DNA from: Spirochaetaceae bacterium
GTDB lineage: Bacteria > Spirochaetota > Spirochaetia > SZUA-6 > Bin103
Direction: 5' to 3'
DNA length: 58,144 nt
Assembly (NCBI GenBank): GCA_028818385.1
Contig: JAPPNY010000170.1
Coordinates: 1-58,144 of the forward strand
Every line of letters starts with the position of its first letter. The first letter of the stretch is position 1. Of this stretch, positions 1 to 58,144 are shown piece after piece. The notes beneath the pieces are model-generated. The model saw only the letters and a program-made list of their open reading frames with translations. It was not told where the DNA came from and searched no databases. Both the position numbers and the translations under genes were made by a program.

Positions 1-1589
1 CGCTGATCGAGGGTTCCGCCCCGACCAACGGACCCGAGCGTGGGATCGTCCTGGGTGACGGCGATGCGCGGGTGGTAGTCGTTACGGAACTGCGCAAGAA
101 TCGACTTGGGGTCTTCTTCGGCACGGTACGTGACCTTCTTGCAGAACTCGTTGCCGTGTCCGAACTCCTCGCGCACGGTCTGGATGATGTCATCGGCATG
201 GCTGTCGCTCTTGGCGAAGATCAGCGTCTTGGGGACCTCGTCGCGACCCGGAAAGATCTCGTACCGCTTGTCGCGGAACGTGCGAATCACGGTGCGGATC
301 TGATCGGGGTTGACGACTGCGCGGTCGAGCTCGTTGGCACCATAGGAATAGTCGTCGTCCTGGAAATCCCAGCGCTTTCGGCGTGTCAGGAGCTCGCGCT
401 TCTCGACTTGCCTGCCTGCCTCGATCTGGCCGCCGTGCTGCGTCCGTTCGGTGTCGATGACGTAGATCTCGTCGCCGACGTTGACACCGTCGACGACAGC
501 CTGCTCGCGGGAATACTCACTCACGACGTTCTTCCTGAAGAACCCGTACGTGCGGCCATCCGGGGTGGCGGTGAGGCCGATGAGCGAGGCGTCGAAGTAC
601 TCCAGCACCTGCCGCCACACGTTGTAGATCGAGCGATGACACTCGTCGATGACGATGAAGTCGAAGAACTCGGGTGGGACTCTGGCGTTGTAGACGACCG
701 GCCTCGGCTGGGCGGGCTCAACCATCTCCGCCGGGTTGATCTCCTCAGCCCCCTCGTCGATCTCCTGGTCCCTGAGCAGTGAGTACAGGCGCTGGATGGT
801 GCTGATGCTGACCTGGCTGTCCGGGGCAACGAAGGACGAGGTGAGCCGCTGAACGTTGTAGAGCTCGGTGAATTTGCGGTTGTCGTCGCCAGGAACGTAG
901 GCCATGAACTCCTGTTCGGCCTGCTCGCCGAGGTTCCTGGTGTCGACAAGAAACAGGACTCGCTTGGCGTCCGCGTGTTTGAGAAGGCGGTAGATCGAAG
1001 TGATCGCAGTGTAGGTCTTGCCGGAGCCGGTGCCCATCTGGATGAGCGCGCGCGGGTAGTTGGCCTTGAATGAGGCTTCGAGGCGTTCGACGGCGTTGAT
1101 CTGGCAGGCTCTCAGTCCGGTCGGGTCGAGAGCCGGGAGCGCTTGAAGCCGCGCACGCAACGACGCTGATTGCGTGACCCACTCTTGCATCGTGTCCGGC
1201 TGATGGAAGCTGAACGTCTCTCGCGAGCGAGGTCGCGGATCGCGTCGGTCGGTGAAGCGCGTGAGCGCTCCGGTGCTCTCGTAGACGAACGGCCTGGGTT
1301 CGGCGCTGCTCAGCCACTTGAGGTTGGCGTCGGCGTAGCCGGTGGACTGCTCCTCGACTGTGGTGATCTTCTGGCCCCAGTCCTCGGGCTTGGCCTCGAT
1401 GACCCCGACGGGCGTCCGGTCGATGAACAGCACGTAGTCGGCGGGACCGACGTCGGTCTGGTACTCCCGGACTGCTATGCCGCGTCCGGCGTTGAAGTCG
1501 ATCCGGTTCTTCGACTGGACCTTCCAGCCGGCCTGCTCCAGCTTCGCGTCTATCGTGTCGCGTGCTTGCTGTTCGGGAGTGCGGTTCAT
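1..1589 (-). CDS. hsdR: Type I restriction enzyme R subunit (HsdR), 3' end missing
   Basis: Motor and nuclease subunit of a type I restriction-modification complex, which translocates DNA and cuts unmethylated DNA. The ATG at 1587-1589 opens a frame to the window edge (about 529 residues). An N-terminal restriction-nuclease core is visible (VGPADYVLF near 47-55, then VIEAK at 63-67). The SF2 helicase core follows: Walker A MGTGSGKTYTAI at 185-196, DECHRS box at 315-320, GLTATP at 338-343. After the conserved RIAVT, where the family continues with VDMIATG-type residues, the frame reads QDDPTLGS and family similarity stops near base 54. The gene is therefore either interrupted there or the end of the assembly is chimeric. 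The partners hsdM and hsdS are not in the window. Identity is certain from the motifs; the break is an observation. Confidence 0.93.
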   Translation of the reverse strand, partial: MNRTPEQQARDTIDAKLEQAGWKVQSKNRIDFNAGRGIAVREYQTDVGPADYVLFIDRTPVGVIEAKPEDWGQKITTVEEQSTGYADANLKWLSSAEPRPFVYESTGALTRFTDRRDPRPRSRETFSFHQPDTMQEWVTQSASLRARLQALPALDPTGLRACQINAVERLEASFKANYPRALIQMGTGSGKTYTAITSIYRLLKHADAKRVLFLVDTRNLGEQAEQEFMAYVPGDDNRKFTELYNVQRLTSSFVAPDSQVSISTIQRLYSLLRDQEIDEGAEEINPAEMVEPAQPRPVVYNARVPPEFFDFIVIDECHRSIYNVWRQVLEYFDASLIGLTATPDGRTYGFFRKNVVSEYSREQAVVDGVNVGDEIYVIDTERTQHGGQIEAGRQVEKRELLTRRKRWDFQDDDYSYGANELDRAVVNPDQIRTVIRTFRDKRYEIFPGRDEVPKTLIFAKSDSHADDIIQTVREEFGHGNEFCKKVTYRAEEDPKSILAQFRNDYHPRIAVTQDDPTLGSVGRGGTLDQ

Positions 1590-2315
1590 GTCAGGGCCAT
1601 GGCGGTCGTTTCGACTCACGCGTCGGGTTGCCGGCTCGGTAGCGACTCTCTTCACGTGGCGACAGTGTCGCCATTATGCCCTATTGCGTCAGCCAGTGTC
1701 GATCCGATGTCCATCAGCAGCTTCTCCAGACGACGGGGGTGCCCGTTCGTGTACGTATCGGCGTCACGAGCTGAGATAGTGCCGAGATGGCGCGTGAGCG
1801 CCATCATTACCAGGCGGCGACTGAGGTCCGCAACCGCGATGATGATGGCTTGCTTCTCGTTAGGTCTTCGTGCCGGTCAACCCCATTTGCTTCTTCCATC
1901 ATCGTTGACTAAATGTCTTCGCGGCGGTCTTCATGATCCATTGCTGTACAAACGACAACCATTTGGTCAACACGCCGACCCGCACAATCCCGTCTTGATC
2001 CGACCCGAATAGGCGAATACCTTAGCGACAACACGCACAGCCACACGCCGACCACCTATCGGGCCAGGGAGATCGCTGCTGCCGCTCTCGTTGGCGAGCG
2101 AGTACTCGGCATGGCCGATGAGCCGGCCTCGTTCGGCAGAGGTCGACTTCAGGCTGGGTCCGCGTCGGCGTGGATACGCGAGCGTTACCTCAGCTTGCGT
2201 TCAAGTGGAACCTGGTGACTCAAGGCGATGAGTTGACAAACGATGTCGTACGTCTTACGCTAACCGCCTCACTCGCAGCCAAGGGCTGCCCCTCCGACCA
2301 GAAGAGAGTGGCAAT
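1590..2315. other. 726-base gap with two possible small or decayed reading frames
   Basis: No convincing gene lies between hsdR and the TIR unit. On the minus strand, 1652-1807 encodes a 51-residue frame starting MMALTRHLG and containing RRLEKLLMDIG. Protein-like sequence (IIIAVADLSRRLV) continues upstream of its first ATG without a start codon, so it may be a truncated gene. On the plus strand, about 1942-2218 is open and includes TTYRAREIAAAALVGERV, also without a clear start. Neither is recognised. The stretch reads as decayed sequence between two defence-like units; a promoter for the following operon sits near its end. Confidence 0.35.
2233..2261 (+). promoter_or_regulatory. Candidate sigma70-type promoter of the TIR operon
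   Basis: A perfect -35 hexamer TTGACA at 2233-2238 is followed after 17 bases by TACGCT at 2256-2261, a moderate -10 match. The first ATG of the operon lies 55 bases further on. Spacing is ideal; the assignment is by consensus only. Confidence 0.4.
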
Positions 2316-2600
2316 ATGAAAGTTACGGGCTTGGATGCGCTGTCGCGCAAACTCAAAGAGATAGAATTGGCTACGGCTGGTCTCGATGGCGAGATCGCGC
2401 AGCTCGAATTCAATCCACACGATCCACAGAGCATTGAGGATGCGATCCAACAATTGAATTCTACGATCGACGGGAAACTCGCAGGTTACGGTCGCAACGA
2501 AATAGTTGCCAGAATCGCTGCAGAACTAAAGGAGAGAGGTCGCGGATTTATCATTGATCGAGCTGCCAAGGCTCGGCTAGAAGGAGAGGATAAGGAATGA
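2316..2600 (+). CDS. Small helical protein partnered with a TIR protein
   Basis: A 94-residue soluble protein, charged and probably mostly helical. It opens MKVTGLDALSRKLKEIE, a pattern I associate with small conserved proteins of accessory and phage-like regions, but I cannot assign a function. It has no signal peptide or membrane segment. The ATG of the next gene overlaps its stop codon (ATGA at 2597-2600), so the two are translationally coupled and probably act together. The stretch 2300-3500 is visibly richer in A and T than its neighbours, which suggests recent transfer. It could be a regulator, chaperone or sensor for the downstream TIR effector; that role is inferred from coupling alone. 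Confidence 0.72.
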   Translation: MKVTGLDALSRKLKEIELATAGLDGEIAQLEFNPHDPQSIEDAIQQLNSTIDGKLAGYGRNEIVARIAAELKERGRGFIIDRAAKARLEGEDKE

Positions 2601-3502
2601 CGATCGACTCTGCTATTGAGCAGATCAATGAGGCGATTCTCGATCTTCAAGCGTCCGACCACGACACTTACGGCCGTCCATTGCAGCGATTAGAGAGCGT
2701 CTTGGAATCCGAAGATCTCAAGCCAATTACGGACGCGATGAAGAGCAGAGTAGACTTCGACGCATTCCTTGCGGATGCAAACAGAGGCGACGAAGGCACG
2801 GGTGGCAGGGCCGGTCTCAACTGGCCAGACGATCGCACGGAGGAGCTTGGCCTGATGCTCGTTTTGATCGAGCGAGGCGCTAAGGATCCTCGCTGGTTCC
2901 TCAATGTAGCCTGCAATTACTATCATGGAGGAAGGAAGTATATAGAGTCCATAAGGAAAATTACGCGTTCTGCAATAATTCCGTTCGGTCGAGATTTCGC
3001 CAGACACTTGCGACAGAACAGATCGAGCATGCCTCCTTCGCGGGACGAGCCCTCCGATCTAGGACGCGTATTTGTTGTTCATGGGCATGACGAGGCTCCC
3101 AGAGAGATGGTTGCGCGGCAAATATCAGATTTAGGGCTTGAGCCCGTAATCCTACATGAGCAGCCCAACCAAGGTATGACCGTTATCGAAAAGCTGGAAG
3201 CCAATGGGAATGTCGGTTACGCCGTGATCGTACTTACTCCAGATGACATTGGTCGAGGCAAACTGGAATCGGAAGAGAAACCGCGTGCTCGCCAGAACGT
3301 CATTCTTGAGCTCGGTTATTTCTTGGCGCGACTTGGGCGCAAGAAGGTCATCGCTTTCTCGAAGGATGAAGTTGAGATTCCATCGGATTACATGGGTGTT
3401 GTGTACGTTCCCTTCGATGACGCAGGTGGATGGCGGATTAGACTGGGAAAGGAGCTCCAGAACGCTGGTTATGACATAGATTGGAATAGGATAATGAGAT
3501 GA
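2597..3502 (+). CDS. TIR-domain nucleotide-binding protein (CAP12/Pycsar-effector type)
   Basis: A 301-residue protein with two parts. Residues 1 to about 150 form an unassigned, probably helical region. Residues from about 156 form a TIR-like domain of the CAP12/Pycsar effector family: RVFVVHGHDEAPREMVARQ opens it, NQGMTVIEKLE (about 191-201) carries the likely catalytic glutamate region, and AVIVLTPDDIG and RQNVILELGYFLARLGR follow. Members of this family degrade NAD+ when activated in CBASS or Pycsar phage defence. No cyclase gene is nearby, so this is either a stand-alone sensor-effector or one controlled by the 94-residue partner it overlaps. Local base composition is lower in GC than the flanks. 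The domain call is strong; the NADase and defence role is inferred from family. Confidence 0.88.
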   Translation: MTIDSAIEQINEAILDLQASDHDTYGRPLQRLESVLESEDLKPITDAMKSRVDFDAFLADANRGDEGTGGRAGLNWPDDRTEELGLMLVLIERGAKDPRWFLNVACNYYHGGRKYIESIRKITRSAIIPFGRDFARHLRQNRSSMPPSRDEPSDLGRVFVVHGHDEAPREMVARQISDLGLEPVILHEQPNQGMTVIEKLEANGNVGYAVIVLTPDDIGRGKLESEEKPRARQNVILELGYFLARLGRKKVIAFSKDEVEIPSDYMGVVYVPFDDAGGWRIRLGKELQNAGYDIDWNRIMR

Positions 3503-3804
3503 GCGCGGGGGCCGACCGGGCCAAGGCGTTGTCTAAAGGCGGTTAGGGTCAGGAACCAGCTACGGTCGTCATCGCTTTCGAAGAGTGGGGCCGGTGACCC
3601 GTTTCCGCGCGTCGCTCGCAGGATCTTGGGAATCCCCGTAGACCTTCTCTCGGCCAAATCGAGCTCCTTCAGAAACTCGCCGATGCGGCGGTTTCGGAAA
3701 CGGCGACTGATTGCGCGGCGGGTCTGCAGGTCTTCCATGCGGATGGACCGGTCGGCGCCGGGAAAGCTCAAGATCGTCAGTTCCTGCGGCGTGATGCGTA
3801 CCCG
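3469..3804 (-). pseudogene. C-terminal remnant of an AlbA_2/RecG-like ATP-binding regulator
   Basis: The minus strand encodes a piece that reads VRITPQELTILSFPGADRSI, then RNRRIGEFLKELDL and STGIPKILRATRGNGSP. This is the characteristic C-terminal part of the AlbA_2-domain, divergent-AAA or RecG-like transcriptional regulator family. Those proteins are normally 400-500 residues. Here an in-frame stop at 3805-3807 precedes the fragment and no start codon or N-terminal domain is present. The fragment's tail (FRQRL and beyond) loses family resemblance and runs into the 3' end of the TIR gene. I interpret it as what is left of a gene deleted when the neighbouring unit arrived. Confidence 0.7.
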
Positions 3805-3840
3805 TCAGCCTTGCCGACGAACAGCGCCAGCGTTCGGCCA

Positions 3841-4953
3841 CTACCGGATCTCGATTCCGCGTGCGATGCAATGCTCGAACTGCTCGTAGTCATAGCGGTA
3901 CGAACGCACGATGCCGTCCTGGTCGCGCTGCAGCGTGTAGCAATTGGTCGTGCCCCGAAACGCGGAGAACCGCTCGTCGTTCAGCGCAAGCCGCAGGCTC
4001 TCGAGCGGAGCGACACTGTGGGTGGTGGCGAACACCTGCATGTGCTGTTCGCGAGCCGACGTGAGCAGCGACTGCAGCAGCGGCAACACGGCGGCGTGGT
4101 GCAGACCGTTCTCCAGTTCGTCGACCAACAGGATGCGTTCGTTGCCCAGGATGCACGGCGCGAGCATCATCGCCGCGCGCGTCACGCCGCTGCCGTACAT
4201 GTTCAACGGGATCATCCGCTCCAGGCCGACGTCCACGTACGCCACGTTGCCGTTCGTGGCCACGCCCTGAACGCGCGGGTCGATCGCCTGCAGATACCGG
4301 ATCAGCCGGTCCGCCTTCTTGGCGACGGTCACGTCGGCGATCACGGCCCCGTCGTATTCGGTTCTCGGCCCCACGTAGCGGGCAGGAATCGTCGGCTCGG
4401 CGGCCGGTGTTCCGGACGAGGCGGCGCGCAGGTCGCCGTCGCTTACCTCAAGGGTCGCGGCAAAGTACGTGGGGCTGCCCTGCCGGGGTTCCACGGTGGC
4501 GTCATAGCGGAGGACGCGCGCGCCGGCCGCGACCGTCGACGACGACTGATCGCCGTTGTGAACGGCACTCGTCATGCTGCTCGCGCTGCCGTTGCCGGCT
4601 TGTTGTGCCTCGACGCCGCCTGCGGTCGCTGCCGCGGAAATCTCCAGCGTTCGCCGTTTTACGGGCCCGTCCGAGTGCGCCGTCAACGCGACCGGCGCGT
4701 CGACGTCGAGCCCGTGGAACAGCAGGCCCAGGTCATCGAAATCCTGCACCAGGAGGTTGCGCCAATTCTGTAGCCGGACCGGCGACTGCACGTCGGCGAA
4801 CCCGGCCAGAAGGAACACGGCTTCCAGGACGGAGGTCTTGCCGACGTCGTTGGCACCCAACAGCAGGTTGAATGCCCCCAACCCGTCGAGCTCGAGCTGC
4901 GCCAAGCCGCGAAAGCGGCGTATCTCTATCGCGTGCAGGCGGTCATCGTGCAT
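3841..4953 (-). CDS. OLD/AAA_21-type ATPase (370 aa)
   Basis: A stand-alone SMC/ABC-like ATPase. N-terminal IEIRRFRGL leads into Walker A GANDVGKTS (about residues 33-41). The signature-like segment NMYGSGVTRAAMM, Walker B ILLVDELENGLHH and the switch FATTHS follow in order near residues 245-315. The architecture matches the ATPase half of OLD-family nucleases and related abortive-infection ATPases, but no C-terminal TOPRIM domain is present and no DUF4435-type partner is adjacent. A low-complexity, Ser/Ala-rich insert occupies about residues 105-140. It starts 7 bases after the stop of the upstream glycosidase-like gene on the same strand, so they may be co-transcribed. A defence role is inferred; ATPase identity is well supported. 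Confidence 0.85.
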   Translation of the reverse strand: MHDDRLHAIEIRRFRGLAQLELDGLGAFNLLLGANDVGKTSVLEAVFLLAGFADVQSPVRLQNWRNLLVQDFDDLGLLFHGLDVDAPVALTAHSDGPVKRRTLEISAAATAGGVEAQQAGNGSASSMTSAVHNGDQSSSTVAAGARVLRYDATVEPRQGSPTYFAATLEVSDGDLRAASSGTPAAEPTIPARYVGPRTEYDGAVIADVTVAKKADRLIRYLQAIDPRVQGVATNGNVAYVDVGLERMIPLNMYGSGVTRAAMMLAPCILGNERILLVDELENGLHHAAVLPLLQSLLTSAREQHMQVFATTHSVAPLESLRLALNDERFSAFRGTTNCYTLQRDQDGIVRSYRYDYEQFEHCIARGIEIR

Positions 4954-4960
4954 GGGAAAC

Positions 4961-6514
4961 CTACACCGCGTACGCGAACACCGTGGCCTGGAACAGGCGC
5001 AGCCGGATGCCGACCATCTCCCCGACGGGCGAGATGTCGCTGCGGCCGTTCCAGGTCACCACCGCGTCCTCGGCGTCCCCGGTGAGTCGGCCGCAGTCGG
5101 CAAAGGTGAAGCCGGAAACCGGGTCCACGTCGGAGTGGACGCGCGACGGCACCGCGTGCAGCAGCTCGACCGAGACCCAGCCGCCGGGCCGGCAGCGGTA
5201 GTTGAGGCGCAGATCGTCGCGCGTGCGGTACACCGTCGGGATCGTGCAGCGGCCCTCGACCGGTGCCTCCACTCCGCACAGGCGGTGCGGGCGCCACGTC
5301 GCCCAGCGCAGCTCCGCGGGCCGGGCGCCGGCGGGCCGGCCGGCGTTGTGCACCCAGGACGAGCCGGCGTAGAGCGATCCCCAGGAGCCGTCCGGCAACT
5401 CGATCACGCCGCAGCCCCAGGAGTACACCATGCCGCTGTCGCCTTCTCCCGGCGCGCCCAGCGGGACGATCGGCCGGCGTTCCGGGCGGTGCCAGAACAG
5501 GCCGTCGCGACTGAAGGCGATCTGGCTGTCCACGTGGTCGGTCGCCTGGTGGTAGACCTGGATCAGCATGCCGTGCAGGTCGTCACGGCCGGGGTAGGGG
5601 AAGTAGTCGCAGCCGTAGAACGACACGTCCAGGCCGTCCTGGCCGTCGGGGGCCAGGATCAGCTTGGGCGGCGGCCACGAGCGGAAGTCGCGGGTGCAGG
5701 TCAGGCCGATGGCGCGCCGCACCAGGCCCACTTCGGCGGAGCCTGACCCGACGCCGGGCGCTGCGCCGGGCTCGATCTCCATGCCGTGCACGCGGCAGTA
5801 GGCGAAGTAGTGACCGGTGGCCCGGTCGTAGCCGGCGGACAGGCCGCCGTCCATGGGAAACGGCGCGAGCGGCGCGTCGAGCGTCCGCCACCGCCTGCGG
5901 TCGGGCGAGGTCCAGCCGATGACCTCGCCGCCCAGCTCGACCCGCGGGCCGCGGTAGGCCGGCCCCTGGTACTCCTGCGCCTTCCAGCGGCGCACCGCCT
6001 CCTCGTTCGCTCCTTCCTCGCCGCCGGTGTCCATGCGCTCGCCGGTGTCGGGGTCGAACCAGCCACCGTCGCACCCCATCCCCTTGAAGCGCTCCTCCGG
6101 CGGCGCGGTGGGATCCTCGAACACGGCCTTGAGCCGGTCGCCGCCGCGCTCGGTCACCCGCTCCACGAGCCGCCAGCGCTGGCCGTCCTCGCTGCGGGCC
6201 AGCAGGATGCTGCCGTTCGCGTCGTACAGGGCGTACAGCGCGCCGCCCTCCCGCCACGCGCGCACCGGCTTCATGTGATCGGAGCCCGAACCTCCCTCCA
6301 GCACCAGCGGCGCGCTCTTGGTCGCCTGCTCGACGCGCAGGCGCACGCCGATGGGGGCGTCGTACAGCTCGAAGGTGCCGGCGCGGTTGGTGCTGCGGTT
6401 GCCGGTGTGGATCTCCTGGGTGTCGGCAATGGGCGTCCAGCCGCCCGGATTGGGGCGCGGGCGCACCCAGTCGCCGGGGTAGTAGCCGCCGCGGGGGCGT
6501 CCGATCTCAGCCAT
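4961..6514 (-). CDS. Beta-propeller glycoside-hydrolase-like protein, paralogue A
   Basis: About 517 residues from the ATG at 6512-6514. It belongs to a family with three members in this window (also 6583-8208 and 42821-44377). Shared landmarks are TGNRSTNRAGTFELYDAPIG near the N terminus, PEERFKGMG, SFYGCDYFPYPGRDDLHG mid-protein, and RLNYRCRPGG and FTFADCGRLTGD near the C terminus. The repeated blade-like strands and the pattern of aspartates are like the five-bladed propeller fold of GH32/43/117-type sugar hydrolases. No signal peptide is evident, so it probably acts in the cytoplasm on imported oligosaccharides. The substrate is unknown. It is transcribed divergently from paralogue B with a 68-base shared upstream region. 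Confidence 0.75.
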   Translation of the reverse strand: MAEIGRPRGGYYPGDWVRPRPNPGGWTPIADTQEIHTGNRSTNRAGTFELYDAPIGVRLRVEQATKSAPLVLEGGSGSDHMKPVRAWREGGALYALYDANGSILLARSEDGQRWRLVERVTERGGDRLKAVFEDPTAPPEERFKGMGCDGGWFDPDTGERMDTGGEEGANEEAVRRWKAQEYQGPAYRGPRVELGGEVIGWTSPDRRRWRTLDAPLAPFPMDGGLSAGYDRATGHYFAYCRVHGMEIEPGAAPGVGSGSAEVGLVRRAIGLTCTRDFRSWPPPKLILAPDGQDGLDVSFYGCDYFPYPGRDDLHGMLIQVYHQATDHVDSQIAFSRDGLFWHRPERRPIVPLGAPGEGDSGMVYSWGCGVIELPDGSWGSLYAGSSWVHNAGRPAGARPAELRWATWRPHRLCGVEAPVEGRCTIPTVYRTRDDLRLNYRCRPGGWVSVELLHAVPSRVHSDVDPVSGFTFADCGRLTGDAEDAVVTWNGRSDISPVGEMVGIRLRLFQATVFAYAV

Positions 6515-6582
6515 GGCGGCGAGCTTAGCCGATGGAGCCGGCATGGCCCACGGACCCGTTATCATGGACACAGGAGGGCACG

Positions 6583-8208
6583 ATGGCAGAGCCCGCGCGC
6601 GCACGAACCGACCTGCCGGGCGAAGGATCGGGGAGGTCGGCCCGCGACAACCCCGGCGACTGGATACCGTTCCTGGACTGGCGGGAGGTGTTCCCCGGCA
6701 ACCGCGGCGTCGACCGGCACGGCGTCTACAACCTGTTCGACGCCCCCGTCGGCATCGCTCTCGCGGTGGAGCCGAGCGAGCCCTCCGAGCCGCTGCTGGT
6801 CGTCGATCAGCCCTGGGAGGACCCGGCCAACATGCAGCCGTCGGCGACGTGGCGGGACGAGGAGGACGGAAGCTACGGCATCGTCTATGCCGGCCGCGAC
6901 GGGGCGATCTGCCTGGCTCGCAGCCCCGATGGCTACCAGTTCCACCGCCCGGCGCTCGGCCAGGTGGAATGGAGCGGGTCGCTCGCCAACAACATCCTCG
7001 CCGACGGGCCTCCCGCCGGGATCCTGCTCGACCCCAAGGCGCCGCCGGAGGAGCGCTACAAGGCGCTGGGCCAGGAGGGCGGCTACTTCGACCCGCTGAC
7101 CGGCGAGAAGCTGGAGAGCCGCGAGGGCCAAGCCCGCCAGAAGGCGATGGAAGAGGGCGGCCCCGATTACCAGGGGCCGCAGGCGGAGATGCGCCACTGG
7201 GTGGTGGCCTGGGTCTCCCCCGACCGGCTGCACTGGAAGCGGGTCGAGCGGCCGGCGGCGCCGTTCCCGTCCGACGGAGGCAACCGGCCCCAGTACGACG
7301 CGGCTACCGGCATGTACTTCGACTACGTGCGCGTGCACGGGCGCGACCCCGAGTCGCCGCGTGGCATCGGCACCGGCGTCCCGGAGCGCTCGATCGGCCG
7401 CCGCTCGATCGGCCTGATGCGCACTCGCGACTTCTTCGACTGGTCGCCGCCGAAGCTGGTGATCTACCCGACGCCACAGGACGCGGCGGACGTCTCCTTC
7501 TACGGCGCCAACTACTCCCGCTACCCCGGGCGCGACGACCTGCACCTGCTGTTCCTGCAGGTCTACCACCAGAACGCCGACCAGATCGACGACCAGCTCG
7601 CCGTGAGCTGGCACGGGCTGATCTGGTACCGGCACCACGATCCGATCATCCCGCGCGGGCCTGCGGGCTCCGGCTACGAGGGGATGTGCCGCACCTTTGC
7701 CGGCGGCATCGTCGAGCTGCCCGACGGCTGGTGGGCGGTGTCGCACGAGTGCAACCCGGGCCTGCACAACCGCAGCGGGTACCGCCACTTCCCGGAGCTG
7801 ATCGCCGACCCGGCGGCCGCGGACGCCATCACGCTGGAGCCCCACGAGCCGGCGTCGATCCGCTGGGCGCGCTGGCGGCCGCACCGCCTGTGCGGCATCG
7901 ACACGGCGCTGGAGGGCCGCTTCACCACGCAGACCATCCGCCGCAGCCGGGGCGAGCTGCGGCTCAACTACCGCTGCCGGAGCGGCGGGTTCATCGAGGT
8001 GGAGCTGGTGCGCCTGGTGGCCGGCCGCCTGCAGCCGGACATGAACGGTCTGCCGGGCTTCACGTTCGCCGACTGCGACCGGCTGACCGGCGATGCGATC
8101 GACCGGGTGGTGACCTGGCGCGGCCGGCACGACATCGCCGGCATCGGCGAGACGGTGGCCGTGCGCATCAGGATGTTCCAGGCCAAGGTGTTCGCCTACC
8201 GCGTCTGA
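6583..8208 (+). CDS. Beta-propeller glycoside-hydrolase-like protein, paralogue B
   Basis: 541 residues. The ATG at 6583 is preceded by a near-perfect ribosome site AGGAGG at 6572-6577, five bases away, which decides against earlier in-frame ATGs. It is homologous to the divergent neighbour along its whole length: PGNRGVDRHGVYNLFDAPVG, PEERYKALG, SFYGANYSRYPGRDDLH, RLNYRCRSGG, FTFADCDRLTGD, ending RIRMFQAKVFAYRV. Likely a cytoplasmic sugar hydrolase or phosphorylase-like propeller. The aldo/keto reductase starts 18 bases after its stop, so sugar cleavage and carbonyl reduction may be coupled. The exact reaction cannot be read from sequence. Confidence 0.77.
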   Translation: MAEPARARTDLPGEGSGRSARDNPGDWIPFLDWREVFPGNRGVDRHGVYNLFDAPVGIALAVEPSEPSEPLLVVDQPWEDPANMQPSATWRDEEDGSYGIVYAGRDGAICLARSPDGYQFHRPALGQVEWSGSLANNILADGPPAGILLDPKAPPEERYKALGQEGGYFDPLTGEKLESREGQARQKAMEEGGPDYQGPQAEMRHWVVAWVSPDRLHWKRVERPAAPFPSDGGNRPQYDAATGMYFDYVRVHGRDPESPRGIGTGVPERSIGRRSIGLMRTRDFFDWSPPKLVIYPTPQDAADVSFYGANYSRYPGRDDLHLLFLQVYHQNADQIDDQLAVSWHGLIWYRHHDPIIPRGPAGSGYEGMCRTFAGGIVELPDGWWAVSHECNPGLHNRSGYRHFPELIADPAAADAITLEPHEPASIRWARWRPHRLCGIDTALEGRFTTQTIRRSRGELRLNYRCRSGGFIEVELVRLVAGRLQPDMNGLPGFTFADCDRLTGDAIDRVVTWRGRHDIAGIGETVAVRIRMFQAKVFAYRV

Positions 8209-8226
8209 GCAGGAGTGGGAGAGGGC

Positions 8227-9288
8227 ATGCACTACCATCAACTCGGCGGCTCGGGTCTGCAGGTCGCGCGCATCGGACTGGGCTGCATCCCGTTCGGAAC
8301 CACGATCGACGAGCAGGCAAGCAGGGGCATGGTCGACCGCTACCTGGACGCAGGTGGCAACTACCTGGACACGGCCAACGTGTACGGCGGCGGCATGCGC
8401 GGCTCGCACGAGCGCGATGCCGGCACCTCCGAACGCACGGTGGGGGCGGTGGTGGCCGGGCGTCGCCACCGGTTCGTGATCGGCACCAAGGGCGCCTGGA
8501 CCATGACCGACCAGGTGGGCCCGAACGGCTTCGGCCTGTCGCGCACCTACCTGACGCGCGCGATCGACGACAGCCTGCGCCGGCTCGGCACCGACTACAT
8601 CGACCTGTACCAGTGCCACGTGTGGGACCCGTACACGCCGATCGAGGAGACCGTGCGCGTGCTGGACGACGCGGTCCGGGCCGGAAAGATCCGCTACGTG
8701 GGCGTCAGCAACTGGGGCGGCTGGCAGGTGGTCAAGGCCAACATGCACGCGGACCGCTACGGGCTGACGCCGATCGTCTCCAACCAGATCTGGTACAATC
8801 TGGCCGACCGCACGGCCGAGTTCGCGCTGATCCCGGCCTGCCGCGACCAGCGCGTGTCGATCATGGCCTGGGGCGCCTACGCGCAGGGCTTCCTGACCGG
8901 CCGCTACACGCGCGAGATGACCGAACCGCCGCCCGGGTCGCGCATCACCTCCAGCAAGCCGGAGGAGTCCAGCTCCTGGGAGCGGCTGGCCGTCGACCGG
9001 GTGTGGGATACGCAGGAGGTCATGCGAGGCGTGGCCGCCCGCCACGGACGGTCACTGGCCAACGTCGCCATGGCCTGGCTGCTGCAGAGCGGCGGCTGCG
9101 ACGTGGCGCTCCTCGGCGCGTTCGCGCCCGAGCAGCTCGACGACGGATTGGGCGCGCTGGAACTGACGCTCGGCGGCGACGAGCTGGCCGAGCTCGACCG
9201 CGTGAGCCGGCTGCCGGCGCCGTACCCGATGAATTTCTGGAACACCTTCTGCTATCGCGACAGCGAGCACTACGGCGGCCTGCGATAG
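8227..9288 (+). CDS. Aldo/keto reductase
   Basis: 353 residues, the usual size for an NADPH-dependent aldo/keto reductase of the YajO/Tas-like group. The TIM-barrel fold is indicated by MHYHQLGGSGLQVARIGLG at the start and the catalytic tetrad in order: Asp and Tyr in YLDTANVYGGG, Lys in VIGTKGAW, His in DLYQCHVWDP. SNQIWYNL and the late cofactor-binding region follow. The start at 8227 was chosen because a GGAGTGGGAGAGGG purine tract precedes it. It lies directly behind the glycosidase-like gene and probably reduces a sugar-derived aldehyde or ketone. Confidence 0.9.
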   Translation: MHYHQLGGSGLQVARIGLGCIPFGTTIDEQASRGMVDRYLDAGGNYLDTANVYGGGMRGSHERDAGTSERTVGAVVAGRRHRFVIGTKGAWTMTDQVGPNGFGLSRTYLTRAIDDSLRRLGTDYIDLYQCHVWDPYTPIEETVRVLDDAVRAGKIRYVGVSNWGGWQVVKANMHADRYGLTPIVSNQIWYNLADRTAEFALIPACRDQRVSIMAWGAYAQGFLTGRYTREMTEPPPGSRITSSKPEESSSWERLAVDRVWDTQEVMRGVAARHGRSLANVAMAWLLQSGGCDVALLGAFAPEQLDDGLGALELTLGGDELAELDRVSRLPAPYPMNFWNTFCYRDSEHYGGLR

Positions 9289-9307
9289 GGCCGAGGCCGA
9301 CGATGCG

Positions 9308-9706
9308 CTACTCCACCGGCTCCAGGAGGTCGAAGTCCGAGTCGGCGTATTCGAGAGAAGCGCCGTGGCGGCGGGCGCAGGCGGCGATGAGCACGTCGGC
9401 CGCCGGAGCGGTTACTCTTTGAGTGAGGTTCGCTTCGCTCACTCCGCGGGCGCGCGCTCGCCGCGCGAGATCGTACGCGGCCTGCCAGACGCCCTCGTCG
9501 ATGGGAACCTCGGGGAGCGTGCGGGCGAAGTGGCGCAGGACCCGGTGTTCCTGAGCCCCGCGGGCACCGTTCCACAGCTCGAGTTGAACCGGCGGGCACC
9601 AGCAGGCCTGCCCGGCCCTCAGCGCGGCGTCGACGCGGCTACGGACCTCCGGGTCACCCTGCGGACGCAGGAAGTGTATCCAGGACGACGTGTCGACGAG
9701 AATCAC
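9308..9706 (-). CDS. vapC: PIN-domain ribonuclease toxin (VapC family)
   Basis: 132 residues with the PIN fold: first acidic residue in ILVDTSSWI, a conserved glutamate in VQLELWNGA, and the C-terminal acidic cluster in PAADVLIAACAR and YADSDFDLL. VapC toxins cleave tRNA or rRNA when freed from their antitoxin. It starts four bases after the stop of the antitoxin gene on the same strand, the standard vapBC arrangement. Confidence 0.9.
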   Translation of the reverse strand: MILVDTSSWIHFLRPQGDPEVRSRVDAALRAGQACWCPPVQLELWNGARGAQEHRVLRHFARTLPEVPIDEGVWQAAYDLARRARARGVSEANLTQRVTAPAADVLIAACARRHGASLEYADSDFDLLEPVE

Positions 9707-9710
9707 CGGC

Positions 9711-9914
9711 TCAACCCCGGCGCCGTGCGGCTTGCAACTCCTGCGGCGTCATCAGGTCGTCGCAGGTGCCCGCGTATTTGGTGAGCTCCGCCATGCGCAT
9801 GCGGCGGTTGAAGTCCGCAACGGCGTTGACGACGGCCTCACGCTTGGTCTTCGCGTTCGTGAACTTGATCGCATCCTCCAGTTCGCGATCGGGAATATCG
9901 ATGGTGGTCTTCAT
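9711..9914 (-). CDS. vapB: VapB-family antitoxin
   Basis: 67 residues. MKTTIDIPDRELEDAIKF and TKREAVVNAVADFNRR match the short VapB antitoxins in which an N-terminal strand and two helices form a ribbon-helix-helix-like DNA-binding dimer, and the C-terminal tail covers the toxin. First gene of the module; it probably autorepresses its own promoter between 9915 and 10000. Confidence 0.88.
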   Translation of the reverse strand: MKTTIDIPDRELEDAIKFTNAKTKREAVVNAVADFNRRMRMAELTKYAGTCDDLMTPQELQAARRRG

Positions 9915-10086
9915 GATGCCAAGATGATCAGTCTGCGAATATCGGTCAACAGAACGGCAGACCTTTTTTCACGCGCAACCGCATCCGGCAGTTTGGATCG
10001 CGTCTGTCTTGACCTGCACGCTGCGTTCCACAAAGATCTGAGCGACGTCGGGGGGGTCCCGCGACGCTCCCGACCAGGAGGAAATC

Positions 10087-11970
10087 GTGAAGAGATTCAT
10101 CGGATTGATCGCGGGCCTCATGGTCATCGGTGCGATTGCGTCTGCGCAGTACATCGAGGGACCGTGGTTCGCGGAGGCGGTGGCGCGCGGCGACTTGCCG
10201 CCGATCGAGGAGAGGTTGCCGGTCGAGCCGCTGGTGCTGGCGCCCGGCGCCGGCTACGCGTTCCCGGCTGACGGCAGGCACACGGAGGGCTCCTACGACC
10301 GCAGCTCGACCGACCTGCCCAACATCCAGGGGCTGACCTCTACGCCGTTCAGAAATCACCGCTTCGAGGTCGAGCTGCTGCCGTGGGCCTGGAAGGGCTG
10401 GGAAGGCTCAGACGACAACATGACCTGGACGTTCTACCTGCGCGAGGGCATGAAGTGGTCCGACGGTGAGGACTACACCGCGGACGACATCGTGTTCTGG
10501 TTCGAGAACGTGCACGGCGACGGTGACGCCGCGATGCAGTACCGGGAAGCGGGCGCCATGAACAAGAACGCGGTGGCGGACGGGACCGAGCGCCTGGAGA
10601 AGGTGGACGACTACACCCTGCGCTTCCATCTCAAGGCACCGGACCCGCGCTTCGAGTGGCTGGTCGGACAGCGCTCCGAGCGTGAGCTGCTGAACGTCGA
10701 CGACCACTACCTGCCGCAGTTCCACCCGGCCGGCGGCGACGCTGAGGCGCTGGCCGCCAGGGTATCGGCGGGCGGGTTCGACACCTGGATGCAACTCTTC
10801 GAGGACCGGCGCGACCGTCATGGCAACACCAACCCGGACAAGCCGCACCTGATGCCGTGGGGCCCGTCGGATCCGCCGCCGGCCAATCCGTCGGTCTTCA
10901 CCGCCAACCCGTACAATTTCGCGGTGGATGACCGCGGCCAGCAGCTTCCCTACCTGGAGACGCAGCGCTACTTCCTGGTTTCCGACGGCGAGGCGCAGAA
11001 GCTGCGTCTGCTGGCAGGCGGCGACAGTTGGGGGATCATCAAGACCCTGGAGTCACTGCCGCTGGCCAAGCGCGCGCAGGAAGAGGGCAAGATCATGTTC
11101 CAGCTCACCCCGAAGGGCGACGCGTACAAGTCGACAGCGACGCTGTTCAACATGAACGCGACCGAGGAGTGGAAGGCTGAGCTGTTCCAAGACGTGCGCT
11201 TCCGCACGGCGTACTCTCTGTTCATCCCGCGGCGCAAGATCGCCGACATCATGTACGCAGGCGCCCCGCTGCCGACGCTGGGCGGCTTCATGTACGAGAC
11301 CGACCATCCGTGGTACCTGCCGGAGTTGGGCCAGTCGCCGCTGATCGAGCAGGACCTGGACCGCGCCAACGCGCTGCTGGACGAGTTGCTGCCGAACAAG
11401 GACGCCGACGGCTTCCGCCTCGACCCCGATGGCAAGCCGGTCACCTTTTACCTGGCGACCGTCACCCACGACGAGTGGGAGCAGGCGGCCAACATCATCA
11501 TGGAGGACCTGCACCTGATCGGTCTCAAGGCCAACCACCGCGCCACCGCGTGGGGCGGCTATGCGGCCATGGTCCAGTCGCGGGAGTGGGACATCATCGT
11601 CGACCAGAGCACCGAGGGCTGGAAGAGCCAGCTCCCGGAGCGGCAGTCGCTGATCGTTCCCACCGGCCGCTTCGGCCCGAACTGGGCCTACCTGTGGTGG
11701 GAGTGGCTGGACTCAGGCGGCGAGAAGGGCGAAGAGCCGCCCCAGCAAATCAAGGACAACTGGGATCTGTTCCACCAGATGATCCGGGAGGCGGACGCGG
11801 ACAAGCTCACCGAGCTGACCCACGAGTGGTACCGCCGCCAGGCCGAGCAGGTCTGGACCCTTCCGCACCTGACGTTCCCGCCCGAGTTCGACGTGTGGCA
11901 GCCCAACTTCAAGGGCGTCCACCCCAGGACCGGCCGGCCGTTCGAGTTCGGAGGCATGTGGTACGAGTAG
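10087..11970 (+). CDS. Peptide/oligosaccharide ABC transporter solute-binding protein (SBP family 5), orphan
   Basis: 627 residues. The GTG start follows AGGAGG at 10076-10081. A signal peptide (MKRFIGLIAGLMVIGAIASA) ends at SAQY. The mature N terminus has LPPIEERLPVEP, a lineage-specific motif shared with the two other binding proteins here (39974 and 55984). The family-5 hallmark WTFYLREGMKWSDG, then TADDIVFWFENV, lies about residue 115-140. It captures peptides or similar compounds in the periplasm for an Opp/Dpp-type importer. No permease or ATPase is adjacent, so it is an orphan that may feed one of the other transporters. A strong hairpin follows the stop. Confidence 0.92.
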   Translation: MKRFIGLIAGLMVIGAIASAQYIEGPWFAEAVARGDLPPIEERLPVEPLVLAPGAGYAFPADGRHTEGSYDRSSTDLPNIQGLTSTPFRNHRFEVELLPWAWKGWEGSDDNMTWTFYLREGMKWSDGEDYTADDIVFWFENVHGDGDAAMQYREAGAMNKNAVADGTERLEKVDDYTLRFHLKAPDPRFEWLVGQRSERELLNVDDHYLPQFHPAGGDAEALAARVSAGGFDTWMQLFEDRRDRHGNTNPDKPHLMPWGPSDPPPANPSVFTANPYNFAVDDRGQQLPYLETQRYFLVSDGEAQKLRLLAGGDSWGIIKTLESLPLAKRAQEEGKIMFQLTPKGDAYKSTATLFNMNATEEWKAELFQDVRFRTAYSLFIPRRKIADIMYAGAPLPTLGGFMYETDHPWYLPELGQSPLIEQDLDRANALLDELLPNKDADGFRLDPDGKPVTFYLATVTHDEWEQAANIIMEDLHLIGLKANHRATAWGGYAAMVQSREWDIIVDQSTEGWKSQLPERQSLIVPTGRFGPNWAYLWWEWLDSGGEKGEEPPQQIKDNWDLFHQMIREADADKLTELTHEWYRRQAEQVWTLPHLTFPPEFDVWQPNFKGVHPRTGRPFEFGGMWYE

Positions 11971-11996
11971 CGCCGATGCGCTGACCGTACTCGCCA

Positions 11997-12028
11997 CGAA
12001 GGGCATCCCGCCGGCGGGATGCCCTTCG
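11997..12028 (+). terminator. Perfect 16-bp palindromic hairpin after the binding-protein gene
   Basis: The segment is a perfect inverted repeat centred between 12012 and 12013 (arm CGAAGGGCATCCCGCC). It begins 26 bases after the stop codon. There is no T-tract, so it may act as a GC-rich terminator or as an mRNA 3'-end stabiliser. Confidence 0.7.
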
Positions 12029-12050
12029 CACTTAACGTGGAGGCAGAGGG

Positions 12051-12833
12051 ATGATCGACGCTGCCGCGATGGCTTGGCCGGAAGCGCGTCGCAGGATTCC
12101 GGCGAGGGGGCTCCGCGTGCCGGTGGCGCCACCGTGGCCGGCGATCGCCGGCTGCTTGATCTTGCTGCTGGCGGCGCCTGCGGTTCTGACGGCACAGGAC
12201 CGGCAGGAAGAGCGGGAGGAGATGGTGAACCGCCAGATCGCCGCACGCGGGGTAAACGACGAGCGCGTGCTTCAGGCGATGCGCACCGTGCCGCGCCATC
12301 GGTTCGTGCCGGAGCGCCTGTCGCGCTCGGCGTACAACGACCATCCGCTGCCGATCGGGGAGGGGCAGACCATCTCCCAGCCGTACATCGTCGCGCTGAT
12401 GACCGAGACGCTGGAGGTCGAGGAGGACGACCGCGTGCTGGAGATCGGCACGGGGTCGGCGTACCAGGCGGCGGTGCTGGCGGAGCTGGTGGCGGAGGTG
12501 TACTCCATCGAGATCCGCGGCCCGCTCGCCGAGTCGGCGACGGCGCTGCTCGAGGAGCTGGAGTACGCCAACGTGCAGACGAAGCACGCCGACGGCTACT
12601 ACGGCTGGCCGGAGGCGGCGCCTTTCGACCACATCATGATCACCGCCGCGGTCGACCACGTGCCGCCGCCGCTGCTGGAGCAACTCGCGGCCGGCGGCCG
12701 GCTGATCCTGCCGCTCGGCAATCCGTTCGCCCACCAGAGCCTGGTGGTGGTCACCAAGCTCGAGGGCGGCTTCCGCATGCAGGAGATCCTGGGCGTGCTG
12801 TTCGTGCCGATGACCGGCGCCGCCCTGAACTGA
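12051..12833 (+). CDS. pcm: Protein-L-isoaspartate O-methyltransferase with N-terminal signal/anchor
   Basis: 260 residues. It repairs isoaspartyl residues using S-adenosylmethionine. Family landmarks: [50 protein letters not shown]-binding motif [18 protein letters not shown] (usually GSGYQ, so one Gly to Ala change), and the C-terminal VLFVPMTG. A hydrophobic stretch (about 28-45, ending VLTAQD) suggests export or membrane anchoring, as in periplasmic PCMTs. The stop codon overlaps an ATG (TGATG at 12831-12835) that would begin MSLTFAAA. That is the expected start of the membrane protein now located at 15.4-17.8 kb, showing that the two genes were once adjacent and coupled. Confidence 0.93.
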
Positions 12834-12862
12834 TGTCGCTGACCTTCGCGGCCGCACCCCCT
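12795..12862 (+). repeat. Copy 1 of a roughly 65-bp direct repeat (pcm 3' end)
   Basis: The native copy: the last codons of pcm ([12 protein letters not shown]) plus the start ATGTCGCTGACC of the former downstream gene. Related copies lie at 13923-13988 and 15333-15399, in the same orientation, each directly after one inserted gene. Confidence 0.85.
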
Positions 12863-12876
12863 CTTGGAGGAATCCC

Positions 12877-13845
12877 GTGAGTGATGTCCCGCACCGAGAC
12901 CGCCCCCCCTACCGGAAGCCGATCGTCGCCGCGCTGGCGGTCCTGATCGGCGTGCTGCTGCTGCTTGCCGGCTGCCGGCAACCGGGCATGGTTCCAGACT
13001 CGCTGGACGCTGCGCAACTGCGCATCGCCGCCTGGAATCTTGAGCATCTGAACGACACCGACGACGCTGGCTGCGTGCCCCGGGACGAAGCGGACTACGA
13101 CGCCATCGCCGACCGTATCCGGGAGATCGCCCCGGACGTGGTGGCGTTCCAGGAAGTGGAGAACATGGAAGCAGCGCTTCGGGTGTTCCCCGCAACACAC
13201 TGGCATGTGGAAGTGTCCATGCGTCCCGAACCGGCAGCAGCGCCTCGCGAATGCTGGGGACTTCCCGGCAAGTACCTCCACCATCAGGCGACCGGATTCG
13301 CCATCCGCAAGGAGATCGTCTACCGTCGCAACGGAGACTTGGAATCCCTCGGCGACCCGGCTTCGTCGCAGCGCTGGGGTACTGACATTACCGTCACGTT
13401 CGGCGACCGCGAACTGCGCCTGCTGTCCGTGCACCTCAAGTCGGGATGCTGGTCGGCCGACCAAGACGCGAGCGATTCCCGCACGCAGATCTGCGCCACG
13501 CTGAGAAACCAGGTTCTCGAACTCAGATCCTGGGCCGACCGCCGGGGGGACGAGCGGACCGCTTTCGGCATCCTGGGCGACTTCAACCGCCGTCTCGCCA
13601 TAAGCGACGACTGGGCCTGGAGAGTGCTGTCGCCGGAATCATCTCCGCTCGATCTCCTCACCGCGGACATTGAGACTCAGTGCGATCCGCGATACGAGGA
13701 ATTCATCGACCACATCGTGCTCGACCCGACTGCGGCAGCATTGCTTGTCCCGGGATCGACCCGTGAATGGCCCCGTCACGATGACCATCCGGACCACTGC
13801 GCAGTGTCGACCGATCTCCGGGTCAATCGGCCAGCCGTCCCGTGA
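12877..13845 (+). CDS. Endonuclease/exonuclease/phosphatase-family lipoprotein
   Basis: 322 residues. GTG start with GGAGG at 12866-12870. Hydrophobic segment LAVLIGVLLLLAGC ends in a lipobox Cys (about residue 32), so the protein is probably anchored in the membrane facing the periplasm. The EEP fold is shown by LRIAAWNLEHL, VVAFQEVEN, LLSVHLKSGCW, FGILGDFNRR and the C-terminal DDHPDHC, which supply the metal-binding and catalytic Asn, Glu, Asp and His positions. Substrate may be DNA, RNA or phosphoesters. It sits between copy 1 and copy 2 of the pcm-tail repeat, so it appears to have been inserted behind pcm. Confidence 0.85.
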   Translation: MSDVPHRDRPPYRKPIVAALAVLIGVLLLLAGCRQPGMVPDSLDAAQLRIAAWNLEHLNDTDDAGCVPRDEADYDAIADRIREIAPDVVAFQEVENMEAALRVFPATHWHVEVSMRPEPAAAPRECWGLPGKYLHHQATGFAIRKEIVYRRNGDLESLGDPASSQRWGTDITVTFGDRELRLLSVHLKSGCWSADQDASDSRTQICATLRNQVLELRSWADRRGDERTAFGILGDFNRRLAISDDWAWRVLSPESSPLDLLTADIETQCDPRYEEFIDHIVLDPTAAALLVPGSTREWPRHDDHPDHCAVSTDLRVNRPAVP

Positions 13846-13855
13846 CCGGAACTCG

Positions 13856-13961
13856 ATCGAGATCCGCGGCTGGCTGGCCGGATTCGGCGCCGTTCGATCA
13901 CCGCATGCAGGAGATCCTGGGGGTGCTGTTCGTGCCGATGACCGGCGCCGCCCTGAACTGA
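13856..13961 (+). pseudogene. Internally deleted remnant of a second, diverged pcm gene
   Basis: This 106-base stretch is a mosaic of three pcm segments in order. ATCGAGATCCGCGG corresponds to IEIRG. GGCTGGCCGGATTCGGCGCC onward corresponds to [10 protein letters not shown] of pcm and here reads GWPDSAPFDH. CGCATGCAGGAGATCCTG onward corresponds to [19 protein letters not shown] and the stop. The middle block is diverged from the intact pcm at several bases, so it derives from a different allele. It reads out of frame between blocks and cannot be functional. Confidence 0.75.
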
Positions 13962-13988
13962 GGGTTCGCTGACGCTGCTGATCGCGGC
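13923..13988 (+). repeat. Copy 2 of the pcm-tail direct repeat
   Basis: Nearly identical to copy 3 from GTGCTGTTCGTGCCGATGAC through TGAGGGTTCGCTGACGCTGC to ATCGCGG, with two mismatches seen by eye. Copies 2 and 3 flank the AAA ATPase gene. Confidence 0.85.
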
Positions 13989-14008
13989 GAGCCCAAGATT
14001 CGAGGATC

Positions 14009-14014
14009 TATAAT
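14009..14014 (+). promoter_or_regulatory. Consensus -10 element TATAAT upstream of the AAA ATPase gene
   Basis: A perfect TATAAT in an otherwise GC-rich setting lies 69 bases before the TTG start. No good -35 hexamer is seen at 17 bases. It indicates that the ATPase gene brought its own promoter. Confidence 0.4.
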
Positions 14015-14082
14015 TAGCACCCTGGGCGGAGCGTTCACGGAGTTTGTGATAAGGTACTTGTAGCCCGTTAGGAGGTTGCGGA

Positions 14083-15330
14083 TTGGCCCAAGGACCGGAC
14101 GTCGACGACCACATGACTCATGGAACCGACTGGCGAGAGCTGTCCTGGCGAGTCAGTCAAGTTTTCACGCCGGCGGTTCCGATCAGTGAGGACGAGCTGT
14201 TCGCGGGAAGGGCGGACCAGGTCGACAAGGCGATCGACGCGATCAATCAACTCGGCCAGCACGCGGTCGTGTATGGAGAACGCGGCGTCGGGAAGACCTC
14301 GCTGGCAAACGTACTCTCGTCCCGCTTGGTGAGTCACTCAGGCGAGCAGGCCATCGCACCGCGCGTCAACTGTGATGCCACCGACGACTTCCCTTCCCTG
14401 TGGAGGAAGGTTCTGGCGAAGGTGGAGATCACGGAGACGGAGCGGACGCCGGGATTCACCGGCGTCCCGCGCGAAACAGCGCGAACGGCGGCAGATGCGT
14501 TCCCTGCCGACACGGACATCACCCCTGACGCCGTGCGCGGCTTCCTGACCTGGATGGGACAGAGCCGAGTGCTCCTGGTGATCTTCGACGAGTTCGACCG
14601 GCTGACGGATCAGCCGACCCGGCGCTCGATGGCGGACACCATCAAGGCGCTTTCCGACCACGCTGTCCCCGCGACGATCGTCGTCGTCGGTGTCGCGGAT
14701 ACGGTCAGCGAACTGATCGCCGAGCACGAATCCATCGACCGGTCACTCATCCAGATCCCAATGCCGCGCATGGAACCCCACGAGCTCGGCGAACTGCTCG
14801 ACAAGGGAATGCCGAAGCTGGGCATGAAGCTGGAAGTCAAGGCTCGGCAGCAGATCATCGACCTGTCACAAGGATTGCCACCGTACACGCACCGGCTCGC
14901 CCTCCATGCGACCAGAGCTGCGATCCGAACGGAACGACGGACCATCACGGAAGCCGACGTCAAGCACGCCATCAAGGATGCCGTGGAGAATGCGCAGCAG
15001 AGCCTGCGAGAAAACTACAGGAAGGCGATTTCGAGCCCACAGACCGGAAACCTGTTCGGGCAGGTGCTGCTGGCCTGCGCACGAGCGAAGACCGACGACT
15101 TCGGCTACTTTGCGGCGGCTGATGTAAGAACGCCGATGTCGAGAATCATGAGAAAGCGGTACGAGATTCCGAGCTTCGCAAGGCATCTGAACCGGTTCTG
15201 CCAACCTGAGCGTGGATGCGTGCTCAGGAAAGAGGGCGAGAAGCATCGGTACCGCTATCGGTTCAGCGATCCGCTCATGCAGCCTTTCGTTATCATGAAG
15301 GGCATCGTCGACAGCGGAAACGGGATGTAG
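14083..15330 (+). CDS. Orc1/Cdc6-like AAA+ ATPase with C-terminal winged-helix-like region
   Basis: 415 residues from a TTG start that has GGAGG at 14071-14075 seven bases upstream; a later ATG at 14113 lacks such a site. Walker A GERGVGKTS is at 65-73, Walker B LLVIFDEFD at 164-172, a sensor-1-like ATIVVVGVAD segment near 200, and LPPYTHRLALHATRAA in the lid. The last about 110 residues (from NLFGQVLLACARAKT to FSDPLMQPFVIMKG) look like a winged helix. Such single-gene STAND/AAA_16 ATPases occur in accessory regions and some act in phage defence, but no effector domain is visible. Flanked by direct repeats of the pcm tail, so it is an inserted gene. Confidence 0.82.
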   Translation: MAQGPDVDDHMTHGTDWRELSWRVSQVFTPAVPISEDELFAGRADQVDKAIDAINQLGQHAVVYGERGVGKTSLANVLSSRLVSHSGEQAIAPRVNCDATDDFPSLWRKVLAKVEITETERTPGFTGVPRETARTAADAFPADTDITPDAVRGFLTWMGQSRVLLVIFDEFDRLTDQPTRRSMADTIKALSDHAVPATIVVVGVADTVSELIAEHESIDRSLIQIPMPRMEPHELGELLDKGMPKLGMKLEVKARQQIIDLSQGLPPYTHRLALHATRAAIRTERRTITEADVKHAIKDAVENAQQSLRENYRKAISSPQTGNLFGQVLLACARAKTDDFGYFAAADVRTPMSRIMRKRYEIPSFARHLNRFCQPERGCVLRKEGEKHRYRYRFSDPLMQPFVIMKGIVDSGNGM

Positions 15331-15332
15331 AC

Positions 15333-15399
15333 GTGCTGTTCGTGCCGATGACCGGCGCCGACCTGAGCTGAGGGTTCGCTGACGCTGCTGATCGCGGCC
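15333..15399 (+). repeat. Copy 3 of the pcm-tail direct repeat
   Basis: Begins two bases after the stop of the AAA ATPase and runs into the frame of the membrane aminopropyltransferase-like gene. It carries GACCTGAGCTGA where copy 2 has GCCCTGAACTGA, and lacks the ATG found at the corresponding place in copy 1. Confidence 0.85.
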
Positions 15400-15525
15400 G
15401 CGGCTGCCTCCTTCGCCGCCCTGGCGTACGAGGCGCTCCTGGTCCGGTTCTTCTCGCTCTCGCAGTGGAACCACCTGACGTTCCTGGTCCTGGGCGTCGC
15501 GCTGCTCGGCTTCTCCGCCTCGGGG

Positions 15526-17763
15526 GTGGTGCTGGCCGCTCTCGTGTCCCGTGGGCCGCGGGCGTCATCCGTGCTGCGCCGTCCCGCGGGCATTGCGGTC
15601 CTGCTGGCGGCGCTGTCGCTGGCCGTGCTGGGTTCGTTCGCGGCGCTCCGCGCCATGGAGCTGGACTACTTCCGCATCCCGCTGGAGCTGGGCCAGCTCG
15701 CACTGCTGGCCGTGTCGTTCCTGGTCCTTGCGGTACCGTTCGCGATCGCCGGACTGGTGACCGCGCTCGCCTACGCCGACCCGGACCTCCCGGCCGGGCG
15801 CACGTACGTGGCGGCGATGGCCGGCTCCGGGCTGGGCGCCGCCGCGCCGGTGGGGCTGCTGCCGGCGTTCGGTGTAGCCGGCGCGGTCGCGGCGATCGCG
15901 GGAGTTCCCGCGCTCCTGGCGGTCGCGATGGCAGGGCGGCGGGCCGGGCGCGGCGGGCGTTCGGTGCCGGGAGCGGCAGCCGGCGCCGCGGCGGCCGCGG
16001 TGGCGATCGGATCGCTGGCCACCGGCCTGATCGGCGAGGTGCAGCCGTCATCGTACAAGCTCGGCTACCAGGCGCTGCAGTTCCCGGACACGGAGGTGGT
16101 CGAGCGCCGTACCACGATCCGTGGCCGCTACGAGCGGCTGCAGGGGCCGGCGCTGCGCTTCGCCCCGGGGCTGAGCCTGCGCTGGATGGAACGGTTTCCG
16201 CGTCAGGACGCGCTGCTGACCGACGGGGACGCGTCGCTGTTCGTCCCGCGCGATCCCGACCCGCGCTATGCCGGGGACCTGCTCGGCTCGGTCGGTTCGG
16301 CCTTGGTGAGCGATGCGCGCAACGCGCTGGTGCTGCAGGCGAGCGGCGGCACCGCGCTGCCGATCGTGGTCCAGGCCGGGGTGCCGCGGGTCACGGTGGT
16401 GGATCCGTCGGCCTGGCGTGCGGCGGCGGTGCGCGCCGCGGTCGCGGAGCTGGGATGGGACGGACCGGTCACCGTTCGCCGCTCGTCGCTGCGCGGCTTC
16501 ACCGCGCGCACCGGTGAGCGCTACGACCTGATCTACCTGGATCACGCCGGCGCGTCGGTGCCGGGGGTGGAGAGCCTGAGCCGCCAGTTCACGCTCACCG
16601 TCGACGCGTTGCGGAGCTACCTGGACCTGTTGACCGAGGACGGCGTGCTGGTGCTGGGCCGCAAGCTGTCGCTGCCGCCGTCCACCAGCGTGCGCGCCGC
16701 GGCCACGGCCCTGGAGGCGCTCGCGAGCCGGGTGTCGGAGCCGGAGCGGCACCTGGCGATGCTGCGCTCTTTCGAGAGCTTCGTGCTAGCCGCGTCGCGG
16801 ACGCCCTTGTCGGCCGAGCGGCGGGCGGCGGTCCGCTCGTTCGCGCACGCGCGGGGTTTCGATCTGGTCTACCTGAGCGACATGAGCGGTGAGGAGGCGA
16901 ACCGCTTCGCCGTCCTGGTGGAGCCGCACTATCACGGCGCGATCGACGGGCTGATCGCCGCCTGGCGGGAGGGACGAGCGTCCGGCTGGTTGCGGGCACA
17001 GGTGCTGGACGTGGCGCCGCGCCGCGACGGCCGACCGTTCTTCAGCCACACGCTGCGCTGGGCGCGCATCGGCGAGCTGGCCGCGGCGCTCGGCGGACGC
17101 TGGTTCGGGTTCCTGCTGTCCGCGGAAGTGGTGGTGGCTGCCGTGATCGGCATCTCCGCCCTGGCCGCGGCGCTGCTGCTGGCGCTGCCGGCGGCGGCGG
17201 GACGTCCGGCCGGCCGGCTTTCGCCCCCCGCGTTCGCCTACTTCCTGGCGGTGGGCGCCGGGTACATCTGGGCGGAGCTTGCCCTGATCGGGGTGTTCAC
17301 CTTGCTGGTCGGCGATCCCGTGGTCGCGGTGGTGGTGGTGCTGGCGGCCATGCTCACCCTGTCGGGCCTGGGCGGACTGGCTTCGGGGCGCATCGGGATC
17401 GAGCGCCTGCCGTTGGTGCTGCTCCTGATCGCCGGGCTGCTGGCGGTCGCGGCGCTGACGGCGTTCCCGCTGGTCCGGTGGCTGCTGGCGCTACCGGCGG
17501 TGTTTCGTGTCGCCGGCGCCGGGCTCCTGCTGGCGGCGGTGGCGATTCCGCTGGGCCTGCCGTTTCCGTCCGGCATGCGACTGCTCGCTCGGCAGCCGTA
17601 CGCGACCGCGCGGGCGTGGGCGGCCAACGGCGCCGCGTCCGTGGTCGGCGCGGCACTGGCGCCCCAGATAGCCTGGGACCTCGGCATCCCGGCGCTCGTC
17701 GTGCTCGCCGCCGCCGTCTACCTCGGCACGGCCCTGGCCGCACGCCGGGCCGCGGTACGGTGA
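15526..17763 (+). CDS. Membrane protein with spermidine-synthase-like domain; normal start lost
   Basis: 745 residues from the first usual start codon (GTG at 15526). The frame is open back to 15367, and the upstream residues LTLLIAAAAASFAALAYEALLVRFF plainly belong to the protein as its first membrane helix. No ATG, GTG or TTG exists there. Layout: about five N-terminal helices, a soluble SAM-fold domain (VLQASGGTALPIVVQAGV, VTVVDPSAW, RYDLIYLDHAG, DGVLVLGRK) and about seven C-terminal helices. This resembles the SpeE-type domain embedded in a membrane protein; the glycine motif is degenerate, so catalysis is doubtful. The family start survives beside pcm at 12833 (MSLTFAAA), so insertion has beheaded this gene. 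Confidence 0.8.
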   Translation: MVLAALVSRGPRASSVLRRPAGIAVLLAALSLAVLGSFAALRAMELDYFRIPLELGQLALLAVSFLVLAVPFAIAGLVTALAYADPDLPAGRTYVAAMAGSGLGAAAPVGLLPAFGVAGAVAAIAGVPALLAVAMAGRRAGRGGRSVPGAAAGAAAAAVAIGSLATGLIGEVQPSSYKLGYQALQFPDTEVVERRTTIRGRYERLQGPALRFAPGLSLRWMERFPRQDALLTDGDASLFVPRDPDPRYAGDLLGSVGSALVSDARNALVLQASGGTALPIVVQAGVPRVTVVDPSAWRAAAVRAAVAELGWDGPVTVRRSSLRGFTARTGERYDLIYLDHAGASVPGVESLSRQFTLTVDALRSYLDLLTEDGVLVLGRKLSLPPSTSVRAAATALEALASRVSEPERHLAMLRSFESFVLAASRTPLSAERRAAVRSFAHARGFDLVYLSDMSGEEANRFAVLVEPHYHGAIDGLIAAWREGRASGWLRAQVLDVAPRRDGRPFFSHTLRWARIGELAAALGGRWFGFLLSAEVVVAAVIGISALAAALLLALPAAAGRPAGRLSPPAFAYFLAVGAGYIWAELALIGVFTLLVGDPVVAVVVVLAAMLTLSGLGGLASGRIGIERLPLVLLLIAGLLAVAALTAFPLVRWLLALPAVFRVAGAGLLLAAVAIPLGLPFPSGMRLLARQPYATARAWAANGAASVVGAALAPQIAWDLGIPALVVLAAAVYLGTALAARRAAVR

Positions 17764-17838
17764 TCGCGTCCCACTTCGGCGCCGAAGTGAGACACGCCGT
17801 CGATCAGCTCACGAACGGATTGGTGATCTCCAGGCCGT

Positions 17839-18723
17839 CTACCTTCCATGCCGATGGATCTCGTCCCGGTCGAAGGTCCAGCCGGCGCGGTCGCCGCCCG
17901 CCATCTCCGAAAGGCGCTTCATCTCTGCGATCTGCTCTTCAGCCTCGCGCAGGACGCGGGCCGCGGTCGGCCGCTTGGCGCGGCGCGCCAGATCGATCGG
18001 TCGATTGCCGGCATGATCCAGCGCGTCGGGATCGGCGCCGGCATCGAGCAGCATGCGCACCAGCTTGCCGGCGACTCCGGTGGCGGCCGCGCAGTGCAGG
18101 GACGTTCGGCCGTCGCGTTTACGCGGGCGGTTGACGTCGGCCCCGTGCGCGATGAGCAGCGCCACGTGGGAGGTGCGGCCATGGTTGCACTGGTGCTGCA
18201 GCGCCGTGTCGGCGGACGCGTCCCAGTCGACGTCGGCGCCCTGCTCGATCAGCAGCGGCACCAGGTGCTCGGCGTTGCGCCCGCACACCGCGCTGCGCAC
18301 GTACCCGTCGTCAGTCGCCGCGACGTCGATGCCGACGTCGGAGATCAGATAGCGAACCGCCGCCTCATGCCCGCCCGTGAGCGCCCAATGCAGCGGCGTG
18401 CCGTAGCAGAGCGTCTCACTCCACGGCGGGGACGCCTCCCGTGCGATCGCCTCTAGCTGCGGGACCTCGCCCCAGGTCGCGGCCGACCAAGCGTCCCAGC
18501 GGATGCCGTAGGGCCGAAACAGGTCGAGAGCATCGCGGATGCCCGCACCGCCGGCGAGCGAGAACACCGTCCGGCCGTAGCGATCCCGTTGCCACAGCCA
18601 GTCGCTGTCCCCGCGTTGCTCGACTTCTCCTGCGATGAGCCCGCTCGCTTCGGCGAAGTCGCGCGCCTTGATGGCGCGCATGAGCAGGACCATGAACGGC
18701 GGCGCTTTACTCGCTTTACTCAT
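17839..18723 (-). CDS. Ankyrin-repeat protein 1
   Basis: 294 residues, no signal peptide. Repeats are visible as TPLHWALTGGHEAAVRYLI, then LLIEQGADVDWDASADTALQ, ALLIAHGADVNRPRKRDGRT and MLLDAGADPDALDHAGNRPI, about five in all, followed by a short charged C-terminal tail. Ankyrin repeats bind other proteins; the partner is unknown. It is the left border of a seven-gene ankyrin cluster and is divergent from ankyrin gene 2, whose start is 33 bases away. Confidence 0.88.
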   Translation of the reverse strand: MSKASKAPPFMVLLMRAIKARDFAEASGLIAGEVEQRGDSDWLWQRDRYGRTVFSLAGGAGIRDALDLFRPYGIRWDAWSAATWGEVPQLEAIAREASPPWSETLCYGTPLHWALTGGHEAAVRYLISDVGIDVAATDDGYVRSAVCGRNAEHLVPLLIEQGADVDWDASADTALQHQCNHGRTSHVALLIAHGADVNRPRKRDGRTSLHCAAATGVAGKLVRMLLDAGADPDALDHAGNRPIDLARRAKRPTAARVLREAEEQIAEMKRLSEMAGGDRAGWTFDRDEIHRHGR

Positions 18724-18756
18724 CCGTGACCGACGCTCCCCGGCTCACGTTGTAGC

Positions 18757-19791
18757 ATGCAGAGCGCGATGTCGGTCCTGACCGGGAAAGCCAGCGACTT
18801 TCTGAGAGTCGCCGCGGCAGCCGCGGGCCGGGGCGACCTCGATACGGTACGGGCCGTATTGGCAGAAAAGCCCGTGTGGATCCGACGTATCGGCTCGCAC
18901 GGCCGCACCCTGCTGTGGGAAGCGGCGTACCGGGGCCGGCTCGAAATGGTGGAGTACCTGCTCGACCGGGGTGCCGATATCGACGCGTGCGGCTGTCACT
19001 TCACGCCGCTCCTGGTCGAGATCTCCCCGTACTGCGCCGCTCGGTACCGACGGCACGAGGCGGTGGCCGACCGTCTGCTCGAGCGCGGCGCGGCGACCGA
19101 CATCTTCACCGCCGCGTTTCTCGGGGATCGCGAGGCGGTCGGCGCACACCTGGAGCGCGAACCGCGGCTGGCGACGGCAGAGAAGCCGCAGCACGATGCC
19201 GGCCTGCGTGCGACCGTGCTGCACTACGCGGTCAGCGCGAGCCGGCTGGACATCGTCACCACGCTGCTGGCGCGCGGCGCCGACCCTCGTCCGGACAGCG
19301 ACTGGCTGATCCGTTTTGCGATCTGGCGGGATCGGGCCGATATCCTGGGGGCGCTCATCGACGCCGGCGCGGATCCGACCCGGGCCGAGATGCCGCGATC
19401 GGGAGTCTCGGCCGAGATCGCCGCGGTCCTGGCCGCGCACGGTGCCGGCGTCAACGTCGACCATGCCGAGGGTGGCTGGCCGCCGCTGGTGTTCCAGGCG
19501 CGCGGCGACCGGGGCGGGAACGTCGACCGCGTGCGCGACCTGCTTGAACGGGGCGCCGATGTCAACGTCAGGAACCACAAGGGACAGACGGCGCTGCACT
19601 GCGCGGCCAGGGCCGGGTTCCTGGACATCGTCGCCTTGCTGCTCGACCACGGCGCGGACGTGGACGCCACCGACGACGACGGCCGCACCCCGCTCGCCGC
19701 AGCGCTGCACTCGACGGTCAGGGACAAGGCGCGGCTCTCGGCCGTCATCGAGCTGCTGGAGACTGCCGGCGCCGCCGATCCCGCGGGGTGA
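18757..19791 (+). CDS. Ankyrin-repeat protein 2
   Basis: 344 residues (an alternative start is the second Met at 18769). N-terminal helical segment, then repeats such as RTLLWEAAYRGRLEMVEYLL, VLHYAVSASRLDIVTTLLA, QTALHCAARAGFLDIVALLL and RTPLAAALHS. A conserved break motif, ATDIFTAAFLGDREAVGAHL (about 115-134), recurs in most cluster members. Probably cytoplasmic. Function is unknown. Confidence 0.88.
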   Translation: MQSAMSVLTGKASDFLRVAAAAAGRGDLDTVRAVLAEKPVWIRRIGSHGRTLLWEAAYRGRLEMVEYLLDRGADIDACGCHFTPLLVEISPYCAARYRRHEAVADRLLERGAATDIFTAAFLGDREAVGAHLEREPRLATAEKPQHDAGLRATVLHYAVSASRLDIVTTLLARGADPRPDSDWLIRFAIWRDRADILGALIDAGADPTRAEMPRSGVSAEIAAVLAAHGAGVNVDHAEGGWPPLVFQARGDRGGNVDRVRDLLERGADVNVRNHKGQTALHCAARAGFLDIVALLLDHGADVDATDDDGRTPLAAALHSTVRDKARLSAVIELLETAGAADPAG

Positions 19792-19810
19792 GCCCGGGGC
19801 GGACGGCCGG

Positions 19811-20224
19811 TTACGCGAGCACCTCGAACGCGTTCGTGCGCGTGCGGCCGTACCGGTAGACCGCAAAGTCGCTGTCGAACGAAATCACGCGCGTGATTCC
19901 CAGGCGCTCCATCAGAGCGAAGGAGGTGCGATCCACCAGCGAGAAGTCCTGGTCGCGGAAGCGTTCGCCGATCGACCACGCCGATTCAAGATCGGCGTCG
20001 GTGGTCTGTTCGATGGATGCGACTCCCATCCGCAGACCGCCCCAAAAGGTCTCCGCCGCGGCATCGGAAATGAAGTGATGAATGAGGCGCCACGTCTCGA
20101 CGAGTACGTGGTCACTCGTGACGAGCGGCTGGTCCCGCGCCAGCAACCGCTTCGCACGTCCGTTGTGGCGGTCGTTCGTGTCGGCCGCGGCATACCAGGC
20201 CGACGTGTCCACGAAGACGCTCAT
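19811..20224 (-). CDS. vapC: PIN-domain toxin 2
   Basis: 137 residues. SVFVDTSAWYAAADTNDRHN opens the PIN fold with its first Asp; LVETWRLIHHFI supplies the Glu; SLVDRTSFALMERLG and ISFDSDFAVY carry the later acidic residues. It overlaps the stop of its antitoxin gene by four bases (20221-20224). A ribonuclease toxin by family. Confidence 0.9.
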   Translation of the reverse strand: MSVFVDTSAWYAAADTNDRHNGRAKRLLARDQPLVTSDHVLVETWRLIHHFISDAAAETFWGGLRMGVASIEQTTDADLESAWSIGERFRDQDFSLVDRTSFALMERLGITRVISFDSDFAVYRYGRTRTNAFEVLA

Positions 20225-20475
20225 GCGGAGCGGTTGCGCTTTGCTGAACCGAATGCTTCCGCGACCATGCGGTCCTTGTCGGCGCCGATGTCTGTCCCGA
20301 CCGACGCGCCAAGATCGAAGACGATGGAACGGTCCATGATCCGTGGAGACTCGGCCAGATCCCGGTCCACCAGGCGCCGTATGTACTCGGCGAACGAAAC
20401 GCCAAGCGCTGCGGACCGGGCGCGGACCCGGGCGTGCAACTCCGACGTAAGTGATATCTGCGTTCGCACCATCAT
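20221..20475 (-). CDS. Ribbon-helix-helix antitoxin of PIN module 2
   Basis: 84 residues. MMVRTQISLTSELHARVRAR is a typical RHH strand plus first helix, and GVSFAEYIRRLVDRDL the second. The C-terminal half should wrap the toxin. The gene sits inside the ankyrin cluster and is coupled to the toxin by a 4-base overlap. Confidence 0.88.
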   Translation of the reverse strand: MMVRTQISLTSELHARVRARSAALGVSFAEYIRRLVDRDLAESPRIMDRSIVFDLGASVGTDIGADKDRMVAEAFGSAKRNRSA

Positions 20476-20543
20476 TATGGCGCCATCATACCGCTGCCAC
20501 CATGCAGCGTCAATGCCGCGCCGCTAGGTGCCGGACTGGAGGC

Positions 20544-21671
20544 TCATCGCCTGAAGCGCTTGGCCTCCTTGCGGGCGATCTGAAAGGCGGTCTTGCCGCT
20601 CCTGTTGCGCGCCTCGGGGTCGGCGCCCGCCTCCAGGAGCGCCTCCACGGCGGCGACCCGGCCCTCGTAGGTCGCGCGATGCAGGGGCGTGCGGCCCTTG
20701 CGGTCCTGCGTGTTCAGGTCGGCGCCGTGCGCCGCGAGCAGGCGGATCATATCCGCCCGATCCTGCTCGGCGGCAAGCTGGAGCGGCGCACGCATGGCCC
20801 GGTTGCAGGCGTCGAGTCCGGCCCCGGAGGCGACCAGCAATTCCGCGCATGCCGCCGACCCGGTGCGCGCTGCCCAGTGCAGCGGCGTCATCGCGTAGGG
20901 GTCGGCCGCGTTCACGATCCCGGAGTCGTCCGCGATCAGCTCACGCAGTCGGGTGGTGTCGTCGCGGGCGCTCGCGGAGTACACGTCGTAGCAGGCGCCG
21001 TCGTCGATGAGGATCTGCGCCACAACCAGCTTTCCCTGCCGGGCGTTGCGACGCAACTCGCCGACGGGGCCTTCGCCCGTGTCCGTCTCGTCCCAGTGGC
21101 AGGGAGCGAGCGCCTCCTGCAGCGAGGTGGTGCCGCGCTCGCCGTTGCCCTTGATCGGCAGCTCGTGATGCACGCCGGCTCCGTACTCGATCAGCAGCCG
21201 TGCGACCTCGGGATACCCACCCCAGGCGGCCCAGTACATCAGCGGCAGGTTGTCCGGCCAGCCGGTATGCGGGCGAACCGAGACGCCGGTTGCGTCGGCC
21301 GCTCCCGACTCGAACACCGCCCGCAGCGTATCGGCCGCCGCCGCCCACGCCGCCTCGTGCAGGACGTTGTACGCCGTGTGATCGATCGCGAGCGGCACGT
21401 CGTGGGCCAGCAGGAACGCCGCGGCCGGCCCGCAGCCGCGCTTGCCGATCACGGCCGTCAACAGCGACGAGCCGATCCGTTCCAGCACCGCCGGCTCGGC
21501 GGCCAGCGTCTCCTGCATCCGTGAGACGTCCGGCCGGCCGTCCCAACGCTCGGGTGCAGGACCCATCGCCGCGACGATGAGCTGTTGCTCCGCAGCCGTG
21601 AGGTCCGGCTTCGCTTGATCGCGCAGGAACCAGTTGCCCCGGAAGTCTGTGACAGCCTGGGTGGTGTCCAA
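20544..21671 (-). CDS. Ankyrin-repeat protein 3
   Basis: 375 residues. The first about 90 residues are not obviously repeats. Then come YNVLHEAAWAAAADTLRAVF, PLMYWAAWGGYPEVARLLIE, the family break motif CYDVYSASARDDTTRLRELI, and four regular repeats ending RTPLHRATYEGRVAAVEALL and KTAFQIARKEAK. Probably cytoplasmic; partner unknown. Confidence 0.88.
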   Translation of the reverse strand: MDTTQAVTDFRGNWFLRDQAKPDLTAAEQQLIVAAMGPAPERWDGRPDVSRMQETLAAEPAVLERIGSSLLTAVIGKRGCGPAAAFLLAHDVPLAIDHTAYNVLHEAAWAAAADTLRAVFESGAADATGVSVRPHTGWPDNLPLMYWAAWGGYPEVARLLIEYGAGVHHELPIKGNGERGTTSLQEALAPCHWDETDTGEGPVGELRRNARQGKLVVAQILIDDGACYDVYSASARDDTTRLRELIADDSGIVNAADPYAMTPLHWAARTGSAACAELLVASGAGLDACNRAMRAPLQLAAEQDRADMIRLLAAHGADLNTQDRKGRTPLHRATYEGRVAAVEALLEAGADPEARNRSGKTAFQIARKEAKRFRR

Positions 21672-21721
21672 GGATCTACTCCCTCAGCTTGACTCTGGCG
21701 CCACGTTCTCGAAGCAGATCG

Positions 21722-22087
21722 TCAGTCAGGGATCTGGCTGGCAACGATGCCGATGCAGTTGCCCTGCGGGTCGGCGAACAGGGCGAACGTGGCCGACTTC
21801 GGGATGGTCGTCACCGGCAGGATGACGGTCGCCCCGAGATCCACTGCCTTCTGGAGGCTCGTGTCGATGTCATCGACCTGCGCATAGAAGGTGACCAGAC
21901 TCGAATCGCCGTCCGTTCCCGTGATGCCGCCGTCGATGCCGGCCGGATCATCCTTCGCCCTGGTGGTGACCAGGCCGTAGTCGTTCACGCCGACGTCGAT
22001 CTTCCAGTCGAACAGGCTGGAGTAGAAATCGCGCAGCGCAGCCGGATCCTGCGACCGAATCTCGAAGTGAACGACCGGATTCTTCAT
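21722..22087 (-). CDS. VOC-fold (glyoxalase/bleomycin-resistance-like) protein
   Basis: 121 residues. VVHFEIRSQDPAALRDFYSS and LFDWKIDVG give the first beta-alpha-beta unit, and ATFALFADPQGNCIGIV the second, typical of single-domain VOC proteins that dimerise to form a metal site. GAGG precedes the ATG by a suitable distance. Substrate unknown. It lies between ankyrin genes 3 and 4 on the same strand. Confidence 0.87.
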   Translation of the reverse strand: MKNPVVHFEIRSQDPAALRDFYSSLFDWKIDVGVNDYGLVTTRAKDDPAGIDGGITGTDGDSSLVTFYAQVDDIDTSLQKAVDLGATVILPVTTIPKSATFALFADPQGNCIGIVASQIPD

Positions 22088-22120
22088 CGTGGACCTCTCG
22101 GCGTCGAGCGTAGCAGGAGC

Positions 22121-23206
22121 TTACCGTTCAGCCAGGAACTCGATCAGCTTGGTTCGTTTCTTGGATCGGGCCAGGTCGAGGGCCGTCTGACCGGCGGCGT
22201 CCCGCCGTCCGACGTCGACGCCTCGCTCCACCAGCAGGCGCAGCAGCGGCACGCCGGCGCCGGAGTTGACCGCCACGTGCAGAGCGGTTTCGCCAGTCTG
22301 GCTCATCACCTCGTTCGGATCACAGCCGTGATCCAGAAACCACGTGACGCCCTGCACGCTGCGCATGTTGACCGCGCAGCCCAGCGGGTTGTAGCCGCCG
22401 TGGTGGGCGGTGCCGCGCGTGCCGTTCATGTCGATGGCGTCGTGGCGCAGCAGCGACTCCAGGACGTCGAACTGGCCGTCGCATGCCAGGTGGTTCGGCG
22501 TGTCGTCGTCGCCCAGGCGGGCGCCACGCTCCAGCAGCAGGTCGGCGATCGCGCCGTTGTCGGCCCAGCACGCCTGATCCAGCGCCGTGGCCGGATCAGC
22601 GCCGTGGCCGAGCAGCAGCGTAGCCGTGGTGAGGCGGTCCTCATCGCCGCCCGCGTTGCAGCGTGCGCAGTACTGCAACGGCAGCCAGGAGCCGTCGCGC
22701 GAATCGGCATCGGCCTGCGTCGCCGACGTCGGGGATTCCGCCAGGATGCGGGCGACCCGCTCGTGGTCGGCGATCGCGCAGGCGGTGTAGAGGTCGAGAT
22801 CGCCGTCGACGCGCTCCAGCAGCACCGGCACGTACTCCGTGCAGCCCATGGCGGCGACGGTCACGGCGTCCACCAGGTAGTAGCTGCCGCGCAGCATCGG
22901 GTCGGCACCGTGCTCCAGCAGCAGCCGCACCGTCTCGGTGTGGCCGGCCGTCTTCGGAGCGGTCTTCTTGAACTCCACCGTGCGGTGCAGCGGCCGGTAG
23001 CGGTGCGCGGTGGGCGCCAGCACGTTGACGTCCGCTCCGTGGTCGAGCAGGAACGCGACCACTTCGGCATGACCGCCGTGGCAGGCGTTCATCAACACTT
23101 GCCAGTGCCCGGCGATCGCCGGATCGGCCGTGACCGCCGCTTTGACCGTTTTCAGATCGCCTTTACCGGCGGCTCCCGCCGCCGCCTTCGCCCGCGCCTT
23201 GTCCAT
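22121..23206 (-). CDS. Ankyrin-repeat protein 4
   Basis: 361 residues. N terminus MDKARAKAAAGAAGKGDLKT leads into repeats: VLMNACHGGHAEVVAFLLDH, HTETVRLLLEHGADPMLRGS, break motif DLDLYTACAIADHERVARIL, then TALDQACWADNGAIADLLLE, CAVNMRSVQGVTWFLDHGCD, TALHVAVNSGAGVPLLRLLV and TALDLARSKKRTKLIEFLAE at the end. Starts on the minus strand opposite ankyrin gene 5. Confidence 0.88.
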   Translation of the reverse strand: MDKARAKAAAGAAGKGDLKTVKAAVTADPAIAGHWQVLMNACHGGHAEVVAFLLDHGADVNVLAPTAHRYRPLHRTVEFKKTAPKTAGHTETVRLLLEHGADPMLRGSYYLVDAVTVAAMGCTEYVPVLLERVDGDLDLYTACAIADHERVARILAESPTSATQADADSRDGSWLPLQYCARCNAGGDEDRLTTATLLLGHGADPATALDQACWADNGAIADLLLERGARLGDDDTPNHLACDGQFDVLESLLRHDAIDMNGTRGTAHHGGYNPLGCAVNMRSVQGVTWFLDHGCDPNEVMSQTGETALHVAVNSGAGVPLLRLLVERGVDVGRRDAAGQTALDLARSKKRTKLIEFLAER

Positions 23207-23370
23207 GGGTCCGTGAGCGTACCAAGGCGGCGTCCTGCCGGCAACGAGACGCTCTCGTTTCTCGATTCCGTCGGCTGCGCTGTTTCACCATGAAGATCGG
23301 TGCCCTCGAGTTGCGCCGTGGCTGCTGCAGATCCATACTCGCCCCATCCTTGACTGGAGGCCCGGGTGAC

Positions 23371-24177
23371 ATGAGCACGACGTTCGAGGAAGCGGTCCAG
23401 ACCATCATCACGGGGAACGCGACCGCCCTGAAGGGGCTCCTGCAGGAAGCCCCCGGCCTCATCGCAGCCCGCTCCGCATCCGGGCACCGAGCGACCCTGC
23501 TGCACTATGTGGCGGCCAACGGCGTCGAGGACGAGCTGCAGAAGACACCGGCGAATGCCGTGGAAATAGCCCGCATCCTGATCGAGGCCGGAGCAGAGGT
23601 CGACGCCCTTGCAGACACCTACGGCGGCGGAACCAATCAGACGACGCTGTGCCTGCTGGTCTCGAGTTGCCATCCTGCGGAAGCGGGCCTGCAGCCGGCA
23701 CTCGCGCAGGTTCTGTGCGATGCGGGAGCAGCCGTGAACGGCGTCGCCGATGACGGAGCGCCGCTGGCGACCGCCTTGATGTTCAGCTACACCCGGTCCG
23801 TCGACGTGCTGGTGCAGTGTGGCGCCCGCATCGGCAACCTGCTGTTCGCCGCCGGCGCTGGTGACCTGGAACGGGTACGGTCCTTCTTCGACTGCGATGG
23901 CCGACTCGAGCCCGGTGCGGCATACGACGGGCCTCACTTCCCAATCGCGGGTGATGAGAAAGCCGTGCTCGCGCAGGCGCTCGGAATGGCCTGCTATCAC
24001 CTGCGGCTCGAGGTGATCAGATTCCTGCTCGAACAGGGTGCGGACGTGAATTCGCGATCCCACATTCTCGGCGGTTCCTCAACCGGGCTGTACTGGGCAA
24101 CCCATGGTTTTCATACGCAGGAAGAAGAGCGCCCCATCGTCGGGTTTCTGCGTTCGGTGGGCGCCGAGTCACAGTGA
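23371..24177 (+). CDS. Ankyrin-repeat protein 5
   Basis: 268 residues from the ATG at 23371, preceded by TGGAGG at 23355-23360. It begins MSTTFEEAVQTIITGNATAL and contains TLLHYVAANGVEDELQKTPA and TYGGGTNQTTLCLLVSSCHP. The same order of segments is found in the last about 270 residues of the giant ankyrin protein at 25737-29396, so this is a stand-alone paralogue of that module. Ankyrin gene 6 begins seven bases after its stop, so the two are probably co-transcribed. Confidence 0.85.
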   Translation: MSTTFEEAVQTIITGNATALKGLLQEAPGLIAARSASGHRATLLHYVAANGVEDELQKTPANAVEIARILIEAGAEVDALADTYGGGTNQTTLCLLVSSCHPAEAGLQPALAQVLCDAGAAVNGVADDGAPLATALMFSYTRSVDVLVQCGARIGNLLFAAGAGDLERVRSFFDCDGRLEPGAAYDGPHFPIAGDEKAVLAQALGMACYHLRLEVIRFLLEQGADVNSRSHILGGSSTGLYWATHGFHTQEEERPIVGFLRSVGAESQ

Positions 24178-24183
24178 GGCAGG

Positions 24184-25515
24184 ATGGCAGGCGTCATTCA
24201 GGAGCGGTCGACGTCGGAGCCGGCGAGGTCTGAGCAGCGGGCGCCGCTCGACCAGGACCACGAGTTCTTCCGGGCGGTCGGCGCCCTTGATCTCGCACGC
24301 GTGCGCACGTTGCTGGACGAAGACTCGTCGCTTGCGAATGCCGACGTCAGGGGCCGGTCGCAGACCGACGGTACCTGGGGCTGGGGCGCAAGCTGGGGCG
24401 ATCCCGAGGACTGGATGACGTGCCGGGCAGTCCATCATGCCGCATTCGGACACACCGATCTGCTGAAGCTGCTCATCGAGCACGGCGCAGATCTCGACGC
24501 CCTGGGGTACGAAGGCAACCACGGCTGGGCTCCCCCTCTGGTGCTCTCCTGCTGGGAGGGAAACAGGGAGACCGTCGACGTGCTCCTGGACGCGGGAGCC
24601 AACCCGAACATCCCGTCCGTCTGCCCGTTCTTCGGCGTGTCGGCGCTGCACTCTGCCATCGAGCACTGGGACCCGCCGAAGATCGAGAGCCTGCTGCGGC
24701 ATGGCGCACGGCACGACATCTACAGCGCGTCCATCGTGGGCGACCTTGACTTCCTGAAGCAGCAACTCCCGCTGCTGACAGCGCGTTTCAGGTCACGGGC
24801 ACTCAGCCAGCCTGATCCCGTGCGGAACAGGACCGCGCTCGAATGGAACGTTCTCCGCAGGCACGACACGCCTGGGCAGAGGGCGGTCGCCGACTACTTG
24901 ATCGAGCAGGGTGCGGAAGTGACTCCTGTCGCCCGCATCTGCCTGGGGATGCTGGATTCGGTCAGGGATCTCGTCCGGAACCAGCCCGGGTTCGTCAGCC
25001 GCCCCCTGGGCGGCGACCCCGCTCCGCCACTGACGTGGGCGGTCCGGGCCGGCCAGCTCGAAGTCGCGAAGTACCTGCTCTCCGCCGGTGCCGACCCCAA
25101 CGTGGGGTGGTTCACCGTCGCATGGGATGACGTATCCCCGGAGCTTGTCGACCTGCTCGTCAAGGCGGGAGCCAGTTTCGACGGGACCGAAAACGAAGTT
25201 GGAGAATTGACGCTCTTCGGGCGACTCGAAGCGGCGGAGGTGCTGCTGCGCCACGGAGCGGATATCGACAGCAAGGACTATCGTGGTCTGACCCCGCTCC
25301 AGGCCCTGGTCGAGCCGGGGAGAGGCTACGTCGAGACGTACTACGATCCGTTTCCGGCTGCACGGTTCCTCATCGAGCACGGCGCCGACGTCAATGCCCT
25401 CTCCGACGACGGCAAGACGGCTCTCGACATGGCGATCGAACAGGACAAGGAAGCGATGGCCGACCTGCTGCGCGAGCACCGCGGGAAACGGCGCGAGGAG
25501 CTCGGCCCAGAGTGA
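24184..25515 (+). CDS. Ankyrin-repeat protein 6
   Basis: 443 residues. After a charged leader the sequence reads DHEFFRAVGALDLARVRTLL, VHHAAFGHTDLLKLLIEHGA, PLVLSCWEGNRETVDVLLDA, break motif RHDIYSASIVGDLDFLKQQL, and several further repeats to TALDMAIEQDKEAMADLLRE. The terminal tail LLREHRGKRREELG is a usual C-terminal signature of these proteins and also appears inside the giant protein downstream, marking an internal fusion joint there. Confidence 0.87.
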   Translation: MAGVIQERSTSEPARSEQRAPLDQDHEFFRAVGALDLARVRTLLDEDSSLANADVRGRSQTDGTWGWGASWGDPEDWMTCRAVHHAAFGHTDLLKLLIEHGADLDALGYEGNHGWAPPLVLSCWEGNRETVDVLLDAGANPNIPSVCPFFGVSALHSAIEHWDPPKIESLLRHGARHDIYSASIVGDLDFLKQQLPLLTARFRSRALSQPDPVRNRTALEWNVLRRHDTPGQRAVADYLIEQGAEVTPVARICLGMLDSVRDLVRNQPGFVSRPLGGDPAPPLTWAVRAGQLEVAKYLLSAGADPNVGWFTVAWDDVSPELVDLLVKAGASFDGTENEVGELTLFGRLEAAEVLLRHGADIDSKDYRGLTPLQALVEPGRGYVETYYDPFPAARFLIEHGADVNALSDDGKTALDMAIEQDKEAMADLLREHRGKRREELGPE

Positions 25516-25609
25516 GGCCCTCCGGCACCGAGGCTCCCGCCTGCAGCAGCAGGCGAATCACCGTCTCGTAGTGCCCTTGACGAGCCGCGCGCCGCCCGGC
25601 ACTGTGGAG
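25516..25609 (-). pseudogene. Short ankyrin-repeat remnant on the minus strand
   Basis: Reading the minus strand from 25609 gives LHSAGRRAARQGHYETVIRL, then LLQAGASVPEGLTLG, an unmistakable ankyrin repeat. It is preceded by an in-frame stop (25610-25612) and has no start codon. It is the leftover of an eighth ankyrin gene wedged between genes 6 and 7. Confidence 0.55.
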
Positions 25610-25736
25610 TCACGCTCACGAGGGAGCTGCCAAGTTCGCGAGAAGGGCTGGGCCCACCTCGATGTCGTGTATTTCGTTACAGCGGCACTCTTTCGCCCGT
25701 GTTACGCGAACGCCGGGCCCAAGGAAGGAGTGTGTC

Positions 25737-28700
25737 ATGCAACCTCTCGACTCCCGGAATCTCAATCTCGAACAGGCGCGCAAGCGGGCCAAGGACCTGC
25801 TGCGCGACCTCCGGACGCGGAATGTCGGGGCGGCCCAGCGCTTCCGTAGCGCTGTCCCGCAGCTCGTCGCGATGTCCGATGAGGCGGTCTTCGCCGCCAA
25901 GCTCGCCCTGCACGATGCGCAACGGGTCGTGGCCTTCGAGCACGGCTTCGAGAGCTGGGCCGCTCTGGTCTCTCAGGCCGAGCAACGCCATGCCTGCTCA
26001 CCGGACCAGGTCGCGGACTTCTTCGAGGCGGTCAAGGCTCAGGACGCCGAACGGGTGAGGCAGGCGCTTGACGCCGCGCCCTCGCTGGTCTCCGCGCTTA
26101 TGGAGGACGGCAACTACATGCTCGACGGCGACGCCTTCCGACGGGCGGTGCGCGACGATCCGTATCCCACGTCCCGCGAGACGCGAACGGCGCTGCACCT
26201 GGTGGCAACGGGTCTGTTCAAGGAGGCCACCACCGCGCTGTTGGGGATCGCCCGCCTGCTCCTGGAGCGGGGTGCCGACGTCGACGCGATCGGCTGGGAC
26301 GACAACAACGGCCTGTGCACGCCGATCGTCCTGGCAACGTGGGAGGGCGGCCCGGAGATGATGAGGGTGCTGCTGGAGCACGGCGCAGACGTAACCGGCG
26401 GCCAAGGCGCCGCTGCGCTCACGACCGCGGCCAACCACGGGCGACTGGACCGCTACGAGCTGCTCGAAACGTACGGAGCGCCGGTGACCCCGTGGAGCCT
26501 GATCCAGGCGGGACTCGGCGAACGAGTCATGCAACTGGTGGAGCGCGCCCCGGGCCTGCTCAGCGCGCGGAGCGACCAAGGGTACACGCTGCTGCAGGCG
26601 GCGGCCGCACGCGCGGACCGAATGCGCGGCAGCGTCGAATCGGGACGTCAGATCATCCATTCGTTGGTGCGGCGCGGCGCCACCATGGACGTCTACGCCG
26701 CTGCGGCGATGGACGACGTCGCCAGTCTGACGGCGCTGCTTGACGCGGAACCGGATGCGGTGCACGCCCGGCTCCCCGATGGCGCGAGTCCGGTCTGTTT
26801 CGCTGCCATGAGCGGCAGCCACGGGGCACTCGAAGCGCTCCTGGACGCCGGCGCCGATCCGGACGCGCCGTGGGACTCCAAGACCGCCCTGCATGAGGCC
26901 GCCCGCCTCGATGACACGATCGCCTGCCGGCTCCTGTTGGAGCATGGCGCCAAGCCGGCCGACGAGGCCATGATCGCGGCGGCGTGGCGAAACCAGGACC
27001 CGGAGTGCGTGAGGCTCCTGCTCGAGCACGGAGCGAACGCCAACGCCACGGACGGCTTCGGCGCCATCAACTGGGCCGCCTGGGCAACGCAGACCGAGGC
27101 AGTGCGGGCGCTCCTGGCGCACGGAGCCGACCCCGACCAGCGAGCCCCGGAGTGGGCCGGCAGCCGGCCCCTGCACTTCGCGGCGTCCGCCGGCGACCCG
27201 CGTGCCGAGCAGGCGACGGCGACCATGACCGTGCTGCTCGACGCCGGCGCGGACGTCAATCGCCCCGACGACAACGGCAGGACGCCGCTGGACATCGCTG
27301 TCCGCAGCCGCAACCGGCGGACCGCCGATCTGCTCCGCGAACACGGCGGCAGGACCAGCCAGGAACTGGAGGAGGGTCGGCACGCGGATGGGATCGACGT
27401 GCAGAGCCTGCACCCGGCGGGTGCCGAGGGCGCGCTGGTCCGGGCCGCGCTGGCCGGGGACGATGCGCAGGTGGACGCGATCCTGGATCGATTTCCGGAT
27501 GTGCGCCGGGACTCCCCGGCGTGCGCGCTGTTGCTGGCCGACCCGGATGCGACTGAACGGCTGAGCGCCGCGAACGTGAACACACCGGTCGCCCCGACCG
27601 GCTGGCCGCCGCTGCTCACGCTGTGCAGCTCGCGCTATCGCACCGGCGACGCGCCGGTCGCCGCGTCGCGCCTGGACGTGGCGGCGAAGCTGCTGCAACT
27701 GGGCGCCGATCCCAACGCCGGTACGCGTGAAGCCGAGACCGTTCGCGGCTACCGCACCGTCCTCGGCGCCGCGGTCGGCCGCGCTCGCAGCGCACCGTTG
27801 GTTCGCATGCTGCTGGAATCGGGAGCCGATGCCGCCGACGGCCCGACGCTCTACGAGGGCTGCGCCATGTGGGAGGCCTTGCGTCTCCACGACCGAGACA
27901 GTCTGGAAGCGCTGCTCGCCGCGGACCCGCCGCAATGGCACCTCTGCCACGCCCTGCCGGAGAGCCTGCACTATGGCGACGCCGCGCTGACGCGCCGGCT
28001 GTTGGAAGCCGGCGGCGATCCCAACTGGACCATGGGCGCGTGGGGATTCGGCGGCACCTGTCTGCACGAGGCGGTGGTGCTCGATGCCCGGAGGAGCGTC
28101 GTGGAAGCGCTGCTCGACCACGGCGCTCAGGTCGCCTCCCGCGACCGGTACGGGCGGACTCCGCTGGCGCTTGCCGTCTGTCTCAACCGGGAATCGCTGG
28201 CACGGTCGCTGCGCGAGCGCGGCGCGCAGGAGGGTGACGTGCGGGAGGTCGACCGCTGGGTCGGCGCCTGCTTCGCCCACGACCGCGAGCGGGCCGAGCG
28301 TATGCTCGCGTCCGGCGCCGTGTCGCTGCGGCCGGCGGATCACCTGTGGGTCTGTCGGGCGGCCCGCGGCGCGGATACTCAGGCGGTCGCGCTGCTGCTG
28401 TCCGGCGGGGCCGACCCCTGCGCGGTCGATGACGACGGGCAGACGGCGCTCCACCTGGCCGCGTCGGCAGCCGACGTCGAGGTGTGCCGGTCGCTGCTCG
28501 CCGGCGGCGCCGACCCCGAGGCGTTGAATTACGCGGGTCAGACCGCGCTGGACTGCGCGCTGCGAATCGAAGACCGCACCGCGCGGGACGCGCTGGCGGC
28601 GTTGCTGGGCGGCGCCGCGTCGAGCGCGGGCACGGCTCCCTTCGACGATCCGGCGTTCGCCGCGAGGTTCGAACGCGCCGCGGACGCCGTCGTCAACGGC

Positions 28701-29396
28701 TACGTGGATGGCCTGCGTGCACTCCTGAACGAGCACGCCGAGTTGGCCACGGCGCGCTCACCCCGGCCGCACCGCTGCACGCTGCTCCACTACCTGGCGG
28801 CCAACGGAGTGGAGGGCGAACGCCAGAAGACGCCGGCCAATGCGGTCGAGGTGATCGAAGTGCTGATCGGCGCCGGCAGCGATCCCAACGCGAGCTGCTA
28901 CACCTACCGAGGCGGCCCCGACGAGACTGCCGCGGGGCTCTTGGCCGGCAGCGCACCGCCCCGCGATGCTGGGCTGACGCTGCCGATGCTCGCGGCGCTG
29001 GCGCGTGGCGGAGCGCGGCTGGATGAAGCGAATTCGCTGCTGGTACGGTTGTTCGCGGCGCTACGGGCCGGCGGTGCCGGCGACGCGGCGGCGGTCGTCG
29101 ACCCGTCGTCCGGGGTTGCTGGCACCGCCCTGGTGGAAAGCGTCATGCTCGGCGAGACCGCGATCATGCGGACGCTCCTGGACGCCGGCGTGGACGTCGA
29201 CAGCCGGCGCGGCGACGGCGCGACCGCGTTGCATCTGGCCGCCTTCGACGGAAACCCCGAGCTGGTCGAGGAGCTGCGTGCCCGAGGCGCAGACCTCAGC
29301 CTGCGGGACAATGTGTTCGACGGCACGCCGGCCGGTTGGGCACAAGCCGGAGGGCACGAGAACCTCGGCAAGCGCCTCGCCGCGCGGGCGGGATGA
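25737..29396 (+). CDS. Giant ankyrin-repeat protein 7 (about 1,219 aa)
   Basis: Start chosen at ATG 25737, which has AAGGAAGGAG upstream. The N terminus NLNLEQARKRAKDLLRDL through VAFEHGFESWAALVSQAEQ is a helical leader found on many bacterial ankyrin proteins. Module one (to about residue 565) ends with ADLLREHGGRTSQELEEG, which looks like a normal C terminus. Module two (about 580-930) has further repeats. Module three (about 950-1219) parallels ankyrin protein 5: TLLHYLAANGVEGERQKTPA, TYRGGPDETAAGLLAG. The gene therefore appears to be a fusion of three formerly separate ankyrin genes. Break motif TMDVYAAAAMDDVASLTALL lies in module one. No catalytic domain, signal peptide or membrane helix is seen. 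Confidence 0.87.
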   Translation: MQPLDSRNLNLEQARKRAKDLLRDLRTRNVGAAQRFRSAVPQLVAMSDEAVFAAKLALHDAQRVVAFEHGFESWAALVSQAEQRHACSPDQVADFFEAVKAQDAERVRQALDAAPSLVSALMEDGNYMLDGDAFRRAVRDDPYPTSRETRTALHLVATGLFKEATTALLGIARLLLERGADVDAIGWDDNNGLCTPIVLATWEGGPEMMRVLLEHGADVTGGQGAAALTTAANHGRLDRYELLETYGAPVTPWSLIQAGLGERVMQLVERAPGLLSARSDQGYTLLQAAAARADRMRGSVESGRQIIHSLVRRGATMDVYAAAAMDDVASLTALLDAEPDAVHARLPDGASPVCFAAMSGSHGALEALLDAGADPDAPWDSKTALHEAARLDDTIACRLLLEHGAKPADEAMIAAAWRNQDPECVRLLLEHGANANATDGFGAINWAAWATQTEAVRALLAHGADPDQRAPEWAGSRPLHFAASAGDPRAEQATATMTVLLDAGADVNRPDDNGRTPLDIAVRSRNRRTADLLREHGGRTSQELEEGRHADGIDVQSLHPAGAEGALVRAALAGDDAQVDAILDRFPDVRRDSPACALLLADPDATERLSAANVNTPVAPTGWPPLLTLCSSRYRTGDAPVAASRLDVAAKLLQLGADPNAGTREAETVRGYRTVLGAAVGRARSAPLVRMLLESGADAADGPTLYEGCAMWEALRLHDRDSLEALLAADPPQWHLCHALPESLHYGDAALTRRLLEAGGDPNWTMGAWGFGGTCLHEAVVLDARRSVVEALLDHGAQVASRDRYGRTPLALAVCLNRESLARSLRERGAQEGDVREVDRWVGACFAHDRERAERMLASGAVSLRPADHLWVCRAARGADTQAVALLLSGGADPCAVDDDGQTALHLAASAADVEVCRSLLAGGADPEALNYAGQTALDCALRIEDRTARDALAALLGGAASSAGTAPFDDPAFAARFERAADAVVNGYVDGLRALLNEHAELATARSPRPHRCTLLHYLAANGVEGERQKTPANAVEVIEVLIGAGSDPNASCYTYRGGPDETAAGLLAGSAPPRDAGLTLPMLAALARGGARLDEANSLLVRLFAALRAGGAGDAAAVVDPSSGVAGTALVESVMLGETAIMRTLLDAGVDVDSRRGDGATALHLAAFDGNPELVEELRARGADLSLRDNVFDGTPAGWAQAGGHENLGKRLAARAG

Positions 29397-29441
29397 CACT
29401 GCCGGTTGGTTGCTCGCGGTCCGCGCCAAGGGCGCTTCGCG

Positions 29442-29855
29442 TCAGCCGGTGTGGTGGTTGATCATCCAGTTGATGCCGAACTTGTCCGTGCAGGTGCCGA
29501 AGTAGGCGCCCCAGAACTGGTCCTGCATCGGCATCGTCACCTGGCCGCCGTCGGACAGCTTGGCGAACAGCGCGTCCGCTTCCTCCTTGCTGTCCGGGGC
29601 GATCGACAGCGAGAAGTTGTTGCCGGGCGTCGGCGGCGGGCCGAACGAGGCGCTGTCACTGCCCATCAGCACGCCGGAGCCGATCGGAAGGGACACGTGC
29701 ATGACCAGGTCCCGCTCCGCCTCGGGAATGTCCATGTCGGGCGGCCCGTCGCCGAAGCTCTGCATGTCCGTGAAGTCGCCTCCGAACACGGAGCGGTAAA
29801 ACTCGAAGGCCTGCCGGCAGTTGTCCTTGAACGTGAGGTAGGTGTTGATGTTCAT
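29442..29855 (-). CDS. PhnB-like VOC protein
   Basis: 137 residues from the ATG at 29853-29855. MNINTYLTFKDNCRQAFEFY is the PhnB/3-demethylubiquinone-like VOC signature, with MHVSLPIGSGVLMGSD mid-protein and WGAYFGTCTDKFGINWMIN at the end. Usually a homodimer of unknown substrate. It is convergent with the giant ankyrin gene. Confidence 0.88.
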   Translation of the reverse strand: MNINTYLTFKDNCRQAFEFYRSVFGGDFTDMQSFGDGPPDMDIPEAERDLVMHVSLPIGSGVLMGSDSASFGPPPTPGNNFSLSIAPDSKEEADALFAKLSDGGQVTMPMQDQFWGAYFGTCTDKFGINWMINHHTG

Positions 29856-29928
29856 CGCGCCGGGAAGGTACGGCCGTTCCCACCGCACGCAAAGACACGG
29901 CGTTCTCGGTCACTCCGACGGCGTGCGC

Positions 29929-30882
29929 CTATCCCTCCCTGGCCAGCACGAAGTAGTGGCCGGGGTTCCACGCCTGGCAGATCAGGTAGACCTGACCATC
30001 GCGCTCGTACCAGACGGTGTTGTGGATGTGGTCGGCCAGCTCGACGCCCAGGTCCTCCTTGGGGCGGATGGTCGACGCCACCTCGTAAGTGTGGCCGTCC
30101 AGAATGTAGATCGGCGCGGGCCGCCCCTCCTGCGGGTCGTCCAGGCTGCCGACCACGGCGTACCAGCCGTCGCCGTGCTGCTTGAAGTCGATGCCGCACG
30201 GCTTGGAGCCGTCGGGGATGGCATGCGAGGAGTGGAAGTGACCGTCGAGCCCCATGAGCTGGAAGCGGGAGTGCGGGCGGTCGGCGATCGACAGGTGGTG
30301 GCCGTCGGGTGCGGGCGCCAGGCCATGCGCGGTCCCGAACAGGCCGGGCGCGTGCGGATCCTCGGTCTTGCCGCCGAAGAGGCCGGTGTAGCGGTGGGTC
30401 GACGGATCGACCGAGGAGATGTAGTTGGCGCCGTAGCCGTCGGACACGTACAGCGTGCCGTCGGCGAAGGCGGTGTCGGTCGGCTTGAACTCGAGTTGCT
30501 CGTCGCGGTACTCGTCGAACTCGGGGCGCGACAGGATGAAGTCGACGTTGCCGTCGAGTCCGACGACGGCCACCTGGGCGTCGTTGTTGGCCGGCAGCAC
30601 CATCCGGCGCTTGCCGTCGAACTCGATGATCTTGGTGCTGTGGAAGTTGATGGGCTTGAGATCCGACGGCAGCTCGATGATGTCCTGCGCGGTCAGGTCG
30701 GCGCTGATGCGCATGATGCCGCAGCCCGGCATCCCGTAGTAGATGTAGCCGGAGGCGGCCGTGTCGTCGGCGAAGCCGCCGTGCAGGTCGACCTCGTGCG
30801 GCCGCGCCCGCTCCGGCAGGGCGTACAGGTCGTCGCAGAGTGAGAACCGGAACGGCTCCTGGCCGCTCGTCTTCTTCGCCAT
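29929..30882 (-). CDS. NHL/six-bladed beta-propeller protein
   Basis: 317 residues, preceded by GGAGGAGACATCC before the ATG. Blade-like repeats include TDTAFADGTLYVSDGYGANY, FGTAHGLAPAPDGHHLSIAD and AIPDGSKPCGIDFKQHGDGW, each with the aspartate and glycine turns of NHL or SMP-30-like propellers. There is no signal peptide. It could be a lactonase or a binding scaffold; a metal site cannot be proven by eye. Confidence 0.75.
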   Translation of the reverse strand: MAKKTSGQEPFRFSLCDDLYALPERARPHEVDLHGGFADDTAASGYIYYGMPGCGIMRISADLTAQDIIELPSDLKPINFHSTKIIEFDGKRRMVLPANNDAQVAVVGLDGNVDFILSRPEFDEYRDEQLEFKPTDTAFADGTLYVSDGYGANYISSVDPSTHRYTGLFGGKTEDPHAPGLFGTAHGLAPAPDGHHLSIADRPHSRFQLMGLDGHFHSSHAIPDGSKPCGIDFKQHGDGWYAVVGSLDDPQEGRPAPIYILDGHTYEVASTIRPKEDLGVELADHIHNTVWYERDGQVYLICQAWNPGHYFVLAREG

Positions 30883-31018
30883 GGATGTCTCCTCCGTGTA
30901 GTGCGTCTGTTCTGGAGCCTACACCACCGCGGCTCGGGCCGACAGGCCGCAAGATGGTTCGATCGGTCGACGGGGCCGGCCGTGGCGCACGCCGCGGCTC
31001 CTGAGGTACGCTGATGGC

Positions 31019-31234
31019 GTGAGCCGCTGCTTCGACGTGGTCGTAGAGCGTGATTCAGACGGTCTCTACGTGGCATCTGTGCCGACTCTTCGTGGCTGTC
31101 ACACTCAGGCGCCATCACTCGACGAGCTCATGGAGCGTGTCCGTGAGGCCATTGAGCTCTGTCTCGAAGTCGAGGGCCGGGATACTGACGAGTTGGAGTT
31201 CGTGGGCGTTCAGCGGGTAACAGTTCCAGGGTGA
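31019..31234 (+). CDS. hicB: HicB-family antitoxin
   Basis: 71 residues. The GTG start is forced because the ATG just upstream (31013) runs into a stop. RCFDVVVERDSDGLYVASVP and LRGCHTQAPSLDELMERVRE are the HicB partial-RNase-H-like fold that neutralises HicA. It precedes the toxin, with a GTGA overlap (31231-31234). No C-terminal DNA-binding domain is present, as in short HicB proteins. Confidence 0.92.
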   Translation: MSRCFDVVVERDSDGLYVASVPTLRGCHTQAPSLDELMERVREAIELCLEVEGRDTDELEFVGVQRVTVPG

Positions 31235-31455
31235 GCCGGTTGCCGGCCCTGAGTGGCCGACAGCTCGTTGCCGCGCTGGAGCGACTTGGGTTCCACATCA
31301 TTCGCACCAAGGGCAGCCACTGGTTCCTCCGCCACTCCGATGGCCGCGCAACGGTGGTGCCGGCGCACTCAGGCGAGACCGTCGGTCGCGGTCTTATGGC
31401 AAAGATCCTGCGCGACACTGAGTTGACGGCCGATGAACTTCGCTCCGCGCTCTGA
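31231..31455 (+). CDS. hicA: HicA-family mRNA interferase toxin
   Basis: 74 residues with the dsRNA-binding-like fold: LSGRQLVAALERLGFHIIRT, then KGSHWFLRHSDGR with the catalytic His, and VVPAHSGETVGRGLMAKILR. Cleaves mRNA when not bound by HicB. Coupled to hicB by a 4-base overlap. Confidence 0.93.
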   Translation: MSRLPALSGRQLVAALERLGFHIIRTKGSHWFLRHSDGRATVVPAHSGETVGRGLMAKILRDTELTADELRSAL

Positions 31456-31502
31456 GTCGCCGGCGCGTTGACGGGCGCGTGGCCTCCGACCACCATCGGC
31501 GT

Positions 31503-32375
31503 ATGGTCACCGACCACGACATCTACTTCTTCGACCTGCGCGGCTATCTGCACCTGGAGGGGGCGCTTACCCCCGCCGAGGTACAGGAGTGCAACGAGGG
31601 GCTGGACGCCATCCCGCCGCTGGTGGACCAGGAGTGGCACGGCTACGTCCAGGCCCACAACTTCGGCGACCATGACGGCACCAACTACCAGCAGATCTAC
31701 GAGGCGGGGGAGGCCTTCGAGGAGTTGATCGACCACCCGGCCTGGTTCGACAAGGTGCGCTACTTCGTCGGCTCCGAAGACTCCTTCGACGAGCAGCACG
31801 GCCCCCTGCTCATAGACGAGGCGTTCGCCAACGTCCGCACCGCCGGCCAGAGCATCGGCGTGCACAACGGCGGCCACCTGGGAATAAGCCGCTGCCAGTT
31901 CCGCTACCACGCCGGCCGTTTCCACTGCAATCAGATCAACGTGCTGGTCGCCCTGACCGACATCGGCCCGGGGGACGGCGGCACCGTGCTGATCCCGGGC
32001 TCGCACAAGTCCAACTTCGAGCACCCGTCCTTCCAGCGCTTCTGCATGGGAGACGTTCGCCCCGACGCGGCGCTGATCGAGGGCGCGGTGGAGGTCCACA
32101 TGCGCGCGGGCGACGCCCTGCTGTTCGTCGACTGCTGCACGCACGGCTCGGCCCGGCGCCGCAACGGCGGCCAGCGGCGGGTGGTGATCTACCGGTACGG
32201 GCCGTCGTGGGGCCGGTTGCGCCATGCGTACGAGCCGTCGCCGGAGCTGCTGGCCCGGCTGACGCCGCACCGCCGCTCGATCGTCGCGCCGGCCAGCGAC
32301 CGCAGGCTCGCGCCTGATTCGCAGCCGGCCGCACAGAATCAGCCGGTCGCACAGGGACAGGAGGTTGCCTCATGA
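31503..32375 (+). CDS. Phytanoyl-CoA dioxygenase (PhyH)-family protein 1
   Basis: 290 residues from ATG 31503. The double-stranded beta-helix core is seen in INVLVALTDIGPGDGGTVLI and PGSHKSNFEHP, with a distal His in FVDCCTHGSARRR. The usual first iron-binding HxD is replaced by IGVHNGGHLG, which follows the HGGG-type variant common in some uncultured lineages, so iron chemistry is uncertain. The start of the fucosidase overlaps its stop (ATGA), so they form an operon and probably handle the same host-derived material. Confidence 0.87.
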   Translation: MVTDHDIYFFDLRGYLHLEGALTPAEVQECNEGLDAIPPLVDQEWHGYVQAHNFGDHDGTNYQQIYEAGEAFEELIDHPAWFDKVRYFVGSEDSFDEQHGPLLIDEAFANVRTAGQSIGVHNGGHLGISRCQFRYHAGRFHCNQINVLVALTDIGPGDGGTVLIPGSHKSNFEHPSFQRFCMGDVRPDAALIEGAVEVHMRAGDALLFVDCCTHGSARRRNGGQRRVVIYRYGPSWGRLRHAYEPSPELLARLTPHRRSIVAPASDRRLAPDSQPAAQNQPVAQGQEVAS

Positions 32376-33661
32376 ACGCTCCCACCGTTCGACCGAGTCC
32401 GGGGGACACGTCGTGGTTCGTGCACGACCGGTTCGGCATGTTCATTCACTGGGGGCTGTACGCGCTGCCGGCCCGGCACGAGTGGGTGAAGAACAAGGAG
32501 GAGATCCCGGACGAGGTCTACCAGCGCTACTTTGACCGCTTCGATCCCGATCTCTACGATCCCGCCGTCTGGGCCGACGCCGCCGCCGGCGCCGGCATGC
32601 GCTACTTCGTGGTCACCACCAAGCACCACGAGGGCTTCTGCCTGTGGGACAGCGCGCTCACCGACTACAAGGCGACGCGCACGCCGTACGGCAAGGACCT
32701 CCTGCATCCCATGGTCGATGCCTTCCGCTCGCGCGGGATGCGGGTGGGCTTCTACCACTCGCTGATCGACTGGCACCACCCCGACTTCGTGATCGACGAC
32801 GTTCACTCGCAGCGCAACCACCCGGAGCGCGAGGCCATGAACCGCACGCGCGATCAGGGCCGCTACATCGAGTACCTGCACGGCCAGGTGCGCGAGCTGC
32901 TCACGCGGTTCGGCCCGGTCGACGTGCTGTGGTGCGACTTCAGCTATCCCGACCGCGGCAAGGGGCGGGACGAGTGGGACAGCCCGCGGCTCTACCGGAC
33001 CATCCGCGAGCTGCAGCCGCAGGTGCTGCTCAACGACCGCATGGACTTGGACGACGGCTGGGACATCAAGACGCCCGAGCAGTGGCAGCCGCAGGGTTGG
33101 ATCGAGGTGGACGGCACGCCGGTCACCTGGGAAGCGTGCCAGACGTTCTCCGGCTCCTGGGGCTACCACCGTGACGAGTCCTCCTGGAAGAGCGTCGGCC
33201 AGTTGATCCGCATGCTGTCCGACACGGTCAGCAAGGGCGGCAACCTGCTGCTCAACGTCGGCCCGACCGGCCGCGGCGAGTTGGACCATCGCGCGCTCGA
33301 CCGCCTGCGCGGCATGGGCGACTGGATGAGCCGCCACGGGCGGTCGATCTACGGCTGCACGCAGGCGCCGCCGGAGTTCGCGGTCCCGCAGGACTGCCGG
33401 CTCACCTGGAACCCGGACACCCGCAGGCTGTACGTCCACGTGTTCGCGTGGCCGTTCCGGCAGCTCCACCTGCGCGGCTACCGCGGCAAGGTGGCCTATG
33501 CGCAGTTGCTGAATGACGCGTCGGAGGTGGCGATCGCCGCCATGTCCGAGCACCAGGCGCGGATGGAGCACGCTGGCGCGGACGACCTGATCCTGGAGCT
33601 GCCGGTCCTGCAGCCGCCGGCCGAGGTGCCGGTGATCGAGCTCTTCCTGGCCGGCGAGTAA
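32372..33661 (+). CDS. Alpha-L-fucosidase (GH29)
   Basis: 429 residues. GH29 signatures in order: FGMFIHWGLYALPARHEW, YFVVTTKHHEGFCLWDS, MRVGFYHSLIDWHHPDF, and GPVDVLWCDFSYPD with the nucleophilic Asp at about residue 189. GNLLLNVGPTGRGELD closes the barrel domain. The last about 80 residues form a small beta-domain. There is no signal peptide, so it acts on imported fucosylated oligosaccharides. Overlaps the PhyH gene upstream by four bases. Confidence 0.94.
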   Translation: MNAPTVRPSPGDTSWFVHDRFGMFIHWGLYALPARHEWVKNKEEIPDEVYQRYFDRFDPDLYDPAVWADAAAGAGMRYFVVTTKHHEGFCLWDSALTDYKATRTPYGKDLLHPMVDAFRSRGMRVGFYHSLIDWHHPDFVIDDVHSQRNHPEREAMNRTRDQGRYIEYLHGQVRELLTRFGPVDVLWCDFSYPDRGKGRDEWDSPRLYRTIRELQPQVLLNDRMDLDDGWDIKTPEQWQPQGWIEVDGTPVTWEACQTFSGSWGYHRDESSWKSVGQLIRMLSDTVSKGGNLLLNVGPTGRGELDHRALDRLRGMGDWMSRHGRSIYGCTQAPPEFAVPQDCRLTWNPDTRRLYVHVFAWPFRQLHLRGYRGKVAYAQLLNDASEVAIAAMSEHQARMEHAGADDLILELPVLQPPAEVPVIELFLAGE

Positions 33662-33665
33662 TCGG

Positions 33666-35039
33666 GTGCGCCGCCTGCTCATCCTGGCCGGGGGCGCCGG
33701 GATCGTCGCTCTGGTCGGCGCCTATCTGCTGCTGGCGAACCGGCCAGAGCCGGAGTACTCCGGTCCGGTCGCTTCCGATCGCCAGCAGCTCTCCGACGTC
33801 GACGAGGACCTGATCGTGGCGATGGAGTTGGCCCCACGCGGCGGTGAGACGCTCCTGCTGGAGCGCGAAGGCGCCGTCTGGCTGGTCCGCGAGCCGTATC
33901 CGTTCCGCTGGGACTGGCCGCGCCTGCAGGAGCTGCGCGCCAGCTTCGCCAGCCTGTTCGCGCAGCGGCTGGTGGTCGAGGATCCCGAGGACCGCGCTCA
34001 GTACGGCCTGGACCCGCCGGCGGTGGTGGCCAGTGCCCGGCTGGAGTCGGGTGAGACCTTCGAGTTCCACCTGGGCAACCGAACCTCGTCGGGCGAGGCC
34101 TATTTTCTGAGCTCGCGCGACGACCGGGCGGTGTTCACCGTGCACGCCGTGCACGGCACGCGTTTCTCGTGGACGGTAGCCGACCTGCGCGACCAGACCC
34201 TGCCGGCGCTGACCGCGGACCGGGTCAACCGCATCTGGTTTCGCGACGGCGACCACGAGGTGGAGCTGGTCGCGGTGGGCGAGCAGGCGCGCTACGCGCA
34301 CATGGGCAGCGCACAGGTGATGCGCATCCCGTACCTGGCTCCGGCCGACGGGGAACGGTTCGCGTCGATCGCCCGCCGGGTGGCGGAGATGCCGATCAGC
34401 GACGCGGTCGCCGACAACCCGAGCGGGTACGCGGAGTTCGGCCTGGACCCGCCGCGCGGCGAGTTGCGGGTGCGCGACTTCGAGGACGAGCTGCACCTGC
34501 TGCTCGGCGCCACCGCCGACGGACAGGTGTACGTCAAGATGCCCGCCGCCCGAGGGGTGCACACGGTCCCGGCCGCCGCGCTGGACTTCCTCTCGGTGAC
34601 GCCGTTCGAGCTCTCGGAGCCGCGCGTGCTGAACGTCCCGGTCGAGCGCGTGAACTCGATCCAGTTCCGGATCGGCGGCGAGCGCGAGCACCGGATCGAC
34701 CTGCGGCGCACCACGGACGACCTTGGCGCCGAGCAGGTCACCCTGGCGGTCGATGGCCGGCCGCTCGAGCAGGACGCCTTCGACCTGCTCGCCGGGGAGA
34801 TCGCCGACCTGGCCGTGGACGCGCCCGCGCCGGCCGGGCGGGACGCTGCGGGCGAAGATCCGGTGCTGACCATCGCGTACCACCTGCGCGGCGGCGGGCG
34901 GTACACGCTGGAGGCGCGGTTTCTCCCCTACGACCAGGACTTCTATCTGCTCGTGATGGACGACAGCATCGACCTGCTGGTCGACAGCCGCGCGGTCGCA
35001 TCGCTGCTGGAGCGGATCGGGACGACGGTTGCCGACTGA
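33666..35039 (+). CDS. DUF4340 membrane-anchored protein 1
   Basis: 457 residues from GTG 33666. One N-terminal membrane helix (LLILAGGAGIVALVGAYLLL), then a long periplasmic beta-rich region with the repeated half pattern typical of DUF4340: AQYGLDPPAVVASARL and later YAEFGLDPPRGELRVRDFED. DUF4340 genes usually follow Gld-type ABC exporter genes. Here the next genes are membrane proteins of unknown role, and the TTG of the following gene overlaps its end. A paralogue is at 50393-51844. Confidence 0.83.
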   Translation: MRRLLILAGGAGIVALVGAYLLLANRPEPEYSGPVASDRQQLSDVDEDLIVAMELAPRGGETLLLEREGAVWLVREPYPFRWDWPRLQELRASFASLFAQRLVVEDPEDRAQYGLDPPAVVASARLESGETFEFHLGNRTSSGEAYFLSSRDDRAVFTVHAVHGTRFSWTVADLRDQTLPALTADRVNRIWFRDGDHEVELVAVGEQARYAHMGSAQVMRIPYLAPADGERFASIARRVAEMPISDAVADNPSGYAEFGLDPPRGELRVRDFEDELHLLLGATADGQVYVKMPAARGVHTVPAAALDFLSVTPFELSEPRVLNVPVERVNSIQFRIGGEREHRIDLRRTTDDLGAEQVTLAVDGRPLEQDAFDLLAGEIADLAVDAPAPAGRDAAGEDPVLTIAYHLRGGGRYTLEARFLPYDQDFYLLVMDDSIDLLVDSRAVASLLERIGTTVAD

Positions 35040-35688
35040 CGCGCCGCCGGCGGTCCGCTACCGCCGCTCCTACCTTGAGGCCCAGGCTCGGCACGCGCTG
35101 CACAGTCCCGTGGTCCGGGCACTGGCGCTGCTCCTGTGGCTGACCTCCGCGGCGGCAAGCACCTACCTGCTCATGCAGGCGGTCAACCACCTGGAATGGG
35201 TGCGCGACTACTCCATGAAGGTGATCGTCGTGTCGTTTGCGGCCGCGTTCCAGAACCGCTTTCTGTACGGATTCGTCCTCCGGTGCGGGGCGGGGGGGAC
35301 GGGGCTGGCTTATTTGCTGGGGCGCCCAAATTAAAACCTGCAATCGGGGCTCCACACCCGGTGGGGGGGGCGGTGGACGGCCGCCACCCCGTTCCGGGAG
35401 CTCTCGCCGGGCTCGGGCGCCACCGTGCTGATCGGCCGGTTCCTGTTCGTGCTGGGTATCCAGGGCTGCACCGGGATCGCCGTGCTGGCTCTCCAGACGG
35501 TGCTGTTGCGGTCACCCGCAATCGGGTACGGCCCGCTGCTCGCGGCGGCGGCCGCCTACGCGGCGGTGGGAACGGCGGCGTTCACGGCAGCATTCCGGGT
35601 GCGCGCCCGGATCGCGACGGCGCTGGCCGCCCGCGAAGCCGCAATCGGGCGAGGCGACTTCGTTGGCCGGCCCCCGCGAGTCCGGTAA
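35029..35688 (+). pseudogene. Membrane protein gene interrupted by an in-frame TAA
   Basis: The frame from TTG 35029 encodes VVRALALLLWLTSAAASTYL and AFQNRFLYGFVLR, then meets TAA at 35332-35334. The same frame resumes as RWTAATPFRELSPGSGATVL, IGRFLFVLGIQGCTGIAVLA and further helices to 35688. The sequence around the stop has long G runs (35287-35306 and 35361-35370), and an A-rich patch AAATTAAAACC. Both parts together would make a four- to five-helix protein of about 219 residues. Either the gene is broken or the assembly has errors here. Confidence 0.6.
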
Positions 35689-35834
35689 CGCCGCTCGTAC
35701 CCACCTCGCTCGTCTGACGGACTTGCCGCTCGCGCCGCACATCCATCAGACTCGTCCTCATCGAAGGCAACGCAGGGCTCAGGGACTACTACCGCCGGCT
35801 GCGCGCGGGCACGGACGAGGAGCGCCGCAAGGTC

Positions 35835-36791
35835 GTGGTGCTGCTGTTCGCCGTGGTCGCCCTGGTGGCGCTGATCGGCGTCTCGATCAGCTCGATCAGC
35901 GGCCTCAGCGCCGATGACGGCGGCGCCGTGCAGATGGTGCTGGTGCCGCGGCTCGACTCCACCGCGTCGGAGGTCGCCGGCTTCATCCTGCTGGGCGCGG
36001 CCGTGGTCGCCGGCGGCTTCACCTTCGTCTACCTGCAGGAGCGCCTCCGCCGCCAGGCAGAGGCCGAGCGCGGGCTGCAGCGCACTCGCATCCCGCGCGC
36101 GGTCATCATGTTCATCACCGCCCCGCTGATCGTCGCGGCGCTGTTCATCGTGTTCCTGTCGGTGGTCGTCGGGACCGGGCAGGACCGGCCGAGCTACGCG
36201 GAGGAGCTCACCGCCAAGATGGAGGAGGTCGACCGGCAGGCCGAGCGCGGCGAGCTGCTGACGGTCGAGGAGTACGAGCGCCGGCGGATCGCGCGCCAGC
36301 GCCGGCCGTTCATCCTGTTCGGGGTCATCGTCGCGCTGTTCGCGGCGGTGGCGGTCTTCGGCGGACGGCTGCTGCGCGAGGCTCCGGAGGCGCTGGAGGA
36401 CTCCTCGCCGATCACGGAGGAGTTGCAGCGCGACCTCGCCCACGCCACCGGGCTGGCCATCGACGACATCGCCGCCGAGCCGGATCACCGGCGCGCGGTG
36501 GAGATGTGCTATGCGCGCGTGGGCGACGTGCTCGACGCGCACGGCTTCCCGCACCCGCTGCACCAGACGCCGCTGGAGTACATGCACGGTGTCCTGGATG
36601 CCGGACCGGGGCTGCCGGGCCGCGAGCTGCTGGAGCTCACCGGCTTGTTCGAGGTGGCCAAGTTCTCGACCCACCACATCGGCCCGGACCGGCGCGACCA
36701 CGCGCTCGACCTGCTGCGCTCCATCCACCGCTTCCTGCTCGACCAGTTGGCGCAGGCCGAGAGGGACGAGGCCGAGGCGGGCGCCACATAG
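35835..36791 (+). CDS. DUF4129-like membrane protein, start uncertain
   Basis: 318 residues from the first usual start codon (GTG 35835). The open frame reaches back to about 35727 and includes a plausible N terminus (RLVLIEGNAGLRDYYRRL) without an ATG, GTG or TTG. Three membrane helices: VVLLFAVVALVALIGVSISS-like at the start, FILLGAAVVAGGFTFVYL, and FILFGVIVALFAAVAVFGG. Two more helical segments surround VIMFITAPLIVAALFIVFL. The C-terminal domain PLHQTPLEYMHGVLD and LTGLFEVAKFSTHHIG matches the DUF4129 pattern. Function is unknown; it follows the broken membrane gene. Confidence 0.72.
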   Translation: MVLLFAVVALVALIGVSISSISGLSADDGGAVQMVLVPRLDSTASEVAGFILLGAAVVAGGFTFVYLQERLRRQAEAERGLQRTRIPRAVIMFITAPLIVAALFIVFLSVVVGTGQDRPSYAEELTAKMEEVDRQAERGELLTVEEYERRRIARQRRPFILFGVIVALFAAVAVFGGRLLREAPEALEDSSPITEELQRDLAHATGLAIDDIAAEPDHRRAVEMCYARVGDVLDAHGFPHPLHQTPLEYMHGVLDAGPGLPGRELLELTGLFEVAKFSTHHIGPDRRDHALDLLRSIHRFLLDQLAQAERDEAEAGAT

Positions 36792-36804
36792 CGAGCCGCC
36801 ACCG

Positions 36805-37566
36805 TCAACGGCGCCGCCAGGGCGTCTCGGCGCCCCATTCGGGAAGCGACGGAACGCCGGGTGCGCCGACGCGCACCTCGCCGACGTCGCCGGACAGGGT
36901 CATGCCCTCGCGCGATGAGATGGTGACCGTGCCGTCGATGTCGGCGAATCGCTGCCGGCCTTCGCCGACGTGCGCGCGGACGTCGCCGCGGCTGTCGGTG
37001 ACGGTGATGTCCCCGGTACCGGCAGCGACGTGCACGTCGCCGGCGACGCGGCGGATCACCAGGTCGCCGGCACCCGATACCAGGCGGACATCGGCGGCAG
37101 AGTCGGTGACGACGACCATTCCGCCCGCGGACTCGACATGGACGGCCGCCCGTCTCGACGTCGTCCCGAGTCCGGTGACCAGCACGTCGCCGGTGGTGGT
37201 GCGGATGTAGACCTCGGCAGCATCAGGCACCGCAAGCGTCAGCCGCGGGCCCCAGAGCACGGAGTAGCCGGAGACAGGCCGGTCGTTGACCGCGAAGCCG
37301 ACGCTCGCACGGCCTTCGTCGACCGCGATCTGGAGCTCGAAGTCGTTGCGCTCCAGAAACTTGCTCGACACCACCGCGCGCGCCGCGATGCCGTCGGCGG
37401 CGATGCCGTCGACGTCGACGTCCAGGTAGCGGCCCTCGACGACGACCCGCCCGACCGGTCCGGGATGGCGGACCGACTGCTCGACCGCCTTGCCTTCCAG
37501 GAAACCCGCGGCAATGCCGAGCGGGGCCGCGCCCACCAGGAGCGCGAGCAGTGCGAGCGAGCGCAT
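36805..37566 (-). CDS. DUF4097/DUF2807-like secreted beta-repeat protein 1
   Basis: 253 residues from the ATG at 37564-37566. Signal peptide MRSLALLALLVGAAPLGIAA, then GFLEGKAVEQ. The rest is regular beta-strand repeats such as VYIRTTTGDVLVTGLG, AGDLVIRRVAGDVHVAAGTG and DITVTDSRGDVRAHVGEG, the right-handed beta-helix pattern of DUF4097 adhesin-like proteins. It probably resides in the periplasm. It diverges from the ABC permease operon by an 80-base gap; the same arrangement recurs at 51846-52613. Confidence 0.8.
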   Translation of the reverse strand: MRSLALLALLVGAAPLGIAAGFLEGKAVEQSVRHPGPVGRVVVEGRYLDVDVDGIAADGIAARAVVSSKFLERNDFELQIAVDEGRASVGFAVNDRPVSGYSVLWGPRLTLAVPDAAEVYIRTTTGDVLVTGLGTTSRRAAVHVESAGGMVVVTDSAADVRLVSGAGDLVIRRVAGDVHVAAGTGDITVTDSRGDVRAHVGEGRQRFADIDGTVTISSREGMTLSGDVGEVRVGAPGVPSLPEWGAETPWRRR

Positions 37567-37646
37567 GGGACCGGATCGTAGTGCCATCCGGCGGCGTCAG
37601 AAAGCCGCTCCGGTTTGACCGGGGTTGGGCCGCGGTGCTCTAATCC

Positions 37647-38867
37647 GTGCCGACGCCGATGGCCGAACCCACCCTGAGCGACGCTCCCGAGAGCGTCGCC
37701 GACGATGTCGCCAAGCAGCGTGCGGTCGGCATCTTCCGCCGCAAGCAGCTCACCGAGGCCGAGCGCCGTGAGGCGTACTTCACCGCGACCCAGTGGCGGC
37801 TCATCGGGCTGAAGTTCCGCTCGCACCGCTGGGCGATGTGGGGCCTGGGCGTCATCGCCGTCTTCTACTTCGTCGCCATCTTCAACGGCTTCTTCGCCAT
37901 GAACGACCCGATCGAGCGCAACACCGACATCCAGCTCCAGCCATGGGTGTTCAGCGGCAAGGACGTGTCGTTCAGCCTGTTCGACGAGGAGCGCAACTTC
38001 CGTCCGGTGGTCTACCAGGTGACCAGCAAGCTCGACTTCGAGCTCTTCAAGCGCGTGTACGTGCGCGTGGAGGGGTCGGAGCGCCCGCTGCGGCTGTTCG
38101 TGCGCGGCTATCCGTACAAGCTGTTGTTCTTCATCGACGCCGACCTGCACCTGCTCGGCACCGGAGACCCGGACGTCCGCTGGTACCCGCTCGGCACCGA
38201 CCAGAGCGGCCGCTGCCTGTTCTCGCGCATGGTGCACGGCTCCATCCTGTCGCTGTCGATCGGCATCATGTCGATCATCATCACCTGGGTGCTGGGCATC
38301 CTGATCGGGTCCATCGCCGGCTACTTCGGCGGCGTGGTCGACAACGTCATCAACCGCTTCATCGAGGTGCTGATGTCGGTCCCGTCGCTCCCGTTGTGGA
38401 TCGCGCTTGCCGCGGCGCTGCCGCTGGAGTGGAGCATCGTCCAGGTCTACTTCTCGATCACGGTGGTCCTGTCCATTCTGGGCTGGACCGGGCTCGCGCG
38501 CACCGTGCGCAGCAAGTTCCTGGCGCTGCGCGAGGAGGAGTACGTGCTGGCGGCCAAGCTGGACGGGGCGCCGCTCCGCCGCCAGTTGTTCCGGCACATG
38601 CTGCCGGCGTTCGCCAGCCACCTGATCGTCAACGCCTCCAACCTCATCCCCTCGATGATCCTGGGCGAGACGGCGCTCAGCTTCCTGGGCGTCGGGCTGC
38701 GTCCGCCGGCGGTCAGTTGGGGCGTGCTGCTGCAGGGTGCGCAGAACGTCGAGTCGGTCGCGCTCCATCCCTGGCTCCTGTTGCCGGCACTGCTCGTCAT
38801 CTTCTCCGTGGTGGCGTTCCAGTTCATGGGCGACGGCCTGCGCGACGCCGTCGATCCGTACCGGTAG
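37647..38867 (+). CDS. Peptide-type ABC transporter permease (DppC/OppC family), transporter 1
   Basis: 406 residues from GTG 37647 (ATG 37659 is an alternative). The first helix is WAMWGLGVIAVFYFVAIF. A periplasmic loop of about 130 residues with YPLGTDQSGRCLFSRM leads to the inner-membrane BPD domain. The EAA loop EEYVLAAKLDGAPLRRQLF contacts the ATPase. SFLGVGLRPPAVSWGVLL closes the domain. Gene order C then B is reversed relative to most opp operons. No ATPase gene is nearby. Confidence 0.92.
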   Translation: MPTPMAEPTLSDAPESVADDVAKQRAVGIFRRKQLTEAERREAYFTATQWRLIGLKFRSHRWAMWGLGVIAVFYFVAIFNGFFAMNDPIERNTDIQLQPWVFSGKDVSFSLFDEERNFRPVVYQVTSKLDFELFKRVYVRVEGSERPLRLFVRGYPYKLLFFIDADLHLLGTGDPDVRWYPLGTDQSGRCLFSRMVHGSILSLSIGIMSIIITWVLGILIGSIAGYFGGVVDNVINRFIEVLMSVPSLPLWIALAAALPLEWSIVQVYFSITVVLSILGWTGLARTVRSKFLALREEEYVLAAKLDGAPLRRQLFRHMLPAFASHLIVNASNLIPSMILGETALSFLGVGLRPPAVSWGVLLQGAQNVESVALHPWLLLPALLVIFSVVAFQFMGDGLRDAVDPYR

Positions 38868-38881
38868 GCCGGGGGACGGAC

Positions 38882-39877
38882 ATGCTGGGGTACATCATCC
38901 GCCGGGTCGTGATCATGATCCCGACGCTGATCCTGATCTCCATGCTCTCCTTCCTCGTGGTGGAGCTGCCTCCCGGAGACATGGCCAGCGCCTACGTGTC
39001 CCGGCTGGAGCGCATGGGCGAGGAGTTCCGCGGCGACGCGACCGAGATGCTGGAGGCGCTGCGGCGGCGCTTCGGCTACGGCGAGCCGGTTCACGTGCGC
39101 TACGTGAAGTGGGCGCGCGACTTCCTGCGCGGAAGCTGGGGGCACTCCTTCTACTGGGACCTGCCGGTGCGCGCGGTGATCCAGGACCGCATTCTGACGA
39201 CGGTGGCGATCGCCTTTCTGACCATGCTGATCGGCACGGCCGTGAGCTGGCCGGCGGGGGTGGGCGCCGCGATCCGCCAGTACTCCCTGTTCGACAACGT
39301 GTTCAGCTTCATCGCCTTCTTCATGATGGCGGTGCCCAACTTCCTGTTCGCCCTGGTGCTGATGTACCTGTCGTTCGAGCTGATCGACTTCGTGCCGGGA
39401 GGGCTGTTCTCGGCCGACATGATCGACGAGCCGTGGAGTTTGAGGAAGTTCCTGGACCTGCTGGCGCACCTCTGGATGCCGCTGCTGATCCTGGGCTTCG
39501 AGTCGATCGGCGGCGGCGTGCGCACGATCCGCGCCAACTTGCTTGACCAGCTCCGCCAGCCCTTCGTGACCACCGCGCGCGCCAAGGGCGTGCCGGAGAC
39601 GCGGCTCCTGGTCAAGTACCCGATCCGCATGGCCGCGAACCCGTGGATCTCCAGCATCGGCTGGCTGCTGCCAGCCCTGTTCAGCGGCGAGGTGCTGGTG
39701 TCCACCGTGCTGAACATACCCACCATCGGGCCGCTGATGCTGCAGGGGGCGATGAATCAGGACACGCAGGTGGCGGGCGCCATCGTCATGCTGCTGTCGA
39801 CGCTGACCGTGATCGGCACGCTGATCTCCGACCTGCTGCTGGGCGTCCTCGACCCCCGCATACGGGTCACCGAGTGA
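38882..39877 (+). CDS. Peptide-type ABC transporter permease (DppB/OppB family), transporter 1
   Basis: 331 residues, starting MLGYIIRRVVIMIPTLILIS. Six helices, a short periplasmic segment with LPPGDMASAYVSRLERMGEE, and EAA loop TARAKGVPETRLLVKYPIRM. Starts 14 bases after the DppC-type gene, with GGGGGA ahead of the ATG. Very similar to the two permeases at 52631 and 53711. Confidence 0.93.
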   Translation: MLGYIIRRVVIMIPTLILISMLSFLVVELPPGDMASAYVSRLERMGEEFRGDATEMLEALRRRFGYGEPVHVRYVKWARDFLRGSWGHSFYWDLPVRAVIQDRILTTVAIAFLTMLIGTAVSWPAGVGAAIRQYSLFDNVFSFIAFFMMAVPNFLFALVLMYLSFELIDFVPGGLFSADMIDEPWSLRKFLDLLAHLWMPLLILGFESIGGGVRTIRANLLDQLRQPFVTTARAKGVPETRLLVKYPIRMAANPWISSIGWLLPALFSGEVLVSTVLNIPTIGPLMLQGAMNQDTQVAGAIVMLLSTLTVIGTLISDLLLGVLDPRIRVTE

Positions 39878-39973
39878 GTTGTCGCCGAGCCGCAGCAGCC
39901 CAGGGGTTGCCGCCCGGCGTCCATTCTGATTGGATCAGGCAATCTACATGAATCCGAAAGGAGGAGCAGAATC

Positions 39974-41851
39974 GTGCAAAGAGCCACAGCACTGATGGTG
40001 GCCGGGCTGCTGATCGTCGTCGGCGGCACCGCCATCGGACAATACAAGGAGGCGCCCTGGCATGCCGAGCAGGTCGCCCGCGGCGAGCTGCCGCCGGTGG
40101 AGGAACGGCTGCCGAACGAGCCGTTCGTGTACGTGAACGGCGGCGACATGCGCATGGTCGAGGTCGGCCGCTACACGGACGCCTGGACGACCAGCGACTC
40201 GCCGGACCAGGCCAACATCCAGGGACCGACCGACTACACGCTGCCCCTGACGCGCGAGAACAACCCGTACGGGCTGCTGGACCTGGAGTCGAACGACGAC
40301 TTCACGGTCTGGACGTTCTACTTGCGCGAGGGAATGAAGTTCTCCGACGGGTCGCCGTTCACCGTGCACGACGTGCTGTTCTGGTGGCACGACCTGGAGC
40401 TCAACGATCTCTACCGGGAGGCGACCGGGGCCGCGGCCCCGCATCAGGGCATCCTGCCGGGATCGGTTGCGGAGGCGATCGACGACTACACTATGCGCGT
40501 CACGCTGCAAGAGCCGTCCCCGAACTACCACCTGATCCTGACCGGAGACCGCGCCGAGCGCAACTTCCTGGCGCAGAGCAAGGCGTATCTCAGCCAGTTC
40601 CACCCCGACTACGCCGACGCGGCCACCCTGGCGGCGCGCGTGGCGGAGTCGCCGTTCGAGACCTGGCAGGAGTTGCTGCGCTGGTCACGGGACCGGACGA
40701 TCAACGCCAACCCGGACGCGCCTCAGCTTGCGCCGTTCGTCGTGCACGAGCCGCCACCGGCGGATCCGACCGTGTACATCGCCAATCCGTATTGGTGGGC
40801 GGTCGACGAGGCCAATCAGCAGCTTCCGTACATCCGCGGGAACCGCGTGTTCCTGGTCGCGGATGCGGAGGCGCGCAAGCTGCGCGCGCTGCAGGGACAG
40901 AGCTGGGTGGCGACCGTGCCGCTGGACAGCCTGGAGCTGGCCAAACGCGCGCATGACGAAGGCAAGGTGCGCATGGAGGTGGTGGCGCGTCCCGGCGCCG
41001 CCTACAGCTCGAACCTGACCTTCTTCAACATGGACACCGAGGACGAGTTCAAGCGCAACCTGTTCCGGGACAAGCGCTTCCGGCAGGCGTGGTCGTACTT
41101 CGTGCCGCGGCAGAAGCTCAACGACATCATCTACGCCGGCCAGGCGCCCCACAAGGTGCAGGGCATCATCAAGCCGGACCATCCGTGGTTCGTGCCGGAA
41201 GCGCTGTCGACGCCGCTGCTCAACCACGACCTGGATGCGGCCAATCAGCTCCTGGACGAGATCGGGCTGACCAACAAGGACTCCGACGGGTTCCGGCTGG
41301 GGCCGGACGGCAAGCCGATCACCTTCCTGATCACCACCGAGCCGCACGCCGGCGAGTGGGAGATCGCGGGGCAGTTGCTGGCCGAGGAGCTCCCCAAGAT
41401 CGGCCTGATGGGCAACCACCGCGTCGTCGGCTGGGAGCAGTCCGGCGACTTCGCGGCCACCAACGAGTGGGAGATCTGGCAGCAGCAGAGCGCGGACGCC
41501 TGGGACAACCAGGTGCCGGACCGCCTGTCGAGCGCATCTCCGTCCTCGAACTTCGGCCGCCCGTGGGCGAAGGGCTGGCAGGCGTGGCTGCGCACCGACG
41601 GCGCCGAGGGCGAGGAGCCGCCGCAGCGCATCAAGGACAACCACGAGGTGTGGAAGCAGATCCAGGCCGCCGCCACCGCCGAGGAGCTGGGGGAGGCGTA
41701 CAAGGAATGGCAGCGCCGCGCGATCGAGGACGTCTGGTCGGTCGGCTGGACGGCGTTCCCACCGCGCATCTTCCTGGTGAACCCCAAGCTGGGCAACTTC
41801 AACGCCAGGTGGAACGTCGCCCCGAAGCCCGCGGTCTTCCTGAAGGAGTAA
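39974..41851 (+). CDS. Peptide/oligosaccharide solute-binding protein (SBP family 5), transporter 1
   Basis: 625 residues. GTG start with AAAGGAGGAG upstream. Signal peptide ends at TAIGQ before YKEAPWH; LPPVEERLPNEP follows, the motif shared by all three binding proteins. WTFYLREGMKFSDG and FTVHDVLFWWHDLE are the family hallmark. It probably delivers substrate to the permeases just upstream, 96 bases away. A small inverted repeat CTGAT-TGG-ATCAG lies at 39926-39938 in that gap. Confidence 0.93.
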   Translation: MQRATALMVAGLLIVVGGTAIGQYKEAPWHAEQVARGELPPVEERLPNEPFVYVNGGDMRMVEVGRYTDAWTTSDSPDQANIQGPTDYTLPLTRENNPYGLLDLESNDDFTVWTFYLREGMKFSDGSPFTVHDVLFWWHDLELNDLYREATGAAAPHQGILPGSVAEAIDDYTMRVTLQEPSPNYHLILTGDRAERNFLAQSKAYLSQFHPDYADAATLAARVAESPFETWQELLRWSRDRTINANPDAPQLAPFVVHEPPPADPTVYIANPYWWAVDEANQQLPYIRGNRVFLVADAEARKLRALQGQSWVATVPLDSLELAKRAHDEGKVRMEVVARPGAAYSSNLTFFNMDTEDEFKRNLFRDKRFRQAWSYFVPRQKLNDIIYAGQAPHKVQGIIKPDHPWFVPEALSTPLLNHDLDAANQLLDEIGLTNKDSDGFRLGPDGKPITFLITTEPHAGEWEIAGQLLAEELPKIGLMGNHRVVGWEQSGDFAATNEWEIWQQQSADAWDNQVPDRLSSASPSSNFGRPWAKGWQAWLRTDGAEGEEPPQRIKDNHEVWKQIQAAATAEELGEAYKEWQRRAIEDVWSVGWTAFPPRIFLVNPKLGNFNARWNVAPKPAVFLKE

Positions 41852-41887
41852 CCGGGCGGGGCCGCTTTCAAGCGGTACGCGATGCAG

Positions 41888-41916
41888 GAGGCCGCACCCG
41901 ATCAGGGTGCGGCCTC
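41888..41916 (+). terminator. Hairpin terminator between convergent genes
   Basis: Perfect 12-bp stem GAGGCCGCACCC with a 5-base loop GATCA, followed by TTCA. It lies 36 bases after the binding-protein stop and 22 bases before the end of the convergent PhyH gene, so it may serve both strands. Confidence 0.75.
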
Positions 41917-41937
41917 TTCACGTACGGGGCCTCGGAT

Positions 41938-42720
41938 TCAGATTGCGCGGAGCGCGGGCGACCAGTGCTCCCACATGTCCGCGCACGGCGGCTGGCCTTG
42001 CACCTCTTCCAGGTCCTGCTTCTTGTAGTCGTAGAGGACGGCCTGGCGGATGCGGCCGGTGTAGTTGTGGCCCGCCATGTGGCCCAGCCGGTGGTGCCAG
42101 AAGACGATGTCGCCGGCCTCGCCGTGACAGTCGACGGGGCCGTCCAGGTTGACCTCGTCCCGCACCCCGTCCTGCGCCGGGGTGGTGTCACTCTGGTAGC
42201 CGGTCGTGAACGTGTGATAGAAGCGCCGGTGGCTGCCCGGCCACACGCAGAAGCCGCCGCCGTCGGGGCCGACGTCGTCGATGTAGCCGACCACCCCCAG
42301 GTGGAACGCGTGCCCGTCGCAGTGGCAGCCGACCGGCGGACGCGGCCGGTCGCCGAACGGGAGCGTGCAGTAGATCCCGCGGATCCGGTCGGGCTCCTGA
42401 AGCTCGCCGGCGCCGAGCATCTGCTCTGCCATGGCGAAGATCGCCGGATCGGTGGCCAGCATGCGGATGATCCACGGCTCGGAGCCGATGCGCCGGTACT
42501 GCCAGCGGTACTCCTTGCGGTGGTTGTCCGGATCGGGCGAGTGGTCCGCCTCCGGGAGCGGCCCGACCCAGGTGCGCGGGTCGTCCGGCTTCAGCGACGA
42601 CGGCGGATCGTCCCACAGGCGGCGGCGCGCCTCCGCCATCAGGCCGGGGTCCATCACCTTGCGCTTGATCAGGTACCCGTTGCGCTTGAAGAAGCGCAGT
42701 TCCTCAGTGGAGAGCGCCAT
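41938..42720 (-). CDS. Phytanoyl-CoA dioxygenase (PhyH)-family protein 2
   Basis: 260 residues. It has the canonical iron triad, unlike PhyH 1: HxD in VGCHCDGHAFHLG and a distal His in FWHHRLGHMAGHN, with the 2-oxoglutarate-binding Arg in GRIRQAVLYDY. GGGFCVWPGSHRRFYHTF is the core. A non-haem iron 2-oxoglutarate-dependent oxygenase by family; substrate unknown. It is divergent from the glycosidase-like paralogue C. Confidence 0.9.
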   Translation of the reverse strand: MALSTEELRFFKRNGYLIKRKVMDPGLMAEARRRLWDDPPSSLKPDDPRTWVGPLPEADHSPDPDNHRKEYRWQYRRIGSEPWIIRMLATDPAIFAMAEQMLGAGELQEPDRIRGIYCTLPFGDRPRPPVGCHCDGHAFHLGVVGYIDDVGPDGGGFCVWPGSHRRFYHTFTTGYQSDTTPAQDGVRDEVNLDGPVDCHGEAGDIVFWHHRLGHMAGHNYTGRIRQAVLYDYKKQDLEEVQGQPPCADMWEHWSPALRAI

Positions 42721-42820
42721 CCTTCCGGGCAGCCTACCGGGTCCGTCGCGTCACGACAACGCGCCGGGACGCGTGCCGGCCTGCTTGCGGCCCGGACGCG
42801 GAGCCGACACAGTCGGGGCC

Positions 42821-44377
42821 ATGGCGAAGCAGCAGACACCCGACTACGCCCAGGGCGAGGCGGCGGCGATCGCCCGCGACCTGTCCACCCAGGAATGGGT
42901 GCCGTTCATCGACTGGTCCCAGACCCACCCGGGCAACCGCGGGGTCAACCGCCAAGGCCGCTACGAGCTGTACGACGCGCCCATCGGCGTACGCATCCGT
43001 GTCGAGCAGGCGGCCAAGAGCGAGCCGGCGCTGATCTCCAACGACCGCTGGGAAGGAGGCGGCAACATGGTGCCGCTGCGCGTCTGGCGGGACGGCGACG
43101 CCTACAAGATGCTGTACGCCGCCTACGCGCACCCCAGTGAGGACAAGAACCCCGGCCTGGGCGGCGGTCACCACCTGTGCTACGCCGAGAGCGCTGACGG
43201 CTACCATTGGCAGCGCCCGGAGCTGGGTCAGGTCGAGTGGCAGGGCTCGCGCGCCAACAACATCATCGCCAATCCCCCCACCGGCACGCCGTTCGAGGAT
43301 CCCCGCGGCACCCCGGAGGAGCGCTTCAAGGCGATCGGCCAGGTGGGCGCCAGCTTCGATCCGGACACCGGCGAGGAGCTGGACACCGTGGAGGCGTACA
43401 AGCGCTGGCGGCGGCAGGAATACGAGGGAGACGCCTACAGCGGGCCACGCGCGGAGTCCCGCCACTGGGTCGAGGGGTGGACCTCGCCGGACGGCGTTCG
43501 CTGGACCTCGGTCGGGCGCGTCGGCGACATGAGCTCCGACGGCGGCAGCGCGGCCCAGTACGACGAGGAGACCGGCGGCTACTACGCCTACATCCGCGTC
43601 GGCGGCATGGGCCGGCGCGCCACCGGGCTGACGCGGACGGACGACTTCTGGCACTGGCCGCCCGCGTCGCTGGTGCTGTCGCCCGACCCGCAGGACGAAC
43701 CGGACCTCTCCTTCTACGGCTGCTCGTACTTCCGCTATCCGGGCAACCCCGGCCTGCACTGCGCGTTCGTGGAGACCTATCACCAGGTCGGCGACTACAA
43801 CGACGCGCAGATCGCCTTCAGCCGCGACATGACGCACTGGTTCCGGCCCGACCGCAGTCCGATCATCCCCTGCGGCGAGCCCGGCAGCCCCGACTCGGGC
43901 GGCGCGCGGCCGTGGGGCGGCCTGATCGAGCTGCCCGACGGCTACTGGGCGACCATGTACCGCGGCCACGTCGGCCTGCACAACTACCGCGCCTCGGACC
44001 CGGAGATCCCGCACCGCCCGGGGGTGCTGCAGCTCGCCCGCTGGCTCCCGCACCGCTTCTGCGGCGTGGAGGCGGAGATGGAGGGGCGCTTCACCATCCC
44101 CACGGTCAAGCGCGGCCGCGACGCGCTGCGGCTCAACTACCGCTGCGCGCCGGGCGGCCACATCCTGGTGGAGCTGATCCGCACCGTGCCGTCGCGGATC
44201 CACCCGGACGCCGAGGCGATCCCCGGCTTCAGCTTCGCGGACTGCGACCTGTTGTCAGGCGATCACCTGGACCGGCCGGTGTCGTGGCGCGGCAGCACCG
44301 ACCTGAGCGCCGCCGGCGGCGAGATCGCGGTGCGGCTGCGGATGTTCCAGGCGAAGGTGTTCGCGTATTCGGCCTGA
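42821..44377 (+). CDS. Beta-propeller glycoside-hydrolase-like protein, paralogue C
   Basis: 518 residues from ATG 42821. Full-length homologue of the genes at 4961 and 6583: HPGNRGVNRQGRYELYDAPI, PEERFKAIGQVGASFDPDTG, SFYGCSYFRYPGNPGLHCAF, RLNYRCAPGG, FSFADCDLLSGD, ending RLRMFQAKVFAYSA. Its distance of 36 kb from the other two argues against a simple tandem duplication. A likely cytoplasmic sugar-active enzyme. Confidence 0.77.
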   Translation: MAKQQTPDYAQGEAAAIARDLSTQEWVPFIDWSQTHPGNRGVNRQGRYELYDAPIGVRIRVEQAAKSEPALISNDRWEGGGNMVPLRVWRDGDAYKMLYAAYAHPSEDKNPGLGGGHHLCYAESADGYHWQRPELGQVEWQGSRANNIIANPPTGTPFEDPRGTPEERFKAIGQVGASFDPDTGEELDTVEAYKRWRRQEYEGDAYSGPRAESRHWVEGWTSPDGVRWTSVGRVGDMSSDGGSAAQYDEETGGYYAYIRVGGMGRRATGLTRTDDFWHWPPASLVLSPDPQDEPDLSFYGCSYFRYPGNPGLHCAFVETYHQVGDYNDAQIAFSRDMTHWFRPDRSPIIPCGEPGSPDSGGARPWGGLIELPDGYWATMYRGHVGLHNYRASDPEIPHRPGVLQLARWLPHRFCGVEAEMEGRFTIPTVKRGRDALRLNYRCAPGGHILVELIRTVPSRIHPDAEAIPGFSFADCDLLSGDHLDRPVSWRGSTDLSAAGGEIAVRLRMFQAKVFAYSA

Positions 44378-44388
44378 GCCGCGTGTGA

Positions 44389-44685
44389 TCACCACCCACG
44401 CGGCCCGTTTGCGTCATTCGCCGTTGTCCTCTCCGATCCCCGGGGCTCTTCGATTCGATCCGACTCTGGTATCGGAGCGTCGGCAACGGTCGCCAGCGCT
44501 TCTGCGAACGCTCGTGGATCGTGCTTCGCCGCAGCATCCTTGAAGAAATCCCGAGTCTCCTGCCGGATCACTTCGTTGCTGACCGAGGATACGATGAAGG
44601 TGTTCAGAGAGATCCCTTCCGCTATTGCCAACTCCCTGAGTCGCTCATGTACATGGTCGGGAAACCTCACTTGCATGGTCTTCAT
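44389..44685 (-). CDS. Antitoxin with RHH-like N terminus (PIN module 3)
   Basis: 98 residues. MKTMQVRFPDHVHERLRELA and EGISLNTFIVSSVSNEVIR form a ribbon-helix-helix domain of the HicB/CopG-like antitoxin type. The C-terminal half is acidic. Here the antitoxin follows the toxin (4-base overlap at 44682-44685), the reverse of the usual order. Confidence 0.8.
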   Translation of the reverse strand: MKTMQVRFPDHVHERLRELAIAEGISLNTFIVSSVSNEVIRQETRDFFKDAAAKHDPRAFAEALATVADAPIPESDRIEEPRGSERTTANDANGPRGW

Positions 44686-45104
44686 GTGTCTCTCCTCATC
44701 CGTTGCAGGAACTCGCCCGGACTCAGTACGTCGTGCTGGTAATTCAGCTCCGAATTCAGAAAGTCCCTGGTATTGTGCGTGACGATCGCATCGGCGCCGA
44801 AGTGTGCGGCGCATTCGAACACCTTGTCGTCGTTCGCGTCCTTGAGATTCGGACGAAGACGGTAGAAGATCGGCACTTCCACCGTGTGGTACGCCAAAGC
44901 GGCGAGGATCGTGTCGATCTGCAGCGGACTGAGCGTCGTTGAACCACGTGCCACCGCGTGCGTGAGTTGGGCGCGATACTCCAGAAAGAGAGCGACAGAG
45001 GTCCCGAAGTGGAACCGTCGCGAGGGGATCTCCGACAAGAGAGCGAAGCTCGCACCGCGCCGACTGCGGACCGCGGCGACCCAGACGCACGTATCAATTA
45101 CCAC
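44682..45104 (-). CDS. PIN-domain toxin 3
   Basis: 140 residues from GTG 45102-45104. MVIDTCVWVAAVRSRRGASF with the first Asp; FLEYRAQLTHAVARG supplies a Glu; LKDANDDKVFECAAHFGAD and IVTHNTRDF carry the last acidic residues, the PIN_3 subgroup arrangement. First gene of the module; an operator-like palindrome lies immediately upstream. Confidence 0.87.
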   Translation of the reverse strand: MVIDTCVWVAAVRSRRGASFALLSEIPSRRFHFGTSVALFLEYRAQLTHAVARGSTTLSPLQIDTILAALAYHTVEVPIFYRLRPNLKDANDDKVFECAAHFGADAIVTHNTRDFLNSELNYQHDVLSPGEFLQRMRRDT

Positions 45105-45108
45105 TCTG

Positions 45109-45130
45109 ATAGGTGCATATATGAACCTAT
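45109..45130 (-). promoter_or_regulatory. Candidate operator of the PIN/RHH module
   Basis: Inverted repeat ATAGGT-N10-ACCTAT with an AT-rich centre (GCATATATGA), five bases upstream of the toxin GTG. RHH antitoxins bind such palindromes, so autoregulation is likely. Confidence 0.55.
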
Positions 45131-45181
45131 AGATGCGGATGTGTCAAGGGCAACGGATGGGCTCGACCGCCCGATCGCTGG

Positions 45182-48067
45182 TCAGCCCTCCGCGGATGTC
45201 TCCCGGCAGCGGTGTGCGGCGGGGATGCCGGAGCAGGCGGCGCCCTCCACCAAGCGCAGTCGCCGCCCTGCCGGCTGCCCGTGCCAGCGCACGACGCCGC
45301 CGGCCGGCCAGAACACCTCGACCGTGTCGGCCTGCGTCGCGCCCCCGAGCCCGAAGTGGACGGCGAGCGAGTTCTGCGAGTGGCCGCTCGATCCGCCCTT
45401 CACCTGCCGCATCTGCACCGAGTCGCCCGCGTGCACCTTGACCACGGCGCCGATCGCACTGCGGTTGCTGTCCGTGCCGACCAGGTCGAGCTGCAGCGCT
45501 CCGCCCAGCAGATCGCTGTCGTTGCGGAAGAGCTGCAGCGAGCCTTCCTGGTTGACGACCGCCACGTCGACGTCGCCGTCGCGGTCGTAGTCGGCGACCG
45601 CGCTGCCTCGCCCGTCCGGGACGCGCACGCCGGCCTGGCGGGCGACGTTCCGGAAGGTGCCGTCGCCGTCGTTGGAGAAGAACAGGTCGATCCGTGAGCC
45701 GGCCATGGTGGCGACGAACAGGTCCTCGTCGCCGTCATGGTCGGCGTCGAGGAAGTTGACGCCCCAGGAGTCGTCGCCGGTCACGCCGGCGCGCTCCGCA
45801 GAGTTGTCCGCGTACGAGCCGCGCGGCTTGCCGAGGTAGAGGACGTTCCCCCACGGCTCGTCCTCCAGGGGCGTGCCGCCGCTCTTCAGGTCGGAGATGT
45901 AGAGGTCCCAGGTGCCGTTCCCGTCGACGTCGGCTACGTCGATGCCCATGCCGGCCTGCGCGTCGTCGCCGATCCAGTACCAGTCGCGGAACACCTGCGT
46001 GAAGGATCCCTCCTCGTTGCGGAAGACCTGGTCGAAATGGTTCGACCGGTTGGCGTTGTCGCCGGCCACGTTGACCACATACAGGTCGGGCCACAAGTCG
46101 GCGTCGAGGTGGGCGCCAAGCACCAGGAAGGCAGCCCGCCAGGCGGTAATGCCCCGATACAGGCCGGCGTCGGCAGTCGCGTCGGCGAAGGTCCCGTCAC
46201 AGAGGTTGCGGAACAGGCGGTCGCGGTTGGCCCGAGCCCCGGGGGAGTTGATCACCAGGTGGGAGACGTACAGGTCGACGCAACCGTCGCGGTCGTAGTC
46301 CAGCCATGACGCCGCCTTGGAGCGGTGGCCGGGCAGCGGTCCGTAGGGGGCGGCGGCCAGGTCGTCGACCCCGGCGGCGGCTGCCACTTCCTCGAACAGC
46401 GGGCGACGCGCGGGAACGCTGCCACCGTGCTCGACCAGCAGGTTGCGGAGCAGCAGGTTGGGCGGGCCGTCCGGGAGATTGTCGCCGTGCAGCGCCCACT
46501 GGGTGTTGTCCGTGTAGATGTAGATGTCCGGGTCGCCATCGTTGTCGTAGTCGGCGAAGACGGAGCCCGACATCTCGTACGCCGGCAGCTCGGGAATCAG
46601 GTGGTGCGCCGCCTCGAAGCGGCCATCGCCCAGATTGCGGTACAGCCTCGGCGGGTAGCCGGGGTCGCCGCCCACCGCGAACAGGTCCGGCCATCCGTCG
46701 GCATCCACGTCGATCCAGTTCACGCCCAGGCTGTGCGTGGAGCTGGCGAAGAACCGCTCGGCACCGACGCCGGCCGCGGCCGCAACATCGGTAAAGCGGA
46801 TGGGCGTGTCCCCCACCACGGCCGGGTCCGGGGCGGTGCGTTCGACGTGTGTCATCGACGCCGCAGCCGGCAGGCGCAGGGCCGGATTCTCCTGAGGCAG
46901 GAGCCGGCTCGCCCCCAGCACCGCAAGGCCACCGGCCATCGCGATCGCCCAGGTGCCCAGTGCGTAGGTTCCGATCCCTTTCCAGCGCAGCGCCCTGGTC
47001 AGGCCCCAAAATGTGATCGGACCGCCGGCCGCTGCCGCGAACAGCAGCGTCGCCGCGGGGGCGCTGCCGGCGCCGAGCAGCAGCAGCAACGCGACCAGCG
47101 GGATCTCGAACAGCAGCGGCACGTTGATCAGCACGCCGAGCGTGGCCGCGACGGCGATGCCGGTGACGCTGTCGCCCAGGAAGGCATCGACGGTTTCCGG
47201 CTGCAGGAACTGAATCGCCGCGCCGCTCGCGAACCCGGCGACCACCATGATCGGCCCCATGCGGACCAGCAGGCGCCCGGTCGCACGCGCCCAGCGCGGC
47301 AGCCCTTCACGTAACTCTCCGGCCCAGCCCAGGTCCGGCTCGGCTGCGTCCGGCAGGCTCAGGTCACAGGCTTCCGGCTCCGTGGAGTGGCCGGCCACCC
47401 GTACCACCAGCGGGCCGAGCAGAAAGGCGGCGGCCAGCCCCAGCAGCACGCGGCTGGCGCCCAGCAGCGGCGAGAACACGGCCGCGATCATCAGCAGCGA
47501 CGGTACGTTGAGGGTTGCCGAGCCGTGCACGAGCGCCAGGGCTCCCTCGATCCCCAGCCCGCGGCGACGGACGGCGCTGGACACCGGGACGATGCAGGCC
47601 GAACAGAGGTTCACCACCGGCCCCAGACCCAGGCCCTTGAGGATGCGCCCCACCGGACCGGTGGCCTCCCGGCGTGAAGCGCCCGGCGGCGCCAGGAACG
47701 CCTCGGCGATGCCGCCGGCCAGGAACGCGAACGCCATGCCGATGGCGACGAGCTGCAGGTAGGTCAGGGAGAAGCGCCACCAGCGGGTGAGGAAGCTCGA
47801 CTGCGGCTCCGCCTCCACGCAAAAGCCCTGGAAGCACTCCGCCGTCGGCGCCAGCGCCGCCTGCAGGTCGGCGCGGACGGTGTCGAGCTTGGGCAGGCGG
47901 TTGAACGCGGCAAAGGGCAGCAGGATGGCCAGCAGCAGGACCACCCCGATGACACGGCGCTTGCCGGCCGCGGTGGCGAGGGCGGCGCGGACGCCACCGA
48001 CGATCGGCATCCGCCGCGCGCCGGTCATCCAACCGACGGGCGGCACTGCCGCGAGCTTGCGCCACAT
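45182..48067 (-). CDS. Fusion protein: permease domain plus FG-GAP/VCBS repeats plus ASPIC/UnbV domain
   Basis: About 961 residues from ATG 48065-48067. The N-terminal half has about ten helices; LGPVVNLCSACIVPVSSAVR resembles the conserved cysteine segment of DUF318/SO_0444-type permeases, and ALVHGSATLNVPSLLMIAAV repeats a membrane-embedded pattern. From about residue 425 a long soluble part carries FG-GAP/VCBS calcium-binding-type repeats (VNWIDVDADGWPDLFAVGGD, VFADYDNDGDPDIYIYTD, FLDADHDGDEDLFVATMAGS). It ends with an ASPIC/UnbV domain (LDLVGTDSNRSAIGAVVKVH). Such a joining of permease and propeller is unusual. Transported substrate and the role of the propeller are unknown. Confidence 0.85.
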   Translation of the reverse strand: MWRKLAAVPPVGWMTGARRMPIVGGVRAALATAAGKRRVIGVVLLLAILLPFAAFNRLPKLDTVRADLQAALAPTAECFQGFCVEAEPQSSFLTRWWRFSLTYLQLVAIGMAFAFLAGGIAEAFLAPPGASRREATGPVGRILKGLGLGPVVNLCSACIVPVSSAVRRRGLGIEGALALVHGSATLNVPSLLMIAAVFSPLLGASRVLLGLAAAFLLGPLVVRVAGHSTEPEACDLSLPDAAEPDLGWAGELREGLPRWARATGRLLVRMGPIMVVAGFASGAAIQFLQPETVDAFLGDSVTGIAVAATLGVLINVPLLFEIPLVALLLLLGAGSAPAATLLFAAAAGGPITFWGLTRALRWKGIGTYALGTWAIAMAGGLAVLGASRLLPQENPALRLPAAASMTHVERTAPDPAVVGDTPIRFTDVAAAAGVGAERFFASSTHSLGVNWIDVDADGWPDLFAVGGDPGYPPRLYRNLGDGRFEAAHHLIPELPAYEMSGSVFADYDNDGDPDIYIYTDNTQWALHGDNLPDGPPNLLLRNLLVEHGGSVPARRPLFEEVAAAAGVDDLAAAPYGPLPGHRSKAASWLDYDRDGCVDLYVSHLVINSPGARANRDRLFRNLCDGTFADATADAGLYRGITAWRAAFLVLGAHLDADLWPDLYVVNVAGDNANRSNHFDQVFRNEEGSFTQVFRDWYWIGDDAQAGMGIDVADVDGNGTWDLYISDLKSGGTPLEDEPWGNVLYLGKPRGSYADNSAERAGVTGDDSWGVNFLDADHDGDEDLFVATMAGSRIDLFFSNDGDGTFRNVARQAGVRVPDGRGSAVADYDRDGDVDVAVVNQEGSLQLFRNDSDLLGGALQLDLVGTDSNRSAIGAVVKVHAGDSVQMRQVKGGSSGHSQNSLAVHFGLGGATQADTVEVFWPAGGVVRWHGQPAGRRLRLVEGAACSGIPAAHRCRETSAEG

Positions 48068-48233
48068 GGCCTGTGAGCGTAGTCGAATGCAGCCATCGGT
48101 CGCCAGAGCGGGAAGTTCAGGAACGGCTCGACTTATGTGATCGAATTGGCTAATCGTCACCCATGACGACGTGATCGCGAAGTATGGAGTGCGGACGCTG
48201 GCCATGTGAGCTGCTAGTTAGTACGGTGTACGT

Positions 48234-48539
48234 ATGACGCGCAAACTGGTGCGGGTGGGTAACAGCATCGCGGTGACCTTGCCTCACGAGCTGGTCAAGG
48301 AGTTCGCGTTGCAGGCCGGGATGGAGGTGGATGCGACAGTCGACCCACGGGATGGGAGTTTCGTCGTCCGCACGGGCGTCAAGTTCTTCGACGCGGGCGA
48401 GGCGTCACCACGTTTCAGGAAAATGGTCGACCAGCTCGTCCGGGAGCGTCGCGAGCTGTACGAACGTCTCGCCGCTGGCGCGGAACCCGACGACAGCACT
48501 TCTGATCGCGACACCGCCGATGATCGAGTATCTGAGTGA
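48234..48539 (+). CDS. AbrB/MazE-type antitoxin
   Basis: 101 residues. VRVGNSIAVTLPHELVKEFA and GMEVDATVDPRDGSFVVRTG are the swapped-hairpin AbrB fold. The C-terminal tail RFRKMVDQLVRERRELYERL is helical and should bind the toxin. It overlaps the Doc toxin start by 20 bases, so the pair is coupled. GTACGGTGTAC ahead of the start could be an operator. Confidence 0.87.
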   Translation: MTRKLVRVGNSIAVTLPHELVKEFALQAGMEVDATVDPRDGSFVVRTGVKFFDAGEASPRFRKMVDQLVRERRELYERLAAGAEPDDSTSDRDTADDRVSE

Positions 48540-48906
48540 ACAACAGGTTCTGCACCTTCACCGGGTGATGATCAGCGCCACCGGCGGAAGCGCCGGCGTG
48601 CGGGATCGGGGGCTGCTCCAGTCCGCGCTCGCTCGTCCCGCCGCCGCCTTCGGCGGTCAGGATCTGTATGAATCGGTGCCGGCAAAGGCGGCAACTCTGA
48701 TGCACTCCATAGTGAGCAACCACGCGTTCGTCGACGGCAACAAACGGGTCGCGGTCGCGGCGGCCGAGCTGTTTCTGCTCGCCAACGGCTTCCGGCTGTC
48801 GGCCGATACCGATGCGCTGGAGGAGTTGACCATGGCGGCCGCCTCGGCCCATATCGGCGTCGAGGAGATACGAATCTGGATCGAGCAGCGCATCCAACGC
48901 GACTGA
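48520..48906 (+). CDS. doc: Doc-family toxin (Fic/Doc)
   Basis: 128 residues from ATG 48520. The Fic motif HAFVDGNKR, near residue 68, and AFGGQDLYESVPAKAATLM identify a Doc-type kinase that phosphorylates EF-Tu. LLQSALARP and the C-terminal IGVEEIRIWIEQRI are typical. The next gene's ATG overlaps its stop by one base. Confidence 0.92.
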   Translation: MIEYLSEQQVLHLHRVMISATGGSAGVRDRGLLQSALARPAAAFGGQDLYESVPAKAATLMHSIVSNHAFVDGNKRVAVAAAELFLLANGFRLSADTDALEELTMAAASAHIGVEEIRIWIEQRIQRD

Positions 48907-50396
48907 TGGTCGCGGCCGTCCTTGTGGCTGCGGCTGGCATCGGCCTCGCCGGCTGCGGCGATGGTGCGTCGGCCAGCGATCAGACCGGTGTCGCTCCGGC
49001 GGTGTCCTTCCCGCTTGCACAGCCGATCATGCTCACCGTCGGCGTGCCGGAGTCGTCGATCCCCGCTGCCCCCCGCCCGGCCTGGAAGGTGGTGCAGCGC
49101 CGCGCCAACATCACGCTACGGCCGGCCACGATCGCCGGCGCCAGCGCCGCGGCCCGCGGCACGCGCCTGGCGGAACTGGCCGCTTCGGACGAGCTGCCGG
49201 ACCTGCTGGCCGAGGGAGTGGCGCCGCTCGATTTCATTCGCCAGCGGGAGTGGCTGGTCAACCTGCTCGAACGGCCGGAGCTCACGCCGAACCTGCACCG
49301 CCTGCTGCAGGAGCACGAGCGCTTTCGCCAAAGCACGGATGGCCGCCTGCTGGCGCCGGGGGAGCTGTACGCGCTGGGCGTGTTCGACGCGGGCGCCAGC
49401 CCGTACCTGGGCGCCATCGCCTACCGGCAGGACCTGTTCGAGGACCGTGGCCTCGGCGCCGACACGTGGGAAGAGCTGCTTGCATCGCTCGGTGCCCTGC
49501 AGTCGGAGTTCCCCGGCAGCACGCCGTTCGCCGCCACCCGGCGGGCGGTGCTGTTCCGGGCGCCGTCGTGGTTCCGCTCCGGCGTCGATGAGCGGGTCGC
49601 CGCCTACTACCATCGCGAGCGGCGCGAGTGGCGGCTCGGACCGTTCGAACGGGAGTTCGAGGACTACCTGCGCTGGTTCCATCGCCTGGTGGCGGAAGGG
49701 CTGATGGCGGCCGGGTCGCTCGACCCGCGGACCGCTCCCGGCGACCTGGATCTGCTGCGGTTGCTGGGCTCCGAGCGCGCGTTCGTGGTCCCTTGGGCGG
49801 GCCGGACCGGTCCGGAGCTGGCCGGCTCGCGCGGGTACGGCGGGCTGACCGAGGACGGCGACTGGGACCGCGCCGGGGCTTGGGTGGGACCGCTGCGGCT
49901 GCCTGCGAACCGTGGCCGGCGCGGCTGGATCACGCCGCGTGCGTGGAACGCCATCTCGCCGGGCTGGGCCGTGACGTCGGCGTCCCCGTACGCCGAGACC
50001 GCGGTGGCGTTCCTGGATCTGCTGCTGGAAGGGGAAGTGACGGGCGAGGTCGCGTCGGTGTCGGATGCACCCGACCGCCTGGACTTCGCGCTGTGGCTGG
50101 CAGGCGAGGACGGCTCGGCAGACATGCCGGCCGCGCGGTACTTCGAGCGCCACGACGTGGCGACCTACCTGGATGACGATGCGGTGATCCTGGAGCCGTG
50201 GCCGGCCATCACCACGCACAGCCGCAACTTCGTGGACGCGCTGGCCGCTCCGCTGGTCGAGCACATCGCCGTCGAGGCCGGCAAGTTCATTACCGGCGCC
50301 CGCCCGCTGACACAACTCGAGGCGTTTCGGGAGGAGCTCCGCGACCGTGGCGCGGAGCGGCTGCTCAACTGGCTGAATCTGGGGCGGGCGCGGTGA
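48906..50396 (+). CDS. Extracellular solute-binding lipoprotein (SBP family 1-like)
   Basis: 496 residues. MVAAVLVAAAGIGLAGC is a lipoprotein signal with the lipid-bearing Cys at 17. The pattern AAARGTRLAELAASDELPDL, IAYRQDLFEDRGLGADTWEE and ISPGWAVTSASPYAETAVAF is that of sugar-type (family 1) binding proteins. It overlaps the Doc gene by one base, so the usual upstream promoter is missing and it may be read through from the toxin-antitoxin operon. No matching permease is present. Confidence 0.72.
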   Translation: MVAAVLVAAAGIGLAGCGDGASASDQTGVAPAVSFPLAQPIMLTVGVPESSIPAAPRPAWKVVQRRANITLRPATIAGASAAARGTRLAELAASDELPDLLAEGVAPLDFIRQREWLVNLLERPELTPNLHRLLQEHERFRQSTDGRLLAPGELYALGVFDAGASPYLGAIAYRQDLFEDRGLGADTWEELLASLGALQSEFPGSTPFAATRRAVLFRAPSWFRSGVDERVAAYYHRERREWRLGPFEREFEDYLRWFHRLVAEGLMAAGSLDPRTAPGDLDLLRLLGSERAFVVPWAGRTGPELAGSRGYGGLTEDGDWDRAGAWVGPLRLPANRGRRGWITPRAWNAISPGWAVTSASPYAETAVAFLDLLLEGEVTGEVASVSDAPDRLDFALWLAGEDGSADMPAARYFERHDVATYLDDDAVILEPWPAITTHSRNFVDALAAPLVEHIAVEAGKFITGARPLTQLEAFREELRDRGAERLLNWLNLGRAR

Positions 50397-51844
50397 GCGG
50401 TCCGGCTACGGGCGAGGGTGCGCGGCGTCGCTGGATCCGGCTGGTTGCGCCGGTCGCCGTTATCGGCGTGCTGATCGCCGGCTACCTGCTGCTGGCCGGC
50501 CGCGAACCCGCGGACGAGGAGGCAGGTGACGAGCAGGCTTTGCCGCCGTTCTACACAGGGGATCCGGAGTCGGTGGCCACGATCACGATCGAGCACACCG
50601 GGCTGACCCTGCAGCGCCGCACCATCCTCGAAACCGATGCCGGGCTCGCATGGATCTACCCGGCGGCACCCGGCGCTCCCCTGCGCGAGCCGCAGGTGCT
50701 GCAGGTGGTCGACGCGGCGATCGGCCTGAGGCCGCTGCGCGTGATCGCCGAGGAGCCGGACGATCTGTCGGCCTACGGGCTGGATGCACCGCGCGGCCGC
50801 ATCGAGCTGGTCTCGGCCGGCGGCGACCGGCAGAACGTGCTGCTGGGGTCGCGCACCGCCACCGGCACCAGCTACGCGATGGTGGACGGCCGGGACACGG
50901 TCTACACCGTCAGCGGCGACGCCGTGTACCTCCTGAGCAGAGAGCCGGCGGCGCTGGTCGACACGACGCTGCCGACGTTCGAGCCGGTGCTGGTCCGCCG
51001 GCTCCGGGTACGCGGCACCCACGGCGAGCTGGAGGTCCGGTACGACGCCTTCCACGACGCGTCGCAGCCGGCCGAACGCGCTGCCTACCTGATCACCGCA
51101 TCCTACGCCGGACCTGTCCTGGTCGACGACACGGCGCTAAGCGGCGTGCTGGCGCGACTGCGCGACGACCTGACCGGCGACGTCGCTGACGGCATCGTCG
51201 GCGAAGCCGCGGCCGATGATCCGGCGCTGGGGCTGGCCGATCCCGAGTTCGAGCTGGAGGTCGAGGACGCCGAAGGGGTCTACCACCTCCTGATCGGCGC
51301 GCCCGTCGGCGCCACTCATCGCTACGCCGCGCTCGCCGGCCGGCCGACGGTGTACCGGCTCGGCAACAGCCGCGTCGCCACCCTGGACCGCCTGCGGCCG
51401 TTCGACTTGGTGGCGCGGGAGGTCGCCGAGATCGACTACGACCTGGTACACGAAATGGTCTTCACGGCGGGCGAGGCGAGCTACCGGGTGACGATCGACC
51501 GGGAAAGCGAGTCGTCCACGCCGGTCTACCGGCTCGGCGGGACGCCGCTGGCCGCCGCCCAGGCTGCCGAGCTGCTGGAGAATCTGAACGGCCTGCGCGT
51601 GGAGGACGATGCCCCCGGCGATGCGCAGGCGGCCGGAGTCCAGACCGTGCTGACCATCACCTGGCGGCTCACCAAGCCCGAGCTCCCCGAGTGGTCGGTC
51701 GAGATCCTTCCGCACGACGGCGAGTTCCAGGCGGTACGCCGGGGCGGATCCGGTCCCGCGCCCATGTTTCTGATCGACCGGCGCTCCATAGCCGGGCTGC
51801 TGGACCTGCTGGCGCGGATGGCCGGCACGGCGCCGGCCGGCTGA
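50393..51844 (+). CDS. DUF4340 membrane-anchored protein 2
   Basis: 483 residues from GTG 50393, overlapping the previous stop by four bases. N-terminal helix RWIRLVAPVAVIGVLIAGYL, then beta-rich repeats with LSAYGLDAPRGRIELVSAGG and ALGLADPEFELEVEDAEGVY. Paralogue of the protein at 33666-35039. Here it is followed by a reversed DUF4097-like gene and an ABC transporter, as in the other block. Confidence 0.82.
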   Translation: MSGPATGEGARRRWIRLVAPVAVIGVLIAGYLLLAGREPADEEAGDEQALPPFYTGDPESVATITIEHTGLTLQRRTILETDAGLAWIYPAAPGAPLREPQVLQVVDAAIGLRPLRVIAEEPDDLSAYGLDAPRGRIELVSAGGDRQNVLLGSRTATGTSYAMVDGRDTVYTVSGDAVYLLSREPAALVDTTLPTFEPVLVRRLRVRGTHGELEVRYDAFHDASQPAERAAYLITASYAGPVLVDDTALSGVLARLRDDLTGDVADGIVGEAAADDPALGLADPEFELEVEDAEGVYHLLIGAPVGATHRYAALAGRPTVYRLGNSRVATLDRLRPFDLVAREVAEIDYDLVHEMVFTAGEASYRVTIDRESESSTPVYRLGGTPLAAAQAAELLENLNGLRVEDDAPGDAQAAGVQTVLTITWRLTKPELPEWSVEILPHDGEFQAVRRGGSGPAPMFLIDRRSIAGLLDLLARMAGTAPAG

Positions 51845-51845
51845 G

Positions 51846-52613
51846 TCAGCCCCCGTTCGCGTCGGGCTCCCCCTTCACCGGTGCCGGTGTATGCGTGATC
51901 GTCCCGTCCAGACCCTCGATCCTGATGTCCTCGACCGCGACGTTGGTCACCACGTCCCCCGCGACCCCGCGCAGCGTCAGCCGTCCGCCGATGGTCTGCA
52001 CGCGCACGTCGCCGGTGCCGCCGTCCACGGCGATGTCGCCGTCGGAGGAAAGCAGCCACTTGGGACCGTCGCTGTCGAACACGCGGGTGACGCCGGCCGC
52101 GTTGGTGGTGAACAGCTCGGCGGTCACGTCGCGGACGATGATGTCTCCCTCGAAGGTGTACAGATCGGCACTCGGCGCTTCCAGGCTCTGCAGGATCAGG
52201 TCCCCTGCCGCGGTAACCGCCACCGACACGCCGTGCGGCACGCGCAGCCGGATCTGCGGATACCACAGCAAGGAGGACCGCAGCACGTTCCGGTCGTTCG
52301 TCACGACCTCCACCGTCACCTGCTCCGGCCCGTCGCGGGTAACGATGGATACCCCGTTGCGGCGTCTGACCCGTTCCGACATCACCGCACGGCCGGCGAT
52401 CACGTCGCCCTCGTAGCCGGTGATGTCCAGCGAGAAGAACGAGCCCTTGACGACCAGCTCGGCGCGCGCGGGAACCTCGAACCGCTCCTCGACCGCCGCG
52501 CCCTCCAACATGCCGGCCGCGGACCCGGCGGCCGCACTCATGAAACAGAGCGGAAACGCGAGCGCCGCCATCCGAACGGACACCGGCGCAGATTGACAAC
52601 TGTCCCGCCTCAT
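51846..52613 (-). CDS. DUF4097-like secreted beta-repeat protein 2
   Basis: 255 residues from ATG 52611-52613 (TTG 52617-52619 and a later Met are alternatives). An N-terminal hydrophobic segment MAALAFPLCFMSAAAGSAAG precedes MLEGAAVEERF, matching GFLEGKAVEQ in paralogue 1. Strand repeats include LYTFEGDIIVRDVTAELF and SSDGDIAVDGGTGDVRVQTI. Probably periplasmic. It diverges from the permease operon by 17 bases. Confidence 0.78.
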   Translation of the reverse strand: MRRDSCQSAPVSVRMAALAFPLCFMSAAAGSAAGMLEGAAVEERFEVPARAELVVKGSFFSLDITGYEGDVIAGRAVMSERVRRRNGVSIVTRDGPEQVTVEVVTNDRNVLRSSLLWYPQIRLRVPHGVSVAVTAAGDLILQSLEAPSADLYTFEGDIIVRDVTAELFTTNAAGVTRVFDSDGPKWLLSSDGDIAVDGGTGDVRVQTIGGRLTLRGVAGDVVTNVAVEDIRIEGLDGTITHTPAPVKGEPDANGG

Positions 52614-52630
52614 TTGCAACGTGACGGCCG

Positions 52631-53629
52631 ATGATCGCCTACGTCGGCCGCAGGATCCTGGTGATGATCCCGACGCTGATCGTGATCTCGATCGTCTCCT
52701 TCATCATCATCGAGCTGCCCCCAGGCGACATGGCGAGCGCCTACGTCGGCCGGTTGGAGGACATGCGTGACCGTATCGGCACCGAGGAAGCGGACGAGAT
52801 GGTGGCCAACATCCGCAAGCAGCTCGGCCTGGACGATCCGATGCCGGTGCGCTACTTCCGCTGGGCGTCCGGTTGGCTGCGGGGAGACTGGGGCTGGTCG
52901 TACCACTGGGATCAGCCCGTACGGCAGGCAGTCGGTAACCGGCTCCTGCTGACGGTGATGATCGGCCTGCTCACGATTCTGATCAGCACCGCCATCTCGT
53001 GGCCGGCTGGCGTGGGGGCCGCCATCCGCCAATACGCCTTGTTCGACAACGTGTTCAGCTTCATCGCCTTCTTCATGATGGCGATCCCCAATTTCCTGTT
53101 CGCACTGCTGCTCATGTACGCGTTCTTCAGGCTGGCCGACTACGTGCCGGGCGGCGTGTTCTCTACCGAGTACGCGCTGGCGCCATGGAGCATCGCCAAG
53201 TTCATCGACTTCCTGAAGCACATCTGGATGCCGATCGTGATCCTGGGCTTCGAGTCCCTCGGCGGCGGGCTGCGCACGATTCGCGCCAACGTGCTCGATC
53301 AACTGCGCATGCCGTTCGTGACCACCGCACGTGCCAAGGGAGTCCCGGAGACCCGGCTGATCGTCAAGTACGCCATCCGGGCGGCCGCAAACCCATGGAT
53401 CTCCGGCATCGGCTGGCTGCTGCCGGGACTGGTCGGCGGTGAGGTCCTGGTGGCGCTGGTTATAGGACTGCCCACGGTCGGGCCGCTGCTGTTCACCGCG
53501 CTCAGCAACCAGGACCAGCAGGTGGCCGGCGCCATCATCATGATGATGGCAGGCCTGACGGTCATCGGCACGCTGATCTCCGACCTGGCCCTGGCGGTGC
53601 TGGACCCGCGCATCCGGATGACCGAGTGA
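52631..53629 (+). CDS. Peptide-type ABC transporter permease (DppB/OppB family), transporter 2 copy 1
   Basis: 332 residues: MIAYVGRRILVMIPTLIVIS, LPPGDMASAYVGRLEDMRDR, and EAA loop TARAKGVPETRLIVKYAIRA. Closely similar at both DNA and protein levels to the next gene, so a recent tandem duplication. The two may form a heterodimer partner pool for the single DppC-type subunit downstream. Confidence 0.92.
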   Translation: MIAYVGRRILVMIPTLIVISIVSFIIIELPPGDMASAYVGRLEDMRDRIGTEEADEMVANIRKQLGLDDPMPVRYFRWASGWLRGDWGWSYHWDQPVRQAVGNRLLLTVMIGLLTILISTAISWPAGVGAAIRQYALFDNVFSFIAFFMMAIPNFLFALLLMYAFFRLADYVPGGVFSTEYALAPWSIAKFIDFLKHIWMPIVILGFESLGGGLRTIRANVLDQLRMPFVTTARAKGVPETRLIVKYAIRAAANPWISGIGWLLPGLVGGEVLVALVIGLPTVGPLLFTALSNQDQQVAGAIIMMMAGLTVIGTLISDLALAVLDPRIRMTE

Positions 53630-53710
53630 GTACCGAAGCGGGGGCGCCCAGCCCCGTAGCGGCCGCCGCAAGATTGACAAGCGCGCCGCCGGTTGGCACC
53701 GTGGCCGTCG

Positions 53711-54709
53711 ATGCTCGGGTATCTCGGACACCGCGTCCTGCACATGATCCCGACGCTGATCCTGATCTCGATCATCTCCTTCATTATCATCGAGTTGCCG
53801 CCCGGCGACATGGCTAGCGCCTACGTGGGCCGGCTGGAGGAGATGCGCGACCGCATCGGCAGCGAGGAAGCCGAGGAGATGGTGGCCAACATCCGGGCGC
53901 AGCTCGGCCTGGATGATCCGTTTCCGGTCCGCTACCTGAAGTGGGGGGCCGGCTGGTTCCGCGGGGACTGGGGCTGGTCGTTCGAATGGAACAAGCCGGT
54001 GCGCGCGCTGATCGGCGACCGGCTGTTGCTGACGGTGATTATCGGCCTGATCACGCTGCTGATCGCCACCGCCATTTCCTGGCCCGCCGGCGTGGGCGCC
54101 GCGATCCGCCAATACGCGCTATTCGACAACGTGTTCAGCTTCATCGCGTTCTTCATGATGGCGATCCCCAATTTCCTGTTCGCATTGCTGCTGATGTACG
54201 GGGCGTTCAAGCTGATCAACTATGCGCCGGGCGGCGTCTTTTCCAGCGAGTACGCGCAAGCGCCGTGGAGCATCGCCAAGTTCGTCGATTTCCTCAAGCA
54301 CATCTGGATGCCGATCGTCATCCTGGGCTTCGAGTCGATCGGCGGCGGCGTGCGCACGATCCGCGCGAACGTGCTCGACCAGTTGCGCATGCCGTTCGTC
54401 ACGACCGCGCGTGCCAAGGGCGTGCCGGAGACCCGCCTGCTCGTGAAGTACCCGATCCGCATGGCCGCCAATCCCTGGATTTCGAGCATCGGCTGGCTAC
54501 TGCCCGGCCTGGTCGGCGGGGAGGTGCTGGTCGCGCTGGTGCTGGGCCTGCCGACCATAGGCCCGTTGCTGTTCGAGGGCCTGATCAACCAGGACCAACA
54601 GATCGCGGGCGCCATCATCATGCTGCTGGCCACCCTGACGGTGATCGGTACCCTGATCTCTGATCTGGCGCTGGCCGTGCTCGACCCGCGCATCCGGCTG
54701 CAGAACTGA
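53711..54709 (+). CDS. Peptide-type ABC transporter permease (DppB/OppB family), transporter 2 copy 2
   Basis: 332 residues from ATG 53711: MLGYLGHRVLHMIPTLILIS, LPPGDMASAYVGRLEEMRDR, and EAA loop TARAKGVPETRLLVKYPIRM. The latter is identical to that of the transporter 1 permease, whereas copy 1 differs. The DppC-type gene starts two bases after its stop. Confidence 0.92.
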   Translation: MLGYLGHRVLHMIPTLILISIISFIIIELPPGDMASAYVGRLEEMRDRIGSEEAEEMVANIRAQLGLDDPFPVRYLKWGAGWFRGDWGWSFEWNKPVRALIGDRLLLTVIIGLITLLIATAISWPAGVGAAIRQYALFDNVFSFIAFFMMAIPNFLFALLLMYGAFKLINYAPGGVFSSEYAQAPWSIAKFVDFLKHIWMPIVILGFESIGGGVRTIRANVLDQLRMPFVTTARAKGVPETRLLVKYPIRMAANPWISSIGWLLPGLVGGEVLVALVLGLPTIGPLLFEGLINQDQQIAGAIIMLLATLTVIGTLISDLALAVLDPRIRLQN

Positions 54710-54711
54710 CC

Positions 54712-55881
54712 ATGGCGACCCAGGACCAACCGATCGGGAGGGGCGAACCACTCGACCGGGGCGACACACGGGGCCCGCGCGACCGATCCGCCGAGAGCCG
54801 GGAAGCCTACTTCAACGCCGGCCAGATGAAGCTGATCTGGCTCAAGTTCAAGGCGCACCGCTGGGCGCGGGCCGCACTTGTGGTGCTGGCGTTGCTCTAC
54901 AGCCTGGTGCCGTTCAGCGGCTTCATCGAGATCAACGACCCGGTGGAGCGGCGCCCCGATTTTCGCTTCCTGCCGCCCGCGCGCATACACCTGTTCGACC
55001 AGGAAGGGCGTTTCCGGCCCGTCATCTACCAGATCACGAGCGAGCTCAACTGGGAGACCTTGGAACGGGAGTTCACGGCGGACCTCGACACCGAGACGCC
55101 ACTGCGCCTGTTCGTGCAGGGCCACGAATACGACCTGTTCGGCTTCATCCCCAGCACCCTTCACTTCGTCGGCACGGGGACTCCGGACGTGCTCTGGTTC
55201 CCCCTGGGCACCGACAGCCAGGGCCGTGACCTGTTCTCCCGCATCGTGCGCGGGGCGGTCATCTCGCTCACCATCGGCCTGGTATCGATCCTGATCAGCT
55301 GGGTGCTGGGCATCACCATCGGCAGCATCTCCGGCTATTTCGGCGGAACGGTCGACAACATCATCCAGCGCCTGATCGAGGTGTTCATGTCCTTCCCGAC
55401 GCTGCCGCTGTGGATGGCCTTGAGCGCTTCACTGCCGCTGGACTGGGGTGTCGTCAGGGTCTACTTCATGATCACCATCATCCTCTCCATCCTGGGTTGG
55501 ACCGGGCTGGCACGGACGGTACGGAGCAAGTTCTTGTCCCTTCGGGAAGAGGAGTACGTCATCGCGGCCAAGCTGGACGGCGCACCGGTGCGGCGCCAGC
55601 TCTTCCGCCACATGTTGCCGTCCTTCGCCAGCCACCTGATCGTGGAGGGCTCGAACCGCGTGCCGGCGATGATCCTGGGGGAGACGGCGCTGAGCTTCCT
55701 GGGCATCGGCATGCGTCCGCCAGCGATGAGTTGGGGGGTCCTGATTCAGGAAGCGCAGAGCGTCAGCGTCGTGGCGTTGCGCCCCTGGCTGCTGATCCCG
55801 GCGTTGATGGTGATCTTCACCGTGGTCGCCTTCCAGTTCCTGGGCGACGGCCTGCGGGACGCGCTGGACCCCTACCGGTAG
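54712..55881 (+). CDS. Peptide-type ABC transporter permease (DppC/OppC family), transporter 2
   Basis: 389 residues. One N-terminal helix (ALVVLALLYSLVPFSGF), a periplasmic loop with FPLGTDSQGRDLFSRIVRGA, then the BPD domain with EAA loop EEYVIAAKLDGAPVRRQLF and SFLGIGMRPPAMSWGVLI. Paralogue of the gene at 37647. The loop between helix one and the BPD domain is longer than in standard DppC, in both copies. Confidence 0.92.
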   Translation: MATQDQPIGRGEPLDRGDTRGPRDRSAESREAYFNAGQMKLIWLKFKAHRWARAALVVLALLYSLVPFSGFIEINDPVERRPDFRFLPPARIHLFDQEGRFRPVIYQITSELNWETLEREFTADLDTETPLRLFVQGHEYDLFGFIPSTLHFVGTGTPDVLWFPLGTDSQGRDLFSRIVRGAVISLTIGLVSILISWVLGITIGSISGYFGGTVDNIIQRLIEVFMSFPTLPLWMALSASLPLDWGVVRVYFMITIILSILGWTGLARTVRSKFLSLREEEYVIAAKLDGAPVRRQLFRHMLPSFASHLIVEGSNRVPAMILGETALSFLGIGMRPPAMSWGVLIQEAQSVSVVALRPWLLIPALMVIFTVVAFQFLGDGLRDALDPYR

Positions 55882-55983
55882 AACCGCCGGTTGCGACCCG
55901 GCCCTTTGTGCCGGTAGGCTCATCTCTGCTGCGCTGGCCGGGGCCGTTGCGGCGCCAGGCACGGGCGCACGAGGAGGTTCGTT

Positions 55984-57867
55984 TTGAAGAAAGCACTGTG
56001 GCTTGTGCTGATCGCTGCCTTGGCAGCGGCGCCCGTGTTCGGGCAGTACCAGCAGTCGCCCTACCTGGACGGCAAGGACCTGCCGCCGGTCGAGGAGCGC
56101 GTCCCGGTGGATCCGCTGGTCATATCCCCCGGCACCTACGGGATGACCGAGATCGGCCTGTTCGGCGGCATCTATGCGAGTTTTGCACCGGACGCGGCCA
56201 ACGCGCAGGGGATGACCAACGTCGCCATCCCGTTCTGGGGCGAGGCGAAGATGGAGCGGCCGGAAGTGCTGCCGCTGGCCTTCAAGTCGATCGAGGCTTC
56301 CAACGGCAACCGCGTCTTCACCATCACCATGCGCACCGGCCTGCGCTGGTCCGACGGTGAGCCGTACACGGCCGAGGACTACCTGTTCTGGTTCGAGGAC
56401 GTCGCGAGCAACACCAAGCTGAGCGCGGCGATTCCGGGCTGGCTCACGCAAGGCGATGCGGTGGCCGAGATCACCGCCGTCGACGACGTGACACTCCGCT
56501 TCGAGTTTCCCGACCCGTATCCCGGCTTCGACATCGCGTTCGGCGCCCGCCAGGAGCGGCAGGCGATGGGGCGCGCCAAGCACTATCTCGCCCAGTTCCA
56601 CGAGTCGTATGCCGAGGAGGACGCGCTGGCAGCCAAGGTGAGCGAGGGCGGATTCGAGGACTGGACCCAGCTCTTCAACGCCAAGGCTGACGCCACTGTC
56701 AACGCGAATCCGGACAACCCGACGATGGTCCCGTTTGCGCCCTCGACCGGCATCGAGGCGGCGCCGGTCATCTGGACGCGCAACCCCTACTACTGGGCGG
56801 TTGACTCGGAAGGCAATCAGCTGCCGTACATGGACGAGCAGCACGCGCTGATCATCCCTGACGCCAATGCCCGCGAACTGCGGGTCCTGGCCGGTGAGAT
56901 CTCGGTGGCTTCGGTCGGCCTCCCCAAGGTGGAGATCCACAAGCAGGCCGCCGACCGCGGCGACCTGCAGATGATCTCGTTTCCGTTCCGGGGCGACTTG
57001 GCGGAGCGCACGCTTGCCTACAACTGGTTTGCGCAGGATCCGTTCAAGGCGGAGATGTTCCGCGATATACGATTCCGGCTGGCGATGAGCTACTGGGTGC
57101 CCCGGCAGCTCATCAGCGACCTGGAGTTCGAGGGCCTGGCGCCGCTGCGCCAGATCGGCGTGAGCGATCCGTCGAGCCCGTGGTACGTCGAGGAGCTGGC
57201 CACCCTGGCGGTGGAGCGCGACCTGGACAAGGCCAACGCGCTGCTCGACGAGATGGGTCTGACCGACAAGGACGCCGACGGTTTCCGGCTCGGGCCGGAC
57301 GGCCAGCCCATCACGCTGACGATCTTCTCGATCGCGACGTGGTTCGACGACACGTGGTCGCTGCTGGTCGAGGAGCTGCCCAAGATCGGCTTCAAGGGCA
57401 ACTACCGCGGCGTCGGCTGGGGCGGCCAGACCGAGGTCATCGAAAACCTGGACTGGGAGATCATCGGCTGGCAGAGCCTGACCGGCTACGCCAACCGCGA
57501 CTGGCCCTCCAACTTCGGCGGAAGCTGGAACAGCCTCTACCCGTCCAACTCGTGGTCCCGGCCCTGGTACCTGTGGATTACCTCGGGCGGCGAGCGCGGC
57601 GAGCAGCCGCCGGATTGGGCTCAGGAGATGTGGGACCTGGCACAGGGTGCCAAGTCTGCGGAAAGCGACCAGGAGCTGACCGACAAGATCATCGCGTTGC
57701 AGAAGCTGCAGGCCGAGCACCTGATCGGCATCGACCTCTTGCAGTTCGCGCCGCGCTTCCGCGTCTACGGGCCGGATATCGGCAACGTGCAGGAGTGGTT
57801 CATCCAGATGCCGACGATCTACTTCCACCGGGACGCAGAAGAGCGCGCCAAGACGCTCGGCGGCTGA
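55984..57867 (+). CDS. Peptide/oligosaccharide solute-binding protein (SBP family 5), transporter 2
   Basis: 627 residues. TTG start, with GAGGAGG at 55971-55977 six bases ahead. Signal peptide MKKALWLVLIAALAAAPVFG, then QYQQSPY and LPPVEERVPVDP. Family hallmark FTITMRTGLRWSDGEPYTAE. It lies 102 bases after the permeases and is probably co-transcribed. Closed by a clear hairpin with a T-tract. Confidence 0.93.
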   Translation: MKKALWLVLIAALAAAPVFGQYQQSPYLDGKDLPPVEERVPVDPLVISPGTYGMTEIGLFGGIYASFAPDAANAQGMTNVAIPFWGEAKMERPEVLPLAFKSIEASNGNRVFTITMRTGLRWSDGEPYTAEDYLFWFEDVASNTKLSAAIPGWLTQGDAVAEITAVDDVTLRFEFPDPYPGFDIAFGARQERQAMGRAKHYLAQFHESYAEEDALAAKVSEGGFEDWTQLFNAKADATVNANPDNPTMVPFAPSTGIEAAPVIWTRNPYYWAVDSEGNQLPYMDEQHALIIPDANARELRVLAGEISVASVGLPKVEIHKQAADRGDLQMISFPFRGDLAERTLAYNWFAQDPFKAEMFRDIRFRLAMSYWVPRQLISDLEFEGLAPLRQIGVSDPSSPWYVEELATLAVERDLDKANALLDEMGLTDKDADGFRLGPDGQPITLTIFSIATWFDDTWSLLVEELPKIGFKGNYRGVGWGGQTEVIENLDWEIIGWQSLTGYANRDWPSNFGGSWNSLYPSNSWSRPWYLWITSGGERGEQPPDWAQEMWDLAQGAKSAESDQELTDKIIALQKLQAEHLIGIDLLQFAPRFRVYGPDIGNVQEWFIQMPTIYFHRDAEERAKTLGG

Positions 57868-57892
57868 TCCGCCCGAGTTCCGTTCCGTTTTC

Positions 57893-57923
57893 AAGCCCCG
57901 GGGCCATCAGGCTCCGGGGCTTT
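57893..57923 (+). terminator. Rho-independent-type terminator
   Basis: Stem AAGCCCCGGGGCC, loop ATCA, arm GGCTCCGGGGCTT: 13 pairs including one G-U, followed by TTCTGG. It begins 25 bases after the stop of the binding-protein gene. Confidence 0.82.
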
Positions 57924-58017
57924 CTGGTAGGGGCAGACCTGCACAGCGCGCCCCACGCAGGTTCCGCATGCCCATGGAGCCCGATGTACACTGATGAGCA
58001 TCGTGAAGGATGCTGCT

Positions 58018-58131
58018 ATGGGGCGTGTGGAAATCACGCAGGACATCAGACCGCTTACCGAGTTCAAGCGCGATACGGCTCGCTTCGTCTGTAAGCGTCC
58101 GCTGAACCCCACCTTACGAGGGCTGAAGTAG
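58018..58131 (+). pseudogene. Phd/YefM-type antitoxin gene cut after residue 25
   Basis: MGRVEITQDIRPLTEFKRDT then ARFVC matches the start of Phd/YefM-family antitoxins, which normally go on for about 60 more residues (typically KQLKETGNPLVLT-like). From base 58091 the frame reads KRPLNPTLRGLK and stops at 58131, unrelated to the family. The break coincides with a sequence that looks like an insertion-sequence end. The toxin gene would lie beyond the window. Confidence 0.65.
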
Positions 58132-58144
58132 CAAGCGATCGTCC
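58091..58144. mobile_element. Probable terminal inverted repeat of an IS66-family element (left end only)
   Basis: GTAAGCGTCCGCTGAACCCC at the junction resembles IS66-family termini, which typically begin GTAAGCG. Only 54 bases are in view, so the transposase genes and the target duplication cannot be seen. Confidence 0.45.

Follow-up and report, generated by a model that had tools for sequence, protein, structure and literature searches.

The 3′ end of the housekeeping gene pcm occurs three times in the same orientation within the window, the whole stretch of 58,144 nucleotides of DNA from an uncultured spirochaete that was analysed, and two genes unrelated to pcm lie between the copies. The best explanation, which we consider probable, is that two single foreign genes were inserted serially and that each insertion duplicated the junction between pcm and the membrane protein gene that originally followed it, as in insertion with long target duplication (a term of Nobusato et al. 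2000).

Three direct copies of the pcm end

All features of the locus lie on the plus strand. The intact pcm gene (12051..12833) encodes a protein-L-isoaspartate O-methyltransferase (PF01135 at 208 bits; NF001453 above cut-off) that is 89% identical to its counterpart at locus L001 of a close relative, the uncultured Spirochaetia MAG G001 (about 88% nucleotide identity). The first junction copy (12773..12855) consists of the pcm tail and about 22 bases that resemble a shortened start of the membrane gene. It is followed by cargo unit 1 (12854..13851), a single gene for an EEP-family lipoprotein (CDS 12877-13845; 'lipoprotein' was assigned by eye from the sequence). Copy 2 (13851..13988) includes a pcm relic with internal deletions, made of internal pieces from pcm position 12502 on, then an intact tail with the stop codon, and runs about 27 bases into the start of the membrane gene. 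Cargo unit 2 (13989..15331) carries a lone gene for an AAA ATPase, whose CDS (14083-15330) opens with TTG; about 95 bases precede the gene, and the unit ends 1 base past its stop codon. Copy 3 (15332..15398) comprises the final 39-40 bases of the pcm frame including the stop codon and 27 bases of the membrane-gene start. The membrane protein gene itself (15376..17763, with a tentatively placed start codon) is the original downstream neighbour of pcm, and its product is 87% identical over 795 residues to that of the gene directly behind pcm in L001. The shortened membrane-gene start behind copy 1, recognised by eye in comparison with L001, is absent from an earlier note made on this DNA.

An exact stretch of 27 bases is common to all three copies (positions 12795, 13923 and 15333); allowing up to three mismatches, it had no match in 100 dinucleotide shuffles. 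Self-BLAST of the window (repeats of at least 28 bases and at least 85% identity, within 10 kb) aligned copy 1 with copy 2 over 73 columns (94.5%, E 2e-25), copy 1 with copy 3 over 52 columns (90%) and copy 2 with copy 3 over 66 bases (97%, E 5e-26). These were the sole direct repeats detected in the window, alongside two weak inverted pairs. Two internal pcm pieces, 13851-13880 and 13872-13907, lie ahead of the tail in copy 2 with 87% and 83% identity, so that the AAA gene is enclosed by a continuous repeat and the EEP gene by the tail together with discontinuous pcm pieces. The letters, self-BLAST and shuffles thus bear out the claim of the earlier note that three pcm 3′ ends share one orientation, as the letters do its observation that copies 2 and 3 agree beyond the stop codon and copy 1 differs there.

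The site is empty in the readable relatives

In L001 the site is empty and the membrane gene directly follows pcm: the pcm stop is at 7994, and the alignment to the membrane gene begins at 8001. Of 26 genomes of the order, 13, L001 included, have the pair joined and the site empty, and two further genomes are ambiguous; in the remaining 11 the two genes were not seen side by side in the stretch examined, which gives no verdict, and one genome of the 26 is close. Neither an occupied site nor other cargo was seen in the 13 genomes where the pair is readable. The comparison of relatives suggested in the earlier note therefore yielded the empty site, in L001 and 12 further genomes, and no other cargo between tail repeats.

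No recombinase, transposase or IS domain was found in the five genes within 10087-17763, namely the gene before pcm, pcm, both cargo genes and the membrane gene (Pfam for all, NCBIfam for four of the five), in agreement with the earlier statement that no integrase is visible. An RNA element at the locus was also considered and rejected: a search of 11500-16500 against Rfam gave nothing up to E 0.5.

The earlier note had also compared the locus to an integration hot spot, in which a recombinase-bearing mobile element recognises the pcm end as its target and brings along a copy of it that restores the gene. Two insertions at one place, each with a tail copy behind it, are what such an element would leave. 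We consider it very unlikely here: the proposal is unsupported because the pair is joined in the readable genomes and an occupied site was never seen, and the missing recombinase domain, the unequal lengths of the duplicated stretches and the similar anatomy at unrelated genes elsewhere also speak against it. The other half of that proposal, repeated gene capture with a duplicated tail, agrees with the empty site in L001 and with cargo genes that each have a history of their own.

Cargo genes with histories of their own

Both cargo genes have histories apart from the pcm site, and their domains agree with the earlier description of an EEP lipoprotein between copies 1 and 2 and an AAA+ ATPase between copies 2 and 3. 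The EEP gene matches PF03372 at 25.6 bits (cut-off 24.5) and has no PADLOC or NCBIfam match. Its unit takes in 23 bases upstream of the start codon and 6 downstream of the stop, and an unrelated locus in genome G003 matches it at 86% nucleotide identity, confined to the gene and these 23 + 6 flanking bases. Between G003 and the window the EEP proteins are 82% identical, but the pcm products only 62% and the membrane proteins 44%.

The AAA gene (AAA_16/nSTAND1; 90-96% identical proteins on other contigs; GC 0.58-0.66) has only weak relatives within the order, in 5 of the 26 genomes. A phylum-wide search at E 1e-30 gave relatives in 3 of 392 genomes, the best at 34% identity. Identity reaches 79% with a protein named as Acidobacteriota, at most 45% with relatives on plasmids and 48% with two on viral contigs. 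No common partner was recognised when one plasmid neighbourhood and one viral ORF list were inspected, and there was no PDB relative at E 0.001. Membership of a known defence system was rejected for the AAA gene, whose PADLOC (best PDC-S59, 28.6 bits) and NCBIfam matches are weak.

Two probable serial insertions and alternative histories

In the ancestral order the membrane gene would have stood immediately after pcm, and two separate events would each have put one foreign gene into the junction. The duplication left by the EEP event would comprise about 330 bases from pcm and 22-27 from the gene behind it, and that of the AAA event about 66 bases, which gives a range of 66 to about 350 bases at this site. 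Both times the copy on the upstream side would remain whole, while the downstream copy would start within pcm and continue into the neighbour; freed pcm pieces would later shrink via deletion. We read the repeats as duplicated junctions because every copy holds both the pcm end and the start of the neighbour gene, as such a duplication must. That there were two events, rather than the import of a finished array, is our inference, since no allele with a single insertion (EEP or AAA alone) was found. The likeliest route may be additive integration, in which one exchange joins the repeated stretch to a cargo-bearing molecule, either a circle or a partner, or else some illegitimate event to the same effect. 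The junction copies would presumably survive since the pcm end and the start of the next gene are so close that both genes need them. Two observations are less easily placed: past the stop, copy 1 diverges strongly from copies 2 and 3 despite nearly identical pcm tails, and several further differences between the window and G001 have no flanking repeat.

The first of these is explained by an imported allele no less well than by copying within the same genome, and favours allele displacement by homology-facilitated illegitimate recombination. Third codon positions are in excess among differences between intact and partial copies (47 of 96 over twelve cases; 37 of 68 once both rows of the 253981-255135 gene are set aside), which would fit displacement and is also expected when selection acts on the evolving intact gene alone. 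Here a strain already carrying pcm followed by the EEP gene would have donated a stretch with its homologous end in pcm and its other joint illegitimate inside the resident pcm, whose tail would be the relic. The joints at the EEP gene have 1-2 bases in common (by eye). This route was proposed, in the part of the report cited, for arrays of stacked immunity genes in Vibrio with displaced effector ends (PMC5361080). As described there, those arrays resemble the pcm site in their serial insertions behind a conserved part and in the older gene ends left downstream; they differ in that effector-immunity modules displace effector genes, whereas at the pcm site the host gene survives whole and the cargo has no relation to it. 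The donor must already have had cargo behind pcm, and displacement therefore explains spread and not first capture. Copies 1 and 2 moreover differ at only 5 of 90 placeable relic sites, with changes on both sides: polarised with L001 as outgroup, copy 1 carries 2 of the derived states and copy 2 the other 3. Fragments of pcm ahead of copy 2 are present, as the earlier note had it; their origin from a diverged allele is not established. Overall we judge displacement to be somewhat unlikely, and recombination between diverged alleles, the mechanism suggested in the earlier note, is kept as a rival. Chimeric joining of alleles or repeats during assembly is very improbable: the array is known from assembled sequence alone, but the copies differ by substitutions and deletions and sit between complete genes, and similar structures occur in assemblies of other genomes.

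The pcm site can be compared with known systems in other bacteria. Neisseria minimal mobile elements are small gene sets swapped between conserved genes without an integrase, and their definition is not known to involve duplicated gene tails. The pcm site shares with them the small, integrase-free cargo and differs in its tail duplication and in that no alternative cargo was found there in the relatives. Insertion with long target duplication is known from Helicobacter, frequently with restriction-modification genes, in the parts of the reports cited (PMC1643837, PMC3154945, PMC3031569, PMC4978471). As in those accounts, the pcm site shows an insert relative to a close genome with an empty allele, flanked on both sides by long direct target duplications of variable length, and no transposase or IS domain in the five genes scanned; no restriction-modification cargo was recognised in it, such cargo being an association of these insertions and no requirement. 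Unlike the Helicobacter cases described there, it has lone EEP and AAA genes, two of them stacked at one junction, in a spirochaete and with decayed relics. In E. coli conjugation, the cited section reports single-crossover integration with partial duplication of the target in 56 of 60 clones (109-950 bp in the 14 sequenced; PMC3240628). Partial copies of the target gene beside inserted DNA are common to both; that system relied on an experimental plasmid into which an end of lacZ had been cloned, whereas the donor molecule at the pcm site is hypothetical.

Similar structures elsewhere in the family

Reading by hand revealed the same architecture, an intact gene, then cargo, then a relic of the gene's tail, at five further loci in two relatives, none of which has an empty sister site for comparison. 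The duplications at these loci, as read in this way, range from 31 to several hundred bases, and their cargo includes Uma2 and N6_N4_Mtase genes. These loci, and the number of partial-copy chains given next, count in favour of junction duplication at the pcm site. Chains of partial gene copies also seem commoner in the family than in comparison stretches: 25 in 1.61 Mb versus 2 in 0.79 Mb (binomial p 0.002, with chains that are not independent, most of them supplied by G001, and with unequal GC of 0.65-0.69 in the family, 0.46-0.69 in the comparison and 0.55 in G008). The 25 family chains comprise 17 and 7 from two scans and the window, labelled 'tandem' by the script; the comparison chains come one each from G008 and G020, and a Paraburkholderia plasmid accounts for 50 kb of the 0.79 Mb. 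Counting chains of all kinds, 58 direct and 10 inverted ones were found in the family, the inverted with somewhat different chaining, and 4 direct and 2 inverted in the comparison stretches; this orientation control is supportive only, because direct chains include tandem paralogues.

The entry of single genes without mobile elements into chromosomes is poorly understood. These loci raise the possibility, which we hold to be unlikely, of a dedicated, integrase-free uptake of single genes in this spirochaete family, in which genes cut near the ribosome-binding site and the stop codon would be inserted behind resident genes and duplicate their ends so that both neighbours work, leaving many relics per megabase and repeatable at one junction. 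If this were true, the lineage would carry readable scars (gene, cargo, tail relic) by which insertions could be dated and counted, long target duplication would not be peculiar to Helicobacter restriction-modification genes, and short intergenic gene ends missed by annotation would be explained.

Thirteen of the 25 chains were read; 7 of these fit the scheme, representing six loci including the window. In two G001 chains (genes 253981-255135 and 805167-806453) the relic of the tail lies on the side of the gene opposite to that which the scheme requires. Among the 25, two correspond to a mirror-image sulfatase locus, one adjoins a DDE_3 transposase gene and one is part of a larger copied stretch.

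Three copies of the joint between pcm and the membrane gene

Behind the intact pcm gene (12051–12833, + strand) the end of pcm occurs twice more. An identical 27-base stretch is found at 12795, 13923 and 15333 and was absent from 100 shuffles, which bears out the triple, same-orientation pcm 3' end proposed in the earlier note. When the window was compared with itself, the pcm-end copies were the sole direct repeats listed. Copies 1 and 2 (12773–12855 and 13851–13988) enclose a lone gene for an EEP-family lipoprotein (12877–13845, +), copies 2 and 3 (15332–15398) a lone AAA ATPase gene (14083–15330, +), and a large membrane protein gene follows (frame 15376–17763, +).

By eye, all three copies join the pcm end to the start of the membrane gene. 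The pcm tails differ at 1 of 61 sites between copies 1 and 2, and at 2 of 39 between copies 2 and 3. The membrane-gene start is the same over 27 bases in copies 2 and 3 and is shortened and divergent in copy 1, so that these copies are indeed alike past the stop codon and copy 1 is not, as had been noted. Upstream of copy 2 lie more pieces of pcm with intervening parts missing, the deletions being located, by eye, at short shared words. The internally deleted fragments described earlier are thus present, and may or may not stem from a diverged allele.

In the region 15364–15526 the membrane gene is devoid of ATG, GTG or TTG at its aligned start, the first listed start being the GTG at 15526. 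Its counterpart at the pcm locus of G001, an uncultured Spirochaetia MAG (CATQHW010000001.1), likewise has no in-frame ATG there (by eye). The shortened start after copy 1 still reads ATG TCG CTG ACC.

The uninterrupted site in relatives

G001 was the single close relative found. About 88% of its bases match the window around the site, and its pcm is joined directly to the membrane gene. Relatives of the membrane protein are present in 24 of the 26 genomes of the order, and pcm lies on the same strand immediately before the gene in 13 of the 26 (G001, G002, G003, G005 to G010, G014, G015, G018 and G023). In G011 and G013 the pair is close together and the joint lacks a clean reading. The remaining 11 were left out of the site count, as they had no pcm directly before the membrane gene in the stretch covered, or no match. 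No occupied site was seen among these genomes (13 readable, 2 ambiguous). The empty site anticipated in the earlier note was found and the other cargo expected there was not. Since the pair is joined in 13 genomes and occupied in none, the inserted state is, judged from sequence, most likely derived. It is unique to the window in this sample, in which only G001 is close enough to inform on the recent past.

A possible route of insertion

Insertion between two nearly overlapping genes would spare both only if their joint were duplicated: the upstream copy would supply the pcm end, and the downstream copy the start region of the membrane gene. The most likely route would be one exchange inside a short region of common sequence, or else an illegitimate event with the same outcome. 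It would yield in one step an intact gene, a flank, the cargo, a gene piece and an unchanged neighbour, and the released pcm piece would decay afterwards. The differing sequence behind copy 1 supports a rival route, in which a pcm-EEP allele arriving from outside displaced the resident sequence; we consider it the less likely of the two. Comparisons with an outgroup and by codon position favoured neither route.

A similar product was obtained in an E. coli experiment, with reported duplications of 109–950 bp (PMC3240628). The natural pattern, insertion with long target duplication, was described in Helicobacter by Nobusato et al., as related in later papers (PMC1643837, PMC3154945, PMC3031569, PMC4978471). 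The pattern at the pcm locus is of an already known kind. What is new is the stacking of two insertions at one junction, the cargo of lone non-restriction genes and the phylum; the frequency within one family is perhaps also new. A literature search joining 'long target duplication' with 'spirochaet' found no paper in the library covered.

Similar arrangements in the family

Direct repeats within 8 kb were searched in 1.61 Mb of the family (the window and parts of G001, G002, G003 and G004) and in a comparison set of 0.79 Mb (taken from G007, G008, G013, G014, G020, G021 and G023, together with 50 kb of a Paraburkholderia plasmid), and were classed by script as paralogues, within-gene repeats, arrays or partial gene copies. 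Chains of partial gene copies numbered 25 in the family, of which 13 were read individually, versus 2 in the comparison.

Hand reading revealed the order seen in the window, i.e. intact gene, cargo and a relic with the gene end, at five other loci, four in G001 and one in G003. The G001 thiamine-pyrophosphate enzyme locus (L088:2627–3700) is the cleanest analogue of the pcm case: its relic is internally deleted and 97% identical, and its cargo is a small leader-peptide-like gene that matches the nitrile hydratase alpha profile. The other G001 loci are a DUF488 gene with a Uma2 gene as cargo (relic 97%), a Uma2 gene whose cargo is an N6_N4 DNA methylase gene (relic of 46 bases, 87%) and a BNR-repeat gene with a Uma2 gene and a small ORF (tail of 31 bases, 97%). 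In G003, an OppC gene is followed by DUF2971 and GIY-YIG genes and a relic in two pieces (96% and 88%). Having no empty sister site for comparison, all five are analogues through their anatomy alone. Against the scheme, two G001 chains carry the tail relic on the side not predicted, one chain adjoins a transposase gene, and the G001 sulfatase locus (L105:6346–10876) is a mirror arrangement, with a 5' relic upstream that is split by an additional insert.

Dense arrays of short direct repeats were also observed in G001 (C1:67762–72572 and 742445–747908; 184 and 192 matching pairs).

Histories of the cargo genes

The EEP gene has one relative among the 26 genomes, in G003, with a protein identity of 82%; between the window and G003, the corresponding values are 62% for pcm and 44% for the membrane protein. 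This relative sits at an unrelated locus, and the DNA common to both (12854–13851, 86%) comprises a single gene flanked by 23 bases on its upstream side and 6 on its downstream side. For the AAA gene, weak relatives alone were found in 5 of the 26 genomes; a search of 392 genomes from the phylum at E 1e-30 gave 3 with a relative (identity ≤34%). Among the best 120 of 4202 matches, proteins 90–96% identical were found on other contigs, along with a 79% relative named Acidobacteriota. We infer that the EEP and AAA genes each moved as a single gene.

Both have a lower GC content (AAA 0.58–0.66, EEP about 0.63–0.66) than pcm (about 0.70) and the membrane gene (0.72–0.78). As the gene preceding pcm has 0.63–0.68, GC by itself is no mark of foreign origin for the EEP gene.

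In G003 (L051:4538–8176) the EEP gene is adjoined by a 611-residue gene resembling another ATPase and by two small genes that together resemble a toxin-antitoxin locus (both by eye).

Other differences from G001

At 1622–3823 the window and G001 differ, the difference having clean ends (643570/643568) and lacking direct repeats at its flanks. This region contains a TIR-like gene (2597–3502) matching the PDC-S35 candidate defence family. A cluster of ankyrin-repeat-like genes (by eye) occupies 17839–29396, much of it unmatched in G001. The clean 3.7 kb difference at 25731–29430, from which flanking repeats are absent, holds a single ORF of 1244 residues that is ankyrin-like by eye.
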